A stretch of 64,000 nt of DNA from Pseudoxanthomonas sp. SE1 (lineage in GTDB: Bacteria > Pseudomonadota > Gammaproteobacteria > Xanthomonadales > Xanthomonadaceae). The notes beneath the pieces are model-generated. The model saw only the letters and a program-made list of their open reading frames with translations. It searched no databases and was not told the origin of the DNA. Shown one piece after another: positions 1 to 64,000 of this stretch. Location of the stretch: NCBI RefSeq assembly GCF_029542205.1, contig NZ_CP113783.1, forward strand, positions 3,649,001-3,713,000. Direction: 5' to 3'. Within the stretch, counting starts at the first letter, position 1. Every line of letters begins with the position of its first letter. Made by a program: the position numbers and the translations under genes.

Positions 1-239
1 CCGACGGCCACGTGGTGCGCGCACCGATGGTCGGCACGTTCTATGCCTCGCCGTCGCCGGACAAGCCTGCGTTCGTCGCCGTCGGCCAGTCGGTGAAGGC
101 CGGCGAGACGCTGGCGATCATCGAAGCCATGAAGATGTTCAACCCCATCGAAGCCGACGTCTCCGGCACGGTGCTGTCGATCCTGGCCGAGAGCGGCCAG
201 CCGATCGAGTTCGATCAGCCGCTGTTCGTGATCGGCTGA
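1..239 (+). CDS. accB: Biotin carboxyl carrier protein of acetyl-CoA carboxylase (3' part)
   Basis: Only the C-terminal biotinyl (lipoyl-like) domain is in the window; the reading frame is open to the left edge, so the gene starts upstream. The EAMKMFN motif marks the lysine that is biotinylated, and the preceding PMVGTFY stretch is the usual N-terminal strand of the domain. The protein carries CO2 from the biotin carboxylase subunit to the carboxyltransferase in the first step of fatty acid synthesis. accC follows after 10 bp, as in most proteobacteria, so the two are surely cotranscribed. Confidence 0.97.
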
Positions 240-249
240 GGCCTGCCCC

Positions 250-1617
250 ATGCTGGACAAGGTCGTTATCGCCAACCGGGGTGAGATCGCGCTGCGCATC
301 CTGCGCGCCTGCCACACCCTCGGCATCCGCACGGTCGCGGTGCACTCCACCGTCGACCGCAACCTCAAGCACGTGGCCATGGCGGACGAATCCGTCTGCA
401 TCGGACCCGCCGCGTCCAAGGACAGCTACCTCAACATCCCGGCGATCATCGCCGCGGCCGAGGTGACCGACGCGCAGGCCATCCATCCCGGTTACGGCTT
501 CCTGTCGGAGAACGCCGACTTCGCCGAGCGCGTGGAGCAGTCCGGTTTCATCTTCATCGGCCCCAAGGCCGACACCATCCGCATGATGGGCGACAAGGTG
601 GAAGCCATCCGCGCCATGAAGGCGGCAGGCGTGCCGTGCGTACCCGGCAGTGGCGGGCCGCTGGGCGAAGACATCGTGGCCAACACCAAGATCGCGCGCG
701 AGATCGGCTATCCGGTGATCATCAAGGCCGCGGGCGGTGGCGGCGGTCGTGGCATGCGCGTGGTGCATGTCGAGGGCGCGCTGAAGGCCGCCATCGAGAC
801 CACCAAGTCAGAAGCCAAGGCCGCGTTCGGCAACGGCGAGGTCTACATGGAGAAATTCCTGGAGAATCCGCGCCACGTGGAGATCCAGGTGCTGGCCGAT
901 GGCCAGGGCAACGCCATCCACCTGGGCGAGCGCGACTGCTCGATGCAGCGCCGCCACCAGAAGGTGGTGGAGGAAGCGCCCGCGCCCGGCATCACCGACG
1001 AACAGCGCGCGGAGATCGGCAAGGTCTGCGTGGAAGCCTGCCTGCGCATCGGCTACCGCGGCGCGGGTACGTTCGAGTTCCTGTACGAGGACGGCCGCTT
1101 CTACTTCATCGAGATGAACACCCGCATCCAGGTGGAGCATCCCGTCACCGAGCGCATCACCGGCATCGACCTGGTCTGCGAACAGCTGCGCATCGCGGCC
1201 GGGCAGAAACTGACCATCAAGCAGAGCGACATCGTGCTGCGCGGGCATGCGATCGAGTGCCGCATCAATGCGGAAGACCCGGACACCTTCATGCCGCACC
1301 CGGGCCTGATCCAGCACTTCCATCCGCCGGGCGGACCGGGCGTGCGCGTCGACACGCACATCTACGAAGGCTACCGCGTGCCGCCGAACTACGATTCGAT
1401 GATCGCCAAGCTCATCGTGCACGGCCCGGACCGCGAAACCGCCATCGCCCGCATGCGCGTGGCGCTGAGCGAGATGGTGATCGACGGCATCAAGACGAAT
1501 ATCCCCCTGCAACAGCGCATCATGCGCGACCAGGGATTCCAGGCCGGCGGACAGAACATCCACTACCTGGAAAAGCGCCTGGCCGAGCGCAAGAGCAAGA
1601 CGATCTCGCTGGTCTGA
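250..1617 (+). CDS. accC: Biotin carboxylase subunit of acetyl-CoA carboxylase
   Basis: This is a full-length 455-residue biotin carboxylase, the ATP-dependent enzyme that carboxylates biotin on AccB. It opens with the conserved [16 protein letters not shown] segment of the biotin carboxylase N-terminal domain. The ATP-grasp glycine loop ([11 protein letters not shown]) lies near residue 165, and HQKVVEEAP and [14 protein letters not shown] supply the metal, bicarbonate and biotin-binding residues. The GAGG overlapping the accB stop serves as ribosome binding site for the ATG. The gene ends about 100 bp before a strong hairpin shared with the convergent gene. Confidence 0.98.
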
Positions 1618-1721
1618 GGCACTGATGCATCGCCCCTCGCATCCGCGCGGGGCGGATGCATATGGCCGAAGACGGTTGCAGGACACCGTCGGCGACGGAT
1701 GCCTTGCGTCCGCACAAAACA

Positions 1722-1753
1722 GAAAGGCCGGGATGGCGACATCCCGGCCTTTC
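1722..1753. terminator. Bidirectional terminator hairpin after accC
   Basis: A perfect 13-bp inverted repeat (GAAAGGCCGGGAT and its complement) encloses a 6-nt loop. The arms carry AAA and TTT ends, so the hairpin could end transcription from accC and from the convergent gene at 1783-2145. Confidence 0.8.
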
Positions 1754-1782
1754 ATCGTCCGTGGCCATCGGTGGCCTGGGGC

Positions 1783-2145
1783 TCAGCGCTCCGCAGGCGC
1801 CCGCTGTGTGCCAGGCACCGTCCGCACGCCGAGTGGCGAGGACGGATCGGTGATCCGCACCAGTTCCGAAGAGCCGTCCGCCCATACCACCCGGATCGTG
1901 CTGCCTGGCGCCAGCGTGGAGAACGGTGTGCCGCTGCGTGCGCGATAGAGCGCGGCGACCTGGCTGGCACCGAGCCGGCGTGCATCGTCCGGCGCGTGGA
2001 TCGTCATGTGGCCCACGCGCGTGAGGTCCCGGTACTCCGGATCGCGCGTCTCGATGACGATCGTGGCGGCAGCGGCCGCATAGGCCACCACCACCAGGCC
2101 CCAGACAAGGAGATTGGCTCCCGGCCGCGTGTGTTTGTATTTCAT
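1783..2145 (-). CDS. Single-pass membrane protein of unknown function
   Basis: This 120-residue protein has a short basic N-terminus followed by one hydrophobic segment (about residues 12-30, rich in V and A), then a soluble tail that would face the periplasm. No family is recognised. Its ATG overlaps the stop codon of the upstream gene by four bases, so the two are translationally coupled and probably act together. It converges on accC and shares the terminator hairpin at 1722-1753. Strand and frame are supported by the coupling and by codon use; function is unknown. Confidence 0.7.
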   Translation of the reverse strand: MKYKHTRPGANLLVWGLVVVAYAAAAATIVIETRDPEYRDLTRVGHMTIHAPDDARRLGASQVAALYRARSGTPFSTLAPGSTIRVVWADGSSELVRITDPSSPLGVRTVPGTQRAPAER

Positions 2146-3077
2146 CCGTCAGCTCCCGCGTGGGACAACAACGTGCCCACCATCTCGTCAACATTGTCAG
2201 CACCCTGCCGCGGCACGCCTGCGTCGCGCGCGAAGGAAGTGAAATCCTGTGATTCATCCTGCGAGCAGACACCACCGTTCACGCAGTAGTTCGTCATCAT
2301 CGAGCCGTCCGGGCTGCAATCCATGCCCAGTTCGCATGAGGCGATACGCCAGGCGATCTCGCTGAGTTCACTGCCCGATATCTCGCCCAGCGTGTCGCGT
2401 CGGCCGCTCGCGCTCGTCCCCATGACCGGGGCGATGGCGAAGAAGGCGAACGGATCCTCCGAATCGAGCACGCGCTGCACCAGTTCGCGCCGATAGTCGT
2501 CGTCGTCGTGCAATGGCTGCTCCATCGCCAGCAGCGCCGCCTCGGCTGCCAGGCTGCCCGCGCGTGCGGCCTGCTGGCGCTGGGTAAGGATCGTCGGCAA
2601 CGACAATCCGTCCTGCGGCACGAAGCGTGCGCATCGTTGCTGCACGCGCTGGCGGGCGGCGAGCATCGCGCCACCGTTGGATAGGCCCAGCCTTGCGATG
2701 ACGCGTGAATCCTGCGCGTAACCGACGGGATCGGCCGCAAATCCCGCGCAGTAGTCCTGTACCAGGCTCAGCAGCCACATGGCATCGGCATCGCCGGCGG
2801 CCGACAGCGCGAGCAACTCGCGCGAGTAGGCGAACAGATCGGTGCTGTCCTCGAACGCGCGCCGCAGCGGCGACAGCATGGGCGTCGAATGCACGACGGC
2901 AGGGTGCAGCGCAGCGGGGGCGGCAGACGGCAGAAGCGCCGTCGTCTCCTCCGGCGCCATAGCCGCGTCATCCATCGGGATCGCGAACGGCGCCAGCCCC
3001 GCCTGGCGCAGCGGTATCCACGCCAGCGCCCCCAGCAGGCCCACCAGCATCATCGGCAGTAGCAGCTTCCGGGGCAC
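2142..3077 (-). CDS. Conserved exported or membrane-anchored protein of unknown function
   Basis: The reading frame is open upstream to 3230, but that part overlaps prmA and looks non-coding. I place the start at a GTG (3077) giving [20 protein letters not shown], a typical signal or anchor segment; an ATG slightly further in is also possible. The mature part (about 280 residues) is mainly helical and contains several cysteines (for instance SCELGMDC and YCVNGGVC), suggesting disulfides in the periplasm. Similar hypothetical proteins sit beside prmA in Xanthomonadaceae as far as I recall. It is divergent from prmA and coupled to the small membrane protein downstream. Confidence 0.65.
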
Positions 3078-3228
3078 CCCCGCATTATCCCGGTGCGTCC
3101 GAAGCGGTTCAACGCAGGAACGCGACGTTCGGCGTACCCGCCATGCCTTCCGTCGCCTGCCTGAGCTCGGGTCTGCGCCTGAACGCGTGAGACAATACCC
3201 GCCCTCTCCGCTTCCCGCGCCCCCTGCC

Positions 3229-4143
3229 ATGCCTTATCTGGAGCTCTCCCTGCGCTGCACCGAAACCGAGCAGCCGCGCTATGAGACCGCCCTCGAGGAC
3301 ATCGGCGCACTCTCGGTCACGCTGCTGGACGCGGATGCCGACACCGGCCATGAACGGGCCATCCTGGAGCCGGGCGTCGGCGAGACTCCCCTGTGGAAGT
3401 CGCTGGTGCTGACCGCATTGTTCGATGCGGATGCCGACGCGCTGACGCTGCTCGCCGCCCTGGAATCATTCGATCCCGGGCTGGACTGGACGCAGGTGGG
3501 CTTCCGCAAGGTCGAGGATGAGGACTGGGAACGCGCGTGGCTGGACCAGTTCAAGCCCATGCGCTTCGGCGCCCGTACCTTCATCGTGCCCTGGAACCAC
3601 GAAGTGCCCGCGGAAGCCGGCGACGACGCCGCCATCGTGCGGCTCGATCCGGGGCTGGCGTTCGGATCCGGCACGCACCCCACTACGGCACTGTGCCTGC
3701 GTTGGCTCGACGGGCTCGCCGACGACGGTGCACTGGAGGGCCAGCGCGTGCTGGACTTCGGTTGCGGCTCCGGCATTCTCGCGCTCGCCGCATTGAAACT
3801 CGGCGCCGCGCAGGCCGTGGGCGTGGACAACGATCCGCAGGCGCTGCTGGCCAGCGCCGACAATGCGCAGCGCAACCAGGTGGATGCGAACTTCAACGTC
3901 TACCTGCCCGAGGACGAACCGGTGACGACCTATCCGGTGGTGGTGGCGAACATCCTGGCCTCGGCACTGGATGCACTGGCCGACATCCTCGCCGCGCGCG
4001 TCGCACCCGGTGGCCGCATCGCACTGTCGGGCATCCTCAAGGGACAGGAGGACGAGTTGCTGGCCCGCTACGCGACGTGGTTCGATGCCCTGGTGGCCAC
4101 GCAGGACGGCGACTGGATGCGTATCGACGGCATCCGTCGCTGA
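3229..4143 (+). CDS. prmA: Ribosomal protein L11 methyltransferase
   Basis: The 304-residue product is a SAM-dependent methyltransferase that trimethylates ribosomal protein L11. The N-terminal L11-binding domain begins [10 protein letters not shown]. The Rossmann SAM motif [20 protein letters not shown] is at about residues 174-193, followed by VDNDPQAL (acidic loop) and VVANILA (catalytic N-I-L). I chose the ATG at 3229 because the family starts this way, although the frame is open upstream. The DUF3426 gene follows 64 bp downstream in the same direction. Confidence 0.96.
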
Positions 4144-4207
4144 CACCGCCCTTCGTCGCGTCCACGGTCACAACACGCGCGCGGGTGTGCATGGTTGAAT
4201 AGGGGCC

Positions 4208-5164
4208 ATGTTCACGGCCTGCCCGCACTGCCAGTTCCTGGTCGCCCGCGACCCGCATGCCGATGCGGCGCCTGCAGACTGTCCACGCTGCGGCAGATCG
4301 TTGGCGACGGCGGATCAGCCCGCAACAGGCTCATCGCCCAGCCTTGCGACCTTTCTGAATCCTGCGCCGACGGGCGCGGATGCGTTGCCCGACGCGCGAT
4401 CGGACGACACGCCCGCGACAACACCGGCGGCAGGGGAAGCGGCCGTTTCGCGAGACATCGCGCCTGACGCGCCTGACGTGGCGATACCCGCCGATGGCAC
4501 GCCCGACATCACCGCGCACGCGGCAGATGCTGCATCGCCGGAAGACGCGACGCCGATCGATGACATCCCGGTCGATGCAATGCCAGAGGATGCAGCGCCT
4601 TCCACCATCGAGCCGGCACCCGTCATCACCGCCACGCCCACGCGCAAGGCAAAGGGTCCCCGGTTCCTGCAACGCACGCGCACCATGCCGGTGCATGCAG
4701 CCCGCGCACGCTGGCAATGGGTTGCCGTGGGTGCACTTGCAGCATTGCTGTGCGTGCAGGTCGTACTGGCCGATCGCGCCCGCCTCGCGACACAGGCGGG
4801 ATGGCGACCGGTCGTGATGGTGCTGTGCGGCGTGTTCCGCTGTGACGTGCCGACATGGCACGAACCCGGTGCGTTCACCATGCTGAGTCGCGACGTGCGC
4901 CCGGTCATCGGCCAGGCGGGAACACTGCAGGTGCAGGCCACGTTCCGCAACGAGGCCCGCTGGGAACAGGGCTGGCCGGTGATCCTGCTGACGCTGAAGG
5001 ATGCCGATGGCCGCACCCTGGGCGCGCGCGCGCTGGAGCCGCGCGACTATCTGCCGCAGGAGGAGGTGTCATCGTCCATCGGCCCCGGGCAGAGCGCCCA
5101 GATGGCCGTGCTTGTACGCGAGCCGAGCGCGAACGTCGTCGCATTCTCCTTCGACTTCCGTTAA
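4208..5164 (+). CDS. Zinc-ribbon DUF3426 membrane protein
   Basis: The 318-residue protein starts with a zinc ribbon (CPHC at residues 5-8 and CPRC about 20 residues later), the finger-like domain common in proteobacterial proteins of this type. A long low-complexity linker rich in A, D, P and T follows. One transmembrane helix (WQWVAVGALAALLCVQVVLA) lies near residue 175. The C-terminal DUF3426 domain includes DVPTWHEPGAF and the EPRDYLP segment. The gene sits between prmA and fis, its usual place in this lineage. The function is not established; a cytoplasmic finger joined to a periplasmic beta domain is what the sequence shows. Confidence 0.88.
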   Translation: MFTACPHCQFLVARDPHADAAPADCPRCGRSLATADQPATGSSPSLATFLNPAPTGADALPDARSDDTPATTPAAGEAAVSRDIAPDAPDVAIPADGTPDITAHAADAASPEDATPIDDIPVDAMPEDAAPSTIEPAPVITATPTRKAKGPRFLQRTRTMPVHAARARWQWVAVGALAALLCVQVVLADRARLATQAGWRPVVMVLCGVFRCDVPTWHEPGAFTMLSRDVRPVIGQAGTLQVQATFRNEARWEQGWPVILLTLKDADGRTLGARALEPRDYLPQEEVSSSIGPGQSAQMAVLVREPSANVVAFSFDFR

Positions 5165-5284
5165 GCGCGCCGGATTCATCAAAAAGCGGATGCGCGCGCC
5201 ACGATCAGGCGCTAGACTCGTCCCCCCGCCGAATACCCGAAAGCAAAAGGCGGGCATCTGCGTCCGTTGCACCAGGGGATCCGA

Positions 5285-5557
5285 TTGAACGCTGCCTCCA
5301 CCCGTCAGGACACGCCACGCGCCACGTCGCGCCCGCCGCTGCGCGAACATGTCGCACTGTCCGTCCGCCGCTACCTGCGTGACCTGGATGGCTGCGACGC
5401 GGACGACGTCTATGAGATCGTGCTGCGCGAAATGGAGATCCCGCTGTTCGTGGAAGTATTGAACCATTGCGACGGCAACCAGAGCCGCGCGGCCGCCTTG
5501 CTGGGCATCCATCGCGCCACGCTGCGCAAGAAGCTCAAGGACTACGGACTGGCCTGA
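5285..5557 (+). CDS. fis: DNA-binding protein Fis
   Basis: The product is a 90-residue nucleoid protein of the Fis family. The C-terminal helix-turn-helix is complete: [22 protein letters not shown] chose the TTG at 5285 because AGGGGA lies six bases upstream; another TTG at 5267 would add six residues. Fis bends DNA and regulates rRNA and many growth-phase genes. It lies directly upstream of purH, an arrangement common in Xanthomonadaceae. Confidence 0.93.
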
Positions 5558-5598
5558 CAGGCTGTCCGGCCGGGGCCGGGCGTGATGGTGCGGCGCGT

Positions 5599-5604
5599 TA
5601 TAAT
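5599..5604 (+). promoter_or_regulatory. Candidate -10 box upstream of purH
   Basis: A perfect TATAAT lies 28 bp before the purH ATG. The region 17 bp upstream does not resemble TTGACA, so this would need an activator or be a weak promoter. Confidence 0.35.
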
Positions 5605-5632
5605 TCGCGCCCCGATCCGTACCACCGTCCCC

Positions 5633-7219
5633 ATGACCCTCGATTTCCAGCCCGTGCGCCGGGCGTTGCTGTCCGTTTCCGACAAGACCGGCCTGCTTGA
5701 CCTGGCCCGTGCCCTCGCTGCCCGCAATGTCGAATTGCTGTCCACCGGCGGCACTGCCAGGACATTGCGTGACGCCGGCCTGTCCGTGCGCGATGTGGCC
5801 GAGGTCACCGGATTCCCGGAAATGATGGATGGCCGCGTCAAGACGCTGCACCCGATGGTCCATGGCGGCCTGCTGGGCCGTGCCGGCACCGACGACGCCG
5901 TGATGGCCGAGCATGGCATCGGTACGATCGACCTGCTGGTACTGAACCTGTATCCGTTCGAGTCGGTCACCGCGAAGGCGGACTGCACGCTGGCCGACGC
6001 GGTGGAAAACATCGACATCGGCGGCCCCGCCATGCTGCGTTCGGCGGCGAAGAACTTCGCCCGCGTGGCGGTGGCCACGGACCCGTCGCAGTACGACGGC
6101 ATCGTGCGCGAGCTCGACGCGAATGACGGCGCCCTTTCCGCGCAGACGCGCTTCGCGCTGTCGGTGGCCGCGTTCAACCGCGTGGCCCAGTACGACGCCG
6201 CCATCAGCAACTACCTGTCCGCGGTCACCGACACCTCGGGCGACGTACCGGTGCGCGCGGCGTTCTCGGCGCAGGCCAACGGCAGCTTCGTCAAGGTCAT
6301 GGACCTGCGCTACGGCGAGAACCCGCACCAGCAGGCCGCGTTCTACCGCGACCTGTATCCGGCGCCCGGTTCGCTGGCGACGTTCACGCAGCTGCAGGGC
6401 AAGGAGCTTAGCTACAACAACATCGCCGACAGCGATGCGGCATGGGAATGCGTGCGCCAGTTCGACGCGCCGGCCTGCGTGATCGTCAAGCACGCCAACC
6501 CCTGCGGCGTGGCAGTCGGCGTGGCCTGCGGCGATGCCTACGAACTCGCCTACGCCACCGACCCGACCAGCGCGTTCGGCGGCATCATCGCCTTCAACCG
6601 CACACTGGATGCCGCGACGGCCAAAGTGATCCTCGACCGCCAGTTCGTCGAGGTGCTGATCGCGCCGGACTACGAGCCCGCCGCGCTCGACTACGCGGCG
6701 AAGAAGGCCAATGTGCGCGTGCTGCGCATTCCGCTGGCGCCGGCATCGACCGGCTTCATCGATACCAAGCGCGTCGGCTCCGGCCTGCTGCTGCAGACCG
6801 CCGACGACCGCGTGGTGACGCGCGACGAGCTCAAGGTGGTCACGAAACTCGCGCCGACCGATGCGCAGTTCACCGACCTGCTGTTCGCGTGGAAGGTGGC
6901 GAAGTTCGTGAAATCCAACGCCATCGTCTACGCGAAGGACCACCGCACCATCGGCGTCGGTGCCGGCCAGATGAGCCGCGTGTACTCCGCGCGCATCGCC
7001 GGCATCAAGGCGGCCGACGCGAACCTAGTGGTCGAAGGTTCGGTGATGGCCAGCGATGCGTTCTTCCCGTTCCGCGACGGCATCGACGCCGCGGCGGCCG
7101 CCGGCATCAAGGCGGTGATCCAGCCCGGCGGTTCGATGCGCGACGGCGAGGTCATCACCGCGGCCGACGAGCACGGCATCGCGATGGTGTTTACCGGCGT
7201 GCGGCACTTCCGCCACTGA
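5633..7219 (+). CDS. purH: Bifunctional AICAR transformylase / IMP cyclohydrolase
   Basis: The 528-residue enzyme carries out the last two steps of IMP synthesis. The N-terminal MGS-like cyclohydrolase domain has [22 protein letters not shown] and GRVKTLHP. The C-terminal transformylase contains the KHANPCG motif near residue 285 and ends FTGVRHFRH. The ATG at 5633 is chosen because [20 protein letters not shown] aligns with the family start; the 17 extra codons upstream overlap the putative promoter. A lipoprotein gene and purD follow on the same strand. Confidence 0.98.
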
Positions 7220-7308
7220 AGACAGCGCACGATGATGCCGCCCTGGCGGCCATCATCGGCTCGGCAACCTTCTCCGCTCGTTGACCAGCACGGAGCATCA
7301 CCACGGCC

Positions 7309-7743
7309 ATGAAAGTCCTTCGCGCCTTTGCCGCCACGCCCGCCACGGCGCTCGTCGTCCTCGCGCTTGCCGGCTGCGCAGACACGCAGGCGAGCCTGCA
7401 GGAGGCGCGCACGAAGGTCGCGGCCACGTTGCCCGCACCCTACTTCGAGGATCTGGTGACCGAATCGGTCGCCATCGAGGGCGATCGCCTGGTGCTGCTG
7501 GTCCGCAGTCCGAAGGGGAGCGCCGCCAGAACACGCGAAGCCCCCGGTTTCGACACGCTGAAGGAAAGCGAGCAGGTCGCACTGCGCGAGTTGTGCACGC
7601 AACCGGCGATCAAGCCGCTGGTCGACACCGATGCCATCCTGGTGCGACGTTTCGTCGACCGTCACGACGCCGTTTTCTTCGATGTCGAACTCCCCGCGCG
7701 CGCATGCGCGGCACCGCCGACGGATGCGCCGGCCCAACCATGA
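7309..7743 (+). CDS. Small lipoprotein of unknown function
   Basis: The 144-residue product has a lipoprotein signal peptide ending in a clear lipobox (LALAGC, lipidated Cys at 23). Asp follows the Cys at +2 (CADTQ), which by the rule known from E. coli could retain the protein in the inner membrane. The mature domain of about 120 residues has two further cysteines (LCTQ and ACAAP) and no recognised family. It lies between purH and purD; its TGA overlaps the ribosome binding site of purD, so it belongs to that operon. Confidence 0.78.
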
Positions 7744-7753
7744 GGAATACCCC

Positions 7754-9046
7754 TTGAAAGTCCTGGTCATCGGTTCCGGCGGTCGCGAGCACGCGCTGGC
7801 GTGGAAGCTGGCGCAGTCGCCGCGCGTGGACGAGGTGATCGTGGCGCCCGGCAACGCCGGCACCGCGACCGAGGCCAAGTGCCGCAACGCGGCCATCAAG
7901 GTCACCGACATCGAAGGCCTGCTGGCGCTGGTGCAGGCAGAAGGCATCGGCCTGACCGTCGTCGGCCCCGAGGTGCCGCTGGTGGCGGGCGTGGTGGACC
8001 GGTTCCGCCTGGCCGGCCTGCGCATCTTCGGCCCCACCGCTGCCGCCGCGCAGCTGGAAGGCAGCAAGGCATTCGCGAAAGACTTCCTTGCACGCCATGG
8101 TATTCCGACCGCGTTCTATGCGGTGCACACCGAGGTGGAGGCGGCACTCGCGTATGTCCGCGAGAAGGGCGCGCCCATCGTCGTGAAAGCCGACGGCCTG
8201 GCGGCTGGCAAGGGCGTCATCGTGGCGATGACATTGCAGGAAGCGGAAGCGGCGGTGCGCGACATGCTGTCGGGCAACGCGTTCGGTGATGCCGGTGCGC
8301 GCGTGGTGATCGAGGAATTCCTGGAAGGTGAGGAGGCCAGCTTCATCTCGATGGTCGACGGCACCACCGCGCTACCCATGGCGACCAGCCAGGACCACAA
8401 GCGCGTCGGCGATGGCGACACCGGCCCCAACACGGGCGGCATGGGCGCCTATTCGCCCGCGCCGGTGGTCACGCCCGAGGTGCATGCGCGCGTGATGCGC
8501 GAGGTGGTGAATCCCACCGTGCAGGGCATGATCGCGGACGGCGTGCCGTTCACCGGCTTTCTCTACGCGGGCCTCATGATCGACGACCGCGGTGCGCCGA
8601 AGGTGATCGAGTTCAACGTGCGCTTCGGCGACCCCGAGACGCAGCCGGTGATGCTGCGTCTGCAATCCGATCTGGTGGACCTGGTCGAAGCCGCCATCGA
8701 CGGCCGGCTCGACGTGACCGAGGCGCAGTGGGACCCGCGTCCGTCTCTCGGCGTGGTGATGGCCGCGTCGCCGTATCCGGACACGCCGCGGACCGGCGAC
8801 GTGATCGCCGGACTGGACGAAGTCCCCGCGACGGCCAAGGTCTTCCATGCCGGGACGGCGCTGGATGCGGAAGGCCGCGTCGTCAGTGCAGGGGGGCGCG
8901 TGCTGTGCGTCGCGGCGCTCGGCGACTCGGTGTCCGACGCACAGCGCAACGCCTATGCCGGCGTGGACAAGGTGCGCTGGACGAACGAGTTCCACCGCTC
9001 CGACATCGGCTGGCGCGCGATCGCGCGCGAACGCGTGGGCGCCTGA
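7754..9046 (+). CDS. purD: Phosphoribosylamine-glycine ligase (GAR synthetase)
   Basis: The 430-residue ATP-grasp enzyme joins glycine to phosphoribosylamine in purine synthesis. It starts with the family signature [18 protein letters not shown] if the TTG at 7754 is used; GAGGA lies seven to eight bases upstream, overlapping the previous stop. Further marks are [11 protein letters not shown] (ATP loop), [20 protein letters not shown] and the metal-binding [12 protein letters not shown]. It converges with the flavin oxidoreductase gene, with only four bases between stop codons. Confidence 0.97.
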
Positions 9047-9050
9047 CCGG

Positions 9051-10157
9051 CTAACGCGCCTGCACGAAGCTCGCCGCGTACTCGCGCGGCGCGCTGCGCA
9101 GGTACTGCGGCGCGACCGCGATCCTTGCGCCCAGCGCCGCGGCGGCGTGCCATGGCCAGCGCGGGTCGTACAGGATGCCGCGTGCAAGCCCGATGGCATC
9201 TGCCCGGTCCTGCAGCAGGATCTCTTCGGCCTGTTTCGGCTCGGTGATCAGGCCTACCGCGATCACCGGCATCGCCACCTGCTGCTTGATCGCCGCCGCG
9301 AACGGCACCTGGTAACCCGGCTCAAGGGTGATCTTCTGCGCGGGATGCAGGCCGCCGCTGGAGACATGGATGAAGTGGCAACCGCGTGCGTCGAGCGCCT
9401 TCGCCAGCGCGATGCTCTGCGCCAGGTCCCAGCCGCCCTCCATCCAGTCGGTGGCGGAAATGCGGATGCCGACGGCCATCGTGCCGGGCACCGCCGCCTT
9501 GATCGCATCGAACACCTGCAGCACCAGGCGCATGCGGTTTTCCAGCGTGCCGCCATATGCATCCTCGCGCCGGTTGCTGAGCGGCGACAGGAACTGGTGC
9601 AGCAGATAGCCATGCGCGGCATGGATCTCGATCAGGTCCAGACCCAGCCGTACCGCACGCTGCGCACTGTCGGCGAACGCGGCGACGATGGCATCGATGC
9701 CCGCCTGGTCCAACGCCAGCGGCGGATGCTGGCCTTCGCTGTAGGCGAGCGGCGATGCGGACACCGTCTGCCAGCCATGCGGTGCATCCGGCGCGATCTG
9801 CGCACCATGGTCATCCCAGGGACGATGCGTGGACGCCTTTCGCCCGGCGTGCGCCAGCTGCACGCCGATCGGCATGGAGGAGTAGCGGCGCGTCGCTGCC
9901 AGCGCCCTGGCGAACGCGGCTTCGGTCGTGTCATCCCACAAGCCGAGGTCGGCCCAGCTGATGCGCCCACGCGGGTCGACCGCAGTCGCTTCGATGATCG
10001 CCAGCCCGGCACCGGACTGGGCCAGGTTCGGCCAATGGAAAGCATGCCAGTCGGTGGCACGGCCTTGTTCGGAGGAGTACTGGCACATCGGCGCGATGAC
10101 GATGCGGTTGGCAAGCGACAGCGGCCCCAGATCGAGGGGCGAGAACAGGCGACTCAT
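9051..10157 (-). CDS. Old Yellow Enzyme family NADPH:flavin oxidoreductase (YqjM/XenA type)
   Basis: The 368-residue protein is an FMN-dependent ene-reductase TIM barrel. Cys25 and Tyr27 in APMCQYSS are the residues that tune FMN and bind substrate in the YqjM/XenA class. HAAHGYLLHQFLSPLSNRR carries the His pair that binds the activated alkene. I chose the ATG at 10157 (MSRLFSPLDLGPL) on family alignment. These enzymes reduce alpha,beta-unsaturated carbonyls and nitro compounds with NADPH; the physiological substrate cannot be read from sequence. It stands alone and is divergent from the MFS-acyltransferase gene. Confidence 0.92.
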   Translation of the reverse strand: MSRLFSPLDLGPLSLANRIVIAPMCQYSSEQGRATDWHAFHWPNLAQSGAGLAIIEATAVDPRGRISWADLGLWDDTTEAAFARALAATRRYSSMPIGVQLAHAGRKASTHRPWDDHGAQIAPDAPHGWQTVSASPLAYSEGQHPPLALDQAGIDAIVAAFADSAQRAVRLGLDLIEIHAAHGYLLHQFLSPLSNRREDAYGGTLENRMRLVLQVFDAIKAAVPGTMAVGIRISATDWMEGGWDLAQSIALAKALDARGCHFIHVSSGGLHPAQKITLEPGYQVPFAAAIKQQVAMPVIAVGLITEPKQAEEILLQDRADAIGLARGILYDPRWPWHAAAALGARIAVAPQYLRSAPREYAASFVQAR

Positions 10158-10300
10158 GGAGGAACAAACCGGACGACGTGGGGCCGCCACTATCCCCCCG
10201 CCTCCACCACCCTTCAACGCCACCGACGGAACACTGTCGGGCGCATCGGCTCGCATCGCCATCGCGATTTGCTAGGCTTCGCGCAACCCATGGAGGGCGC

Positions 10301-12196
10301 ATGTCCAGCTACAGCCAGTTCTCGCTGCTGAAACAACGACGGTTCCTGCCGTACTTTACCGTCCAGGCGCTGGGCGCCTTCAACGACAACGTGTATCGGC
10401 AAGCGATCATCGCGCTGCTGTTCTTCCTGGGCGCCAGCGATGGCGAACTCTCGCTGTACGCCACGCTGGCGCCGGCCATCTTCATCCTGCCCTACTTCCT
10501 GTTCTCGGCCATCGCAGGCCAGTTCGCGGAGAAGCTCGAGAAGCACCGGCTGATCGTGATCACCACGACGATGGAAATCGTCATCATGTCGTTGGCGGCG
10601 GTGGGCTTCCTGCTGCAGAACATGCCGATCCTGCTGGTCGCGCTGTTCTGCACCGGCGTGCAGTCAACGCTGTTCGGGCCGGTGAAGTACTCCGTGCTGC
10701 CCTCGATCCTCAAGCCGGAGGAACTGACGGGCGGCAACGGGCTGGTCGAGATGGGCACGTCGATCTCGATCCTGTGCGGCATGATCGCCGGCGGCATGAT
10801 CTTCCAGGTGGCCGGGGCGTACGGGCCGCAGGCGGCCGCCATCGCCATCGTGCTGCTCGCCGTGCTCGGCAACGTCGTATCGCGACTGATCCCGCGCATG
10901 GACGCGGGCGCGCCCGACCTGGTCATCCGCTGGAACCCGATCCCGGAATCGCTGGCCGTGCTGCGCATGGCCAAGCAGCAGCTGGCCGTGCGCAACGCCA
11001 TCCTCGGCGTGTCGTGGTTCTGGTTCTTCGGCACGTTGCTGACCTCGCAGCTGCCGGCCTACGCGAAGTTGCACCTCGGCGCGGCCGACGGTTCGTCGAC
11101 GCTGTACGTGTTCGCGCTGGCGCTGTTTTCGGTCGGCACGGGCGTGGGCTCGCTGCTGTGCGAGAAGCTGTCCGGCCGCACCGTCGAGATCGGCCTGGTG
11201 CCGGTGGGCGCGTTCGGCATGACGGCATTCCTGCTCGATCTCTACTTCGCCCGGCCGGCCGCCGCACCCGCCGCCGGTCTGGGCGTGGCCGAGTTCGTCC
11301 GCCAGGCCGGCAGCGTGCGGATCATGATCGACCTGGTCGGCATCGGCATGTTCGCCGGCATCTTCGTGGTGCCGCTGTTCGCGCTGATCCAGAGCCGCAC
11401 GGCGAACTCGCGGATGGCGCGCGTGTTCGCCGCGCTCAACATCCAAAACTCGGGCTTCATCGTGCTGGCCGCGCTGGTCGGCCTGGGCCTGCATGCGCTG
11501 GGCTGGAGCGGTCCTCAGATCTTCCTGGCGCTGGCCATCGCCAATGCGCTGGTCGCGATCTGGATCTTCACGATCGTGCCCGAGTTCCTGATGCGGTTCC
11601 TCAGCTGGCTGCTCGTGCGCGCGCTGTACCGGCTGCGCCTGCATGGCATCGAGAAGCACGTGCCGGACGAAGGCCCCGCATTGATCGTCTGCAACCACGT
11701 CAGCTACATGGATGCACTGATCCTGGCCGCGACGATTCCCCGACCGGTGCGTTTCGTCATGTACTACAGGATCTTCCAGATCCCGGTGATGAGCTGGATC
11801 TTCCGTACGGCCAAGGCCATCCCGATTGCCGGCGCGCGGGAGAACCCGGAATTGATGCGGCGTGCATTCGAGGAGATCGACGCGGCGCTGGCGGCGGGCG
11901 AGATCGTCGGCATCTTCCCCGAAGGCGCGCTGACGAAGGATGGCGGGATAGCTGCGTTCAAGTCCGGCGTGGAGAAGATCCTGGAGCGCCGCCCCGTGCC
12001 CGTCGTGCCCATGGCGCTGAAGGGAATGTGGGCCAGCATGTGGAGCCATCGCGATACCCGGATGGGGCGCATGCGCGTGCCCCGCCGTTTCCGCGCGCAC
12101 GTGGAGGTGGTGGCCAGCGAGCCGCTGGAGGGCACCGCCGTGACCGCCGAGGTCCTGGAGGCGCGGGTACGCGCGCTGCGCGGGGATGCGGCGTGA
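10301..12196 (+). CDS. MFS transporter fused to a PlsC-type acyltransferase
   Basis: The 631-residue protein has two parts. Residues 1 to about 430 form a twelve-helix MFS domain like the lysophospholipid flippase LplT (starting FTVQALGAFNDNVYRQA). From about residue 440 there is a glycerol-phosphate acyltransferase domain with the catalytic HX4D box (NHVSYMD, His466 and Asp471) and the FPEG motif near 540. Together they suggest import of lysophospholipid across the inner membrane and its reacylation on the inner face. E. coli LplT and Aas do this as separate proteins; the AMP-ligase part of Aas is absent here. Start chosen at ATG 10301 with GGAGGG just upstream. Confidence 0.9.
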   Translation: MSSYSQFSLLKQRRFLPYFTVQALGAFNDNVYRQAIIALLFFLGASDGELSLYATLAPAIFILPYFLFSAIAGQFAEKLEKHRLIVITTTMEIVIMSLAAVGFLLQNMPILLVALFCTGVQSTLFGPVKYSVLPSILKPEELTGGNGLVEMGTSISILCGMIAGGMIFQVAGAYGPQAAAIAIVLLAVLGNVVSRLIPRMDAGAPDLVIRWNPIPESLAVLRMAKQQLAVRNAILGVSWFWFFGTLLTSQLPAYAKLHLGAADGSSTLYVFALALFSVGTGVGSLLCEKLSGRTVEIGLVPVGAFGMTAFLLDLYFARPAAAPAAGLGVAEFVRQAGSVRIMIDLVGIGMFAGIFVVPLFALIQSRTANSRMARVFAALNIQNSGFIVLAALVGLGLHALGWSGPQIFLALAIANALVAIWIFTIVPEFLMRFLSWLLVRALYRLRLHGIEKHVPDEGPALIVCNHVSYMDALILAATIPRPVRFVMYYRIFQIPVMSWIFRTAKAIPIAGARENPELMRRAFEEIDAALAAGEIVGIFPEGALTKDGGIAAFKSGVEKILERRPVPVVPMALKGMWASMWSHRDTRMGRMRVPRRFRAHVEVVASEPLEGTAVTAEVLEARVRALRGDAA

Positions 12197-12307
12197 TGGT
12201 TTCGCCGATCCTGCCGCTCGGTTAGTCTATCGGGGGGACTGCAGGGGCATGACGTTGTCGCCTGCCGAGAACATCAACGCCGTTTCACCTGCCTTCGGAA
12301 GACCACC

Positions 12308-12607
12308 ATGAGTGCCACGCCGCCGCTGCCGTCGCAGCACGCGCCCTTTGTGCCCAATCATCTGGTGTGGGCCATCTTGAGCACGCTGTTCTGCTGCCTG
12401 CCGCTGGGCATCGTCTCCATCGTGTTCGCCGCGCAGGTGGACGGCAAGCGCGCCGCCGGCGATCTGGCGGGGGCGCTGGACGCGTCGAGCAAAGCCAAAC
12501 TATGGGCGCTGGTATCCGCGGCCTGCGCGCTGGTGCCGTTGGTCCTGTACCTGTTGTTCGTTTTTTTCATTGGCGGTGTCAGTCTGCTGGGCGGACTGAG
12601 CGGCTGA
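12308..12607 (+). CDS. CD225/dispanin family small membrane protein (copy 1)
   Basis: The 99-residue protein has the two-helix CD225 (dispanin) layout: a proline-rich N-terminus, a re-entrant first segment with the CCLPLGIVSIVFAAQV motif, a short charged loop with repeated small residues, and a second transmembrane helix near the C-terminus. It is the first of three such genes in 1.5 kb and its core is almost identical in protein sequence to that at 13502-13771. The bacterial function is unknown; in animals the family includes the membrane-stiffening IFITM proteins. Confidence 0.85.
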   Translation: MSATPPLPSQHAPFVPNHLVWAILSTLFCCLPLGIVSIVFAAQVDGKRAAGDLAGALDASSKAKLWALVSAACALVPLVLYLLFVFFIGGVSLLGGLSG

Positions 12608-12626
12608 AGCCCACAGGAATCTCCAG

Positions 12627-12989
12627 ATGAATGCGATGCCTCCTCTTCCAGACGCCGCTCCCCAGAACATCCCGAACCATCTGGGCTGGTCGATTGCCGT
12701 CACCGTGATCGCCGCCTTCGCGACGTTCTGCACGTGCTGCGGTTTGGGCGCCATTCCGGGCGCCATTGCCATCTTTTTTTCCACCCAGGTCAACAGCAAG
12801 CTGCGTCAGGGCGACCTGGCCGGTGCGCGCAGCGCTGCCACCGTGGCAAAGATCCTTTGCTGGGTGACGGTGGGGTTCGCCTTGCTGTGCGTCGTGTATC
12901 TGGCCTGGAGCATCCACAGTGCCGGCGGCATCGACCAGTTCGAAGTGATGTTCCGGGAAGCTGTTGAGCAGGCACAGCGGCAGCGTTGA
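12627..12989 (+). CDS. CD225/dispanin family small membrane protein (copy 2)
   Basis: This 120-residue paralogue has the same layout as its neighbours (PNHLGWSIAVTV near the start, a CTCCGLGAIPGAIAIFFSTQV core, a second helix near residues 77-95) but is clearly more diverged. It follows the first copy by 19 bp and precedes the DUF2752 gene by 4 bp, so the set is probably one operon. It has no recognised catalytic motif. Confidence 0.83.
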   Translation: MNAMPPLPDAAPQNIPNHLGWSIAVTVIAAFATFCTCCGLGAIPGAIAIFFSTQVNSKLRQGDLAGARSAATVAKILCWVTVGFALLCVVYLAWSIHSAGGIDQFEVMFREAVEQAQRQR

Positions 12990-12993
12990 CGCC

Positions 12994-13416
12994 ATGACGC
13001 GTGCGTCCCTACAGCGTGCCGGCATCGCCATTGCCGGTCTGGCAGGCGTGGCGGCATTGGCGGCTGGGGTCTGGCTGCTGCGCACATTCGACCCCAACGC
13101 GGTCGGCAATCCTTTTCCTGCCTGCCTGTTCAGAACCCTCACCGGCTTCTACTGCGCGGGTTGCGGTGCCACCCGCGCGCTCCACGCGCTGGTGCACGGC
13201 GAGGTAGGCAAGGCGTTCTCCATGAACCCCCTGCTGGTGTCCGTGCTGCCGCTCCTTCCGGTACTGGCGGCCTGGTCGCTGGGCTGGCGTCCCGCGTGGC
13301 TCCATCCGTTCGTGCAGCGCGTCTCGTCCCCTGTCCTGTGGCTGCTTTTGCTCTCGGGATTCTGGGTTCTCCGCAACCTGCCGTGGATACCGTTCACCTG
13401 GTTGGCGCCGGGCTGA
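12994..13416 (+). CDS. DUF2752 membrane protein
   Basis: The 140-residue protein carries the DUF2752 signature FYCAGCGATRALHALVHGE between hydrophobic segments, with an FP.C.F motif just before it. Three or four membrane helices are visible. I chose the internal ATG at 12994 because the longer frame would run into the preceding gene. DUF2752 genes are often found next to CD225 genes, as here, which suggests a joint role in the membrane, but none has been assigned as far as I know. Confidence 0.85.
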   Translation: MTRASLQRAGIAIAGLAGVAALAAGVWLLRTFDPNAVGNPFPACLFRTLTGFYCAGCGATRALHALVHGEVGKAFSMNPLLVSVLPLLPVLAAWSLGWRPAWLHPFVQRVSSPVLWLLLLSGFWVLRNLPWIPFTWLAPG

Positions 13417-13501
13417 CACCTGTTGCACGCTGGCCTTGCGCTCACCGTCCACCTACGCTTCCACCGTCCCAAACTTTCAACATCCTCAAGGAGCCAAGCA
13501 C

Positions 13502-13771
13502 ATGAACACGAATTCGCAGTACGTCCCCAACCATCTTGTGTGGGCGATCCTCTCCACCCTGTTCTGCTGCCTGCCGCTCGGCATCGTTTCGATCGTGTTC
13601 GCCGCCCAAGTCAACGGCAAACTGGCCGTGGGCGACATGGCAGGTGCGCAGGAGGCATCGGACAAGGCGAAGAAGTGGGCCATGTGGTCCGCGATCGCGG
13701 GCGTGTCGCTGGTGGTGCTCTACATCATCTTCATCTTCGCGATGGGCGGCATGGCAGCAATGTCCCAGTAA
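13502..13771 (+). CDS. CD225/dispanin family small membrane protein (copy 3)
   Basis: The 89-residue protein shares the stretch PNHLVWAILSTLFCCLPLGIV and the following residues with copy 1 nearly residue for residue, while many codons differ at third positions, so the duplication is not recent and the protein sequence is under constraint. AAGGAGC lies about 10 bp before the ATG. A rho-independent terminator follows immediately, closing the CD225/DUF2752 operon. Confidence 0.87.
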   Translation: MNTNSQYVPNHLVWAILSTLFCCLPLGIVSIVFAAQVNGKLAVGDMAGAQEASDKAKKWAMWSAIAGVSLVVLYIIFIFAMGGMAAMSQ

Positions 13772-13792
13772 GGGGCACTACGTCAAAGCGAG

Positions 13793-13819
13793 AAAAGGCC
13801 CGCTTCTGCGGGCTTTTTT
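13793..13819 (+). terminator. Rho-independent terminator
   Basis: GCCCGC and GCGGGC form a stem around a TTCT loop, flanked by AAAAG on the left and six T on the right. It closes the CD225 operon and faces the convergent ampE gene. Confidence 0.88.
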
Positions 13820-13830
13820 ATTCGCGATCG

Positions 13831-14724
13831 TCAGCTGACCCAGCCACCGATCACGAACACCGCGAGCAGTGCCAGCCACAGCAGCAGGATGCGCCAGACC
13901 AGGCTCATCGCGTCGCGCAGTTCGGGCAGTTCGCGCATGGCCTGCACCATGCCTTCCTCGGCATATTCCTCCGCTTCCTCGGCCAGTTCGCAGCGCACGC
14001 TGGCACGTGCGGCATAGCCGAGGAATCCGGTATCAAGCCGCAAGCGCGTGCCGCCGGCTTCGCGCCAGGCCGTGAATACCGTATCGAAATTGCCCACCAG
14101 CGCCATCGCCAGCGTCATCAACTGCGCGACCGGCCAGTCCAGCGCGGTCTTGACCGCGCGCGCGCCGAGGCGATTCTCTTCGGGCAACGCCGAGGCCCAT
14201 TCGCCCTGCGTCGCCAGCACCGACAGGCGGTAGAGCACCGCGCCGACCGGGCCCAGCAACAGGAACCAGAACAGCACGCCGAACCAGCGCTGCATGGCGT
14301 TGACGAACACCGCCTCCACCAGCGCGGGCCCATCCAGCGCCGCTGCTTCGCCGGTCAGACCGAGCCGTGCGATCGCGGCGCGACGGGTGGGTGCATCGTG
14401 CGCATCGATGACGGCCTCGACATCCACATCCAGGTCCCGTGGACCCCAGGCATAGACCAGGACCACGATATCGAACAGCAGGCCCGGCAACCCGTACAGA
14501 GGACTGTCGAGCATCCATTGCAGCACGGTGACCACCAGCAACACCGGCACGATGGCCAGCGCAACGCCGAAGCGCGCCTGCCAGACGCCCGCACCGCCGG
14601 AACGCTCACCCAGCCAGCGCAACCATGCGCCATACCATGCGTACTGGCGGAACGCCGCGACCAGCGTGGGTGCGACATGCCCCAGCACCAGCGCAAGCAC
14701 GACGGCGACAAGCGTGATCGACAT
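13831..14724 (-). CDS. ampE: AmpE-like inner membrane protein
   Basis: The 297-residue protein belongs to the AmpE / CobD-CbiB-like membrane family. Features are an N-terminal helix (MSITLVAVVLALVLGH), a second membrane segment, the conserved EAVFVNAMQRWFGVLFWFLLLGP stretch in the middle, and a final helix near the C-terminus. GGAGGA lies seven bases before the ATG. In enterobacteria ampE lies with ampD and is linked to beta-lactamase induction as a membrane sensor; no ampD is visible here, so a role in resistance is inference from family only. Confidence 0.85.
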   Translation of the reverse strand: MSITLVAVVLALVLGHVAPTLVAAFRQYAWYGAWLRWLGERSGGAGVWQARFGVALAIVPVLLVVTVLQWMLDSPLYGLPGLLFDIVVLVYAWGPRDLDVDVEAVIDAHDAPTRRAAIARLGLTGEAAALDGPALVEAVFVNAMQRWFGVLFWFLLLGPVGAVLYRLSVLATQGEWASALPEENRLGARAVKTALDWPVAQLMTLAMALVGNFDTVFTAWREAGGTRLRLDTGFLGYAARASVRCELAEEAEEYAEEGMVQAMRELPELRDAMSLVWRILLLWLALLAVFVIGGWVS

Positions 14725-14762
14725 GCAGTTCCTCCGAGCCGGGATTCTAGCGCGGCTGCCTG

Positions 14763-15737
14763 TTAATGCCCGGTCTTGTCGGGGATCCTGGCGTAGCGTG
14801 CCGCGCGCATGCCGGCATGCCAGTGTTCTATCAGCGCGCGGGCGATCGAGATGGACGGCGACAGCAGCAACCCATCGCCGGCCTTGTCGTCTCCACCCGC
14901 GAGTGCCGCATCGATCTCGTCGAACGTGAACCAGCGCGCGTCCTCGAGTTCGCCATCGACCTGGGGCGGATCCGGTTCTGCATCGGCGCAGAAGCCCAGC
15001 ATCAGCGCGCCCGGGAACGGCCACGGCTGTGCGCCGAGATAGCGGCAATCGCGTACCCGCACCTGCGTCTCTTCGAGTACCTCGCGGACAACGGTCTGCT
15101 CCAGCGTCTCGCCGGGTTCCACGAAACCCGCAATGACCGAGTAGCGACGCGGCGGCCAGGATGCCTGCCGACCCAGCAGCAGGCGCTCGCCATCGCTGAC
15201 CGCCACGATGACGGCAGGATCCACGCGCGGATAGTGATCCTTTCCGCACTGCGTGCAATGGGCGATGTAACCGGCGCGGCGGAACGTGATGGCGCCGCCG
15301 CAGGCGCTGCAGAATCTTGTAGACGATTGCCAGTGCAACAGCGCCCGCGCCATGGCGAACACGCCGGACGTGAAGGCGGGCCACGCGGCGGCCGCGCGCC
15401 GCAGATCCAGCCATGACGGCGCCTGCACCGCATGATGCCGGGCATGCGCGGCGAACCATGCCACGCCATCCTTCAGCCCCAGGAACAGGCTCGCGCCCGG
15501 CCCCCCGCCGAGCGACGCACCTTCAGCTGCAAGCAGCGCACCGTCCATGTCGACCATGGCGCGCCCGTCATCGTCCAGCAGCATCACGCGGGCGGCCGGC
15601 CACAATGCGGTCAGCGCATCGGTGTCGTCGCGCAGCGCGTCGGCGCGATCCAGCGTATCGCCCGCGAAGGCGAAGCCGGTAAGCGGCATGGTGGAGGAGA
15701 CGGGACCTGTCACGGAACGCGGCAGGCCGTCATTCAC
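14763..15737 (-). CDS. nudC: NAD(+) diphosphatase / NADH pyrophosphatase
   Basis: The 324-residue protein has the NudC layout: an N-terminal domain, a four-cysteine zinc ribbon (FCSACGG and [12 protein letters not shown]), and a Nudix box [20 protein letters not shown]. The NADH-specific motif is present as [11 protein letters not shown] (usually SQPWPFP). NudC hydrolyses NAD(H) and removes NAD caps from RNA. The start is a GTG that overlaps the last bases of the erpA region; an ATG 16 codons inside is an alternative. It probably follows erpA in one transcript. Confidence 0.94.
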
Positions 15738-16120
15738 ATGCTGAAACTGCTGCCGCAGCCGCAGGTGGTCTTGGCGTTGGGATTGCGGATGACGAACTGC
15801 GCGCCCTGCAGGCTTTCGCTGTAATCCACTTCCGCGCCCATCAGGTATTGCAGGCTCAGCGGATCGACCAGCAGCGACACGCCATCGGTATCCACGGCTA
15901 CATCGTCGTCGGCACGGTTCTCGTCGAACTCGAACCCGTACTGGAAGCCCGAACAGCCGCCGCCCTGGATATAGACGCGCAAGGCCAGGGCATCGTTGCC
16001 TTCCTCCTGGACCAGCTCGCGCACCTTGGCCGCCGCGGCAGGCGTGAAGTTCAGCGGCCGGTCGATGGACTGGTAGTCCGGGACGGCGGCTGCGGTCGGC
16101 AGTGAAACGACAGTGGTCAT
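15734..16120 (-). CDS. erpA: Iron-sulfur cluster insertion protein
   Basis: The 128-residue A-type carrier has the three cluster-binding cysteines, Cys56 in [11 protein letters not shown] and Cys120 and Cys122 in [11 protein letters not shown]. ErpA delivers Fe-S clusters to apoproteins such as isoprenoid synthesis enzymes. The ATG at 16120 gives the normal family length; the frame is open upstream but that stretch lies in a non-conserved basic sequence. nudC begins at the stop codon, suggesting cotranscription. Confidence 0.95.
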
Positions 16121-16157
16121 GGCGGAAGAATGGGGGCTCGCGGGAGGCAGTTCAAGC

Positions 16158-16886
16158 TCAACGTGTGCCGGTGCTGCCTTCGCCCGCGCCTTCCTTGGCC
16201 GCCGCCTGCGCCCACGGGAACGATTGCTCGACGGCGGCGCCGCTCTGCGGCACCACACGGGCGATCACACGGACGGGCTTGAAGCCCGGCGGCAGCAGCA
16301 GATCGCCTTCGACCTGCTGGAAGTACTTGAACGAATACGGCACGCCGGGCGCGTTGGGCTGCTGCCGCAGATCGGCCCACCCCAGGCGGCGCAGCTTGCC
16401 CGCCTCGGTGCCCTCCACCGATACCAGCAGGCGGCCGGCGTTCACGGCACCGCGATTGAGGTTCTGGGTGAGCGTGGCGGTGAAGTGCCACGCCTGCTCG
16501 TCCTGCGGCTGCAGCGTGAGCTCGTGCACGGACAGGCCACGGCGCTGTGCGGTGGCGCCGACGAAACGTTCGTAGAAGGCCACATCGGCGCGCAGGCCGG
16601 CGATTTCCTCGTCGCGTTCGGACAGCGTCGCCTGCAGGTCGCGGTTGGCGTCGCGGCTGATCTGGTCCGAGCGTGCCAGCGTGGCGCTTCGCTGCTCCAG
16701 CATCTCGATGCGCCGTTGCTGCTCGCGCGACTGGGCGGCCGTGGGAGCCTCGCCCGCATGACGCGCGAACACTTCCCACAGACCCCAGCCGCCAAACGAA
16801 AGCGCCATCGCCAACACGGCGATCAACACCGGCCACCCCACCAGCCGGGGCGGCGGCACACTTGGCGGTACGGGCTGGGGATTCAT
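16158..16886 (-). CDS. Membrane-anchored coiled-coil protein, DUF6776-like (paralogue 1)
   Basis: The 242-residue protein has a short proline-rich cytoplasmic start, one membrane helix (about residues 18-38), a coiled coil (about 45-105, ending [12 protein letters not shown]) and a beta-rich periplasmic domain. The C-terminal domain contains [15 protein letters not shown] and [19 protein letters not shown]. It is clearly homologous along its whole length to the protein at 17367-18110, on the other side of a bactofilin gene. Function is not known; the domain architecture suggests an envelope scaffold. Confidence 0.82.
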
Positions 16887-16933
16887 GGCCGCAGGATAGC
16901 GCGGCCGATCCCAGCGGGCTCTGAATGCCCCCG

Positions 16934-17365
16934 TCAGGCGTCGGCCGTGGCCCACGCTTCCGGCAAGGCGGCACCGTCATGCGACGGCAAGCCCGCAGGC
17001 AGGGCATCCGCATGCACCAGGCGCCCGGTCAACTGCGCGCCCGCGCTCATCTCGACGACCTTGTAGTGCACGTTGCCCTGCACGCGGGCCTTTGCGGCCA
17101 GTTCGATCCGGTCGAAGGCGTGCACATCGCCGGTCATGCGGCCGTTGATGACCACCACCGGCACCTGCACTTCGCCTTCGATGCTGCCCTGCTCGGCCAG
17201 CGTCAGCACGGCGCGCTCGCCGGTCTCGGCGATGACCTTGCCCTGGATATGGCCTTCCACGTACAGACCACCACTGAACACCACGTCGCCACGGATGGTG
17301 ACCTGCGGCCCGATGAGCGTGTCGATGGCGCCCACGTCGGGGCGGATGGGCTTGGTCTTGAACAT
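16934..17365 (-). CDS. Bactofilin
   Basis: The 143-residue protein is a bactofilin: a short N-terminal tail, then repeated short beta strands (TIRGDVVFSGGLYVEGHIQG, EGEVQVPVVVINGRMTGDV, NVHYKVVEMSAGAQLTGRL) that fold into a right-handed beta helix. Bactofilins polymerise without nucleotide and place cell-wall enzymes or appendages. AGGAGG lies about ten bases before the ATG, one base after the stop of the preceding gene. It sits between two paralogous membrane coiled-coil genes, which are plausible partners. Confidence 0.93.
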   Translation of the reverse strand: MFKTKPIRPDVGAIDTLIGPQVTIRGDVVFSGGLYVEGHIQGKVIAETGERAVLTLAEQGSIEGEVQVPVVVINGRMTGDVHAFDRIELAAKARVQGNVHYKVVEMSAGAQLTGRLVHADALPAGLPSHDGAALPEAWATADA

Positions 17366-17366
17366 C

Positions 17367-18110
17367 TCACTTGCCTCCTGCGGCTGTGGCGGTCTTCCAG
17401 TCGAAGGCCTGCTCCACCGCCGCGTCTCCGCCATCCAGCGTCACCTTGACGCGCTGTGGCGTGAACCCGGGCGGCAGCATCACGTTGCCATCCAACTGCT
17501 GGAAATATCGGAAAGAGTAGGTCTGTCCCGGCGCGCTGCGTTGCTGGTGCAGTTCGTCCCACTGCACCGCGGCCAGCTTGCCTTCACGCACGCCCTCCAC
17601 GGCGAAGCGCATCTGGCCCTGGCTGATCGCACCCCGGTTCAGCGTCTGCGTCAGCATGATCTGGTAACGCCAGGTGCCGCCCGCCTCAGGTGCGAATTCG
17701 GCCACATGCACGCTCAGGCCCTTGCGCTGGCTGGTCGAACCGACCAGACGCTCATAGAACGCCACATCGGCACGCAACGCGGCGATCTCTTCATCGCGTT
17801 CGGCGAGCGCATCCTGCACTTCGGCATTGGCCGCGCGGCTGATCTGATCGGAGCGGGTCAGCGTGGACTCGCGCTGGCGCAGGCTGCGCAGTTCGCCACG
17901 CACCACGGCCAGTTCACGTTCCGCCTGTATGCGATTGGCATCGGCCTTCGCCAATCGCGGCGCGGCGGTGTAGCTGGCGGCGAACCACATGACCGCCAGA
18001 CTGCCCGCCCACGCCAGGCCGAACAGCAGGGAGGCTCCACGACGACGCACAGCCGCGTCACGCGGCACAACCCTGAAGCGAGATGGAGCAGGTGCAGACA
18101 TGGCGGACAT
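17367..18110 (-). CDS. Membrane-anchored coiled-coil protein, DUF6776-like (paralogue 2)
   Basis: The 247-residue protein shares the architecture of the gene at 16158-16886: one membrane helix (about residues 28-45), a coiled coil ending [12 protein letters not shown], and a periplasmic domain with LTQTLNRGAISQGQM and YSFRYFQQLDGNVMLPPGF. Two in-frame ATGs, at 18110 and 18101, are possible starts. Its TGA lies one base before the bactofilin ATG, so the genes are coupled. It is divergent from the DUF4126 gene. Confidence 0.82.
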   Translation of the reverse strand: MSAMSAPAPSRFRVVPRDAAVRRRGASLLFGLAWAGSLAVMWFAASYTAAPRLAKADANRIQAERELAVVRGELRSLRQRESTLTRSDQISRAANAEVQDALAERDEEIAALRADVAFYERLVGSTSQRKGLSVHVAEFAPEAGGTWRYQIMLTQTLNRGAISQGQMRFAVEGVREGKLAAVQWDELHQQRSAPGQTYSFRYFQQLDGNVMLPPGFTPQRVKVTLDGGDAAVEQAFDWKTATAAGGK

Positions 18111-18149
18111 ACGGCATGCGGCGCTCAGCCGGCAGCCAGACGGGACCCC

Positions 18150-18155
18150 TATACT
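18150..18155 (+). promoter_or_regulatory. Candidate -10 box for the DUF4126 gene
   Basis: TATACT lies 45 bp before the chosen start at 18200 in the divergent intergenic region; no convincing -35 element accompanies it. Confidence 0.3.
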
Positions 18156-18199
18156 CGCCGCAGTGGCGCGAGCCCATGAGTCTAACGGGAGTAGCCGGC

Positions 18200-18820
18200 A
18201 TGTCCGAAGCGCATCTTTTCGTAATTGGGATCCTGTTGGCATGGATGGCCGGGATCCGCGTCTATCTCACCGTTTTCGGGCTGGGCCTCGCCGGCGCGCT
18301 GGGCTGGCTGGATCTGCCGCCCGCCTTGCAGGTGACCGAATCCTGGTGGGTGCTGGGGACCTCCGGAGCGCTGGCGCTGACCGAATTCTTCGCCGACAAG
18401 ATCCCGGGCGTGGACTCCGGCTGGGACCTGCTGCAGACCCTGGCCCGGGTGCCAGCAGGCGCGTTCCTCGCCGCCGCCACCCTGTCCCCGGATGGCCAGC
18501 TCAGTGGCGGGGCGCTGGCGGCGGGCGCCGGCGTGGCGCTCACCAGCCACCTGCTGAAGAGCGGCTCACGTGCCCTGATGAACACCTCGCCAGAGCCGGT
18601 CAGCAACTGGACCGCCTCGGTGGCGGAAGACGCCGTGGTCGTGGGCGGCCTCGCGATGGCCTTTGCGCACCCCTGGATTGCGTTGTTCCTTGTGATCGGT
18701 GTGTCGCTGCTCATCGCGCTGGCGGTCTGGTGGGTCTGGCGCAGCGTGTCGCGCGGACTGAAACGCTTGCTGCAGCCAGCGCCTTCAGCTCCCGTATCGC
18801 CCCCGACCTCCGGCCCGTGA
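18200..18820 (+). CDS. DUF4126 membrane protein
   Basis: The 206-residue protein has several hydrophobic segments and the DUF4126 marks AGIRVYLTVFGLGL near the start and LALTEFFADKIPGVDSGWDLLQTLARVPAGA in the middle. Loops such as TSHLLKSGSRALMNTSPEP are typical. I chose the ATG at 18200 because GGGAG lies nine bases upstream; an ATG at 18176 is also in frame. The role of the family is unknown; the sequence suggests an inner membrane protein. Confidence 0.85.
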   Translation: MSEAHLFVIGILLAWMAGIRVYLTVFGLGLAGALGWLDLPPALQVTESWWVLGTSGALALTEFFADKIPGVDSGWDLLQTLARVPAGAFLAAATLSPDGQLSGGALAAGAGVALTSHLLKSGSRALMNTSPEPVSNWTASVAEDAVVVGGLAMAFAHPWIALFLVIGVSLLIALAVWWVWRSVSRGLKRLLQPAPSAPVSPPTSGP

Positions 18821-18902
18821 CAGGCGTCGGCGCATCGGGGATCATGGGTCTGCCTCACCCGTGAACTTCGTCGCATAATGGGGCTCAGCTTGGGGAAGCC
18901 TG

Positions 18903-20804
18903 ATGTCCGCCATCGATTCCACATCCCGCCCGCAGGATGAGCCTTCACGCTCGCGCCTGCGCGCAGAAACCCCGCCGGCACATTATTGGCGCCGTTGGGT
19001 GGACGATGCCGCCCCCGAAGACGCGGCCGAACCCGGAGCCGGAGAGCCCGTCGAGATGACCAGCCAGTCCTCCACACCCCCCGAGCCGCCGGCGTCATCC
19101 GTACCTCCACGAGCCCCGGTCGCCGCGACGCCTGCTGAATTACCCCCTGAACCTGTCGATCCGGAATCGCCCTATCGCGTGCTGATCGTCGAAGACGACC
19201 GCGGCCAGGCGCTGTTCGCCCAGAGCGTGCTGCATGGCGCCGGCATGCAGGCCGATGTGCAGATGCAGTCCGATGGCCTGCTCGATGCCATGCGCCGCTT
19301 CCGTCCCGACCTGGTGCTGATGGACCTGCACATGCCCGGCCGGGATGGCATGTCGCTGACCATGCTGCTCCGGCAGCAGCCGGAATACCTGCACCTGCCG
19401 ATCGTGTTCCTGACCGGCGACCCGGACCCGGAACGCCAGTTCGAGGTCCTGGAAAGCGGCGCGGACGACTTCCTCAACAAGCCCATCCGGCCCCGCCACC
19501 TGATCGCGGCGGTGTCCAACCGCATCCAGCGCGCGCGCCAGCGCAGCCAGGCCCAGCAGGCCCCGCGGCCCTCACTCAACACCGATACGGGCCTGCCCAC
19601 CCGCACCTTCGTGCTGCAGCAACTCGGTGAGTCGCTGCAGCGGCAGGGACGTGGCGGGCTGTTCTTCATCGAGGTCAACAGCGCGCTGAGCCTGCGCGAG
19701 CGCTATGGCTATGCGGTGTTCGAGCACCTGATGAACCAGGCCGGGCGCCAGCTGGCTGCCGCTGCGTCGCCACACCCGGTGGCGCGCTTGAACGACAACA
19801 GCTTCCTGATGCTGGCCGACAGCGTCGATGAAGCAACCCTTGCCGCCCTGGCGCAGCAGTTGCGCGACGGGCTGGCCGGGCATGATTTTGAGACCCGCCC
19901 CAACGAAGTGCTCAAGCTTCGCGGCTCGATCGGCTACACCGCGTTGTCCCTCGGCTTCGCCGACGCCGGCAGCGCGCTGGAGGCGATCGAGCGTGCCGTG
20001 TTGCAGGCCCGCCTGAAGTCCGACAGCCTGGCCGAGTACGTCCCGGCCCAGGTCGACGACGACGCCCCGCGCATCTCGCTGGAGGATGGCCAGTTCGAGT
20101 TGGCCTACCAGCCGATCGTGGCCGTGGCCGGCAGCGACCAGGCGCAATACCAGGTGCTGTTGCGCATGCGCCAGCCCGACGGTTCCCTGCTGCCCGCGTC
20201 GCAGGTGATCCCGGCGGCCGAACTCGCGGGCGGCATCGCGCAGATCGACCATTGGGTGCTGGAACACGCGCTGTTCGTGCTGGCCGAGCGACAGGCGGTG
20301 GGACCGTCGTTGCGCCTGTTCGTCTCGCAGTCGCCGCGCTCGCTGGCGCGCGAGTCGCATGCTCCATGGCTGCTGGACGCGCTGCGCGCGCGCGGCATCG
20401 AGGGCACGTCGCTGGTCATCGACCTGCGCCTGTCCGACGCCCTGATCCATACCGTCACGCTGCGGCAGTTCTGCCAGCAGCTGATGCCGGCAGGCGTGCA
20501 GTTCTGCCTCAGCCAGTTCGAGCCCGGGGTGGAAGCCGACGCCCTGCTGACGCAGCTGCCGCTGGGTTTCGTGCGTGTTTCCAGCAAGTACGCCAGCGCC
20601 CACGCCGATCCGGTCCTGCGCGACCAGCTGCGCGGGATCATCGACAACGCCCACCGTCAGGGCCTGCAGGTGATCGGGCAGCAGATCGAAGATCCCCAGG
20701 CCGCAGCGGCCATGTGGATGGGCGGTGTCGACTTCATCCAGGGCAATCTGGTGCAGGCGGTCGGCAGCGAACTCGGTTTCGACTTCCACAACGCGGTGCT
20801 GTAA
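18903..20804 (+). CDS. REC-GGDEF-EAL protein with degenerate catalytic motifs
   Basis: The 633-residue protein has a disordered N-terminus (1-90), a receiver domain with the phosphoacceptor Asp141 (LVLMDLHMPG), a GGDEF domain and a C-terminal EAL domain. Both output sites are altered: NDNSF (297-301) replaces GGDEF, QVL (417-419) replaces EAL, and the usual DDFGTG region reads LSQFEPG. It is therefore unlikely to make or break cyclic di-GMP, and more likely binds the nucleotide or a partner, as known for FimX-type proteins. It ends two bases before the hybrid kinase gene, so the two form an operon and probably a signalling pair. Confidence 0.9.
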   Translation: MSAIDSTSRPQDEPSRSRLRAETPPAHYWRRWVDDAAPEDAAEPGAGEPVEMTSQSSTPPEPPASSVPPRAPVAATPAELPPEPVDPESPYRVLIVEDDRGQALFAQSVLHGAGMQADVQMQSDGLLDAMRRFRPDLVLMDLHMPGRDGMSLTMLLRQQPEYLHLPIVFLTGDPDPERQFEVLESGADDFLNKPIRPRHLIAAVSNRIQRARQRSQAQQAPRPSLNTDTGLPTRTFVLQQLGESLQRQGRGGLFFIEVNSALSLRERYGYAVFEHLMNQAGRQLAAAASPHPVARLNDNSFLMLADSVDEATLAALAQQLRDGLAGHDFETRPNEVLKLRGSIGYTALSLGFADAGSALEAIERAVLQARLKSDSLAEYVPAQVDDDAPRISLEDGQFELAYQPIVAVAGSDQAQYQVLLRMRQPDGSLLPASQVIPAAELAGGIAQIDHWVLEHALFVLAERQAVGPSLRLFVSQSPRSLARESHAPWLLDALRARGIEGTSLVIDLRLSDALIHTVTLRQFCQQLMPAGVQFCLSQFEPGVEADALLTQLPLGFVRVSSKYASAHADPVLRDQLRGIIDNAHRQGLQVIGQQIEDPQAAAAMWMGGVDFIQGNLVQAVGSELGFDFHNAVL

Positions 20805-20806
20805 CG

Positions 20807-23311
<2,505 letters not shown>

Positions 23312-23874
23312 TTCGGCTCGCCGATGCGGTCGATCACCGACAGCTGCGTTTCCAGCCAGTCGATGTGTTCTTCTTCGGAATCGAGGATGTTCGCGAACAG
23401 CTGCCGGCTGACGTAATCGGCCACCGATTCGCAGTACGCGATCGCCTCGCGCAGCAGCGGCAACGCTTCCTGTTCCAGCGCCAGATCGCACTCCAGGATC
23501 TCGCGCGGGGTTTCGCCGATGCGCAGTTTGCCCAGCGCCTGGAAGTTGGGCAGGCCATCAAGGAACAGGATGCGCTCCGACAGCTTGTCGGCATGCTTCA
23601 TCTCGTCGATGGATTCCTTGTACTCGTGCTCGGCCAGTTCCTTGAAGCCCCAGTTCTTGAGCATCTTGGCGTGCAGGAAGTACTGGTTGATGGCGGTCAA
23701 CTCGTTGTAGAGCGCCTTGTTGAGGTACTCGATGACCTTGGCGTCGCCTTTCATGGCCATGCTCCGTGGGCGGAAGGACGGCAAAGGTTAGCCCGTGCAC
23801 GCGCGCCGTGACGGAACGCGAATCGTGATCATTCTGGAGCGATGCCGCACCGCCGACAGGCGGTCGCGAGGACG

Positions 23875-24087
23875 TCAGGCTGCGTGCGAGAGCGTCAGGA
23901 TGGGAAACAGCGGCTCACGCGACACAGGTTGCGCGGCCTGCAGTACGTCCATCGCCATGTCTAGGCAGCTGCCGCAGTTGGCGCCCGCGCCCGTGCGCAT
24001 GGTCAGTTCGGCCACGGTGGTGCATCCCGCGGCGGCGGCTTCACGGATCTGGCGGTCGGTCACGCCGTTGCAGATGCAGACGTACAC
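23875..24087 (-). CDS. bfd: Bacterioferritin-associated ferredoxin
   Basis: The 70-residue protein binds a [2Fe-2S] cluster through Cys4, Cys6, Cys38 and Cys41 (MYVCICNGVT and NCGSCL). Bfd docks on bacterioferritin and reduces the stored iron so that it can leave the shell. A near-consensus Fur box about 55 bp upstream implies induction under iron starvation, as known for bfd in other bacteria. bfr lies immediately downstream. Confidence 0.95.
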   Translation of the reverse strand: MYVCICNGVTDRQIREAAAAGCTTVAELTMRTGAGANCGSCLDMAMDVLQAAQPVSREPLFPILTLSHAA

Positions 24088-24142
24088 GGTGGCAGTGGCA
24101 GTGCGGCGGGCACGGGATGGCCCGACGCCATTTCACCCAAGA

Positions 24143-24157
24143 TGAGAATGATTGTCA
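24143..24157. promoter_or_regulatory. Fur box upstream of bfd
   Basis: TGAGAATGATTGTCA matches the 7-1-7 Fur consensus TGATAATNATTATCA at all but two positions. It lies 56-70 bp before the bfd ATG and overlaps the rppH stop codon, so the bfd promoter begins inside the end of rppH. Confidence 0.8.
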
Positions 24158-24754
24158 ATTCTTGGCAGGTTCGCCGGTACCGCCCCGTTTACGTGCCGGC
24201 CGGTCACGGCCACGCCAGCGGTTCCCGTCCACCGAAGCCCGGGGATCGGGCAGCTGCGGGGGAATGGCTTGCGGGCCCGCGACCCCACGGGCGAACGAGG
24301 CCAGATGCCCCAGTGCGCTGGCGTACACGCGGCGCTTGAACATGACCACGTGTTCGAGCGGATACCAGAAATCCACCCAGCGCCAGTGATCGAATTCAGG
24401 GCTCTCGGTGAGGTCCAGGCGGACGTGCGCTTCGTCGCCGACCAGGCGCAGCAGGAACCAGACCTGCTTCTGGCCAATGCAGACTTGGCGTTCGTTGCGC
24501 CTGATGGCGCGCGGCGGCAGGCGATAGCGAAGCCACCCCGGCGTGACGCCCAGAACTTCCACGTGTTCGGGCAACAGGCCTGTTTCTTCGCGCAACTCGC
24601 GGTACATGGCCTCGACCGGCGTCTCGTCCGTGTTCATGCCACCTTGCGGGAACTGCCAGCCATCCCGGCGCACGCGTCGCGCCCAGAACACCCGGCCATC
24701 CGGCCGCATCAACACGATGCCGACATTGGGTCGGTAGCCGTCCGGATCGATCAC
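24155..24754 (-). CDS. rppH: RNA pyrophosphohydrolase
   Basis: The 199-residue Nudix protein removes pyrophosphate from 5' triphosphate RNA and starts mRNA decay. It begins [20 protein letters not shown], the invariant RppH N-terminus, from a GTG with GGAG about nine bases upstream. The Nudix box is [20 protein letters not shown]. The basic C-terminal tail ([14 protein letters not shown]) is typical of the longer Xanthomonadaceae forms. The gene precedes bfd on the same strand. Confidence 0.96.
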
Positions 24755-24828
24755 GATGCGGACTCCATAAATCTACTGTCCCCGACTCTGCCACGCCCTG
24801 CCGCAGGCGACAAGCACGGCACCCCGGC

Positions 24829-24857
24829 TTGACAGGCAGGGGGTCGAAATGAAGAAT
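24829..24857 (+). promoter_or_regulatory. Promoter of tRNA-Met
   Basis: TTGACA (24829-24834), a 17-bp spacer and AAGAAT (24852-24857) form a good sigma-70 promoter that would start transcription about seven bases before the tRNA. Confidence 0.65.
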
Positions 24858-24870
24858 ACGCGGTTCACGC

Positions 24871-24947
24871 GGCTATGTAGCTCAGCCGGTTAGAGCACAG
24901 CACTCATAATGCTGGGGTCGGTGGTTCGAGTCCACCCATAGCCACCA
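24871..24947 (+). tRNA. tRNA-Met (CAT anticodon)
   Basis: The 77-nt sequence folds into a full cloverleaf: acceptor arm GGCTATG/CATAGCC, D arm GCTC/GAGC, anticodon arm CAGCA/TGCTG around CTCATAA, and T arm GGTGG/CCACC around TTCGAGT, with an encoded CCA end. The anticodon is CAT. The sequence resembles the elongator tRNA-Met of other gammaproteobacteria; a lysidine-modified tRNA-Ile is less likely. Its 3' half is duplicated at 26195-26241. Confidence 0.96.
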
Positions 24948-24974
24948 GATTCCCGAGCGGAATCAACGCGTTGA
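24901..24974 (+). repeat. 74-bp direct repeat, left copy (tRNA 3' end plus flank)
   Basis: This copy covers the last 47 nt of tRNA-Met and 27 bp downstream. It is identical, base for base, to 26195-26268. Such duplication of a tRNA 3' end is the classical footprint of site-specific integration (att core). Confidence 0.93.
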
Positions 24975-24978
24975 AACG

Positions 24979-25004
24979 AACCCGCCGCGAGGCGGGTTTC
25001 TTGT
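24979..25004 (+). terminator. Terminator after tRNA-Met
   Basis: AACCCGCC and GGCGGGTT pair around a GCGA loop, followed by a T-rich TTTCTTGTT tail. Confidence 0.8.
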
Positions 25005-25270
25005 TGGTCGATGGAATGGGGAGAGCGCCGGGCGGCTTAGGGGCCTCTTCTCCGCACCCCCATCCTTGAGCCCCTCTCCCCCATCTCGGGCCCGGGCTTT
25101 GCCAGTCATGCGTCACGCCGGCGCACTTGGCGGCGCGTAGGGATGTTTGGTCACGCGTGAAGGCCCCCTGATGCGCTGTCCCTTGATTTTCCGCAGTTCT
25201 AATTCACAATCGCGATGGGGAGCGCGGCTGGGGGGCTGCGCAGCTTCACCATCTATACACAGGGGAATTC

Positions 25271-26053
25271 ATGAACCGGACTATCGTCGTCCTGACGCTT
25301 CTGGGCGCTCTGCCGCTGGCTGCGCATGCGCAGCAGACCACGCTGTGCACTTCACTGATCACCGATAACCCGTCGAACCCCTATATTGATGGTGTGGTCG
25401 CCGTTTCAGAGACCTTTCCGGTCGACGGTAGTGGTGACTACACCTCGGCGTGGAAGGCTCATATCGACCGGAAGTACCCGTCGAAGCTCCAGCGTATGTC
25501 GCAGTGCTCCACCGCCGTGCCAAACCCTGCTATGGCGGCTCAGGGACGACTGAACTTCATCCAGAAGTGGGAGGCTGGTTTCCAAACCGATCTCGAACCT
25601 TGGCGCCCTGCTAATCAGGGGTATGCCGGCCGCGACTCCGGCGACGGGCAATCGTCGCGCAATGATGCTGGCGATCAGTCTGAGAGTGACGACGACCAGT
25701 ATTCGGGAGACAGCTCGAACCAAACTGGCCAAACCCGCCAGGCTGCGAACAACACCTCCGCGCCCGCAGCGAATGGTGGGACGGGACAACGTCCGATCTG
25801 TGCGACGCAGCCCTTCGATGCCCCAAACACCGCTTTCCCGCAGGGCTCAGCACGGAAGATCACCAACACGTGCCGCGAACCGCTCAGCGTGCGTATCTGT
25901 CTCCGCATCCAAGGGAAGTGGGACTGCGGCGTCAACTGGAACGTCCAGCCAGGTGCCGACTGGAGTTGGGGCAGCACGAAGGTCTACACCGGATGGTTCT
26001 GGGACGCGCGGCTGGCGTCTTCGGGCGACAAGCTGGGACACCCGGACAACTGA
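25271..26053 (+). CDS. Secreted protein of unknown family, cargo between tRNA repeats
   Basis: The 260-residue product has a clear signal peptide (MNRTIVVLTLLGALPLAAHA, cleavage before QQ). An N-terminal domain with CTSLIT and CSTAV and a helix (NFIQKWEAGFQ) is followed by a hydrophilic linker rich in S, D, N, Q and T (about residues 120-170). A C-terminal domain of about 80 residues has several cysteines and tryptophans (NTCREPLSVRICLRI, WDCGVNWNV, DWSWGS). No family is recognised. AGGGGA lies six bases before the ATG. Base composition differs from neighbours. It could be an exported effector, adhesin or immunity protein; I cannot decide. Confidence 0.75.
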   Translation: MNRTIVVLTLLGALPLAAHAQQTTLCTSLITDNPSNPYIDGVVAVSETFPVDGSGDYTSAWKAHIDRKYPSKLQRMSQCSTAVPNPAMAAQGRLNFIQKWEAGFQTDLEPWRPANQGYAGRDSGDGQSSRNDAGDQSESDDDQYSGDSSNQTGQTRQAANNTSAPAANGGTGQRPICATQPFDAPNTAFPQGSARKITNTCREPLSVRICLRIQGKWDCGVNWNVQPGADWSWGSTKVYTGWFWDARLASSGDKLGHPDN

Positions 26054-26194
26054 GTAACCCCTGAGCGGAGAGCTGACCGCGCAGCTGCGTGCCCAACCCT
26101 ACCGGCCAGCTTACCTACCCGTAAGTCGGCCATCCGCCTTAGGAAATCACTGACTTTTCTCAGTATTTTCAGGCACTTGGCCTAATCGAGCGAT

Positions 26195-26268
26195 CACTCA
26201 TAATGCTGGGGTCGGTGGTTCGAGTCCACCCATAGCCACCAGATTCCCGAGCGGAATCAACGCGTTGA
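26195..26268 (+). repeat. 74-bp direct repeat, right copy (partial tRNA-Met)
   Basis: This copy is identical to 24901-24974. Its first 47 nt are the 3' part of tRNA-Met, from the anticodon arm to CCA. The 5' half is missing, so it cannot make a tRNA. Confidence 0.93.
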
Positions 26269-26269
26269 G

Positions 26270-26298
26270 AAAAGCCCGCCGTCAGGCGGGTTTTTTTG
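26270..26298 (+). terminator. Rho-independent terminator beyond the right repeat
   Basis: CCCGCC and GGCGGG pair around GTCA and are followed by seven T. It resembles the terminator behind the intact tRNA, and may be the original tRNA terminator displaced by the insertion. Confidence 0.85.
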
Positions 26299-26479
26299 TT
26301 GGGTAGGGCAAGTAGCTCTCGGCAGGTGTGGCCTGGCTTTAGATCGGCTTAGGAGCGAAAGACTCCAAACAAGCTCCAGGTTCTGCTAACCGCAACTCGG
26401 GCTTCCCCAATTCGCACCACCATTCCGCCAAACGCCGCAAGGCCGACGCGAGCCTCGCTCCCCAATCCGAGGGGGACGT

Positions 26480-26623
26480 CACGAGGCGGATCGCGCGCAC
26501 GAAGATGCCTACGTGGCCGCCAGCGAGGCCATCGATGCCCTGCGCCGCCAACTGGAGGAGTTCCAGACGATCCGGCGCGAGCGCGCGCAGTCCGATGGAC
26601 GCCCTCACGGCGATACGGCCTGA
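26480..26623 (+). pseudogene. Remnant of a ribosome hibernation factor (HPF/RaiA-like) gene, 3' end only
   Basis: The last 48 codons before TGA (26621-26623) read in one frame as HEDAYVAASEAIDALRRQLE and a basic tail. This matches the helix that ends long-type proteobacterial hibernation-promoting proteins (HEDVYVAIRDAFDAARRQLE type). The frame upstream shows no similarity and no start codon suits it, so the beta-sheet core is gone. The loss probably came with a deletion next to the tRNA insertion. Such genes are common members of anaerobic stress clusters, which fits the downstream module. Confidence 0.5.
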
Positions 26624-26659
26624 GCGGGCTGCAGGCCGACGCCGGAATCGGCCACATCG

Positions 26660-26673
26660 TTGATCCCGGTCAA
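26660..26673. promoter_or_regulatory. FNR/Anr-type box upstream of sqr
   Basis: TTGATCCCGGTCAA matches TTGAT-N4-ATCAA at nine of ten positions. It ends 53 bp before the sqr ATG, and GATCAT (26695-26700) lies where a -10 element would be if the box is centred near -41. Confidence 0.7.
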
Positions 26674-26726
26674 TGGATGCGGCCACGCGCCGACGATCAT
26701 GGGTCATCACTCGGGAGGCACGCGTC

Positions 26727-28037
26727 ATGGCCAGATTCCTCATCCTCGGCGCCGGCCTGGCCGGCATGAGCGCGGCCTACGAATTGCGCAGCACCTTGGG
26801 CCCGAACCATCCCATCACGGTGATCGGCGATGGCGACCGGTTCAGCTTTACGCCTTCCAATCCGTGGCTGGCCGTGGGCTGGCGCGAAGCAGACGACTTC
26901 ACTCTGCCGGCTGCACCTCCCCTCAAGAACAAGGACATCGGCTTCACGCCTTCGCCAGCGGTGCACATCGACATCGCCGGGAACTGCGTGCGCACCGCCG
27001 ATGGTCTCTGGCACAGCTACGATTACCTGATCATCTGTACGGGGCCAAGACTGGCCTTCGAAGAAGTTCCCGGCATGGGGCCTGCACCGGGGTACACGCA
27101 GTCGATCTGTACGACCGAGCACGCCTCGCGGGCCTGGGAGGCCTACCAGCATTTCCTGGAAGATCCCGGCCCCATCGTGATCGGCGCGGTACAGGGTGCG
27201 AGCTGCTTCGGGCCGGCCTACGAGTTCGCGCTGATGCTCGAGACCGACCTGCGCCGGCGCAAGCTGCGCGACCGGGTGCCCATGTGCTTCGTCACCAGCG
27301 AGCCCTACGTCGGCCACCTGGGGCTGGGAGGCGTCGGCGATTCCAAGGGCATGCTGGAATCGGAGTTGCGCAAGCGGCACATCCGCTGGATCGACAACGC
27401 CCGGGTACGCGGCGTCCGTGAAACGGAGATGTCGGTGGAGGAAGTGGACGCGCACGGCGAACCGAAGAACGAGCACGTCCTGCCGTTCCGTTACGCGATG
27501 CTCCTGCCGGCCTTCAAGGGCGTAGATGCCGTCGCGGCCGTCGACGGGTTGTGCAACCCGCGCGGCTTCGTCCTGGTCGATCGCCACCAGCGCAGCGTCC
27601 GCCATCGCAACATCTTCGCCGCCGGCGTCTGCGTGGCCATTCCTCCGGTCGAAAGCACGCCGGTGCCCACCGGCGCGCCCAAGACCGGCTTCATGATCGA
27701 ATCGATGGTGACGACTCTGGTGCGCAACATCCAGGCCGAACTCGATGGCAAACCCGCCACGTTCGAGGGTACGTGGAATGCCGTCTGCCTGGCCGACATG
27801 GGGGATTCGGGCATCGCGTTCGTGGCCTTGCCGCAGATCCCGCCGCGCAACGTCACCTGGACGCGCGAGGGGCACTGGGTGCATCTGGCCAAGGTCGCCT
27901 TCGAGAAATACTTCCTGTTCAAGATGCGCCATGGCACCAGTGAGCCTGTCATCGAGAAATACGTCCTCGCCATGCTTGGGATCGAACGCTTGAAGCCACA
28001 CGCTGCTCCGGAGCATCCCAAGCGCAAATCGGGTTGA
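26727..28037 (+). CDS. sqr: Sulfide:quinone oxidoreductase
   Basis: The 436-residue flavoprotein starts with an FAD-binding Rossmann motif (FLILGAGLAGMSAAYEL). The three cysteines needed for sulfide oxidation are present: Cys128 (QSICTTEHA), Cys160 (GASCFGPAYEFA) and Cys354 (NAVCLADMGDSG). The quinone-site region IPPVESTPVPTGAPKTGFMIESM is well conserved. The enzyme passes electrons from sulfide to the quinone pool at the inner membrane, for energy or detoxification. The ATG at 26727 has GGGAGG ten bases upstream. An FNR/Anr-type box precedes it, and no other sulfur gene is nearby. Confidence 0.93.
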   Translation: MARFLILGAGLAGMSAAYELRSTLGPNHPITVIGDGDRFSFTPSNPWLAVGWREADDFTLPAAPPLKNKDIGFTPSPAVHIDIAGNCVRTADGLWHSYDYLIICTGPRLAFEEVPGMGPAPGYTQSICTTEHASRAWEAYQHFLEDPGPIVIGAVQGASCFGPAYEFALMLETDLRRRKLRDRVPMCFVTSEPYVGHLGLGGVGDSKGMLESELRKRHIRWIDNARVRGVRETEMSVEEVDAHGEPKNEHVLPFRYAMLLPAFKGVDAVAAVDGLCNPRGFVLVDRHQRSVRHRNIFAAGVCVAIPPVESTPVPTGAPKTGFMIESMVTTLVRNIQAELDGKPATFEGTWNAVCLADMGDSGIAFVALPQIPPRNVTWTREGHWVHLAKVAFEKYFLFKMRHGTSEPVIEKYVLAMLGIERLKPHAAPEHPKRKSG

Positions 28038-28180
28038 TCTTCGGACACCCGGGGCATGCCTGACGCAATCCAGTGTGCGATGGGTACGCCGGACTCGCAC
28101 CACGGCCTGCCGCGTACAGGCACGACAGGCTTCATCCGCGGGAGGCAGGACGGATTCGATCCCGGTATCGCGCTCCGGAA

Positions 28181-28651
28181 TCAGATGTCGCCCTTCTCGC
28201 TGGGGCGTGGGTTCCGCCGGCTGATCCTGAAATCGCTGATCGCGATCCCGATATCGAACCCCTCGCCTTTTCCCGTCAATACGAGGGATACCTTGCCTTT
28301 GCTCAGCACGCGCGCGGTGCCGGCCTTGACCACGCCGACATCTCCGCTCAATGCCAGGTAATGGCCCAACACATCATCGATCCTGGCCACATCGGTGAAC
28401 TTCCCCGTTCCGTCGGTGATCTTCCATTTCCCGGCCGTTATGCCGACACCATTCGCTCGAATCGCCACGGGAATGGACATGCCATCCTTGCAGGTGACAG
28501 TGCCCTCGCCCACGACACTGGCATACAGGGCCGACCATTCTTTCGAACTGAACTCGAGTGCGCAGCTCAGATCGCGCTCCGAGCCAACCGCGGAAGTCGC
28601 CCCCACCAGCAAGATTGCGGCAAGCAGGCATGTCGTCGCTGTCTTCTTCAT
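28181..28651 (-). CDS. Small exported protein of unknown function
   Basis: The 156-residue product has a signal peptide (MKKTATTCLLAAILLVGATSAVGS). The mature part of about 130 residues contains one likely disulfide (LSCALEF and VTCKDGM) and reads as beta-rich (TGKFTDVARIDDVLGHYLALSG, GKVSLVLTGKG). No family is recognised with certainty. AAGGAG lies eight bases before the ATG. An FNR/Anr-type box lies 75 bp upstream, so it belongs to the same putative regulon as sqr, with which it converges. Confidence 0.78.
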   Translation of the reverse strand: MKKTATTCLLAAILLVGATSAVGSERDLSCALEFSSKEWSALYASVVGEGTVTCKDGMSIPVAIRANGVGITAGKWKITDGTGKFTDVARIDDVLGHYLALSGDVGVVKAGTARVLSKGKVSLVLTGKGEGFDIGIAISDFRISRRNPRPSEKGDI

Positions 28652-28725
28652 GGCCCTACTCCTTGAGGTCGTAGTCCGCCGACATTGGCGTACCCGCACC
28701 TTAAGAAGCTTCCGTGGTGCTTCTC

Positions 28726-28739
28726 TTGATCCTGGTCAA
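28726..28739. promoter_or_regulatory. FNR/Anr-type box upstream of the small exported protein gene
   Basis: TTGATCCTGGTCAA matches the consensus at nine of ten positions, 75 bp before the minus-strand ATG at 28651. Confidence 0.68.
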
Positions 28740-28813
28740 CAAGCGGTGAGGCATCACCTCAAGGCCTTGCCCGACTCATGGTGCGGATGCGCAGGCGCTT
28801 CATCGCAGTGTTC

Positions 28814-28827
28814 TTGATGGGGATCAA
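28814..28827. promoter_or_regulatory. FNR/Anr-type box in the divergent region
   Basis: TTGATGGGGATCAA is a perfect TTGAT-N4-ATCAA. It lies 56 bp before a small open frame at 28884 and about 370 bp before the P-type ATPase gene, and 88 bp from the box for the divergent gene. Confidence 0.72.
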
Positions 28828-28883
28828 GAACGGAACACAAGTCGGACGATAGGCTCAGGATCCATGGCTGGCAGGAACTTCGC

Positions 28884-28997
28884 ATGAAAAAAACCACCAT
28901 TACCCACCGCTGGTCGCGCATCGCAACAGTGCGATCTGCAGTCTCCGGTAGCGACCGGATCGTATGCACATGGGGATCGACGCGTCCGCACGCATGA
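28884..28997 (+). CDS. Possible small protein (37 residues) behind an FNR/Anr box
   Basis: An ATG with AGGAA eight bases upstream opens a frame starting MKKTTITHRWSRIATV and ending at TGA 28995-28997. It lies at the same distance from a perfect FNR/Anr box as other genes of the module. The peptide is basic and has no membrane segment. It may be a real small gene, a leader, or chance. The remaining stretch to the ATPase gene (28998-29194) shows nothing else I can support. Confidence 0.3.
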   Translation: MKKTTITHRWSRIATVRSAVSGSDRIVCTWGSTRPHA

Positions 28998-29194
28998 CAC
29001 CCGGATGGACTGCCAATGCCCTCGCTTCCAACTCCGACACACTCTGAGGCACGCGTCATCGGTATGGGAACGATACCGCCCCGGTCTCGGGTTCTACACG
29101 ACCATCTCGCTGCGCCCTGGTTATCTGCCGCATGCGGCGGCGACACAATGCGGGCAGCGCGACCTTGCGTCCGCGCTCCGACGAGGCCGCGCCG

Positions 29195-31693
29195 ATGGTT
29201 ACCGGGCCCGTGAATACCGCAGGCTCGGCGGCGTCATACTCACGACCCGGGCAGACGATGCCCGCTGGCCTGAGCTCCGCCGATGCGAGACGCAAACTCG
29301 AGGAAAATGGCCCCAACCTGATGCCGCGAGCCGAAGGTCGCAGCAGCCTGCGCATCGCCGCGGGGGTCATCCGGGAACCCATGCTGGCCTTGCTCGTTGC
29401 GGCCGCAGCGATCTACCTGGTGCTGGGAGATCTTCCCGAGGCATCGGTTCTGGCCGTTTCGGTTCTGCTCGTGATCGGGCTGGCCTTCTATCAGGAATAC
29501 AGGTCAGAACGTGCGCTGGACGCGCTTCGCGACCTGAGCAGTCCCCGCGCGCGAGTGCGTCGCGACGGTGAGAGCGTGCTGCTTCCTGCGCAAGACATCG
29601 TCGTCGGCGACATTCTGTTGATGGCGGAAGGAGACCGGGTGATTGCGGACGCCCGTCTGCTGCCCACAGGCGATGGACATGTCTCTGAGCTTGAACTGGA
29701 TGAGTCAATGCTGACAGGCGAGTCCATGCCGGTACGTCGCGCCGCAGGGTCTGCATCAACAGACAGGATCCATGCTGGAACGCTTGTCCTGAGCGGACAC
29801 GCGCTGGCGGAAGTCGTCGCCACTGGTGCCCGCAGCGCCATCGGTCGCATCGGCGTGGCGCTGGGCAGCGTGCGCACTCCGCCTACCCCATTGCAGCGGC
29901 AGATACGACATGCGATCACCGTTTTCGCGTTGCTCGCGCTCGTCGTCAGCGCCAGCGTAGTCATCCTCCATTTTTCGGTGCATGGCGATTGGCTGCAGGC
30001 CGCCCTCGCGGGCATCACGCTGGCGATGGCCAATATCCCGGAGGAATTTCCGGTCGTGCTTTCGGTGTTCCTGACCCTCGGTGCATGGCGCATGGCCCGG
30101 CATCAGGCATTGGTCCGTCGCCCGCCCGCGATCGAAGCCCTTGGCGCGGTGACCGTGCTGTGTACGGACAAGACCGGGACCCTGACCGAGAACCGCATGG
30201 CCGTGGCGGAACTGTTGACGCCTGAGGGACACATCATGCTGCCCGTGCCGCTTCCGCCGCATGCGCAGAGCCTGATCGAATGCGGCGACGCCGCGAGTGC
30301 GGACGATCCGGTCGACCCCATGGAGCGCGCTTTGCGGACCGCGGTGGGCGACCGCCCTTCAGCCGCGCGCCCACTTGGCGCGCAGCGCGTGCGGGAGTAT
30401 CCCTTGATGCGACCATTGCCCGTGGTCGGCCACGCGTGGCGCCCTTCTCTGGACCGGCCGGATGTCAACGTCTACTGCAAAGGTGCGCCGGAAACCGTGG
30501 CCGCCCTGTGCGAGTTGCAACCTGACCAACGTGCCGGACTGCTCGCCGGCGCGGCATCCATGGCACGGCGCGGCCTGCGTGTGCTTGCTGTTGCGACCGC
30601 CACCGGGCTTGAGGCCGCCCCAGCGACGTTGCAGGACTGTCCGCTGCAATGGCGGGGACTGATCGGCTTCGCCGATCCTCTGCGCGATGGCGTCCCGGAG
30701 GCGATAAGGGAGGCACTCGCTGCAGGGGTGCGCGTGGTGATGTTGACAGGCGACCATCCAGAGACCGCCCGCGCGATCGCCGCACAGGCGGGCATCTGCG
30801 GCGAGGCCAACATCTTCGCCCGGGTGAAGCCCGAGCAGAAACTGGCCATGGTCGACGAACTCCGCCAGGCCGGTCATGTTGTTGCCATGACCGGGGATGG
30901 CGTCAATGATGCGCCGGCACTCGCGGCGGCACACGTTGGCATCGCCATGGGGAAGCGGGGTACCGAGGTGGCCCGGGAAGCCGCTTCCATCGTGCTGCTT
31001 GACGACAACTTCGTCACCATCATCCGCGCGATCAGGAATGGACGCGTCATCTACGACAACATCGTCAGAGCCGTGCGCTACATCCTGTCGGTCCACGTAC
31101 CGATCACCGGGCTCGCCCTATTGCCGCTGTTGCTGGGTGATCCGCTCGTGCTGCTGCCCCTGCACGTGGTGTTCCTTGAGTTGATCATCGATCCGGCCTC
31201 CACGCTGGTGTTCGAACAGGAGCCTGGCGTCCATGATGTGATGCACCGTCCGCCCCGGGACCCCTCGCACCACCTGCTCGGCACCCGTTTGCTGTTCGAA
31301 AGCTTCGCGCAGGGGTTGATCGCCTTGCTTGCCGTGAGCGTCGTCTACATGCTGGGGCGCAGTAGCGGGCTCGCGGCGGCGCAGAATGGTGCGCTCGCCT
31401 TCATCGCTCTGGTGATGGGCAACCTTTCGCTCATCGTGGCCAACCGGACACTTCATGGCCGGAAGGCATGGTGGCGCCGGCGGAATCCGACATTCTGGTC
31501 CATCGTCCTCGCCGCTTCCGTCCTGACGGGCGTGGCGACGCAGGTGCGCAGCGTGTCGGGCTGGTCAGGATTCGAATCCCCGCCCGTGCCATTGACACTG
31601 GTCGCTGTTCTGTTGCCGCCCGTGCTCCTGTTCGTCGCTGACGGCATCGCAAGGACGATGGGATCGAGGCCACCGGCATCCCCGCATCGATGA
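29195..31693 (+). CDS. P-type cation-transporting ATPase
   Basis: The 832-residue protein has all P-type ATPase parts: an N-terminal cation ATPase domain (GLSSADARRKLEENGPN), the actuator LTGES, the phosphorylated Asp325 in CTDKTGTLTEN, the nucleotide-binding CKGAPE, LTGDHPETA, and TGDGVNDAPAL. The fourth membrane helix reads ANIPEEFPVV, like Ca2+-type pumps rather than the CPC of heavy-metal pumps. There is no metal-binding domain. The ion is not certain. An ATG at 29132 would give a longer start; I prefer 29195, which has GAGG upstream. It lies in the FNR/Anr-box module upstream of the stress protein gene. Confidence 0.9.
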   Translation: MVTGPVNTAGSAASYSRPGQTMPAGLSSADARRKLEENGPNLMPRAEGRSSLRIAAGVIREPMLALLVAAAAIYLVLGDLPEASVLAVSVLLVIGLAFYQEYRSERALDALRDLSSPRARVRRDGESVLLPAQDIVVGDILLMAEGDRVIADARLLPTGDGHVSELELDESMLTGESMPVRRAAGSASTDRIHAGTLVLSGHALAEVVATGARSAIGRIGVALGSVRTPPTPLQRQIRHAITVFALLALVVSASVVILHFSVHGDWLQAALAGITLAMANIPEEFPVVLSVFLTLGAWRMARHQALVRRPPAIEALGAVTVLCTDKTGTLTENRMAVAELLTPEGHIMLPVPLPPHAQSLIECGDAASADDPVDPMERALRTAVGDRPSAARPLGAQRVREYPLMRPLPVVGHAWRPSLDRPDVNVYCKGAPETVAALCELQPDQRAGLLAGAASMARRGLRVLAVATATGLEAAPATLQDCPLQWRGLIGFADPLRDGVPEAIREALAAGVRVVMLTGDHPETARAIAAQAGICGEANIFARVKPEQKLAMVDELRQAGHVVAMTGDGVNDAPALAAAHVGIAMGKRGTEVAREAASIVLLDDNFVTIIRAIRNGRVIYDNIVRAVRYILSVHVPITGLALLPLLLGDPLVLLPLHVVFLELIIDPASTLVFEQEPGVHDVMHRPPRDPSHHLLGTRLLFESFAQGLIALLAVSVVYMLGRSSGLAAAQNGALAFIALVMGNLSLIVANRTLHGRKAWWRRRNPTFWSIVLAASVLTGVATQVRSVSGWSGFESPPVPLTLVAVLLPPVLLFVADGIARTMGSRPPASPHR

Positions 31694-31720
31694 GGTGCGA
31701 GTTCCTCGACACCATCGCTG

Positions 31721-31734
31721 TTGATCCAGGTCAA
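31721..31734. promoter_or_regulatory. FNR/Anr-type box upstream of the universal stress protein gene
   Basis: TTGATCCAGGTCAA matches the consensus at nine of ten positions and ends 55 bp before the ATG at 31790. Confidence 0.7.
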
Positions 31735-31789
31735 TACGCAGCCTTGGCTCGTGGACGACTGTACGCACAGCCCACCCGAGGATCCCGCC

Positions 31790-32635
31790 ATGATCAAAGA
31801 CATCTTTCTTCCCATGACCGCGACGCCCGGCGACGATGACGCGCTCACGCACGCCATCGCGATGGCGTCGCGATTCCAGGCCCACCTGACCGTGCTGGAA
31901 CCCGTCAGCCTCCCCCAGCCCACCATCGATCCATGGGGACTCACGCCTGAACCGAGCATGCTCGCCATCTACGATGAGCTGCGGGAGACCGGGAACCGCA
32001 ACGCAGCCAAGCTCCGGACCCGCCTGGAGAAGGAGGGGATCTCATGGGAGGTTCGCCTCGAAGAATCGATGCTCCAGGAACCGAGCCATCTTGCAGCTCT
32101 CCAGGCCCGTTACGCCGACCTGTCTGTCGTGGGCGTCGCGAATCCGGACAACGAGCCGTCCCGCATGGCCCAAAGGTACTTTGAAGCGCTGTTGTTCGAA
32201 AGTGGGCGACCGGTACTGATGGTGCCCTCCCATGCCGCGATTCAGTCCGCAGCGCAGCACGTCGTCGTCGCCTGGCATCCTTCGCAAGAAGCCGCCAGGG
32301 CCGTGAACGATGCGCTCCCCCTGATGTCAGCGGCGGCATCGGTCGACGTGGTCCGTATAAGGGAGCGCCCGGGGGAAGCGGAGGGCGAAGAGGACCCCGA
32401 CCTCCGGGCCATCAGCCTTCATCTCGCCCGCCACGACCTCGATGTCAACATGGTGAGCAAGCCCCTGATCGTCGAGTCGGTCGCTCTGACGCTGCTACGG
32501 CATTGCCGGGAGTCGGGCGCGCAGCTTCTGGTGGCGGGGGGCTACGGGCATTCGCGTGCTCGCGAATGGTTGCTGGGTGGCGCGACACGCACCCTGTTGC
32601 GGGCGGCGCATCTTCCTGTCCTCTTCGCGCATTGA
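31790..32635 (+). CDS. Tandem universal stress protein
   Basis: The 281-residue protein consists of two UspA-like domains. The first (about 1-145) begins MIKDIFLPMTATPGDDDALTHA. The second ends with the nucleotide-binding signature GGYGHSRAREWLLGGATRTLL, which suggests ATP binding there. Such double-domain proteins are induced by oxygen limitation in other proteobacteria. GAGG lies nine bases upstream of the ATG at 31790, and an FNR/Anr box sits upstream. The gene converges with a GNAT gene, with a strong hairpin between. Confidence 0.9.
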   Translation: MIKDIFLPMTATPGDDDALTHAIAMASRFQAHLTVLEPVSLPQPTIDPWGLTPEPSMLAIYDELRETGNRNAAKLRTRLEKEGISWEVRLEESMLQEPSHLAALQARYADLSVVGVANPDNEPSRMAQRYFEALLFESGRPVLMVPSHAAIQSAAQHVVVAWHPSQEAARAVNDALPLMSAAASVDVVRIRERPGEAEGEEDPDLRAISLHLARHDLDVNMVSKPLIVESVALTLLRHCRESGAQLLVAGGYGHSRAREWLLGGATRTLLRAAHLPVLFAH

Positions 32636-32676
32636 CCATGAGGGAGGTTGCAGCGTGCGCGCGGAGGCAGGAACGC

Positions 32677-32704
32677 CGCGCCAGCCGGTGCATCGGCTGG
32701 CGCG
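32677..32704. terminator. Hairpin between convergent usp and GNAT genes
   Basis: CGCGCCAGCC and its complement form a perfect 10-bp stem around an 8-nt loop. No T tract follows on either strand, so it may slow polymerase or protect mRNA ends rather than act as a textbook terminator. Confidence 0.5.
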
Positions 32705-32736
32705 ACGGATATCCTCTGCCCGCTCGCAGCGTGAGT

Positions 32737-33282
32737 CTACAGTCGCAATTCGTGGATGACTTGCGAGGCGTCATCCGGGTCGGGACGCGTATCGAAACCC
32801 AGACCGCGGACAAGATCGTGCATCGACGCATTGTCGGCAAGATCCATGGAATAGATCGTCTTCATGCCGTTGGCTCGTGCAACTTCGATCAGGCGCTGCA
32901 TCAACACCGTCCCCAGTCCCTTGTGCTGCCATGCATCGGCTACGGTCACCGCGCACTCGCACCGCAAGCTGCCGGCGCCAGCGCTGTAGCGGGCGACGCC
33001 GAGCATGCAACCGTCGCCGCGCCCGGCCTCGATGGCCACCAGCGCGGCTTCGCGTGATCGATCCAGGACAGTGAGCTGAGACAGGAGGTTCTCGCTGGGA
33101 TGCAGCACCCCACCGAGGAAGCGGTAGTGCTTGGCTTGATTGGAAAGGCACTCGATGAATTCACGCTCAGCCTCGCGGTCCTGGGGTCGGATATGCCGCA
33201 CGAGGACGCGATGGCCATCGCGCAAGGTTTCGTACCAGACATCCGACTCTTTCGATGCGTCGGGCAGCGTCGTATCGTTCAT
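32737..33282 (-). CDS. GNAT family N-acetyltransferase
   Basis: The 181-residue protein has the GNAT fold with the acetyl-CoA loop HKGLGTVLMQRLIEVA near residue 125 and a preceding strand with CECAVTVADAWQ. It resembles the acetyltransferase domain of Pat-type protein acetylases without their CoA-ligase part, so a protein lysine target is possible but unproven. The ATG at 33282 has AAAGGA nine bases upstream. It is transcribed from the side of the BON gene, 150 bp away, with a strong hairpin between. Only a half FNR/Anr site (ATCAA, 33314-33318) is seen. Confidence 0.87.
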   Translation of the reverse strand: MNDTTLPDASKESDVWYETLRDGHRVLVRHIRPQDREAEREFIECLSNQAKHYRFLGGVLHPSENLLSQLTVLDRSREAALVAIEAGRGDGCMLGVARYSAGAGSLRCECAVTVADAWQHKGLGTVLMQRLIEVARANGMKTIYSMDLADNASMHDLVRGLGFDTRPDPDDASQVIHELRL

Positions 33283-33374
33283 GAGAAGCGTCCTTTGCAT
33301 GCATGTGCGTTGTAGATCAATGAAGATGACCGAGCATCCCCCGGATCTCCCCAGGGCCCTGGCGCAAAGCAGCA

Positions 33375-33401
33375 TGCTCCGGTCCGATCAGGACCGGAGC
33401 A
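33375..33401. repeat. Perfect hairpin between BON and GNAT genes
   Basis: TGCTCCGGTCC and GGACCGGAGCA form an 11-bp stem around GATCA. It would lie in an mRNA reading from the BON gene into the GNAT gene and could end or process it; there is no T tract. Confidence 0.6.
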
Positions 33402-33431
33402 CAGTGCTCATGCGGCATCCCGGACATGTGC

Positions 33432-34073
33432 TCAAGTGATCACCAGGTGATCGATCACATCCTTGACGCCCGGTGTCGACCACACCGCCCGTTCGACGGC
33501 CACCCGCTCGCTCCACGTATCGACTTTGCCGTCCAGCGTCACCGTGTCGCCGTTCTTCACCGCGATACGGATCTGCTTGGCTTCCACGTCGGCGCTGCGC
33601 CTCAATGCATCCTCGATCCGCTGCTGGACCACCGGGACCTGCACTGTGGGCTTGATGACGATGTTGTTGGATATGCCCGTCACGCCCCTCAATGAGCGAA
33701 GTGCACTCTCCGCACCAGTGCGCTGATATTGCCAGTCGACTTTGCCTTCAAGCGTGATCCACCCCTTGTTCACTGTCAGGTGGATGTCCGATGGCACGGT
33801 GCTGCTCCACTTGAGCACGCCCAAGGCCCGCTTGGCGATTTCCTCGTCGCTGGTATCGCTTGCGAAACGGACTTCGATATTCTGAGCGATCGCCTTGACG
33901 CCCTTGACCCGCCAGGCCGCACGTTCGGCGCTCAGCTTCTGATAGTACGTGGGCACGTGTCCCGTCAGTGTGATCACGCCATCCTCTGCCAATACTCCGA
34001 CATCGGCGGAGTCGAGGCTCGGCTCGAAGTCGAGCTCATCGATGACTGCCTGACGCAGCTGCTTGTCATTCAT
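33432..34073 (-). CDS. Cytoplasmic protein with three BON domains
   Basis: The 213-residue protein contains three BON domains in a row (about residues 1-70, 75-143 and 147-213), each with the pattern of a helix, then GVITLTGHV, GWITLEGKV or TVTLDGKV, and a closing GV-x-x-V/I. BON domains bind phospholipid or stabilise envelope proteins, but no signal peptide or lipobox is present, so this copy stays in the cytoplasm. GAGGA lies before the ATG, and an FNR/Anr-type box is 68 bp upstream. Similar three-BON proteins occur in anaerobic stress clusters next to Usp and Hsp20. Confidence 0.92.
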   Translation of the reverse strand: MNDKQLRQAVIDELDFEPSLDSADVGVLAEDGVITLTGHVPTYYQKLSAERAAWRVKGVKAIAQNIEVRFASDTSDEEIAKRALGVLKWSSTVPSDIHLTVNKGWITLEGKVDWQYQRTGAESALRSLRGVTGISNNIVIKPTVQVPVVQQRIEDALRRSADVEAKQIRIAVKNGDTVTLDGKVDTWSERVAVERAVWSTPGVKDVIDHLVIT

Positions 34074-34140
34074 GTTCTTATCCTCTTGTCCGCAGGATCC
34101 GCGGCGTCATCCAGTTGACCGCCACGCGCGCGCGCGCGAC

Positions 34141-34154
34141 TTGACCTGGATCAA
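34141..34154. promoter_or_regulatory. FNR/Anr-type box upstream of the BON gene
   Basis: TTGACCTGGATCAA matches the consensus at nine of ten positions, 68 bp before the minus-strand ATG at 34073. It could also act on the divergent regulator gene. Confidence 0.68.
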
Positions 34155-34234
34155 CAACCTGTCGAGTCGCTCGGATGACAAGCGGCAACGGTCAGGCGGG
34201 CGATGTCCTTCAAGTGGGCTGTCCCGGTCTCCGC

Positions 34235-34261
34235 CTGTTACACACTGTTACAGGCCGTAAC
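34235..34261. promoter_or_regulatory. CTGTTACA direct repeats with GTTAC palindrome upstream of the regulator
   Basis: CTGTTACA occurs twice, exactly 10 bp apart (34235 and 34245), and the second copy forms the palindrome GTTAC-AGGCC-GTAAC. The helical spacing suggests a protein-binding site for the regulator gene at 34330. Confidence 0.45.
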
Positions 34262-34329
34262 GGGATGGATGTCGGCGAGCGGGGAAAGTGTCATAGCGTG
34301 AGTGTCCCACCCCCACCAGGACTGCCGTG

Positions 34330-35043
34330 ATGCTGGATACTCGTGACTTCGCGGAATCCTGCACGCCCGCATGGATTCCGGACCTTGGCCAACCGCCGGT
34401 CGGCCATGTCGATCTGCAGAGCATCGACGCGTTGCTGCACAGGGCGCCCCTCCAGCGTCGCCTGGTACAGGCCCGGCGACGGCTTTTCCGCGCCGGTCAG
34501 CCATGCCGTGCCCTGTACCTCGTGCATGCGGGCCTGTTCAAGACCTGTGTCCTCAGCGAGGATGGCTGGGAACGGGTCACCGGATTCCATCTTCGCGGTG
34601 CGCTGCTGGGAATCGACTCCTTCGACATGCCGGTGCATGCCTGCGATGCGGTCGCGCTGGATACGAGCGAGGTCTGGGAGCTGCCATTGTCGTGGCTGAA
34701 GGCAGAGGGACGCGACCTGTTGCCTCATGTCACGGGGATGCTTGCGGCAGAGATACGGCGGGACGGGCGCTGGATGCTGGCGATGGGACGCTTCAGTGCC
34801 GAGCAGCGCGTGGGCGCATTCCTGCTGGACCTGGCGGCGCGATTGCACATGCTGGGCTTCAGTGCCCAGCACCTGTTGCTGCGCATGACGCGGGCTGACC
34901 TGGGCAGCTTCCTGTCGCTTCAGCTTGAAACCGTCACACGCGCATTGTCCCGCCTCGATGCCCAGGGCCTCATCTCGGTTGATCGACGCGACATCCTCAT
35001 CCGGGATGAAACCGGGCTGAGGTTGGTGCTGGCCCGTTCGTAG
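34330..35043 (+). CDS. Crp/Fnr family regulator of FNR/DNR type without Fe-S cysteines
   Basis: The 237-residue protein has an N-terminal cyclic-nucleotide-like domain, a dimerisation helix (about 130-165) and a C-terminal winged helix. The recognition helix reads LETVTRALSRL, with the Glu and Arg that FNR uses to read TTGAT. The FNR cluster ligands are missing: only Cys12 is in the N-terminal region and the fourth position aligns with Trp (TSEVWELPL). It should therefore sense something other than O2 through a [4Fe-4S] cluster, as DNR and FixK do. AGGA lies about eleven bases before the ATG. It is the obvious candidate to act at the seven boxes around it. Confidence 0.88.
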   Translation: MLDTRDFAESCTPAWIPDLGQPPVGHVDLQSIDALLHRAPLQRRLVQARRRLFRAGQPCRALYLVHAGLFKTCVLSEDGWERVTGFHLRGALLGIDSFDMPVHACDAVALDTSEVWELPLSWLKAEGRDLLPHVTGMLAAEIRRDGRWMLAMGRFSAEQRVGAFLLDLAARLHMLGFSAQHLLLRMTRADLGSFLSLQLETVTRALSRLDAQGLISVDRRDILIRDETGLRLVLARS

Positions 35044-35205
35044 GGCTCAGCAGATGGGGCCAGGTGACGGTACAGGCACGCCTTGTCAGGTTGCCCTGTT
35101 TGTGCCGTTCATCGGGTCGATATCGATAGTGTTTGCATCTTTGGTGAAATCGCCGTATCGGGATAGGTGTGTCCCTCCCCGTTTCGTCCAGAGGCCTCTC
35201 CTACA

Positions 35206-35958
35206 ATGCCGGACCGCATCTCCCATTGCGACGATGCGCTTGGAAGCCTCCGGCCGCGCGTACTGATGGTGGATGACGATGCCGAGATCACGCGGATGTT
35301 GTCGCGCTACCTGGAGAATCATGGCCTGACGGTCACTGTCGCTGCGAGCGGCGCCCGATTTCGCGCACTGCTCGAAACGACTGAAGTCGATGTGATCCTG
35401 CTGGACCTGGGGCTGCCGGACACGGATGGACTCGGCCTGGTCCGTGAACTTCGCCACTATTGGCAGGGGCCCTTGATCATCGTCAGTGGACGCGGTGAAT
35501 CGGTGGACCGCGTGGTCGGCCTTGAACTAGGCGCGGACGACTACATCAGCAAGCCCTTCGACCTGAGAGAACTGCTCGCCCGCATCCGTTCCGTGCTGCG
35601 ACGTACCCCGCCGCCCGGGCACCTGGCGCCGCATGCGAAGAGCGGATTCGAGTTCTTCGGCCTTCGCCTGGATACGTCGGCTCGCCGCCTGATCGATCGT
35701 GACGGTTGTGACATCGAGCTCACTACCGGCGAGTTCGAACTGCTCTTCGCCTTGCTGAGGAGGCCCAACCAGGTGCTGAGCCGCGACCAGCTGATGAACG
35801 CGACGCACGGACGGGAAACGGGACCGTTCGATCGGGCCATCGACATGCAGGTCAACCGGCTGCGTCGCAAGATCGAGGTAGACCCTGCACACCCACGGAT
35901 CATCAAGTCGATCCGCGGCGTCGGCTACATGCTCGCCGCTCCAGCGCCCGCTGGTTAG
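35206..35958 (+). CDS. OmpR-family response regulator
   Basis: The 250-residue protein has a receiver domain (VLMVDDDAE; phosphoacceptor in DVILLDLGLPD; Lys in ISKPFDL) and a winged-helix DNA-binding domain ending IKSIRGVGYML. The closest types are TctD/OmpR-like regulators. The ATG at 35206 lies in GGCCTCTCCTACAATGCC without a strong ribosome binding site. The histidine kinase gene begins nine bases after its stop, so they form a two-component pair in the middle of the stress module. Targets cannot be deduced. Confidence 0.93.
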   Translation: MPDRISHCDDALGSLRPRVLMVDDDAEITRMLSRYLENHGLTVTVAASGARFRALLETTEVDVILLDLGLPDTDGLGLVRELRHYWQGPLIIVSGRGESVDRVVGLELGADDYISKPFDLRELLARIRSVLRRTPPPGHLAPHAKSGFEFFGLRLDTSARRLIDRDGCDIELTTGEFELLFALLRRPNQVLSRDQLMNATHGRETGPFDRAIDMQVNRLRRKIEVDPAHPRIIKSIRGVGYMLAAPAPAG

Positions 35959-35966
35959 GGCCCCTC

Positions 35967-37970
35967 TTGTTTCCCCAGCTGTTCCACGCTGTACCCGATG
36001 CACTCCTCGTCGTGGATGAAACCGGCCGCATCTCGATCGCGAACAGGCAGGCCGAGCGGCTGTTCGGTTACGCCGAAGACGGTTTGACGGGGCTGGGCGT
36101 GGAGCAGTTGATCCCCGAAGATGCGCGCGAGCGGCATCGCTCCCATCGATGCGGCTACATGCGAATGCCACGGATCCGGCCCATGGGAGGCGCGGGCATG
36201 GCGTTGATCGGCCAGCGGCGCGATGGCGCACAGTTCCCGGTCGAGATCGCGCTCAGTCCGCTGCAGACCGATGAAGGGCCACGCTATCTGGCTTCGATCC
36301 GCGACATCTCCGAAACCCAGCGCGCGAGGGAGGCACTGGTCCGTGCCCGCCACGATGCACTTGTGGCGCGCATCGGTCAGGAGGCCGTCGAGCTCGCCGA
36401 TGGTGATGAACTCATCGCGCGACTGCCCCAGCTGCTGACCGCCGCTCTTGGCGCCGATGCGGTCGCGATCGCCTTCTTCAGGGAGAAGCCACTGGTGGAG
36501 GTACAGGCCTGCTTCGGTGCGCCCGCGCTTTCGCGCGGACTGTTCGAGGTTCCCGAGCACTGGCAGCAGTTGAGCAGCAGCCGTCCCCGGGTGATCGACG
36601 ATCTGCAGACCGCAATGTTGCCATTGCCGCTGCTGGGAGGCGACAAAGGCAGCGGTGCCGTCGTCCCGTTGATCGACCGCGACCACCCCATGGGCGTGAT
36701 CGTGGTGCGCTCGGCCGGGCAACGCGCGCTCGATCACGATGCCATGCACTTGTTGCGCTCGATCGCGAACCTGGTCGCCGGCATGATCCAGCGCCGTCGG
36801 ACGGAGGAGCAGCTCGCCCATGCCCAGCGGCTGGATGCGATCGGGCAATTGACCGGCGGCATCGCCCATGATTTCAATAATCTGCTGACGGTGATGTCGG
36901 GCAGCCTGCAACTGCTGGCAGACCGGTCCTCGGGTGATCCGGAAAGTGCCGACCTGATTGCCAGCGCATCACGTTCCGCTTGTCGTGGCGCTGAGCTGAC
37001 ACGGAAGCTGCTGGCATTCGCCCGTCGCCAAAGGCTCAGTCCGAGTGCCGTGTCGCCACCCCGCCTGCTTGAGGACCTGGAGCACATGTTGCGGCGGACA
37101 CTGGGTGATTCCATCCGGCTGATCGTCGAGTGTCCGCCAACGATCCCGGCCGTCCATGCCGACGCCGCGCAATTGGATTCGGCATTGCTCAACCTGGTGC
37201 TCAATGCGCGGGATGCCATGCCGCAGGGTGGTGAAATCCGCCTGAGCGCCCGGCAGGCGGAGCTCGAAGTCGAAACGGATTCGCGAGTCACGGTGCGCCA
37301 TCCTTGCATCATGTTCTCCGTCACCGATACTGGCCACGGCATGACGACAGAGACAATGGCGCGTGCGGTCGAACCATTCTTCACCACCAAGCCCGCCGGC
37401 CGCGGTAGCGGACTGGGACTCAGCATGGTGTACGGGTTTGCGGAACAGAGTGGCGGCAAGCTGCGGATCGACAGCCGCCTGGGGCACGGTACCCGGGTCG
37501 TTTTGCTCCTCCCCGCGGCACCCGTTGCCATCGCCACCAGCAACGAGTCCCCTCGACTCACCCAGGAAGGCCACGGTGAGCTCGTCCTGGTGGTCGAGGA
37601 CGAACCCGCGGTTCGCGACATCGCTCTGGCCTTTCTCAGATCACTGGGCTACCGCGCGAGCGCAGTGGGTTCCGCCACAGATGCCCTGGAGCATCTTTCA
37701 GGGAATGCGGAGGTGCGGCTGCTGTTCACCGACGTCATGCTCGGTGGCGGCATGAACGGCGTCGAGCTGGCCAAGGCGGCCAAGGCCAGCCATCCGGGCC
37801 TGGGCATCCTGCTCACGTCGGGATACGAGGATGTCCTGGCGCTGGACCCTATCGAAGCACCGACCTTGGCGCCGCTGCGCAAGCCCTACAGCCGCGAGGA
37901 TCTCGCTGCGGCATTGCACCGGAGCCTCAGCGACGCGTGCAGGCAAAAGAGGATTGACGTGGATCAATAA
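35967..37970 (+). CDS. PAS-GAF hybrid sensor histidine kinase
   Basis: The 667-residue soluble kinase has an N-terminal PAS domain (about 1-115), a GAF-like domain (about 130-280), the dimerisation domain with [16 protein letters not shown] (His phosphoacceptor), an ATPase domain ([28 protein letters not shown]) and a C-terminal receiver ([19 protein letters not shown]). No membrane helix is present, so it senses a cytoplasmic signal. A TTG start is used, nine bases after the regulator's stop. No haem or flavin motif is obvious. Its last codons contain an FNR/Anr box for the next gene. Confidence 0.92.
37954..37967. promoter_or_regulatory. FNR/Anr-type box at the 3' end of the kinase gene
   Basis: TTGACGTGGATCAA matches the consensus at nine of ten positions. 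It encodes the last residues of the kinase and ends 56 bp before the ATG at 38024. Confidence 0.65.
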
Positions 37971-38023
37971 GGCCGAGCGCCCTGGCCACCAGAATGCATG
38001 CACAGGTTCGGGGGGCAACGCTC

Positions 38024-38965
38024 ATGGTACCGGTCACCAGATTCACGTCTTTGGCTGCCGTTGAGGCGTGGGATTCGCGCTACCGCTGGCGGCAGGACGG
38101 GAGATCCCGCGATGCCTCCATCGACGCGACATGGCGACGGGTAGCCGATGCGGTCGCGGCGGCGGAAGGTTCAATGGCTCCACTGTGGGCTCACCGCTTC
38201 GTGACGGCGTTCAACCGATGGCAGTTGCTGCCGGACGAACGCCTGCTGCGGGTCGCGGGAACGGACGTGGCATACCGGGGCCTATCGGATCCGGCCGCTG
38301 CGATCAATGTCGCCGCCTTCGTCAGCGGCGACGGGATGGGCATGCCCTGCTTCGACCGGAGCCGGCTGGTCGAGACTGCGGCGCTCGCCACGCGCTTTCT
38401 GGACGACGCCCTCGTTTGTTATGGGAGTGACAATGTCGGCAGTCTCCGTGTGGGCCTCGTCGGCCTGGCAGATGCATTCCGGATGCTGGAGATGCCCTAT
38501 GGTTCGGAAGCGGCACGGCAGTTCGCGATGACCGTGGCCACGCTGCTGGCCGAAGGCTCTCTTCGCGGCAACATCGACTTGGCGGCCGAGCGTGGAGGCA
38601 TGAATGGACCTTCGGCGCGCGACTCGTTCGCAGATCGCATGAGGCGCAGGAGAATGCCTGCGCCGCTCATTGCCGAAGTGCTGAAGCAGGGCGTCCGCCA
38701 TCCCCAGGTCACTGCCCTGGATCCCCATCCCGGCCTGGCCCTGCTGGCCAATGATGCAGCCGATGCACTCGACCCGCTTCCGGGGGACGCCATGCGTGGC
38801 TACGACGAACAGGGGAACTGCACGCTCGTCGCACATGCCAGGCTGATCGCCGCCCTACAGCCCTGCATTGATCAGGAGATCCGGCCTTCGCACACCCGAC
38901 TCGACGGAGGCCCCGCATGGATACCGGCGTCTCGCGGTCAGGACCGCACCATCACGCGCCGGTGA
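38024..38965 (+). CDS. Shortened class II ribonucleotide-reductase-like protein, catalytic core missing
   Basis: The 313-residue protein matches two separate parts of NrdJ-type reductases. Residues about 10-80 (AWDSRYRWRQDG, IDATWRRVADAVAAAEG, LLPDERLLRVAGT) correspond to the N-terminal domain. From about residue 93 (AAINVAAFV, ATRFLDDAL, RVGLVGLADAFRMLEMPYGS, LLANDAADALDPL) it follows the region after the catalytic loop. The intervening barrel with the active-site Cys and Asn-Cys-Glu residues is absent, and the later motifs are altered. It is intact as a reading frame, has GGGGGG before the ATG, and lies behind an FNR/Anr box, so it is probably expressed with a non-reductase role. Confidence 0.75.
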   Translation: MVPVTRFTSLAAVEAWDSRYRWRQDGRSRDASIDATWRRVADAVAAAEGSMAPLWAHRFVTAFNRWQLLPDERLLRVAGTDVAYRGLSDPAAAINVAAFVSGDGMGMPCFDRSRLVETAALATRFLDDALVCYGSDNVGSLRVGLVGLADAFRMLEMPYGSEAARQFAMTVATLLAEGSLRGNIDLAAERGGMNGPSARDSFADRMRRRRMPAPLIAEVLKQGVRHPQVTALDPHPGLALLANDAADALDPLPGDAMRGYDEQGNCTLVAHARLIAALQPCIDQEIRPSHTRLDGGPAWIPASRGQDRTITRR

Positions 38966-39206
38966 TCCGTCCCGGGGAACGGGAATGCCTCATTCCAGTG
39001 CAGCAATGACTCCGACGGCACCGCTCGCTGGTTGTTGCAGCATGTCGCCGTGTCTCCCTCAACGCACTTGGGTCCGTGGCTTCTGGCTCCGATCGGATGC
39101 ATCGCGGCCCCAGTGCGCGCGCCATCCCCAACGATAGCCAGCCCTAGCATCGCCTGAGGTCGCGACTGCCTGTCGAAGCGGTCACGCGGATGATCGTGGC
39201 CATTCC

Positions 39207-39449
39207 CTAAGGACGGCCGCGCGACAGGGCGCCTGCCACCAGCATGAGTGCGGCAAACCCACCGAGGATGATCCAGGGGTGCTCACCGATATAGCGGCGC
39301 ACCCGGTTCAGCGCCGACAGCATGGGGGCATCCGCCGGAGCATGCGCGGCCTTGGGTTCGGTGGTCGCCTCGCCAGCGCTGCGGGTTTCGAGGCCGGATC
39401 GAAGCGACCCTTGCCGTGTGCTGTCGGGACGGGTTCGGGTGCGTTGCAT
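39207..39449 (-). CDS. Small membrane protein, DUF883/YqjD-like C-terminus
   Basis: The 80-residue protein has a basic, hydrophilic first half and one C-terminal membrane helix (HPWIILGGFAALMLVAGALSRG), the layout of ElaB/YqjD-type proteins that tether ribosomes to the membrane in stationary phase. Likeness is limited to the helix, so the call is tentative. GGAGAA lies just before the ATG. It follows hsp20 by 60 bp on the same strand and is likely cotranscribed. The 240 bp after it, up to the reductase-like gene, contain no gene I can support. Confidence 0.7.
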   Translation of the reverse strand: MQRTRTRPDSTRQGSLRSGLETRSAGEATTEPKAAHAPADAPMLSALNRVRRYIGEHPWIILGGFAALMLVAGALSRGRP

Positions 39450-39509
39450 CGCCGTTCTCCATTCCAGTGCCCCTGCCGGGATTCAGCAGTGCAGGGGCCG
39501 TGAGCAGCG

Positions 39510-39956
39510 TCAGTTGACCGCCAACTTGCGTGAACCGTTGCCTGCCTTCTTGGGCAGCCTCAGGCTCAGCACGCCACCGTCGTAGTGGGCCTCCGCTTTG
39601 GTGTCGTCGATTTCCGAGGGCAACGTGAAGGAGCGGTAGGCCTGGCCTTCGTAGTGCTCGGTGTAGAGCGGCTTCTCATCCTCACTCTTCTTCTCGCGAG
39701 CGAACTCGGCGCTGACGGTAACCTGATTGCCATCGATCGAGATGTCGATGTCATCCTTCCTGACGCCCGGCACGTCGATCCTGACGAGGTATCCGCTGTC
39801 GTCCTCGGACACGCTCATCCGCATCTCCAGCATGTTCTCATCCTGGCGCGTCAGTAAGCCATGCGTACTGACGTTGCGCAGGAGGTCATTGAATTCCGGG
39901 AACACGCTAAAGCGGTTGTTCTGGCGAAACGGGTTCCAGCGGGTAGGCATTGTCAT
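39510..39956 (-). CDS. Small heat shock protein (Hsp20/alpha-crystallin)
   Basis: The 148-residue protein has the alpha-crystallin domain (YLVRIDVPGVRKDDIDISID through YRSFTLPSEID) and the final GVLSLRLPKK motif. It is an ATP-independent holdase of the long-arm IbpA-unlike class, common in anaerobic stress clusters. The ATG at 39956 has GGAGAG six bases upstream; an ATG two codons later is possible. An FNR/Anr-type box lies 76 bp upstream, with CATAGT placed as a possible -10. Confidence 0.95.
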   Translation of the reverse strand: MTMPTRWNPFRQNNRFSVFPEFNDLLRNVSTHGLLTRQDENMLEMRMSVSEDDSGYLVRIDVPGVRKDDIDISIDGNQVTVSAEFAREKKSEDEKPLYTEHYEGQAYRSFTLPSEIDDTKAEAHYDGGVLSLRLPKKAGNGSRKLAVN

Positions 39957-40031
39957 GGGACTCTCCAGCAAAGGTGGCGGCCCGCCATGAACCGCCGAGC
40001 CGCCACTATGCGCAGCGGCTGCGAGAAGGTC

Positions 40032-40045
40032 TTGATCTCGGTCAA
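40032..40045. promoter_or_regulatory. FNR/Anr-type box upstream of hsp20
   Basis: TTGATCTCGGTCAA matches the consensus at nine of ten positions, 76 bp before the minus-strand ATG. It marks the right edge of the stress module. Confidence 0.7.
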
Positions 40046-40185
40046 TGTTTCAGTATTGAAGGTGATTGCCTCACCGCGCCGGCTTCAGGTCGAGGCAGGG
40101 GACAACGCACCTTGCCGGAAGCTCCACTCATCGGGTGTCTGCATCCCGGCGCGCGGCTCCACGACGCAGCGCTTCCAGAGGATTG

Positions 40186-41211
40186 TCAGCCCTCTCTCAG
40201 CGCACGCGCGGCGGAATCGTGGTGCTGCTCCCGCAGGAGCTGGTTCACTTCGGTCAACGACGGCATGGCGGCGAATGCGCCCTTGCGTGTCACCGCCAAC
40301 GCGCCCACCGCGGCGCCGAAGCGGATGGCGTCTGCGAGGCCTTCCTGATGCTCGCAGAAGGCATGGAAACCCCGGCCATCGCCACCCAGCTCCCCGAGGC
40401 GGAACAGCAATCCGCCAACGAAGGCATCACCGGCCGCCGTGGTATCGCGCGCCTCGACGCGGAAACTCGGTGCGTGTCCGGATGTCTGCCGTGTGTACCA
40501 CCGGATCTGCGCCGCCCCATCCGTGATGATCAGCCATTGCGCCTTGCCTTCGAAGATGCGCGCCCGCACGGCCGCCTCGCCCTCGGCGCCGCCACCCAGC
40601 GGCTGCGCCAGGTAATCCAGTTCCTCCTGCGAGAGCTTGACCAGGTCGGCGGCCGACAACGCCTGCCACAAGCGGGGGGCCGGATCCGTGTCCTGCGGCC
40701 ACAACGCCGGACGCAGGTTGAGATCCAGGCTGACCATCGCCCCGGCATCCCGCGCACGCGCCATGCCGTCCAGGGTCGCATCGGCGATGGCGGCTTCGGT
40801 CAGGCTGTTGGAACAGACATGGAAACTGCCGGTGCCACCGAAGCAGGCAGGCACGAAATGCGCGCTGCGGAACAGCAGGTCCGCGGCGGGCGGACGGTAG
40901 AAACTGAAGCTGCGCTCGCCCCGTTCGTCCAGCGCCACGAACGCCAATGCGGTCTTGGCGGCGCTGGTACGCACGATGCAATCCGTCGCCACGCCGGCCG
41001 CGATGAAACTCTGCAGCAGGAAGTCGCCGAACATGTCGTTGCCCAGCATGCCGGCGAAATGCGTGTCCGCGCCCAGCCTCGCTGCGGCCACGGCCACGTT
41101 GGCGGGCGCACCGCCGGCGTACTGGAGGAACGCACGCGGCGTGTCGGATGTGGCCGGCGGCTGGGCCAGCAGGTCGATCAGGGCCTCGCCGAAGCAGACG
41201 ATCTTCGACAT
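40186..41211 (-). CDS. Fructokinase (PfkB family)
   Basis: The 341-residue sugar kinase has the two PfkB signatures: GGAPANVAVAAARLGAD near residue 33 and DTTAAGDAFVGGLLF near 262, the latter with the catalytic Asp. It starts MSKIVCFGEALIDLLA, as bacterial fructokinases do, with AGGGAG eight bases upstream. In this locus it would phosphorylate the fructose made from mannose by the AGE-family isomerase. Its ATG lies three bases after the stop of the MFS importer gene, so they are one operon. Confidence 0.92.
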   Translation of the reverse strand: MSKIVCFGEALIDLLAQPPATSDTPRAFLQYAGGAPANVAVAAARLGADTHFAGMLGNDMFGDFLLQSFIAAGVATDCIVRTSAAKTALAFVALDERGERSFSFYRPPAADLLFRSAHFVPACFGGTGSFHVCSNSLTEAAIADATLDGMARARDAGAMVSLDLNLRPALWPQDTDPAPRLWQALSAADLVKLSQEELDYLAQPLGGGAEGEAAVRARIFEGKAQWLIITDGAAQIRWYTRQTSGHAPSFRVEARDTTAAGDAFVGGLLFRLGELGGDGRGFHAFCEHQEGLADAIRFGAAVGALAVTRKGAFAAMPSLTEVNQLLREQHHDSAARALREG

Positions 41212-41214
41212 GGC

Positions 41215-42528
41215 TTACGCTCCCTGCGCCTGCGTGGCCGGTGCCGGGCGCGAACCCGACAGGCCGTAGAACACGATGTAGCCATAGCAGACCAGCGGCA
41301 GCAGGAAGGACGCCTGCACGCCGATGCCATCGGCAAGCACACCCTGCAAGTAGGGCACCACGGCACCGCCGACGATGGCCATGATCAGCAGACTGGAGGC
41401 CTTGTTGGTCAGCGGCCCCAGGCGCTCGATGCTGAGCGCGAAGATGGTCGGGAACATGATCGAATTGAACAGGCCCACCGCCACCACGCTGTACAGCGAC
41501 AGGGCCCCGCTGCCCAACAGCGTCGTGGCCAGCAACACCACGTTGGCCACCGCGAACAGCGCCAGCAGTCTGCGCGGCGAGAAGCGGACCATGATCGCCG
41601 AACCGGCAAAACGCCCGATCATCGCCAGCGTCCAGTACGCCGCCACGTAGCGCGAGGCTTCCTGTTCGCTGAAACCGCCGATGGCCGGCATCGACAGGTA
41701 GTTGACCAGGAAGCTGCCGATGGCCACTTCCGCACCGACGTAAAAGAAGATGGCCAGCACGCCGAAACGCACGTGGCGATGGCGCAGCGCGTCGCCCAGC
41801 GTGTGCCGCACCGGATCGGCGGACTCGGTGGTCTCGCTCAGCGCGGGCAGGCGGAACAGGAATACGAACAGCGCCAACAGGAACAGCACCACCGCCAGCC
41901 CGACATACGGGCCCTGCACCGATTGTGCTTCCTGCGCGCGATAGGCGACCTGCTCGGCGACAGGCAGTGCAGCGATCTGGTCGGCGCTCTTCACCGTGTT
42001 GCCGAGGATCAGCAGGCCACCGATCAGGGGCGCGATGGCGGTGCCCAGCGAGTTGAGCGCCTGTGCCAGCGTAAGACGGCTGGAACTGGTCTGTTCGGGC
42101 CCCAGCAGCGCCACGTAGGGATTGGCGGCCACCTGCAACACGGTGATGCCGGTGGCCAACACGAACAGCGCGCCCAGGAAGGCTTCGTACACGCGCAGTT
42201 CCGCTGCCGGCCAGAAGCCCAGTGCACCCACGCCGGCGATGGCCAGGCCGGCCACGATGCCCTTCTTGTAGCCCAGGTGCGCGACCAGCCGGCCGGCCGG
42301 CAGCGACATCAGGAAGTACGCGCCGAAGAAGGTGAACTGCACCAGCATCGCGCGCGCGAAATTCAGTTCGAACACGGCCTTCAGGTGCGGAATCAGGATG
42401 TCGTTCAGGCAGGTCAGGAAGCCCCACATGAAGAAGATCGTGGTCACCACGGCCAGCGCCGCGCGCGGCGTGACCGCCGAGGCGGACCGGGGGGAGGTCA
42501 CGGAGTGCGGGGATGGTGCGATCGGCAT
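41215..42528 (-). CDS. Sugar MFS transporter (FucP/GluP family)
   Basis: The 437-residue protein has twelve membrane helices and the family marks FFMWGFLTCLNDILIPHLK at the start and LQVAANPYVALLGP in the middle, as in the fucose, glucose/mannose and GlcNAc importers of this family. In Xanthomonadaceae such genes lie in carbohydrate loci next to a LacI repressor and a kinase. Mannose or a mannose-containing sugar is the likely substrate from context; the sequence alone does not decide. It follows lacI by 51 bp. Confidence 0.92.
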   Translation of the reverse strand: MPIAPSPHSVTSPRSASAVTPRAALAVVTTIFFMWGFLTCLNDILIPHLKAVFELNFARAMLVQFTFFGAYFLMSLPAGRLVAHLGYKKGIVAGLAIAGVGALGFWPAAELRVYEAFLGALFVLATGITVLQVAANPYVALLGPEQTSSSRLTLAQALNSLGTAIAPLIGGLLILGNTVKSADQIAALPVAEQVAYRAQEAQSVQGPYVGLAVVLFLLALFVFLFRLPALSETTESADPVRHTLGDALRHRHVRFGVLAIFFYVGAEVAIGSFLVNYLSMPAIGGFSEQEASRYVAAYWTLAMIGRFAGSAIMVRFSPRRLLALFAVANVVLLATTLLGSGALSLYSVVAVGLFNSIMFPTIFALSIERLGPLTNKASSLLIMAIVGGAVVPYLQGVLADGIGVQASFLLPLVCYGYIVFYGLSGSRPAPATQAQGA

Positions 42529-42579
42529 GCGGTCGTAGACCTCAACGGGCGAATGGGGAAAAAGAAGAAAGGGGAAGCG

Positions 42580-43737
42580 TCATGGGCGCGGCACGCCGCT
42601 GCTTTCGCGGATGCACAGGCGCACCGGCGCGATCGTGCGCAGGGGGGCAGCGTCGGGATCGGCCACGCGCTGCAGCAGCATGCGCGCCGCCTGCCGGCCG
42701 CGCTCGCGCGGATCGACCGACAGCGTGGTCAGCGGCGGCGTGATCATCGCCGCTTCGGGAATGTCATCGAAGCCGGTGACGGCGAAGCCCCGGCCCGGCT
42801 GGATACCGCGCGAGGCCAGGCCCAGCATCAGGCCCAGCGCCACCGTGTCGTTGTAGCAGACCGCGGCGGTCGGACTGGCGCGCTCACCGAACAGCGCACC
42901 GGTGCGCGTGGCCGCTTCCAGCCGGTTGGGCGCCGATTCGATCAGCCATTGCGGCTCCACCGGCAGACCCGCTGCGGCCATCGCCTGCGCGAACCCCGCG
43001 CGCCGCTGCCGGCACGAACTGGAATCGGCATGGCCGCCGAAGAAGGCGATGCGGCGGTGGCCCAGGCCGATGAGGTGTTCGGCCGCCATGCGTGCGCCGC
43101 GTTCGTTGTCCAGCGCCAGGAAGTCCCATGCGTCCGCGCCGGCCAGCTCACGGTTGAACAGCAGCACATGGCTGCGTGCGTCCAGCACGGTACGCAGTTC
43201 GGCGGCATCGCTGCCTTCGGCGGGCGACAGGATCACGCCCGCAGGCGTGTGTTCCATCAGCGACGCCAGCACCGCCTGCTGACGCTGCGGCGATTCGCCG
43301 GTGCTGCCCAGCAGGGTGACGAAGCCCTGTCCACCCAGGGCTTCGTCCACGCCCGCGGCGAATTCCGCGAAGAACGGGTTGGACAGGTCATTGATCACCA
43401 GCGCGACACTGGACGACGTGCGCCTGCGCAGGTTGGCCGCGCTGCGGTTGTAGACGTAGCGCTGGCGCTTCAGTTCGGCCTCGACCCGGGCGCGTGTGTC
43501 GGCATGCACCAGTGGACTGCCACGCAAGACCAGCGACACGGTCGCGCGCGACACACCGATGGCATTGGCGATATCGGTGACCGTGACCACGCGTTGGCTG
43601 TCGCGCTTGCGCTCGGGCGTGGCCGCCTTCGCTTCCCGGGTCTTCTTCGCCACTTTGCTGACCGGCTTGGCGGTCCGCGACGAGGCGGACTTGGCCTTGC
43701 CGGTGGCGCCGGCGCGAGGGGGACGCTTCTGGCTCAT
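42580..43737 (-). CDS. LacI-family transcriptional regulator of the N-glycan locus
   Basis: The 385-residue protein has a basic, Lys/Ala-rich N-terminal extension of about 50 residues, then a LacI helix-turn-helix (VTVTDIANAIGVSRATVSLVLRG) and hinge helix (SAANLRRRTSS), and a sugar-binding domain. The ATG at 43737 is preceded two bases upstream by the palindrome TGGATCGATCCA, where its own ribosome binding site should be, so it likely represses itself. The same palindrome recurs at the other promoters of the locus. Mannose or a manno-oligosaccharide is the presumed inducer. Confidence 0.93.
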   Translation of the reverse strand: MSQKRPPRAGATGKAKSASSRTAKPVSKVAKKTREAKAATPERKRDSQRVVTVTDIANAIGVSRATVSLVLRGSPLVHADTRARVEAELKRQRYVYNRSAANLRRRTSSSVALVINDLSNPFFAEFAAGVDEALGGQGFVTLLGSTGESPQRQQAVLASLMEHTPAGVILSPAEGSDAAELRTVLDARSHVLLFNRELAGADAWDFLALDNERGARMAAEHLIGLGHRRIAFFGGHADSSSCRQRRAGFAQAMAAAGLPVEPQWLIESAPNRLEAATRTGALFGERASPTAAVCYNDTVALGLMLGLASRGIQPGRGFAVTGFDDIPEAAMITPPLTTLSVDPRERGRQAARMLLQRVADPDAAPLRTIAPVRLCIRESSGVPRP

Positions 43738-43738
43738 C

Positions 43739-43750
43739 TGGATCGATCCA
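43739..43750. promoter_or_regulatory. LacI-type operator at the lacI start
   Basis: TGGATCGATCCA is a perfect palindrome whose GGAT lies in the place of the ribosome binding site. It is the inner part of the operator TTGGATCGATCCAA found at other promoters in the locus. Confidence 0.72.
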
Positions 43751-43813
43751 TTCCCGTGGAGGCGCCCAGCGTAAACCATGGCGCCAGCACGCAAACCGGG
43801 ACGGCACGCTGAC

Positions 43814-46261
43814 TCATCGACCCACCCCGGGCAACGTGGCCGGATCCGCAGCGCAGGGTGATGCAGGCAGATCCTCCGGGTGCGTACCCCAGCCCTGCTG
43901 CGGCGGCGTGCCGGTCAGCGCCACCTGCAGGCGGCCGCCCTGCTGCAGGCTTTCCCAATCCAGCCACACGGACGGATGCGCACGGCCACGCAATGACACG
44001 CTGCTGATGTACTGCAACGTGTTGCCGTCCGCCTGCGGCGCGTCGATGCGCAGCGTGCGGCCCTGACCCAGATCGATGTCGACGCGTGCGAAACGCGGGG
44101 GATGCAGCACGAACTGACCCGTGCCCGGCACCACGGGATACAGGCCCATGGCGCTGAAGAGATACCACGCCGACATCGTGCCCAGATCGTCGTTACCGGT
44201 GACGCCGTTGGGCGCGTTGGTGAACAGCCGCTGCGCGGCATGCAGCACCGTGGCGGTCTTCCAGGGTTGGCCGATCAGCGTGTACATCCACGGCGCGTGC
44301 AGGTCGGGCTCGTTGTTGGGGTTGTAGCGGTACTGGTTGTAGTAGCTGTAGGGCCCCACCACCCATTCCTTGCGTGCGGCGCCGGCAGGATCGGCCAGCA
44401 GCGCGTCGTAGGCGAAGAAGGTGTCCAGGCGGCGTGCCGCCTGTTCGCGCCCGTGCATCGCCTCGACCAGCCCCGTCACGTCCTGCTGCGCCAGCCACTG
44501 GTACTGCCAGGCCGTGCCCTCGTGGAAGCCGTGGTGCGAACGCGGGCCGTAGCGGCCATCCGCCGGCGTGTACCACTGACCGTCCTCGGTGCGCGGACGC
44601 GGGAAGCCACTGAAGCCGGCCTCCTCATCGCGGATGTCCGCATCCCAGAGCGTGCGCCAGTTGCGGCCACGCCGCTTTAGCACGGCCGCGTCATCGCCAT
44701 GACCCAGCGCGTCGGCCATCAGCGACAGCGAGCAGTCGGCCAGCGCGTATTCCAGCGTTGCCGAGCCGCCGTGGTGCGGATCCACATCCATTCCCTTGGA
44801 GGGGAACGCGCGGTCGTACTGCACGAAGCCGTGCTGGAGATAGTGGGGATTGCCGGAACGACCCGCATGTCGCGAGTTCAGAGGCGGTACGCCGAATGCA
44901 TTCTCGCGCAGCGCAGCATACGCCTCCGCTTCGCGCCCCTTCATCGCACCGAAACGCCACAGGTCCACAAGGAACGGCGTCACCGGGTCGCCGGTCATGA
45001 TGTTGGTCTCGAAGCTGGCGTACCCCCAGCGAGGCAGCCAGCCGCCCTGCTCGCGGATGGCCAGCAGCGATCGACCGATGTCGGCGGCGCGTTGCGGCCG
45101 CAGCAGCGCAACCAGCTGGTTCTGCGAGCGGTAGGTGTCCCACAGCGAGAAGTACTCGTAGTAGGTCCAGCCATCGGCGCGATGGATGCGGTCGTCGTAA
45201 CCCCGGTAGCGGCCGTCGGCATCGCTGCCCGTCAGCGGCTGCAGCAACGCGTGGTACAGCGCGGTGTAGAACACGGCGCGATCATCCGCACTGCCGCCCT
45301 GCACGCGCACGCTGGCCAGTTCCTTGTCCCATGCCGACTGCGCGCGCCCGCGCATCGCATCGAAACCCAGCAGCCGCCCGCCCTGCATGCCTTCGCTGCG
45401 CAGGTTGTTCCGCGCGCCCTCGGCATCGACGTGCGAGATGGCCGAGATGGCCGTGACGGAAGGATTGCCGCCCAGGTCGAATGTCAGCCATGCGCCGTTC
45501 GGCTTGCCCTCGCCTTCCATGCTGTGGCGTGCATTCGCCACGCCGCCCGCTTCGCCCCAGGTGCCGAAGGCCTTGAACGGGCGATCGAACTCCAGGCGGA
45601 ACCACGTGGTGTACTGGTGGCCGCCGCAGAAACTCTTGGTGACCAGCTTGCCTTCGACCACGCGGTCGCCCACGACGTTGATGAGGCTGCCGGTCACCGC
45701 ATGGCGCTCGTTCGCCTGCCCCACGTTGACCAGCACGTGGCCATCGCCGCGGCTGGAGAAGGTATAGCGTTCGGCGGCGGCACGGGTCAGTGCCGTCGTT
45801 TCGGCATCGATGCCGCCGTAGTCGGTCAGGCGGACCTTGTAGTAGCCAGCCTGGCCGTTCTCGCCGTCATGGCGGTAGCGCGAACCGTAGCGCTTGTGAT
45901 CGAAGGTCTTGGCGTCGGCCGTGTCGAATTCGCCGCCCGGACCGATCCGTCCGGTGACCGGAAGCACCGACACCTGGCCCCCTTGTTCCCAGCAGCCCGC
46001 GCCGGAAATGAAGGAGTGGCCAAAGCCGCGGATCTGCGGGTCGTCGTAGCGCCAACCGGAGTAATGCGAGCCGATCGGGCTGACCTGGATCTGCCCGAAT
46101 GGCGCCGACGCACCCGGAAAGGTGTTGCCGTCGTCCTTGCTGCCGATGAAGGTGTTGACCTCCGCGGCCAGTCGCGGCGGCGCGGCTTCGGTCGCGGGCA
46201 CCACCAGCGCCAGAAGCATGCACAGGGAGCCCAGCATCGTCAGGGTCTTTTCTCGTTTCAT
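43814..46261 (-). CDS. GH92 alpha-mannosidase (copy 1)
   Basis: The 815-residue exported enzyme has a signal peptide (about residues 1-26) and the full GH92 domain: VNTFIGSKDDGNTFPGA, YYEYFSLWDTYRSQN, HEGTAWQYQWLAQQDV, Glu651 in NNEPDLHAPWMY (general acid) and GNDDLGTMSAWYLFSAMGLYPV (base region). GH92 enzymes remove alpha-mannose from N-glycans in a Ca2+-dependent exo mode; linkage cannot be read. The NEPDLH form differs from the NEPSHH of copy 3, suggesting another specificity. An ATG five codons upstream is possible. It follows the receptor gene behind three hairpins. Confidence 0.92.
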   Translation of the reverse strand: MKREKTLTMLGSLCMLLALVVPATEAAPPRLAAEVNTFIGSKDDGNTFPGASAPFGQIQVSPIGSHYSGWRYDDPQIRGFGHSFISGAGCWEQGGQVSVLPVTGRIGPGGEFDTADAKTFDHKRYGSRYRHDGENGQAGYYKVRLTDYGGIDAETTALTRAAAERYTFSSRGDGHVLVNVGQANERHAVTGSLINVVGDRVVEGKLVTKSFCGGHQYTTWFRLEFDRPFKAFGTWGEAGGVANARHSMEGEGKPNGAWLTFDLGGNPSVTAISAISHVDAEGARNNLRSEGMQGGRLLGFDAMRGRAQSAWDKELASVRVQGGSADDRAVFYTALYHALLQPLTGSDADGRYRGYDDRIHRADGWTYYEYFSLWDTYRSQNQLVALLRPQRAADIGRSLLAIREQGGWLPRWGYASFETNIMTGDPVTPFLVDLWRFGAMKGREAEAYAALRENAFGVPPLNSRHAGRSGNPHYLQHGFVQYDRAFPSKGMDVDPHHGGSATLEYALADCSLSLMADALGHGDDAAVLKRRGRNWRTLWDADIRDEEAGFSGFPRPRTEDGQWYTPADGRYGPRSHHGFHEGTAWQYQWLAQQDVTGLVEAMHGREQAARRLDTFFAYDALLADPAGAARKEWVVGPYSYYNQYRYNPNNEPDLHAPWMYTLIGQPWKTATVLHAAQRLFTNAPNGVTGNDDLGTMSAWYLFSAMGLYPVVPGTGQFVLHPPRFARVDIDLGQGRTLRIDAPQADGNTLQYISSVSLRGRAHPSVWLDWESLQQGGRLQVALTGTPPQQGWGTHPEDLPASPCAADPATLPGVGR

Positions 46262-46290
46262 GCGCTCACAGGTCATCGCAGTTCACCGAA

Positions 46291-46382
46291 GGCTTGCGCG
46301 GAATCCCTGCGCAAGCCGGAATAGGGTTGGCGGCATCCGTGCCGCCGCAACGAATGGAAAGTGGCCCGGCCGTAGCCGGGCC
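46291..46382 (-). repeat. Three tandem hairpins between the TonB receptor and GH92 genes
   Basis: Three perfect stem-loops lie in 92 bp: 9 bp (46291-46299/46309-46317), 7 bp (46329-46335/46340-46346) and 8 bp (46363-46370/46375-46382). They sit between the receptor stop and the GH92 start, where they could protect the receptor mRNA or cut read-through into the enzyme gene. Confidence 0.7.
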
Positions 46383-46447
46383 GTCCACCCCACGCCGCTT
46401 GTCGCCAAGCGGGAGAGAAAGCATGGGGGGAAACACGGAGGACGTCC

Positions 46448-49400
46448 TCAGAACTTGTATGTCAGGCCCAGGTAAGCGACGCGGCCCGCATAACCATTGG
46501 TGTAGAAGCGGTCCTTGGTGTCGTTGCCCAGGTGCGAGCGCGTCTCTTCCTCGGTCAGATTCAGCACCGATGCGCTGATGCTGAGTGCCGGGGTGATGTT
46601 GTATGCCGCATTCAGGTCGATCTGATAGTACGGCTCTTCGTAGACGTTCAGGCCGTTGAACAGCCCTTGCACCACTTCGCCCCGCCGGTTGTACGAGGCG
46701 CGCAGCAACAGATTCTGCGCTTCGTAGAACACGGTGAAGTTGGTCTGGTTCTTGGCGCTGCCGACCAGCGGCGACTCGCCGAGCTCGGTACCGTCGCCCA
46801 GGGTGATCGCCGCTTCGTTGGTGTCGTTGTAGGTGTAGTTGAACTGGAAGCCCAGACCGAAATCCAGGGTGTGCTGCGCATACAGTTCGACACCCTGGGA
46901 CACCGCGTCGCGACCGCCGGCGTCCGTCGAGTAGTTCTGCACGGTCACGGTCTGGCCGTTGATGACCATCTCCACGTCGGCGATCACCGGTACGGCGAAG
47001 TTGCTGACGTCCTTGCGGAACAGACCAACACCCACCACCGAGCCCGGTTGGAAGTACCACTCCAGGCCCACGTCGTACTGGTTGGCCTTGTACGCTTCCA
47101 GTCGCTTGTTGCTGCCGGAACCGTACCAGCCCAACTCACCCGCACCACCGGTCAGGCGGCGGTCGTCGACATACTCCTGACTGAAGTAGTTCAGGCTGCC
47201 GGGTGCGGCGATGTCGGCGTAGCTTGGGCGCGAGATCACCTTGGCCGCGGCTGCGCGCAGCACCAGGTTCTCGGTCAGGTCGTAGGCCAGGTTGAAGCTC
47301 GGCAGTATGTCGGTGTAGCTGCGGTCGAGCGCGTTGATTTCGTACGTCTCGGGCCGCCCCACCCTGTCGGTAAGCCGCCAGTACCCTTCGCTGCCGCAGT
47401 AGGTCCCTGTGGGTGCCCCGGCAGGTGTGGTAGCGCCTTGCAGGCAGGCGAGCGGGTTGCCGGCGGCATCGTCGAAGAAGTAGTCGTTGTAGGACGTGAC
47501 CTTGTCCGTCGAGTCGGCATGCTGGCTGGTGCCCACGATGCGCACGCCGATGTTGCCGCGCAGACGTTCGGTGCGGAAGTTGGCCTGGAGGTAGGTGGAA
47601 TAGATCTCTTCGTCGACGTTGTAGACGAAGTTGTCCTCCTCCCGGGTCTGCATCGGGCCGTACGTACCGTTGAGGTAGGCGATATAGGCCGGATAGTTGA
47701 TGGCCGGATAGGCGCTGGCATTGATGCCGCCCGCCAGGTTGCCCATCTGGTACAGGAAATCCGGCGAGAACTGGGTGGCGATGCTGTTGCAGCCGCCATT
47801 CCAGTAGCGATTCTCATAGTCGCTTGGATCGGTGCCCGGACACACCCAGTAACTGTTGCCGGTGCTGCGGTGGATGCCACCATCCCGACCCTTGACGCCG
47901 AACTGGATCGACTCCAGGAACTTGCCGTCGGTGTACCAGGTGGTATCGATCTGGGCGTACTTCTGCTCGGTACTGTTACGGGTCCAGGACGAACCGGTCG
48001 ACCCCAAGTCGACCTGCAGGATGCCGTTCTGCAGGTTCTGCATCAGTTCGGGCGAGAACGTCATCGTCGGCGTGCCGGTCAGGTCCCACGAACTGGCGAA
48101 GTTGCCGTTCGTCCAGCTGCCGTCCGCATTCTGGCGGCGCGGCTTGAGCGGCACTGCGAACTGCAGCTCCGGACCGCCCTTGGCCCAGGTGCGCCCGCCC
48201 TTGAACGAGACATCCACCGACTCGCCACGCCACTCGGCCGCGAAGTCGGCAGTCTGCGACAACGACTCCTCGATGTTGTAGCTGCCGGTGATCTGCGGCG
48301 TCGGCACGGTGCAGTCGTCCGAACCCCAGCCACCCCGCGCCATGCCGGCGGCGACGGCCTCGTCCTCGCTGCAGTAATACGTCTTGCCCGGATGCAGGCT
48401 GTAGTCCGCGCCAGTGACGATGGTGCCGCTCGGATCGAACCTCAGCCCGTCGAGCAGGCGGCCGCCCCGCCAGTTGCCGTCACCGAAGTAGCGCGCAATG
48501 TTCCATTCCGGCACCTTGAGCGTGTTGGTCTGCGAGTCCTGCGACAGGTCGAAGCGGAAGTAGTTCGCCGTCAGCGTCAGGTTGTCGGTCGGCTTGAACT
48601 GCAGGGTGAACTGGCCGCCCTTGCGCTCGCGTTCTTCTTCCTTGACGTTGAGGTTGACCGAGGTCGGCATCATGAAGCCGGTGTAATAGTTGCCGTTCTG
48701 GTCCCAGAAGCCCGTGCCGCCCCACCAGTTCGAGTTGAAGTCGGAGGGTTGGCCATTGACGTCGACGGCGGTGCCGCCTTCGTCGCGGCCGTACCACTGC
48801 CAGCCTTCGGTGCTGGCGCCCATGGTGCGCGTGGTGCGCTTCTGTTGCGTGTAACCGACGAAGACGCCGAAGCGGTCGTCCTTGTCGTGCCACGAATACG
48901 AGCCCGAGAATTGGCCGTCGGTCTTCTTGGTGGTGTCGGCCCAGGTACCGTCAACGGAGACGAAGCCGGTGTTGGATTCCAGTTCCAGCGGCCGGCGCGT
49001 GTGCAGGATCACGGTGCCGCCGACGCCGCCTTCATCGATGCGCGCTTCCGGCGTCTTGAACAGCTCGGCGCTGGACAGCATGTTCGACGGCAGCAGCATG
49101 TAGTTGAACGACCGGGTCGGGTCCCCATTGGACTCGGCCGTGGCGATGTAGTTGCCGTTGAGCTGAGTGAGGGTCAGTTCCGAGGAAAGGCCGCGGACGC
49201 TGACATTCTTTCCCTCGCCGCCGTCTCGGGTAACGATGACGCCGGGCACGCGCTGCAGCGCGTCGGCCACGTTCTTGTCGGGGAACTTGCCGACATCCTC
49301 GGCAGTGATCACCTCGACGATGGCGTTCGCGTTGCGCTTCTGGTCCAGGCTCTGTTCGATCGAGTAGCGGTAGCCGGTGACGGTGACCTTGTCCAGGTCC

Positions 49401-49534
49401 GTGGCGGCGGAACCGCCCTGCTCCGCCGTCGCCTCTTGCGCGAGCGCGACGCCCGGCAGTACGACGGTGGCCAGCGCGACGGCGATGGCGGCGGATAGAG
49501 AATTGCGGATGCGTACGTGTGGCGTGCCTTTCAT
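46448..49534 (-). CDS. TonB-dependent receptor for glycans
   Basis: The 1028-residue outer-membrane protein has a signal peptide (about residues 1-32), a TonB box region (LDKVTVTGYRYSIEQSLDQK), a plug domain (VADALQRVPGVIVTRDGGEG, NVSVRGLSSE) and a 22-strand barrel that ends YLGLTYKF with a terminal Phe. The form resembles the large receptors of Xanthomonadaceae carbohydrate loci. It probably imports manno-oligosaccharides or glycopeptides. Two LacI-type operators lie upstream at 49582 and 49705. GAGAGGGTGA precedes the ATG at 49534. Confidence 0.95.
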   Translation of the reverse strand: MKGTPHVRIRNSLSAAIAVALATVVLPGVALAQEATAEQGGSAATDLDKVTVTGYRYSIEQSLDQKRNANAIVEVITAEDVGKFPDKNVADALQRVPGVIVTRDGGEGKNVSVRGLSSELTLTQLNGNYIATAESNGDPTRSFNYMLLPSNMLSSAELFKTPEARIDEGGVGGTVILHTRRPLELESNTGFVSVDGTWADTTKKTDGQFSGSYSWHDKDDRFGVFVGYTQQKRTTRTMGASTEGWQWYGRDEGGTAVDVNGQPSDFNSNWWGGTGFWDQNGNYYTGFMMPTSVNLNVKEEERERKGGQFTLQFKPTDNLTLTANYFRFDLSQDSQTNTLKVPEWNIARYFGDGNWRGGRLLDGLRFDPSGTIVTGADYSLHPGKTYYCSEDEAVAAGMARGGWGSDDCTVPTPQITGSYNIEESLSQTADFAAEWRGESVDVSFKGGRTWAKGGPELQFAVPLKPRRQNADGSWTNGNFASSWDLTGTPTMTFSPELMQNLQNGILQVDLGSTGSSWTRNSTEQKYAQIDTTWYTDGKFLESIQFGVKGRDGGIHRSTGNSYWVCPGTDPSDYENRYWNGGCNSIATQFSPDFLYQMGNLAGGINASAYPAINYPAYIAYLNGTYGPMQTREEDNFVYNVDEEIYSTYLQANFRTERLRGNIGVRIVGTSQHADSTDKVTSYNDYFFDDAAGNPLACLQGATTPAGAPTGTYCGSEGYWRLTDRVGRPETYEINALDRSYTDILPSFNLAYDLTENLVLRAAAAKVISRPSYADIAAPGSLNYFSQEYVDDRRLTGGAGELGWYGSGSNKRLEAYKANQYDVGLEWYFQPGSVVGVGLFRKDVSNFAVPVIADVEMVINGQTVTVQNYSTDAGGRDAVSQGVELYAQHTLDFGLGFQFNYTYNDTNEAAITLGDGTELGESPLVGSAKNQTNFTVFYEAQNLLLRASYNRRGEVVQGLFNGLNVYEEPYYQIDLNAAYNITPALSISASVLNLTEEETRSHLGNDTKDRFYTNGYAGRVAYLGLTYKF

Positions 49535-49581
49535 TTCAATCACCCTCTCCCAAGATTGATTAGCTGCTGACGCAAAATTGT

Positions 49582-49595
49582 TTGGATCGATCCAA
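49582..49595. promoter_or_regulatory. LacI-type operator upstream of the TonB receptor gene
   Basis: TTGGATCGATCCAA is a perfect palindrome, extended by T and A on each side, 48 bp before the receptor ATG. The rest of the spacer 49535-49880 holds the second operator at 49705 and no gene that I can support. Confidence 0.78.
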
Positions 49596-49704
49596 AATTC
49601 CGGTTCGATGAATCTGTTTTCCTTGGAAGGCAGTACGTCCACACAATCCGGCAAGCGCACCCTTCCGCTGCGCCTCCCCCTCCCACTTGCCAGTTATGCC
49701 GGAA

Positions 49705-49718
49705 TTAGATCGGTCTAA
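49705..49718. promoter_or_regulatory. Variant LacI-type operator, second site of the receptor promoter
   Basis: TTAGATCGGTCTAA matches the locus operator at 11 of 14 positions and is the centre of a longer palindrome with 9-bp perfect arms (49701-49722). It lies 123 bp from the first site, a spacing that would allow looping. Confidence 0.55.
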
Positions 49719-49880
49719 TTCCGCCGCGCGAATAATTACCATAATGTTTCAGTGCATGCATGCTGCCGCGCAGCATCCCCTCCGCATCTCCGGTGACACG
49801 TGCAGGACACGCGATCCAGGATCGCTGACATCGCACCCTGTCCGTCCCTCATCGGTGCACGACAAGGGACGGTGACCACC

Positions 49881-52800
49881 CTATCGCTCGGATACGCTCA
49901 GGACCGTGGTCGGCATCAGCAGTTCCAGCTCCGCAACGTCGATCACCGCACCGTTCGTGAACTGCAACCGGTACTCACGGAAGTCGCCGGGGCTGCCGAT
50001 ACGGAACGGCCTGAGCTGCTGCGACCACCTGAAATCCTCGGCGCGCCGTTCGTCCAGTGTCGCCCACGAACCCGTCCCGTTGCGCCCTTGCAGCTTCCAG
50101 CCCAGCCCCGCCAACGGCGCGCTGCCACTGGTGATGGTGTAGTGGCTCGCGCGGGTCGCCGTCCGGAACCGGACATCGATCGTCGCCTGTACCGGCAAGG
50201 GCAGCGAGGTGGCGGCATCATCGTCGAACACGGCCGACGGCGCGTGCCCCGCCAGCGCGATGGCCTCCGCGTTGCGCGACGCATCCGTCAGGCCCGCAGG
50301 CGCCGCACCCGGCGCGGTCATCGAGGGAGGAAGCGCATCGGCTCCGCTTCCCCACGTGGACGGCGTGCTGCCCATGACGAATTCCAGGACGCCGCCGTTG
50401 GCGATGTCCTCATGCCGGAGCCAGGCGCGATCCCACGGACGACCGTTGAGCTTCAGCGACTGCACATAGACGTTGCGGTCGTCGTTGCCGTGGGCGATGA
50501 CGGTAAGCGTGCGCCCATTCTCGAGCCGCACATCGACACGCTTGAACGCAGGCGAGCCGATCACGTACTCCGGCGCGCCCATGCGCAACGGGTACAAGCC
50601 CATCATGCCAAACAGGTACCACGCCGACATCTCGCCGTTGTCTTCGTCGCCGGGATAGCCCTGGCCGATCTCGCTGCCCAGGTAAAGCCGGCGCAGCACG
50701 TCGCGGGTGATGCGCTGCGTCTTCCAGGGCTGCCCGGTGGCGGCATACAGCCAGGGAATATGGTGCGAAGGCTGGTTGCTGTGCGCGTACATGCCCATCC
50801 GCACATCACGCGCTTCGGTCATTTCATGGATGACGTTGCCATAGGTGCCCGCGAACTCGCGGCCCGCGGTTTCAGGCGTGGCGAAGAACTCGTCCAGGCG
50901 AGCCGCCAGCGCCTTTTCCCCGCCCAGCAGCGTCGCCAGTCCCGCGACGTCGTGCGGCACGGTGAACGCGAACGTCCATGCATTGGCCTCGGTGTAGTCG
51001 CCGCCCCACATGCGCGGATCGAAGTCCGCCGCCGACTGCCCCCACGCCCCCTTCGCATCGCGCCCCCGGAAGAACCGGGTGGCCGGATCGAACAGGTGCG
51101 CATAGTCGGTGGCGCGGGCCTGGAAGTACTCGGCCTCCTCGCGATAGCGCTGCGCGCGCGCAGGATCGCCTTCATCGGCGGCCAGCGCCTGGCCGAACCG
51201 GGCCAGGCCGAAGTCGTTGATCGCACCTTCGAGGGTCCACGACAGGCCTTCGTGCACGGCATTGTCCGCGTAGCCGCGATACATCGAATGCACCAGCCCC
51301 TTGCGCCCCACGTTGGACACGGGCGCAACCACCGTCGCGTTGCGCAGCGCGGCCTCGTAGGCCTCCCCGGCATCGAAGCCCCGCACGCCCTTGAGCCAGG
51401 CGTCTGCAAACGCGACATCGGAGCTGGTGCCGACCATCAGGTCCGCATAGCCGGGCGACGACCAGCGGGCGATCCAGCCGCCGTCGCGATACTGCTGCAG
51501 GAAGCCGTCGATCATGTCGCCGGCGCGCCCGGGCGCGAACAGCGCGTAAGCCGGCCAGCTGGTGCGGAACGTGTCCCAGAAGCCATTGTTGACGTAGATC
51601 CTGCCGGTACGGATCGGCGCGGACGTGCGCAGCGCATCGCCGCCGGTATTGTCCTTGGACCAGCTGTTCTGGTCGGCGTGCCGCCAGTCGGGCTGTTCGA
51701 CGCTGCCGACGTTCTCATGCGCGATGTTCGGATACAGGAACAGGCGGTAGAGATTGGAATAGACCGTCGTCAGCTGGTCTTCGCTCGCACCGTCCACCGT
51801 CACCCGCCCGAGCAGCGCATCCCATGCCGTCTGCGCACGCTCGCGCACGGTGTCGAAATCCGCCGTGCCGATCTCCTGTTCCAGATTGCGCCGCGCCTGT
51901 TCCACCGAGATCAGCGACGTGGCGATGCGCATGTTCACTTCATCGCCGTCGCCACGCGCGAACTTGATGTAGTGCGTGGGGCGTCCGGTCTCGATCGCAC
52001 CGCTGTCGGCCCACGGCCGGTCGAAGGTCGCGTACACGAACATCCGGGTGGCGCCGTTCGACAGCCCGCTGCGGGTCTCGGTGTAGCCGTGCAGCGTCTG
52101 CGTGCCGGGGTCCAGCGTCAGGCCTGCGCGTGCATCCACGTTGTCGAACAGGAGGTTCGCATCCCCGCCGCGCGGGAACCGGAACCGGAAGATCGCCGCG
52201 CGTTCGCTCGGCGCGATCTCGGCGCGAATGCCGTTGTCGAAATCGACCCGGTAGGTATGGGGTCTGGCGAGCTCATTGTCGTGCGAGAACGACAGTGCCC
52301 GGCGTTCGCGGTCGGCATCGGGCACGCCGCGCGTGGACGATGGCATCACCTGGAAGGTCTGGCGGTCGCCCATCCACGGGCTGGGCTGGTGACTGATGGA
52401 CAGCGCCTGCAGGCGCGGCCGGTTGTCGGCACCGTTGTGCTCGCTCCAGCGATAGAGCCATGCCAGCGTGCCCGCGTCGGTGACCGGCACCCAGAAGTTG
52501 AAGCCATGCGGCATTGCGGTCGCGGGAATGTTGTTGCCGCGCGAGAACGTGCTGTTGGACTGCGTGCCACGGTTGGTCAATACCAGGTCGCTGGGACGCT
52601 GCGCCAGCGTGCGCGGCGTTTCGGCGAGGGCGATATCGTCGATCCAGCCACTCGCGCCGGCACGCGAGCCGGGGGCCAGTTCCAGCTCGATGGCCTTGAT
52701 GCGTCGCCCGCGCAAGGCGGGCATGTCGCCCAGGCGGACCTGTTTCCTCGCCCACTGCCGGGGGTACAGCGTCATGGACGCCGCCTGGCCGGCCGCACCG

Positions 52801-53240
52801 ACCGCTGCCCCCTGCTGATCGCGCGCGCCGGTATCCGTCAGCCGTGTGCCATCGTCGAAGACCAGGTCCAGCGACACGCCGGTGGAGGTGGCAACATCGC
52901 CGTCGATGATCTCGGGCAGCACCATCCATGACAGCGTGGTTTCCTCGCCGATCTCGACATCGACCGCGTACAGACGCGCACGCGCCGCCGCACTGCCGCG
53001 GTACTGCAAGGCATGCATGCCGCTGTAGCCCATGTCGCGTTTTGCCGCGTAGGGCTGTTCCGGGCCGTTGCCCACGGCCAGGCGCAGGCCGCCCGCTTCC
53101 GTCGTCACGGGCACGGGCTGGCCCGGTTCGAACGATGTCGAGAAATGCGCCTCGCGCGCGCCGGCACCGCTGGAGGCCAGAAGCAACAGGGCGGCGAGGA
53201 CGCGGGCGGATGCACCGCGGCAGCGGGCGGCGTCAGGCAT
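49881..53240 (-). CDS. GH92 family protein with Gln at the general-acid position and C-terminal discoidin-like domain (copy 2)
   Basis: The 1119-residue exported protein has a signal peptide (about residues 5-28), an N-terminal beta-sandwich of about 190 residues (SFEPGQPVPVTTEAGG), the GH92 domain, and a C-terminal F5/8-type carbohydrate-binding domain (about 985-1119). The conserved motif reads AHSNQPSHHIPWLY, with Gln823 where Glu is usual. The same change is known from GH92 enzymes that release mannose-1-phosphate-linked mannose from phosphomannan, where the leaving group needs no acid. The base region reads GDEDNGEMSAWYLF. It starts inside the end of the isomerase gene with an 8-bp overlap. 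Confidence 0.9.
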   Translation of the reverse strand: MPDAARCRGASARVLAALLLLASSGAGAREAHFSTSFEPGQPVPVTTEAGGLRLAVGNGPEQPYAAKRDMGYSGMHALQYRGSAAARARLYAVDVEIGEETTLSWMVLPEIIDGDVATSTGVSLDLVFDDGTRLTDTGARDQQGAAVGAAGQAASMTLYPRQWARKQVRLGDMPALRGRRIKAIELELAPGSRAGASGWIDDIALAETPRTLAQRPSDLVLTNRGTQSNSTFSRGNNIPATAMPHGFNFWVPVTDAGTLAWLYRWSEHNGADNRPRLQALSISHQPSPWMGDRQTFQVMPSSTRGVPDADRERRALSFSHDNELARPHTYRVDFDNGIRAEIAPSERAAIFRFRFPRGGDANLLFDNVDARAGLTLDPGTQTLHGYTETRSGLSNGATRMFVYATFDRPWADSGAIETGRPTHYIKFARGDGDEVNMRIATSLISVEQARRNLEQEIGTADFDTVRERAQTAWDALLGRVTVDGASEDQLTTVYSNLYRLFLYPNIAHENVGSVEQPDWRHADQNSWSKDNTGGDALRTSAPIRTGRIYVNNGFWDTFRTSWPAYALFAPGRAGDMIDGFLQQYRDGGWIARWSSPGYADLMVGTSSDVAFADAWLKGVRGFDAGEAYEAALRNATVVAPVSNVGRKGLVHSMYRGYADNAVHEGLSWTLEGAINDFGLARFGQALAADEGDPARAQRYREEAEYFQARATDYAHLFDPATRFFRGRDAKGAWGQSAADFDPRMWGGDYTEANAWTFAFTVPHDVAGLATLLGGEKALAARLDEFFATPETAGREFAGTYGNVIHEMTEARDVRMGMYAHSNQPSHHIPWLYAATGQPWKTQRITRDVLRRLYLGSEIGQGYPGDEDNGEMSAWYLFGMMGLYPLRMGAPEYVIGSPAFKRVDVRLENGRTLTVIAHGNDDRNVYVQSLKLNGRPWDRAWLRHEDIANGGVLEFVMGSTPSTWGSGADALPPSMTAPGAAPAGLTDASRNAEAIALAGHAPSAVFDDDAATSLPLPVQATIDVRFRTATRASHYTITSGSAPLAGLGWKLQGRNGTGSWATLDERRAEDFRWSQQLRPFRIGSPGDFREYRLQFTNGAVIDVAELELLMPTTVLSVSER

Positions 53241-54516
53241 TGCTGCGCAGCACTGACAGGACGTCATGACAGGCTCCCATGGTGTGGTAGTCCGTTTTTC
53301 CGGCAGGACTCTTGTTGTCGTCGTACTTGCGGTTCTCGCGATCCAGGATGCGGAACCACGCGCCATGTGCGTGGTCGATCATGTGCCGCCACGCGTAGTC
53401 CCACAGGCGTTCGTACCATTGCCAGTAGCGCTCCTCGCCGGTGGCCCTGGCCAAGCGCGCCGCACAGGCCAGCGACTCGGCCTGTACCCAGAAGTACTTG
53501 TCGTCGTCGCAGATGAAATGGCGTCCGTCGGGCAGCGATGGACCTGCGATGTCCTTGCGCAGCGACTCCGGGGCGAAGCCGTAGACCAGTCCGCCGAACT
53601 CCGCGTCCCACGATGCTTCCATCGAGCGGTCGAACAACTCCGCGGCACGCGGTACCAGCCAGTCGGCGGGCGTCGCGCCTGCATCACGCAGATGGCCGTC
53701 CAGGATCAGCAGCAGCTTGGCCCATTCGGTCTGGTGCCCGGGCTGGAAACCCCACGGTCGGAACAGGTGCCGGGGATCGTCGCGATGGTAGTCGGTGTCG
53801 ACCTGCCAGTCCGCGTCGTAGTGTTCCCAGACCAGGCCCTCGCTCTGCGCGGCCTGGCGCCGGGTCATGTGGTCGGCCAGCTGCAGCGCGCGCTGCAGGT
53901 AGCGGCGCTCATGGCTCGCCTCGTAGGCGGCCAGCATGGCCTCGCACATGTGCATGTTGGCGTTCTGTCCGCGATACGGGCTGAACTGCCAGCCGCGCGT
54001 GGCTTCGTCACGGTACAGGCCATGCTCCGGCTCCCAGTAGCGTGTTTCCAGCAGCTCCCAGTGGGCGTCCATCCAGGCCCGGCACTCCTCCACGCCTGCG
54101 CGCAGCGCGATGGAATACGCCAGCAGGACAAAGGCGGCACCGTAGCAATGCTGCGTGGTGTCTTCCGGCACACCGTCCCGCAGCGTCCAGAAATAGCCGC
54201 CGCTCTGCGGGTCGAGATGCCGCTCGCGCAGGAAGGCAAGCCCGTGGCGCACGGCCTTCATGTACACATCGCGCAGCGCAGGATCTTCCTCGCCGAACTC
54301 GCGGGCCGCGGTGGCGTAGTTGAAGACGAAGCGGGTACTGCTGACCAGGTGGCGGTGCCCGGCATCGTAGACGCGTCCATCGTCCTTGAAGTAGTGGAAG
54401 AAGCCACCCGCCGGATCGATGCAGCGCGGATGGTAGAACGCCATGGTCCTGCGGAGGTGGTCGCGCAGGAAGGCTTCGCTGCGGAAGTCGTCGTGCATGG
54501 GAACGGACTGCGTCAT
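53233..54516 (-). CDS. AGE-family sugar isomerase, probably D-mannose isomerase
   Basis: The 427-residue protein is an (alpha/alpha)6-barrel of the N-acylglucosamine 2-epimerase family. Motifs include RFVFNYATAAREFG, NANMHMCEAMLAAYEAS, GHQTEWAKLL and DYHTMGACHDVL, which fit the mannose isomerase/YihS branch with its two catalytic His residues rather than ATP-dependent epimerases. It would convert mannose to fructose in the cytoplasm for the fructokinase. Its ATG overlaps the GH2 stop (ATGA) and its end overlaps the GH92 start. Confidence 0.9.
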   Translation of the reverse strand: MTQSVPMHDDFRSEAFLRDHLRRTMAFYHPRCIDPAGGFFHYFKDDGRVYDAGHRHLVSSTRFVFNYATAAREFGEEDPALRDVYMKAVRHGLAFLRERHLDPQSGGYFWTLRDGVPEDTTQHCYGAAFVLLAYSIALRAGVEECRAWMDAHWELLETRYWEPEHGLYRDEATRGWQFSPYRGQNANMHMCEAMLAAYEASHERRYLQRALQLADHMTRRQAAQSEGLVWEHYDADWQVDTDYHRDDPRHLFRPWGFQPGHQTEWAKLLLILDGHLRDAGATPADWLVPRAAELFDRSMEASWDAEFGGLVYGFAPESLRKDIAGPSLPDGRHFICDDDKYFWVQAESLACAARLARATGEERYWQWYERLWDYAWRHMIDHAHGAWFRILDRENRKYDDNKSPAGKTDYHTMGACHDVLSVLRSNA

Positions 54517-57227
54517 GGCGTCGGAATGCTCCGGGGAAGGGGGGAATCGGAGGGAAGCGCATCGGCCAGCGAACGTATCCTCAGGGCGCTGCGCAGGGTT
54601 TCGAGGTTCGCACCGGAGGCGATCCGCAGGGATATGCGTTCGCCCGGCAGCAGCACCAGGGCATTGTCGGACACGTCGGCGTCGACCTGGCCGAAGTCGA
54701 CCCACACCGCGCGGGCCAGCGCCGCGGCGGTGACATCGAGCACGTGATGGTCGCCTTCCTGGCGCAGATGGGTTTGCAGGCCAGGATCGGGCCACCGCAT
54801 GTCCTTGGCCACCGCGGGATAGACGACCTCGCGAGCGGCGGCTTCGCCGTCCGCGGCCAGATCGAAGACCGCGACGGTCGTCGACAGCGACGCGTCACCG
54901 AACAGCTCTGCATCATCGTAGGTGGCGAGGCGCGACGCCGACAGCGGTGCGATCTCGACCCGTCGCGTCTCATCCCGCAACACACGCCCCTGCAGCGTCA
55001 TGACGCGCAGACGGAGCGTGCCGGCACGCGACGTGGTCCGGTCGGAGACGATGCTCACGGTGGTTCGCCCTTCCTTGCGCAGCGCGGCCACGGTCACCGG
55101 CGCGAAGAACCGGCGCGCGTGGAACTGCAGTGCCTTCCAGCGCCCGAACCAGTCGATACCCGACCACGACGCACCCGGCCACACATCGTTGAGCTGCCAG
55201 TACAGCGAGCCCATCGTGTACGGCCGGCTGGCGCGATGATGCCGCGCCGCCAACCCGATGCCCTCGGCCTGCATCACCTGGCTGAGGTAGACGAAATCGC
55301 CGAAGTCGCGCGGCTCGCCGAACTCCATGCGCACATAGTGCAGCAGGCGCTCGTTGCCCTTGCCCGCCATGAACTTCTGGTGGGCTTCGATCACCGGCGC
55401 ATCGATGCGCTGTTCGTCGCGCGCCGCGAAATGATCGATCGTGCGCTGCACCGGCCACGCCTGCAGGCCGTACTCGGACATGAAGCGCGGCGTCACGTCC
55501 AGGTAGGCCGAGGGCGGACGCGCGGGATTGCCCCAGACCTCCCAGTAGTGCATGTCGCCGCTGGCCGGCGTGTTCGCCGCCTCGGCCATGTCGTCGCTGG
55601 GCGAACTCGGCCAATAGCCGATACCGCCGGCCTCCTCCTCCACGACCTTGCGCAGGTCATGGCCGAACAGCTGCGCGTAGCCTTCCCAGACGCGTTGCGC
55701 GAACACCGGATCAGCTTCCTTCAACGTCTTGCCGTGGCCCCAGTATTTCCAGGCGATCTCTTCCTCGTTGTTGCCGCACCACAACACGATGCTGGGATGA
55801 TTGCGCAGCCGCTGCACCTGGTCGCGTGCCTCCGCCACCACGTTGGCGCGGAACACGGGGTCATAGGCGGGCTGCATGCCGCCGCCGAACATGAAGTCCT
55901 GCCAGACCAGCAGGCCGAGTTCGTCCGCGATGTCGAAGAACGCATCGCTCTCGTAATAACCACCGCCCCAGCTGCGGATCATGTTCATGTTGGCATCGAC
56001 CGCCGACTGCAGGACGCGCCTCAGTTGCGCGGGGGTGACCCGGGGCTGGAACATGTCGAACGGGATCGCGTTGGCGCCTTTCGCGAAGATCGCAATGCCA
56101 TTGACGGTGAAGGCGAACCCCCTGCCCTGCGCGTCCGGGTCGCGCCGCAGCGCGACACTGCGCAGGCCGGTCCGTTCGCCCCGCGCATCGATCACCCGTG
56201 TGCCGTCGAGCAGTTCCAGATCGAAGCGGTACAGCGGCTGCGAGCCATAGCCCACCGGAAACCAGCGCTGCGGCTTTTCGATGCGGATCGCCTGCGAGAT
56301 GCGATTGACGCCGGCCGTCAGCGACACAGGTTGCGTCGCCGCGAGCACGCGCTCGCCATCAGGCGCGGTCCGCCACAGGCGCGCGAGATAGCGGCCGGCG
56401 TTCGCCGCCTCGACCGTTGCCACGGCAGTGATGTCGGCATGCGCTTCCGTGACGCGGTCCTGACGCAGCTGCAGGGTGTCGATCCGCGCGCGGCCCCAAC
56501 TCTGCAGGCGCACCGGCTTCCAGATGCCCGCCGTGACATAGCGCGGCCCCCAGTCCCAGCCGTAGTGATAGCCCGGCTTGCGCACGAAGTTCGCGGTCAT
56601 CGCGTCCTTCGGTTCGTCGCCGTAGGGTGAGGGATAATTGCCGGCGATCCGGTGCGGCATCGCCTGCACCTGGGGCAGCAGCTTCGCGATCGGCGAGCGC
56701 AGGACCACGCGCAGTTCGTTCCTGCCCACACGCAGCCGTTCCTGCACGGGCACCCGCCATGTCCGGAACGCGTTGTCGGCATCCAGCACCTTCTCGCCGT
56801 TGAGGAAGACCTCGGCGAAGGTATCCAGCCCTTCGAACACCAGGTCGCTGCGCGTGGCGTCGCGCGTGTCGCGGGTCACATCGAAGGTCGTCCGGTATTC
56901 CCAGTCGGCGAGGCCGATCCACTGCAGGCCGGCCTCCGGCGCACCCTTGTAAGGGTCGACGATCAGGCCGTTGTCGAACAGGTCCGTGTGCACCGTGCCG
57001 GGCATCGTGGCGCGATGCCATTGCCGTGCTGCGACGGGACCGGCGTCGGGCGTGGGCGTGCCATCGCGCAATTGCCGGAATTCCCAGCCGGCATCCAGCG
57101 TGCGTTCGCTCACTGCCTGCGCCATCGCCGGGAAGGACGCAACGATCAGCGCCAGAGCGCAGAGGACATGCACCTGCCATCCGCGACACCGGATGCGACC
57201 CGCCTGGTGCGTGATGAAGCGCGGCAT
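54513..57227 (-). CDS. GH2 beta-mannosidase
   Basis: The 904-residue exported enzyme has a signal peptide (about residues 15-37) and the GH2 layout of sugar-binding, immunoglobulin-like and barrel domains. The acid/base Glu488 is in CGNNEEE and the nucleophile Glu584 in FMSEYGLQAWP; the WDWGPRY motif near 227 is typical of beta-mannosidases. It would release the beta-1,4-linked core mannose of N-glycans after the GH92 enzymes have trimmed the branches. GGGGAG lies six bases before the ATG. It heads the operon with the isomerase and GH92 copy 2. Confidence 0.94.
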   Translation of the reverse strand: MPRFITHQAGRIRCRGWQVHVLCALALIVASFPAMAQAVSERTLDAGWEFRQLRDGTPTPDAGPVAARQWHRATMPGTVHTDLFDNGLIVDPYKGAPEAGLQWIGLADWEYRTTFDVTRDTRDATRSDLVFEGLDTFAEVFLNGEKVLDADNAFRTWRVPVQERLRVGRNELRVVLRSPIAKLLPQVQAMPHRIAGNYPSPYGDEPKDAMTANFVRKPGYHYGWDWGPRYVTAGIWKPVRLQSWGRARIDTLQLRQDRVTEAHADITAVATVEAANAGRYLARLWRTAPDGERVLAATQPVSLTAGVNRISQAIRIEKPQRWFPVGYGSQPLYRFDLELLDGTRVIDARGERTGLRSVALRRDPDAQGRGFAFTVNGIAIFAKGANAIPFDMFQPRVTPAQLRRVLQSAVDANMNMIRSWGGGYYESDAFFDIADELGLLVWQDFMFGGGMQPAYDPVFRANVVAEARDQVQRLRNHPSIVLWCGNNEEEIAWKYWGHGKTLKEADPVFAQRVWEGYAQLFGHDLRKVVEEEAGGIGYWPSSPSDDMAEAANTPASGDMHYWEVWGNPARPPSAYLDVTPRFMSEYGLQAWPVQRTIDHFAARDEQRIDAPVIEAHQKFMAGKGNERLLHYVRMEFGEPRDFGDFVYLSQVMQAEGIGLAARHHRASRPYTMGSLYWQLNDVWPGASWSGIDWFGRWKALQFHARRFFAPVTVAALRKEGRTTVSIVSDRTTSRAGTLRLRVMTLQGRVLRDETRRVEIAPLSASRLATYDDAELFGDASLSTTVAVFDLAADGEAAAREVVYPAVAKDMRWPDPGLQTHLRQEGDHHVLDVTAAALARAVWVDFGQVDADVSDNALVLLPGERISLRIASGANLETLRSALRIRSLADALPSDSPLPRSIPTP

Positions 57228-57384
57228 GTGGACTCCCCGGTTGATGGTCGATGCGTGCATGGTTCGACACCTGCGCGGCCACCCGCGCGTGCGGGTGCTT
57301 TCCTTTGAACGGCGATCCGGCAGTCCGACGGCTGAGCACGGCGCGCCTGCCGCACCGATGGCACGCCTTGCGAATATGCCGGAC

Positions 57385-57398
57385 TTGGATCGATCCAA
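57385..57398. promoter_or_regulatory. LacI-type operator in the divergent GH2/GH92 promoter region
   Basis: TTGGATCGATCCAA is a perfect copy of the locus operator, 158 bp from the GH2 start and 182 bp from the GH92 copy 3 start. The intergenic stretch 57228-57579 holds this, the site at 57555 and no gene. Confidence 0.78.
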
Positions 57399-57554
57399 TT
57401 GCGTGGCTAAGATGTAGCATGCCGGGCGCGGCGACGCATGCTGCTGCGCAACAGGAAGTCATCGGCGCCCTGCTCAGCGCGCATCGCACTCCTGTCGACA
57501 GACACCGGAAACCCCGAGTGACCGGCCTCGCGGGCGTGTGCTAGCTTCGCCGAA

Positions 57555-57568
57555 TTCGACCGATCCAA
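57555..57568. promoter_or_regulatory. LacI-type operator next to the GH92 copy 3 start
   Basis: TTCGACCGATCCAA matches the locus operator at 12 of 14 positions and ends 11 bp before the ATG at 57580, next to the ribosome binding site. Its centre is 170 bp from the previous operator. Confidence 0.55.
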
Positions 57569-57579
57569 AAGGGTGCAGG

Positions 57580-59934
57580 ATGAACACGCGTTACGCGACG
57601 AAGGTCATGATGCTGGCGGGTCTCGCGGCGTGCGCGATGGCGGTGGCCGGCAGCGCATGGGCGGCAGCGGCAGACGTCGGCGAGGCCGCGTACAAGGCCG
57701 TGGATCCCTTCATCGGCACGGGTGGCGAAGGCCATACCTACCCCGGCGCCACTGTTCCGTACGGCATGGTGCAGCTGTCGCCCGACACCCGTATCCAGCC
57801 ACGCAAGGACGGGTACGGATGGGCCGCGGGCTACCGCTACGACGACACCACCATCGTCGGCTTCTCGCATACGCATTTTTCCGGCACCGGTCATTCCGAC
57901 CTGGGCGACCTGCTGCTGATGCCCACCACCGGCGAGCTGAAACTGGAACGCGGCGATCCCGACAAGCCTGGCAGCGGCTACACCTCGCGCTTCCGCCACG
58001 CCACCGAGACCGCCCAGCCCGGCTACTACGCCGTCACCCTGGACGACCACGACGTGCGCGCCGAACTCACCGCCAGCCCGCGCGTGGGCATGCACCGCTA
58101 CCACTTCCCCGCTGGCAAGCCTGCGCACGTGGTGCTGGACCTGCGCACCAGCATGTACGACTACCCCGGCAAGGTGTCGTGGTCGCGCGTGCGCGTACGC
58201 GCCGACGGCACGGTCACCGGCTTCCGTGAAACGCGGGGCTGGGCGCCGGGACGCCAGCTGTATTTCGCGCTGCGCTTCTCGCAGCCGGTCACCGGCCATG
58301 CGTTGCACAACACCGAGCAGGACATCCCCTACAAGGGTTTCCCGCCGCCCGGCGAAAAGGATCCGCGCCAGCGCGCGCAGATCGAAGGCCGGCAGCTGGT
58401 CGCCGCGTTCGATCTGGCCCCGGGCGCCGGCAAACCCGTGCTGGTGAAAGTGGCCATTTCGCCGGTCAGCGAAGACAGCGCCATCGCCAATCTCGACGCA
58501 GAAGCGCCCGGCTGGGATTTCGACGGCATGCACGCGGCCGCCAGACAGCAATGGAGTGACGCGCTGGGTGCAGTGGATGCCCAGGGTGACCCGGCGCAGC
58601 GCACCCGCTTCTACACCGCGCTGTACCACACGCTGCTCGGCCCCACGCTGTTCATGGACAGCGACGGGCGTTACCGCGGCCCGGACAATGCCGTGCACCA
58701 GGCGAAAGGCTGGACGAACTACTCGACCTTCTCGCTATGGGACACCTACCGCGCCCTGCATCCGCTGGCCACGCTTGTGCAACCGCCGCAACGCACGAAC
58801 GACTTCGTCAATTCGCTGCTGGCCGCGCGCCGCGAGAGCCCGTACGGCGTGCTGCCGGTATGGTCGTTCCATGGGCAGGAAACGTGGTGCATGATCGGTT
58901 ACCACGCGGTGCCGGTGATCGCCGACGCCTACATGAAAGGCATCCGCGGCTACGATGCGGAGGAAGCGCTGCAGGCGATGGTAGCCAGCGCCAGCTACGG
59001 GCCGTACGACGGCATCGCGCAGTACCGCGAGCTGGGTTATGTGCCCATCGACGAGGAAGGCGAAGCAGCCAGCAAGACGCTGGAGTACGCCTTCGACGAC
59101 TGGACCGTGGCGCAGATGGCGCGCGCGATGGGCAAGGCCGATGTCGCCGCGACCTTCGACAAGCGCGCGGCCAACTGGAAGCATGCGTTCGACCCCGACA
59201 CCGGCTTCATGCGTGCGCGCAAGCGCGACGGCAGTTTCCGCACGCCCTTCGATCCCGGCGCCAGTGGCTATGGCACCGACTACACCGAAGGCAATGCATG
59301 GCAGTACTCGTGGTACGTGCCGCAGGACGTCGCCGGCCTGGCCGCGGCGCATGGCGGCGATGAGGCCCTGCTGGCGCGCCTGGATGCGGTGTTCGATGCG
59401 AAGGTGGATGCGTCGGTGTTCGCGCACATGGAGGACATCACCGGCCTGATCGGCTGGTACGCGCACGGCAACGAACCCAGCCATCACGTGGCCTACCTGT
59501 ATGCCTACGCGGGCCAGCCATGGCGCACGCAGGCACGGTTGCAGCAGATCATGTCCAGCCAGTACGCAGCACGTCCGGACGGCCTGGCCGGCAACGACGA
59601 CCTGGGGCAGATGTCGGCGTGGTACGTGTTCACCGCCCTGGGGTTCTATCCGGTCACGCCCGGCAGCAACCAGTACATCATCGGCCGCCCGTTCCTGCCG
59701 CGCGCAACGCTGCACCTGCCCAACGGAAAGCGCTTCAGCATCATCGCCGACGGCCTGGACGATACGCATGCCTACGTGGGCAGCGCCAGCCTCAACGGCA
59801 AGCCGCTGACGCGCGCGTACCTGACCCATGACGAGATCCTCGCCGGCGGCGAACTGCGCTTCGTGATGCAGGCGAAACCGGACACCACCTGGGCCACCGA
59901 TCCGGCCCAGCGGCCGTACTCGATGTCCCGTTAG
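57580..59934 (+). CDS. GH92 alpha-1,2-mannosidase-like enzyme (copy 3)
   Basis: The 784-residue exported enzyme has a signal peptide (about residues 1-29) and the GH92 domain with VDPFIGTGGEGHTYPGATVPYG, GFSHTHFSGTGHSDLGD, TEGNAWQYSWYVPQDV, Glu632 in HGNEPSHHVAYLY (general acid) and GNDDLGQMSAWYVFTALGFYPV. The HGNEPSHH form is that of characterised alpha-1,2-mannosidases. It is the only enzyme of the locus on the plus strand, with its own operator. The stop codon overlaps the convergent cutC stop. Confidence 0.94.
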   Translation: MNTRYATKVMMLAGLAACAMAVAGSAWAAAADVGEAAYKAVDPFIGTGGEGHTYPGATVPYGMVQLSPDTRIQPRKDGYGWAAGYRYDDTTIVGFSHTHFSGTGHSDLGDLLLMPTTGELKLERGDPDKPGSGYTSRFRHATETAQPGYYAVTLDDHDVRAELTASPRVGMHRYHFPAGKPAHVVLDLRTSMYDYPGKVSWSRVRVRADGTVTGFRETRGWAPGRQLYFALRFSQPVTGHALHNTEQDIPYKGFPPPGEKDPRQRAQIEGRQLVAAFDLAPGAGKPVLVKVAISPVSEDSAIANLDAEAPGWDFDGMHAAARQQWSDALGAVDAQGDPAQRTRFYTALYHTLLGPTLFMDSDGRYRGPDNAVHQAKGWTNYSTFSLWDTYRALHPLATLVQPPQRTNDFVNSLLAARRESPYGVLPVWSFHGQETWCMIGYHAVPVIADAYMKGIRGYDAEEALQAMVASASYGPYDGIAQYRELGYVPIDEEGEAASKTLEYAFDDWTVAQMARAMGKADVAATFDKRAANWKHAFDPDTGFMRARKRDGSFRTPFDPGASGYGTDYTEGNAWQYSWYVPQDVAGLAAAHGGDEALLARLDAVFDAKVDASVFAHMEDITGLIGWYAHGNEPSHHVAYLYAYAGQPWRTQARLQQIMSSQYAARPDGLAGNDDLGQMSAWYVFTALGFYPVTPGSNQYIIGRPFLPRATLHLPNGKRFSIIADGLDDTHAYVGSASLNGKPLTRAYLTHDEILAGGELRFVMQAKPDTTWATDPAQRPYSMSR

Positions 59935-60680
59935 GGTCGACCCATCGCATCCAGCGCTGCGCGAAGCGCGCGGACACGCGCCGGATCGGTCTCGGACCAG
60001 TCCGGCGCCAGCCCGTGCAAGGCCGGACCGCGGAAGCCCATCGACGAAACACGCGGCGCCTTGGCCGAGGCATGGAATTCACATGCACCGGTCAGCGTCG
60101 CCAGTGCGGCGACATTGCCGGCGTCGATGCCGGCGCCCGGCATCACCGTCACGCGGCCCGCGGCCTGCGTTACCAGCGCGGCGATGCGATCAGCGCCGTC
60201 CACCGCCGTGGCCTGACCGCCCGACGTCAGCACGCGTTGGCAACCCAGGGCGATCACCTGTTCCAATGCCTGCGCCTGGTCACGCGCCGCGTCGAAGGCG
60301 CGGTGGAACGTCACCTGCAACGGACCCGCTGCGGCCACGAGTCGTTCGCACAACGGCAGGTCGATGCCACCATCGGCCTGCAGCGCGCCGATCACCACCC
60401 CGTCGCAGCCCAGCCGTACGCACATCTCGATGTCGCGCAGCATCACCTCGGTTTCGCGCGCGTCGTAGAGGAAATCGCCCGCGCGTGGCCGCACCAGCAC
60501 GAACAACGGGATCCGCACGTGTTCGCGCGCCAGCGCCAGCGTGCCGTACGACGGCGTGGTGCCGCCGGACGACAGGCCTTCACACAGTTCCACCCGGTCG
60601 GCACCGGCCTCCTGCGCCGCCAGCGCGGAGCCCAGCGAGTCGGCGGCGATCTCCAGCCGCCGTGGCGCGCGTGCGTTCAT
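59931..60680 (-). CDS. cutC: CutC family TIM-barrel protein
   Basis: The 249-residue protein is a CutC homologue: LEIAADSLGSALAAQEAGADRVELCEGL, GGTTPSYG, VRPRAGDFLYDARE, TFHRAFDAARD and SGGQATAVDG are all family marks. CutC was named for copper handling, but the role is disputed and an enzyme of sugar metabolism is plausible. Here its ATG overlaps the stop of the glycosylasparaginase gene (ATGA), placing it firmly in N-glycan breakdown. Confidence 0.94.
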   Translation of the reverse strand: MNARAPRRLEIAADSLGSALAAQEAGADRVELCEGLSSGGTTPSYGTLALAREHVRIPLFVLVRPRAGDFLYDARETEVMLRDIEMCVRLGCDGVVIGALQADGGIDLPLCERLVAAAGPLQVTFHRAFDAARDQAQALEQVIALGCQRVLTSGGQATAVDGADRIAALVTQAAGRVTVMPGAGIDAGNVAALATLTGACEFHASAKAPRVSSMGFRGPALHGLAPDWSETDPARVRALRAALDAMGRP

Positions 60681-61687
60681 GCGCCCTCGCCGTACACGGC
60701 CCCGGAGGCCAGCAATGCGTCCTGCCGCTGCGCATCGCAGACCGCGTAGACAAAGCCCGGGTGCAGCGCGAACGCGCCGGCTTCGCCATGCTTGTTCAAC
60801 GCCAGGAAACAGACCTGCAACGACTTGCTGGCTTCCGGCCGCTTGCGCACCACCCGCGCGATGGCTTCGCGACACGCTTCCATCGGCGAACGGCCCTGCC
60901 GCATCAGTTCCACCACCAGGAAGCTGGCCGCATTGCGGATCATCTCCTCGCCCACGCCCGACGCGGTGGCCGCGCCGACCTCATTGTCCACGTAGAGGCC
61001 TGCACCGATGATGGGGCTGTCGCCCACGCGACCGTGCATCTTCCACGCCATGCCGCTGGTGGTGCAGGCGCCCGCCAGCCTCCCATGGCGGTCGATCGCC
61101 AGCATGCCGAGCGTGTCGTGGTTGTCGCGGTCGCCGGGCCGCTGCCGGCGCTCGGCATTGATCTCGGGCTTGTACTCCGTGCGCGCGCGCCATTCGTGCC
61201 ATGCCTGTTCTGCCTGTGGTGTCAGCAGGCGTTGTTTGCTGAAACCCTGCTCCACCGCGAACTGCTGTGCGCCATCGCCCACCAGCATCACGTGCGGCGT
61301 CTTCTCCATCACCTGCCGTGCGACGCTGATCGGGTGGTCGATGTCCTCCAGCGCCGCCACCGCGCCACAGCGGCCATCGCCGTCCATGATGCTGGCGTCC
61401 AGGGTCAGGATGCCGTCGCGATCAGGATTGCCGCAGCGCCCGACGGTGGGATTGCACAGGTCCGTCTCGGCCCAGCGGGCGCCCTGTTCCACCGCGTCCA
61501 GTGCGCCACCGCCCGCGGCCAGCACCTTCCATGCCGGCTGATTGGCCTGCACGCCGAAATCCCACGTGGACACCACGCGCGCACCCGCAGGGGTGCTGCC
61601 CGATGTCTGGCCCGCCGACCGGCCGGACAAGGCCAATGCACCAGCGGACAACGCCGCCTGGCCCAGGAATTTTCTTCTGCCGTTCAT
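60677..61687 (-). CDS. N4-(beta-N-acetylglucosaminyl)-L-asparaginase (aspartylglucosaminidase)
   Basis: The 336-residue Ntn hydrolase cleaves the GlcNAc-asparagine bond left after N-glycan and peptide digestion. Autocleavage before the catalytic Thr192 is marked by RDNHDTLGMLAID, and TTSGMAWKMHGRVGDSPIIGAGLYVD is the substrate-binding region. The N-terminus NGRRKFLGQAALSAGALAL is a Tat-type signal, so it is exported folded. GAGGAG lies six bases before the ATG, which overlaps the glucokinase stop. Confidence 0.94.
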   Translation of the reverse strand: MNGRRKFLGQAALSAGALALSGRSAGQTSGSTPAGARVVSTWDFGVQANQPAWKVLAAGGGALDAVEQGARWAETDLCNPTVGRCGNPDRDGILTLDASIMDGDGRCGAVAALEDIDHPISVARQVMEKTPHVMLVGDGAQQFAVEQGFSKQRLLTPQAEQAWHEWRARTEYKPEINAERRQRPGDRDNHDTLGMLAIDRHGRLAGACTTSGMAWKMHGRVGDSPIIGAGLYVDNEVGAATASGVGEEMIRNAASFLVVELMRQGRSPMEACREAIARVVRKRPEASKSLQVCFLALNKHGEAGAFALHPGFVYAVCDAQRQDALLASGAVYGEGA

Positions 61688-62694
61688 GCCTGCTCCTCAT
61701 ATGTTGGTTCAGCGCGCGCGGGCCGGTGCGTGCGCGCATGCATCGCCGCACCTACCAGTCCCAGCTGCCCATGGTCGATGCGCCACAACGGTGGCGGCGT
61801 GCGCGCGCCGGTGAACTTTTCCGCATACCGCCGCGCGAAGTCGCCCTGGTGCAGGAACGGCGCGATGTGACGGGTCACGCCGCCGGCCAGGTAGGCCTGG
61901 CGCGCGCCAACGGTGAGCACCAGGTCGCCGACCAGGCTACCGAGCCAGCCGCAGAATACGGCCAGCGTTTCCCGCGCCAGTGCATCGTCGCCATGCGCGG
62001 CTTCCACCAGCGGTGCGACCTGCTTCCAGTGCGGCACGGTGCCGCGCACATCGGCCAGCGCGTCGTACAGATGCATCAATCCGCTGCCGGACAACACACG
62101 CTCGTTGTCCACGTGCGACCAACGCCGCGACAGACGCTGCAACACGTCCAGTTCGACGGCGGTGTTGGCGGCCAGCGCCGCGTGGCCTGCTTCGCTCAGC
62201 AACACCTGGCTGCCCTGCGCATCCAGGCACAGCGCCGCGCCCAGCCCGGTACCCGGCCCCAGCACAAGGGCCGGAGACTGCATGCCGGGGTCTTGCTGCG
62301 CGACCAGCGCCACCAGCGCGCTGCGCTGCACGCCGGGAATGGCGCGCGCGACGGCTTCGAAATCGTTGATCACCTGCAGCGACCCCAGCCCGGCTTCCTG
62401 CGCCGTGCCACGCACGGACACCTTCCACGGCAGGTTGGCATTGACCAGGCGCTCGCCATCGAGAAAACCGGCGATGGCGACCACACCGGACGTCACCCGG
62501 ACGCCCGGCGCGGTCGAGCGGAGGCGCAGCAGGTAGTTTTCCAGGATGGCGGCAAGCGACGCGTGCTCCGCGCAGCGGTACATCGCCATGTCCCGCACGT
62601 CGATCGGGTCGCGCGGGGCACACCAGCCCAACCGGGCGTGGGTGCCCCCAACGTCGGCCACGAGGCAAGCGTTCCGGTGCTGTGCAGAATCCAT
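61684..62694 (-). CDS. glk: Glucokinase
   Basis: The 336-residue protein is a Glk-type glucokinase: VADVGGTHARLGW (phosphate loop), AIAGFLDG, LPWKVS, INDFEAVA (catalytic Asp), LGPGTGLGAA and AYLAGGVTRHIAPFL. It phosphorylates glucose, or glucose from GlcMan9-type chains; mannose is also possible for some members. It starts the operon glk-asparaginase-cutC, in which each gene overlaps the next by ATGA. An operator like those of the locus lies 58 bp upstream. Confidence 0.93.
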   Translation of the reverse strand: MDSAQHRNACLVADVGGTHARLGWCAPRDPIDVRDMAMYRCAEHASLAAILENYLLRLRSTAPGVRVTSGVVAIAGFLDGERLVNANLPWKVSVRGTAQEAGLGSLQVINDFEAVARAIPGVQRSALVALVAQQDPGMQSPALVLGPGTGLGAALCLDAQGSQVLLSEAGHAALAANTAVELDVLQRLSRRWSHVDNERVLSGSGLMHLYDALADVRGTVPHWKQVAPLVEAAHGDDALARETLAVFCGWLGSLVGDLVLTVGARQAYLAGGVTRHIAPFLHQGDFARRYAEKFTGARTPPPLWRIDHGQLGLVGAAMHARTHRPARAEPTYEEQA

Positions 62695-62751
62695 GGAAAG
62701 ACCCGGCCGCTACCGGGGTCACGTTCGGAGACGCAGCACTATACGTTCGAT

Positions 62752-62765
62752 TTGGATCGTTTCAA
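62752..62765. promoter_or_regulatory. LacI-type operator upstream of glk
   Basis: TTGGATCGTTTCAA matches the locus operator at 12 of 14 positions, 58 bp before the glk ATG. It places the glk-asparaginase-cutC operon in the same regulon. Confidence 0.58.
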
Positions 62766-63502
62766 AAGGATGGAGGGCTGCACCGGGACCCGGCCGGAAA
62801 CATGCTCGGCCGCCAAGGCCGGGACAGCAGTCAACGCGGAACATGTCCGTGCTTGTCATCCGCATGGAGCACGATCCGTTCCCGGGCATCGCCGCCACGC
62901 TCCACCACACCGGTCCGGCGACAGCATTCACCTGGCTTCAGCGTTTCAGCACGGGCGCTGCGGCATCGGGGAACTCGCGCACCTGCAACGACCGCGACGC
63001 CTGCCATGGCCCGCCAGCGTGCGCGCGTCGTCGAACAGGCGGCTGCTCCAGACGCAGTCGGTGCCGTAGTCCACGCAAACGGGCCTGGCTGCCGGTTGCC
63101 GCCCAGATCGCATTCTCCACGGCACACGAACCACGCTTCCGGACAGTCCTTGCACGACAGTCGCTGTCGGTCGGAGTTCTTACCCCGCCTCGGCCACAAG
63201 CGGACATCAGCCATCACGTGAATCCAGCCGCGCCGTGAAGCGGCGTCGGCGTGGCGGGATTGTTGGATATCGGTTCCCGGGGCATCGAGTACGGTCCTGC
63301 TCCCGGCAATGAACTCGTCCCCGACGGGTGCACAAGCAAGCTCCGACGTCCGCGGTTCCGATTGGCGCGAACGGCCCGATCGAGACTCCAGGCGCTCGCC
63401 GCCGCAGTTTTAGCTCCCCGCACTGTCCCCCTTCACGTCGGCATGCCGGGGCGCGTGCAAGGATGGGTTCCACGTCGGTCGCCCGCCCCCACAGGATTTC
63501 CG
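62766..63502. other. Long stretch without a supported gene
   Basis: About 740 bp separate glk from the glucan synthase gene. Several short open frames exist on both strands, but none has a convincing start, composition or family likeness. A minus-strand frame around 62946-63155 reads CVDYGTDCVWSSRLFDDART and could be a decayed gene. I see no RNA gene or terminator. Confidence 0.5.
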
Positions 63503-64000
63503 ATGCCCCAGGTCTGGAGGGTCTTCAGTCACTGGTTGCGCCTGCGTCGACGCTTGTGGCGCTGGCGTCGCGCAGCCACCAAGAAGCCCCTGGGCGCGGA
63601 AGCCCCTTTGCGCGCGCAGCTGTTCAATGTCGAGCAGATGGAAGTGCACGGCCGCTCCCTTGCGCGCGCGCACCGGATACACGCGCGTCCCGGACCGGAA
63701 CGGCTGCTGGACCGCCTGGCCGAGAACGAAGGCCTGCTGGACGACGTCTGCGCGCTGCTCACGCGAATGGTCCAGGACGACATGCGCATCACGCCGGCCG
63801 GCGAATGGCTGCTGGACAACTACTACCTGGTGGAAGAGCAGGTACTGACCGCGCGGCGGCATTTGCCCAAGGGCTACAGCCGCCAGCTTCCCTCGCTCAG
63901 CCAAGGCCATTCTTCCGGCTTGCCGCGCGTCTACGATCTCTCGCTGGAAGCGATCGCGCATGGCGACGGCCGCATCGATGCGGAAACCCTCAGCCGCTTC
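63503..64000 (+). CDS. Cyclic beta-glucan synthase-type protein (NdvB-like), N-terminal part
   Basis: The frame runs off the right edge after 166 codons. It starts MPQVWRVFSHWLRLRRRLW, has a basic first segment, and then matches the N-terminal region of the large GH94/GT84 cyclic beta-1,2-glucan synthases: EWLLDNYYLVEEQVLTARRH, LPKGYSRQLPSL and LPRVYDLSLEAIAHGDGRID. Those proteins exceed 2500 residues and make osmoregulated periplasmic glucan at the inner membrane. AGGA lies eight bases before the ATG. Only the N-terminus is visible, so the catalytic domains remain unseen. Confidence 0.85.
   Translation, partial: MPQVWRVFSHWLRLRRRLWRWRRAATKKPLGAEAPLRAQLFNVEQMEVHGRSLARAHRIHARPGPERLLDRLAENEGLLDDVCALLTRMVQDDMRITPAGEWLLDNYYLVEEQVLTARRHLPKGYSRQLPSLSQGHSSGLPRVYDLSLEAIAHGDGRIDAETLSRF

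Follow-up and report, generated by a model that had tools for sequence, protein, structure and literature searches.

A predicted hFixL-FxkR-FixK low-oxygen response module around seven anaeroboxes in Pseudoxanthomonas sp. SE1

A 13-kb stretch of the Pseudoxanthomonas sp. SE1 genome carries seven boxes of the FNR/Anr type (anaeroboxes, TTGAT-N4-ATCAA) among stress genes. Which protein reads these boxes, and which signal reaches it? The original prediction saw in them one regulon responding to oxygen or nitric oxide under the regulator encoded at 34330. The model we propose, to which we give a probability of about 0.75, is that the stretch would be a self-contained hFixL-FxkR-FixK low-oxygen response module. 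All positions refer to the window, the whole stretch of 64,000 nucleotides that was analysed.

The anaeroboxes and their genes

The features of the module are the following:

26660..26673, + strand: anaerobox TTGATCCCGGTCAA of the SQR-like promoter, 53-bp gap to the ATG, -10-like GATCAT at +22
26727..28037, + strand: SQR-like FAD/NAD(P) oxidoreductase (Pyr_redox_2)
28181..28651, - strand: small exported protein, with a relative in locus L157 at 72%
28726..28739, - strand: anaerobox of the exported protein, 74-bp gap, TAAGGT at +23
28814..28827, + strand: perfect anaerobox TTGATGGGGATCAA, TAGGCT at +23 on the + strand
29195..31693 (start uncertain, 29132 or 29195), + strand: P-type cation ATPase (E1-E2_ATPase, Cation_ATPase N and C)
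31721..31734, + strand: anaerobox TTGATCCAGGTCAA of usp, 55-bp gap
31790..32635, + strand: universal stress protein (Pfam Usp)
32737..33300, - strand: GNAT acetyltransferase (Acetyltransf_1), downstream of BON on the same strand
33432..34073, - strand: three-BON-domain protein (BON, three stretches)
34141..34154, - strand: anaerobox of BON, TTGATCCAGGTCAA on the - strand, 67-bp gap
34237..34252, + strand: K-box GTTACACACTGTTACA, exact GTTACA-N4-GTTACA, putative FxkR-type operator of the regulator gene
34294..34299, + strand: -10-like TAGCGT in the promoter of the regulator gene, starting 42 nt past the end of the K-box
34330..35043, + strand: FixK-like regulator of the FNR family with an FNR-type recognition helix (profile and homolog comparison)
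35206..35958, + strand: FxkR-clade OmpR-type response regulator (similarity and tree)
35967..37970, + strand: hybrid histidine kinase with FixL-type PAS, GAF, HisKA, HATPase and receiver (Pfam)
37954..37967, + strand: anaerobox of the RNR-like gene, overlapping the last kinase codons, 56-bp gap
38024..38965, + strand: ribonucleotide-reductase-derived (RNR-like) protein without the active-site region (PF00317 and part of PF02867)
39207..39449, - strand: small open frame downstream of hsp20, with a 58-bit similar stretch in L157
39510..39956, - strand: Hsp20 small heat-shock protein (Hsp18/Hsp20-type NCBIfam matches, below cut-offs)
40032..40045, - strand: anaerobox of hsp20, 75-bp gap, CATAGT at +22

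At each of the seven predicted positions the scan for TTGAT-N4-ATCAA finds a box, perfect at 28814 and with one mismatch at the other six. The spacing announced for six of them (50-80 bp upstream of named genes) was measured at 53-75 bp before the ATG, the gaps depending on the start codons picked in this analysis, and it is true that no comparable set exists elsewhere in the window, bar one further site, at 23687 and with one mismatch, which lies within a bacterioferritin-like coding frame (name read from the sequence). Across the genome (4,229,371 bp) the box density here is far above background: 92 sites occur at ≤1 mismatch, seven of them in these 13.4 kb (Poisson 1.6e-8), and seven of the 32 exact copies of TTGAYN4RTCAA belong to the module (3.7e-12). 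Shuffling within the window, at ≤2 mismatches, gives 8.0 ± 2.8 expected sites for 24 observed. Six of the seven boxes have the mixed form TTGAT-N4-GTCAA (either strand), which exists in 14 exact copies genome-wide, six within the module. The idea of a module-private form unreadable by Anr found no support (preference against the rest of the genome, Fisher p=0.083), and the boxes of relatives use both letters of the mixed and perfect forms about equally.

The functions first attributed to the genes fared less well than the boxes. Neither "sulfide oxidation" nor "protein acetylation" is established, since the best NCBIfam match of the SQR-like protein, SQR type III, reaches 78 bits, far below the 525 cut-off, and the GNAT protein also misses the NCBIfam cut-offs. 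The ATPase falls below every substrate-specific NCBIfam cut-off, and the small exported protein has no match in Pfam or NCBIfam. The "reductase-like gene" is indeed a gene preceded by a box, its product being a fragment derived from ribonucleotide reductase and likely not a reductase: it scores 27.3 bits with PF00317 (cut-off 28) and matches PF02867 at positions 230-405 only. It resembles the class II ribonucleotide reductase NrdJ (1xje) in its all-alpha N domain and in a portion of the barrel, but barrel positions 1-229 are missing and there is no conserved Cys; among 34 aligned members no invariant or ≥90% column holds a Cys, and the one column that is Cys in 18 of them is Ser here. A nitroreductase was ruled out by the Pfam/NCBIfam domain scans. 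The perfect site at 28814 does lie 56 bp before a small open frame (28884-28997); this 37-aa frame is without support as a gene or as the target of the box, the stretch being heavily gapped in the relative L157, where a box is kept at the equivalent place before the ATPase. Of the two candidate targets, the frame and the ATPase, the latter is thus the more probable. In L157 the SQR-like box is identical with the same 53-bp gap (the whole region there being 91% identical), the BON box is retained, and the place of the exported-protein box holds a box despite 47% identity around it; for two farther relatives of the exported protein, in L057 and L058, the nearest 330 bp contain no box.

For a wider comparison the best 80 of 282 confirmed loci were kept. 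The 36 loci L043-L078 are termed here Lysobacteraceae and kin; among them are one Dokdonella and several MAGs whose names go no further than phylum, class or order, and counts over them are not fully independent because L065, L066 and L070 are near copies. L057, L058 and L078 belong to the genomes also labelled G033, G026 and G035. In these 36 loci a box stands upstream of the RNR-like gene in 16 of 17 copies (at 56-71 bp), of usp in 26/31, GNAT in 13/15, BON in 5/6, hsp20 in 7/11 and the ATPase in 4/7, counting copies with at least half the protein matched at ≥60 bits and 300 bp upstream within the locus (the 39 regulator copies in this count include Anr-like ones). Two Luteimonas loci, L067 and L068, have no box in 20 kb, though regulator, kinase, relay and K-box are present. 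Furthermore, NANNNT occurs at +22/23 of the box in 45 of 70 promoters of relatives, against 2.6 expected, and in five of the six named module promoters, that of BON having none at this offset; a weaker -10-like signal also shows upstream of the boxes (at most 9/70 at any one offset). Such a fixed distance from box to -10 is consistent with class II activator sites.

The boxes might be a functionless by-product of composition or coding sequence, as the overlap of the 37954 box with the last kinase codons and the position of site 23687 within a coding frame would suggest. This explanation, which we judge most improbable, is contradicted by the conserved distances, by the -10 spacing, by boxes kept in less conserved flanks, and by two controls on the 36 loci: 137 boxes are found at spacer 4 against 0-3 at any other spacer from 0 to 12, and among 60 permuted half-sites the runners-up reached 44 and 43, the 43 sharing sites with the true one.

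The resident regulator, its K-box and the relay

The protein encoded at 34330, to which the original prediction assigned the boxes, possesses an FNR-type recognition helix, in which E and R are invariant across 27 aligned homologs and enclose either T or V. What it lacks is the apparatus for FNR-style oxygen sensing: the N-terminal CxxC...C cysteines of the Fe-S cluster are absent from it, as they are from the main regulator at the 36 related loci, and at the position of the fourth Cys 30 of 37 relatives have W and none has Cys. It is therefore unlikely to be an oxygen sensor in the manner of FNR. Among solved structures it matches FNR at 118 bits and DNR at 33 bits, FixK2 being also among the matches, and its identity with four rhizobial FixK proteins is 24-27%; Stenotrophomonas is found among its relatives. 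In a tree of 52 of 105 sequences, thinned by rule, it falls outside the rhizobial FixK clade and we therefore regard it as FixK-like in function, not as an orthologue. The Fe-S-less regulators occupy two places in this tree and a single clade of them is rejected (AU p=0.00015), the FixK of the module thus having arisen apart from that of rhizobia.

The K-box before the regulator gene is the only exact copy in the genome. It recurs at ≤1 mismatch in 32 of 35 relatives' loci and at ≤2 in 34 (L060, with no upstream sequence, was left out; L049 is the locus without K-box), and no other K-box at ≤1 mismatch was found in the 623 kb of these loci. At the offset of the -10-like TAGCGT, NANNNT occurs in 34 of 36 K-box promoters, this window and L157 included. 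Two further K-boxes were set aside: an exact one in the regulator-less G032, which forms a tandem repeat in a 3-kb locus devoid of module proteins, and a one-mismatch copy in L089 (B. multivorans), where an Fe-S-type regulator lies 5.5 kb away.

The response regulator is 49% identical over 234 aa to FxkR9 of pRL9 and 56% over 229 aa to an Ensifer protein. FxkR9 finds it as best match in this genome at 216.4 bits, with a second match at 213.8; because this paralog scores almost as high, a reciprocal best hit alone is insufficient for FxkR membership, and a tree was therefore made with seven distant OmpR paralogs as outgroup, another being built without outgroup. Twenty regulator-linked response regulators and FxkR form one clade (97/92; 98% of 200 bootstrap trees). 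The four plasmid relay matches L202-L205 are neighbours of other kinases, and no fixK adjoins them; the nearest thing to one is a Crp/Fnr gene in L204, at a distance of two genes.

The kinase is 42% identical over 410 aa to hFixL9, and the best PDB matches of its PAS domain are FixL structures (E 3e-19). Its His57 aligns with a FixL histidine, the heme ligand, and all 36 aligned homologs (36 of 36) have His there, so that the kinase presumably binds heme. The position of the distal arginine of FixL is Met78 here, Q in 22, M in eight and L in two of 32 relatives, and Arg in three rhizobial hFixL sequences. Regulator, relay and kinase all run in one direction in the module; in most relatives the regulator is convergent with the kinase-relay pair.

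From these sequence features we infer the following circuit. Falling oxygen, sensed at the FixL-type heme PAS, would lead the hybrid kinase to phosphorylate the OmpR-type relay, which would bind the K-box and turn on the gene of the Fe-S-less regulator. The latter, as a functional FixK, would bind the TTGAY-N4-RTCAA boxes at about -41.5 and activate the SQR-like, exported protein, Usp, BON(-GNAT), RNR-like and Hsp20 genes, and probably the ATPase gene. A separate Fe-S Anr would probably read the same boxes at lower oxygen, a division of labour giving a two-stage response as in Rhizobium.

Oxygen, Anr or nitric oxide

Of the regulon first proposed, the single FNR-family character is upheld by the conserved boxes, the class II -10 spacing and the co-occurrence of the regulator and the RNR-like gene in the same five genus genomes (regulator in 5 of 38 searched, RNR-like gene in 5 of 37). 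As to its signal, oxygen is likely, through the neighbouring FixL-like kinase and FxkR-type relay; for nitric oxide we found no specific pointer. DNR senses NO directly, perhaps through heme, and the present regulator, without Fe-S cysteines and with DNR and FixK2 among its solved-structure matches, could do likewise. We consider such a DNR-like regulon quite unlikely: the regulator is far closer to FNR than to DNR by the scores above, the K-box and the FixL-type kinase provide another signal, and no NO-handling family appears among the module proteins scanned (Pfam/NCBIfam).

A more serious competitor, albeit one we hold improbable, is that the boxes merely belong to a genome-wide regulon of the Fe-S FNR protein Anr, with the regulator, kinase and relay serving other targets and the clustering reflecting co-inherited stress genes. 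Indeed, the genome encodes a second FNR protein (L032) with CxxCx5C and has perfect boxes near hemN, cytochrome oxidase, alcohol dehydrogenase, bacteriohemerythrin and OmpW-like genes (names read from sequence). Boxes are also retained before Usp genes in two genomes of the genus, G018 and G003, which lack the regulator at E≤1e-45; Anr therefore probably reads such sites too, those of the module included. In the regulator-positive G035, one Usp gene has no box. Against Anr as sole reader, boxes are 56 times as dense at 27 relatives' loci as elsewhere in the genomes concerned: the surroundings of the regulator, 0.5% of the sequence, contain 22% of all boxes (124/556, 27 genomes). Within the genus, box numbers are 20-37 where the regulator is present (median 32, n=5) and have a median of 15 where it is absent (n=33, p=0.001), part of the surplus being the module itself. 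The FNR-type helix, moreover, is kept in the regulator across its homologs. Anr/FNR regulons share the box family and class II spacing with the hFixL-FxkR-FixK module we favour, but the module regulator is without the Cys cluster.

A relay beyond the rhizobia

The hFixL-FxkR-FixK cascade is described, in the parts of the reports covered here, from Rhizobium leguminosarum/etli and Sinorhizobium (PMC7888657, PMC4999443), FxkR being an OmpR-family regulator (PMC7769827) that acts through the K-box GTTACA-N4-GTTACA to switch on fixK (PMC7888657); the K-box rule, the anaerobox rule and the two-stage scheme come from the same rhizobial work (PMC7888657). As far as these excerpts go, the module resembles it in its hybrid FixL-type kinase, its FxkR-clade relay, the K-box before the regulator, the Fe-S-less FNR-family regulator, the TTGAT-N4-ATCAA-type target boxes and the coexisting Fe-S FNR protein. 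It differs in its hosts (Lysobacteraceae and kin, Gammaproteobacteria), in a regulator from another FNR lineage, in nearby targets that are stress genes instead of fixNOQP, and in a K-box ending near -54 (an estimate) versus 62 nt before the published start of pRL9 fixK9a. Its kinase has a GAF region and is without the N-terminal stretch of hFixL9 and the Ensifer protein, a stretch that S. medicae hFixL also lacks.

The lxa locus likewise clusters Usp, Hsp20 and BON genes and is linked to low oxygen. According to the portions of its literature consulted, it comprises about 50 genes with six Usp, against about 12 genes with one Usp among the proteins scanned here, and its relay is of the FixJ type. 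Its regulator BCAM0049, a FixK homologue of the CRP/FNR family, is encoded outside the locus, and in B. dolosa FixLJ controls the corresponding protein (PMC5234846); these portions mention no RNR-like gene or K-box.

The FxkR/hFixL titles and abstract openings we found concern rhizobia, legume symbiosis and plant-related reviews, and a comparative study, in the part covered, places the origin of the cascade in Rhizobiaceae (PMC4999443). Could the relay be older than its rhizobial use? We lean, with some reserve, towards a portable proteobacterial relay, K-box included, that would not be a rhizobial invention and would also exist in Gamma- and Betaproteobacteria, with the FixK slot filled at least twice from different FNR lineages, and that would drive, in Lysobacteraceae and kin, a compact hypoxia-survival island that includes a catalytically dead RNR remnant. 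On this same reading the operator would have diverged or been lost in Betaproteobacteria, where a K-box at ≤1 mismatch is absent from the regulator-linked loci L085, L091, L092, L119 and L196 (allowing two mismatches gives one in L119), and the Fe-S sensor would have been stripped from FNR lineages, oxygen sensing having therefore moved from the regulator to the kinase.

If the model is true, a named oxygen-sensing cascade extends from Rhizobiaceae to another bacterial class, where its regulator, operator and targets are now predicted, and the model suggests that oxygen sensors have repeatedly been turned into relays. It would also provide a candidate hypoxia-survival programme for the soil- and plant-associated Lysobacteraceae.

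FNR-type boxes in the module and in related loci

The original prediction had placed seven FNR-family boxes (TTGAT-N4-ATCAA, perfect or with one mismatch) in the module, most of them close before start codons. All seven were found exactly at 26660, 28726, 28814, 31721, 34141, 37954 and 40032; the box-to-ATG gaps of the six named genes are 53-75 bp, and the box at 28814 lies 56 bp before the ATG of a small frame. The comparison with the genomic background that had been proposed at the same time also bore out the clustering, since the whole genome (a single contig of 4,229,371 bp) holds 92 sites at one mismatch or fewer, against which seven in 13.4 kb have a Poisson probability of 1.6e-8. The exact form TTGAYN4RTCAA has 32 copies, of which 7 sit in the module (Poisson 3.7e-12), and the mixed form TTGAT-N4-GTCAA has 14, of which 6 do. 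An eighth one-mismatch box of the window (23687-23700) is located inside a coding frame that reads like a bacterioferritin, adjoining a small frame (23875-24087) resembling a bacterioferritin-associated [2Fe-2S] protein; both names are read from the sequence. Downstream of the module (40186-46276), an apparent sugar-use cluster comprises frames that read as a sugar kinase, a transporter of the MFS type, a LacI-type regulator and a large secreted hydrolase.

Relatives of the resident regulator (34330-35043) were taken from the best 80 of 282 confirmed loci, 36 of which belong to Lysobacteraceae or close kin (L043-L078); a Dokdonella and several MAGs with only broad names are among them. Together the 36 loci span 623 kb and contain 137 copies of TTGAY-N4-RTCAA, and with any other spacer of 0 to 12 the count is 0-3. 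Sixty letter permutations of the motif gave a median of 0, with runners-up of 44 and 43, the latter having sites in common with the true motif. In 27 of their genomes, 124 of 556 boxes fall within 547 kb around the regulator, a density 56 times that of the remainder; two of the 36 loci (L067 and L068) have no box anywhere in their 20 kb. In the nearest relative (L157), the gene order is the same and a box is present at every place from SQR through the RNR-like gene; the SQR promoter is near-identical to that of the window, and the four other gaps retain their boxes at 37-59% overall alignment identity, one of these values being depressed by an overhang.

Upstream boxes in the 36 loci (copies with a box, of copies scored)
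RNR-like gene: 16 of 17
Usp: 26 of 31
GNAT: 13 of 15
BON: 5 of 6
Hsp20: 7 of 11
ATPase: 4 of 7
SQR: 1 of 1
Exported protein: 0 of 2
Regulator gene: 23 of 39
Relay gene: 10 of 32
Kinase gene: 0 of 31

The 30 loci that supplied 70 box-gene pairs show a NANNNT hexamer beginning 22 or 23 nt downstream of the box in 45 of the pairs, where 2.6 are expected; any other downstream offset gives at most 3 of 70, and the maximum at one upstream offset is 9. Five of the six named promoters of the window have the hexamer at this distance, the BON promoter being the one without it. If the hexamer is the -10 element, the box centre lies at about -41.5, which is the class II activator position of FNR/CRP promoters.

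Leaving aside genes scored in a single copy, the most constant box is that of the RNR-like gene:

38024-38965, protein derived from ribonucleotide reductase that lacks the active-site region and any conserved cysteine

Its N-terminal stretch resembles the all-alpha domain of the reductase, slightly below the Pfam cut-off, and its barrel portion covers positions 230-405 of 523. No invariant or nearly invariant cysteine was found in 34 aligned members; one column has cysteine in 18 of them and serine in the window protein. Two full-length reductase large subunits are also encoded in the genome. Scoring of 8000 candidates gave 184 homologs, 120 of them listed, and the gene often adjoins that of the regulator. 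The protein is a conserved remnant that probably serves another function.

The resident regulator and its probable operator

Domain search identifies in the regulator a cNMP-binding fold followed by an HTH of the Crp type, and its nearest solved structures are FNR (118 bits), FixK2 (77) and DNR (33). In 27 aligned homologs the E and R of the recognition helix are invariant, with T or V preceding R. The main regulator lacks the N-terminal cysteine cluster in all 36 loci, the fourth-cysteine position being occupied by W in 30, I in 4, V in 2 and L in 1 (n=37, L157 included); the cluster-bearing FNR proteins of L047, L057 and L058 are separate Anr-like genes. At E<=1e-45 the regulator occurs in 5 of 38 genus genomes, and the RNR-like gene occurs in the same five (of 37), as well as in two further genomes of the order. 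Box counts are 20-37 (median 32) in the regulator-positive genomes vs a median of 15 in the other 33 (p=0.001). One Pseudoxanthomonas genome, G035 (L158, L159), has two regulator and RNR-like pairs, the second with no kinase or relay match within its 20 kb.

Alignment of the gap between BON and the regulator with that of L157 brought out a direct repeat of GTTACA. In rhizobia, FxkR induces fixK through the operator GTTACA-N4-GTTACA, the K-box (PMC7888657, PMC4999443), for which PMC4999443 cites the gel-shift confirmation of others. An exact K-box lies at 34237-34252 and is the sole exact copy in the genome. Among the 35 loci with upstream sequence, it is exact in 11, within one mismatch in 32 and within two in 34, and the two strands of the 623 kb hold no further site at one mismatch or fewer. 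Spacers from 0 to 15 gave matches only at 4 (32 loci) and at 14 (20 loci), the latter because of a third repeat, and the runner-up of 180 permuted hexamers scored 6. In 34 of 36 K-box promoters a -10-like TAGNNT, scored as NANNNT, stands at the same distance from the K-box. The K-box is estimated to end near -54; for fixK9a on rhizobial pRL9 the distance from K-box end to published start is 62 nt (PMC7888657), a similar but not identical position. Exact K-boxes are found in 4 of 5 regulator-positive genus genomes vs 1 of 33 others. The exception among these others, G032 (L187), was set aside as a tandem GTTACACGAG repeat whose 3-kb locus encodes no module protein.

The kinase and the relay, and their descent

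The PAS domain of the kinase (35967-37970) finds its best matches in FixL structures (3e-19). Its His57 aligns with a FixL histidine and is conserved in 36 of 36 aligned homologs; the distal arginine of FixL is replaced by Met in the module kinase and mainly by Gln in its relatives. The kinase core plus receiver shares 42% identity over 410 aa with hFixL9 of pRL9, and the relay, the response regulator at 35206-35958, shares 49% with FxkR9 and 56% with an Ensifer protein. In a tree of rhizobial, betaproteobacterial and Lysobacteraceae/kin response regulators, rooted on seven distant OmpR paralogs, all 20 regulator-linked members form one clade (support 97/92; 98% of bootstrap trees). Against FxkR9 the relay has a close competitor in this genome, a paralog with almost the same score, and the assignment therefore rests on the clade taken jointly with the K-box and gene neighbourhood. 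The trio of kinase, relay and FixK occurs in five rhizobial plasmid loci, the pRL9 relay being a few genes off, and the K-box before fixK is exact in three (L193, L194, L195) and has one mismatch in two (L201, L207). No K-box at one mismatch or fewer was found in the regulator-linked betaproteobacterial loci.

Usp and BON genes are also present in the Ensifer locus, and two Variovorax plasmids have relay and kinase together with Usp and BON genes. These plasmid-borne clusters (L195, L196, L206) suggest that the circuit and the stress genes travel together; the regulator is absent from the gene table of L206, which is incomplete.

A tree built on 52 of 105 regulators puts the proteins lacking the Fe-S cysteines at two places, one being rhizobial FixK and the other comprising those of Lysobacteraceae, kin and Burkholderiales, adjoining Fe-S FNR proteins of Betaproteobacteria. 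Forcing them into a single clade costs 51 log units and is rejected (AU p=0.00015). The relay is thus common to the two groups, and its output regulator appears to have been recruited on two occasions. Another FNR-like protein of the genome that bears a CxxC...C motif (G000:C1:3819823, L033) groups with rhizobial FixK in this tree.

The literature searched on FxkR and hFixL yielded, in titles and the opening lines of abstracts, only rhizobia, legume symbiosis or plant-related reviews, and PMC4999443, a study of Alphaproteobacteria, places the origin of the cascade in the ancestor of Rhizobiaceae. No description of the module appeared in the portions searched of the literature on Pseudoxanthomonas, Stenotrophomonas and Lysobacter. 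The clustered stress genes of the Burkholderia lxa locus (PMC6127331) resemble the module, and the regulator proposed for them is a FixK homolog under FixLJ (PMC5234846).

Probable readers of the boxes

Outside the module the genome has 15 perfect boxes, several of them near genes for hemN, cytochrome oxidase, alcohol dehydrogenase, bacteriohemerythrin, an OmpW-like protein and one Usp (names read from the sequence). Elsewhere the genome has another frame that looks SQR-like from its sequence, with a perfect box within its 3' end (L004). The genome also encodes, at 3742098, a separate FNR protein with a CSTCAFSQAC motif, here called Anr, which together with the boxes near such genes points to a classical Anr regulon that is probably present besides the module. 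In G018 and G003, where the regulator is absent at E<=1e-45, Usp genes retain their boxes, so that Anr can be expected to bind before such genes; in the regulator-positive G035, one Usp has no box in its locus. In Rhizobium, FixK and FnrN have their boxes in common and differ in the oxygen level at which they act (PMC7888657). By analogy, the reading that we prefer for the module is that its boxes would be used in two stages, as in Rhizobium.
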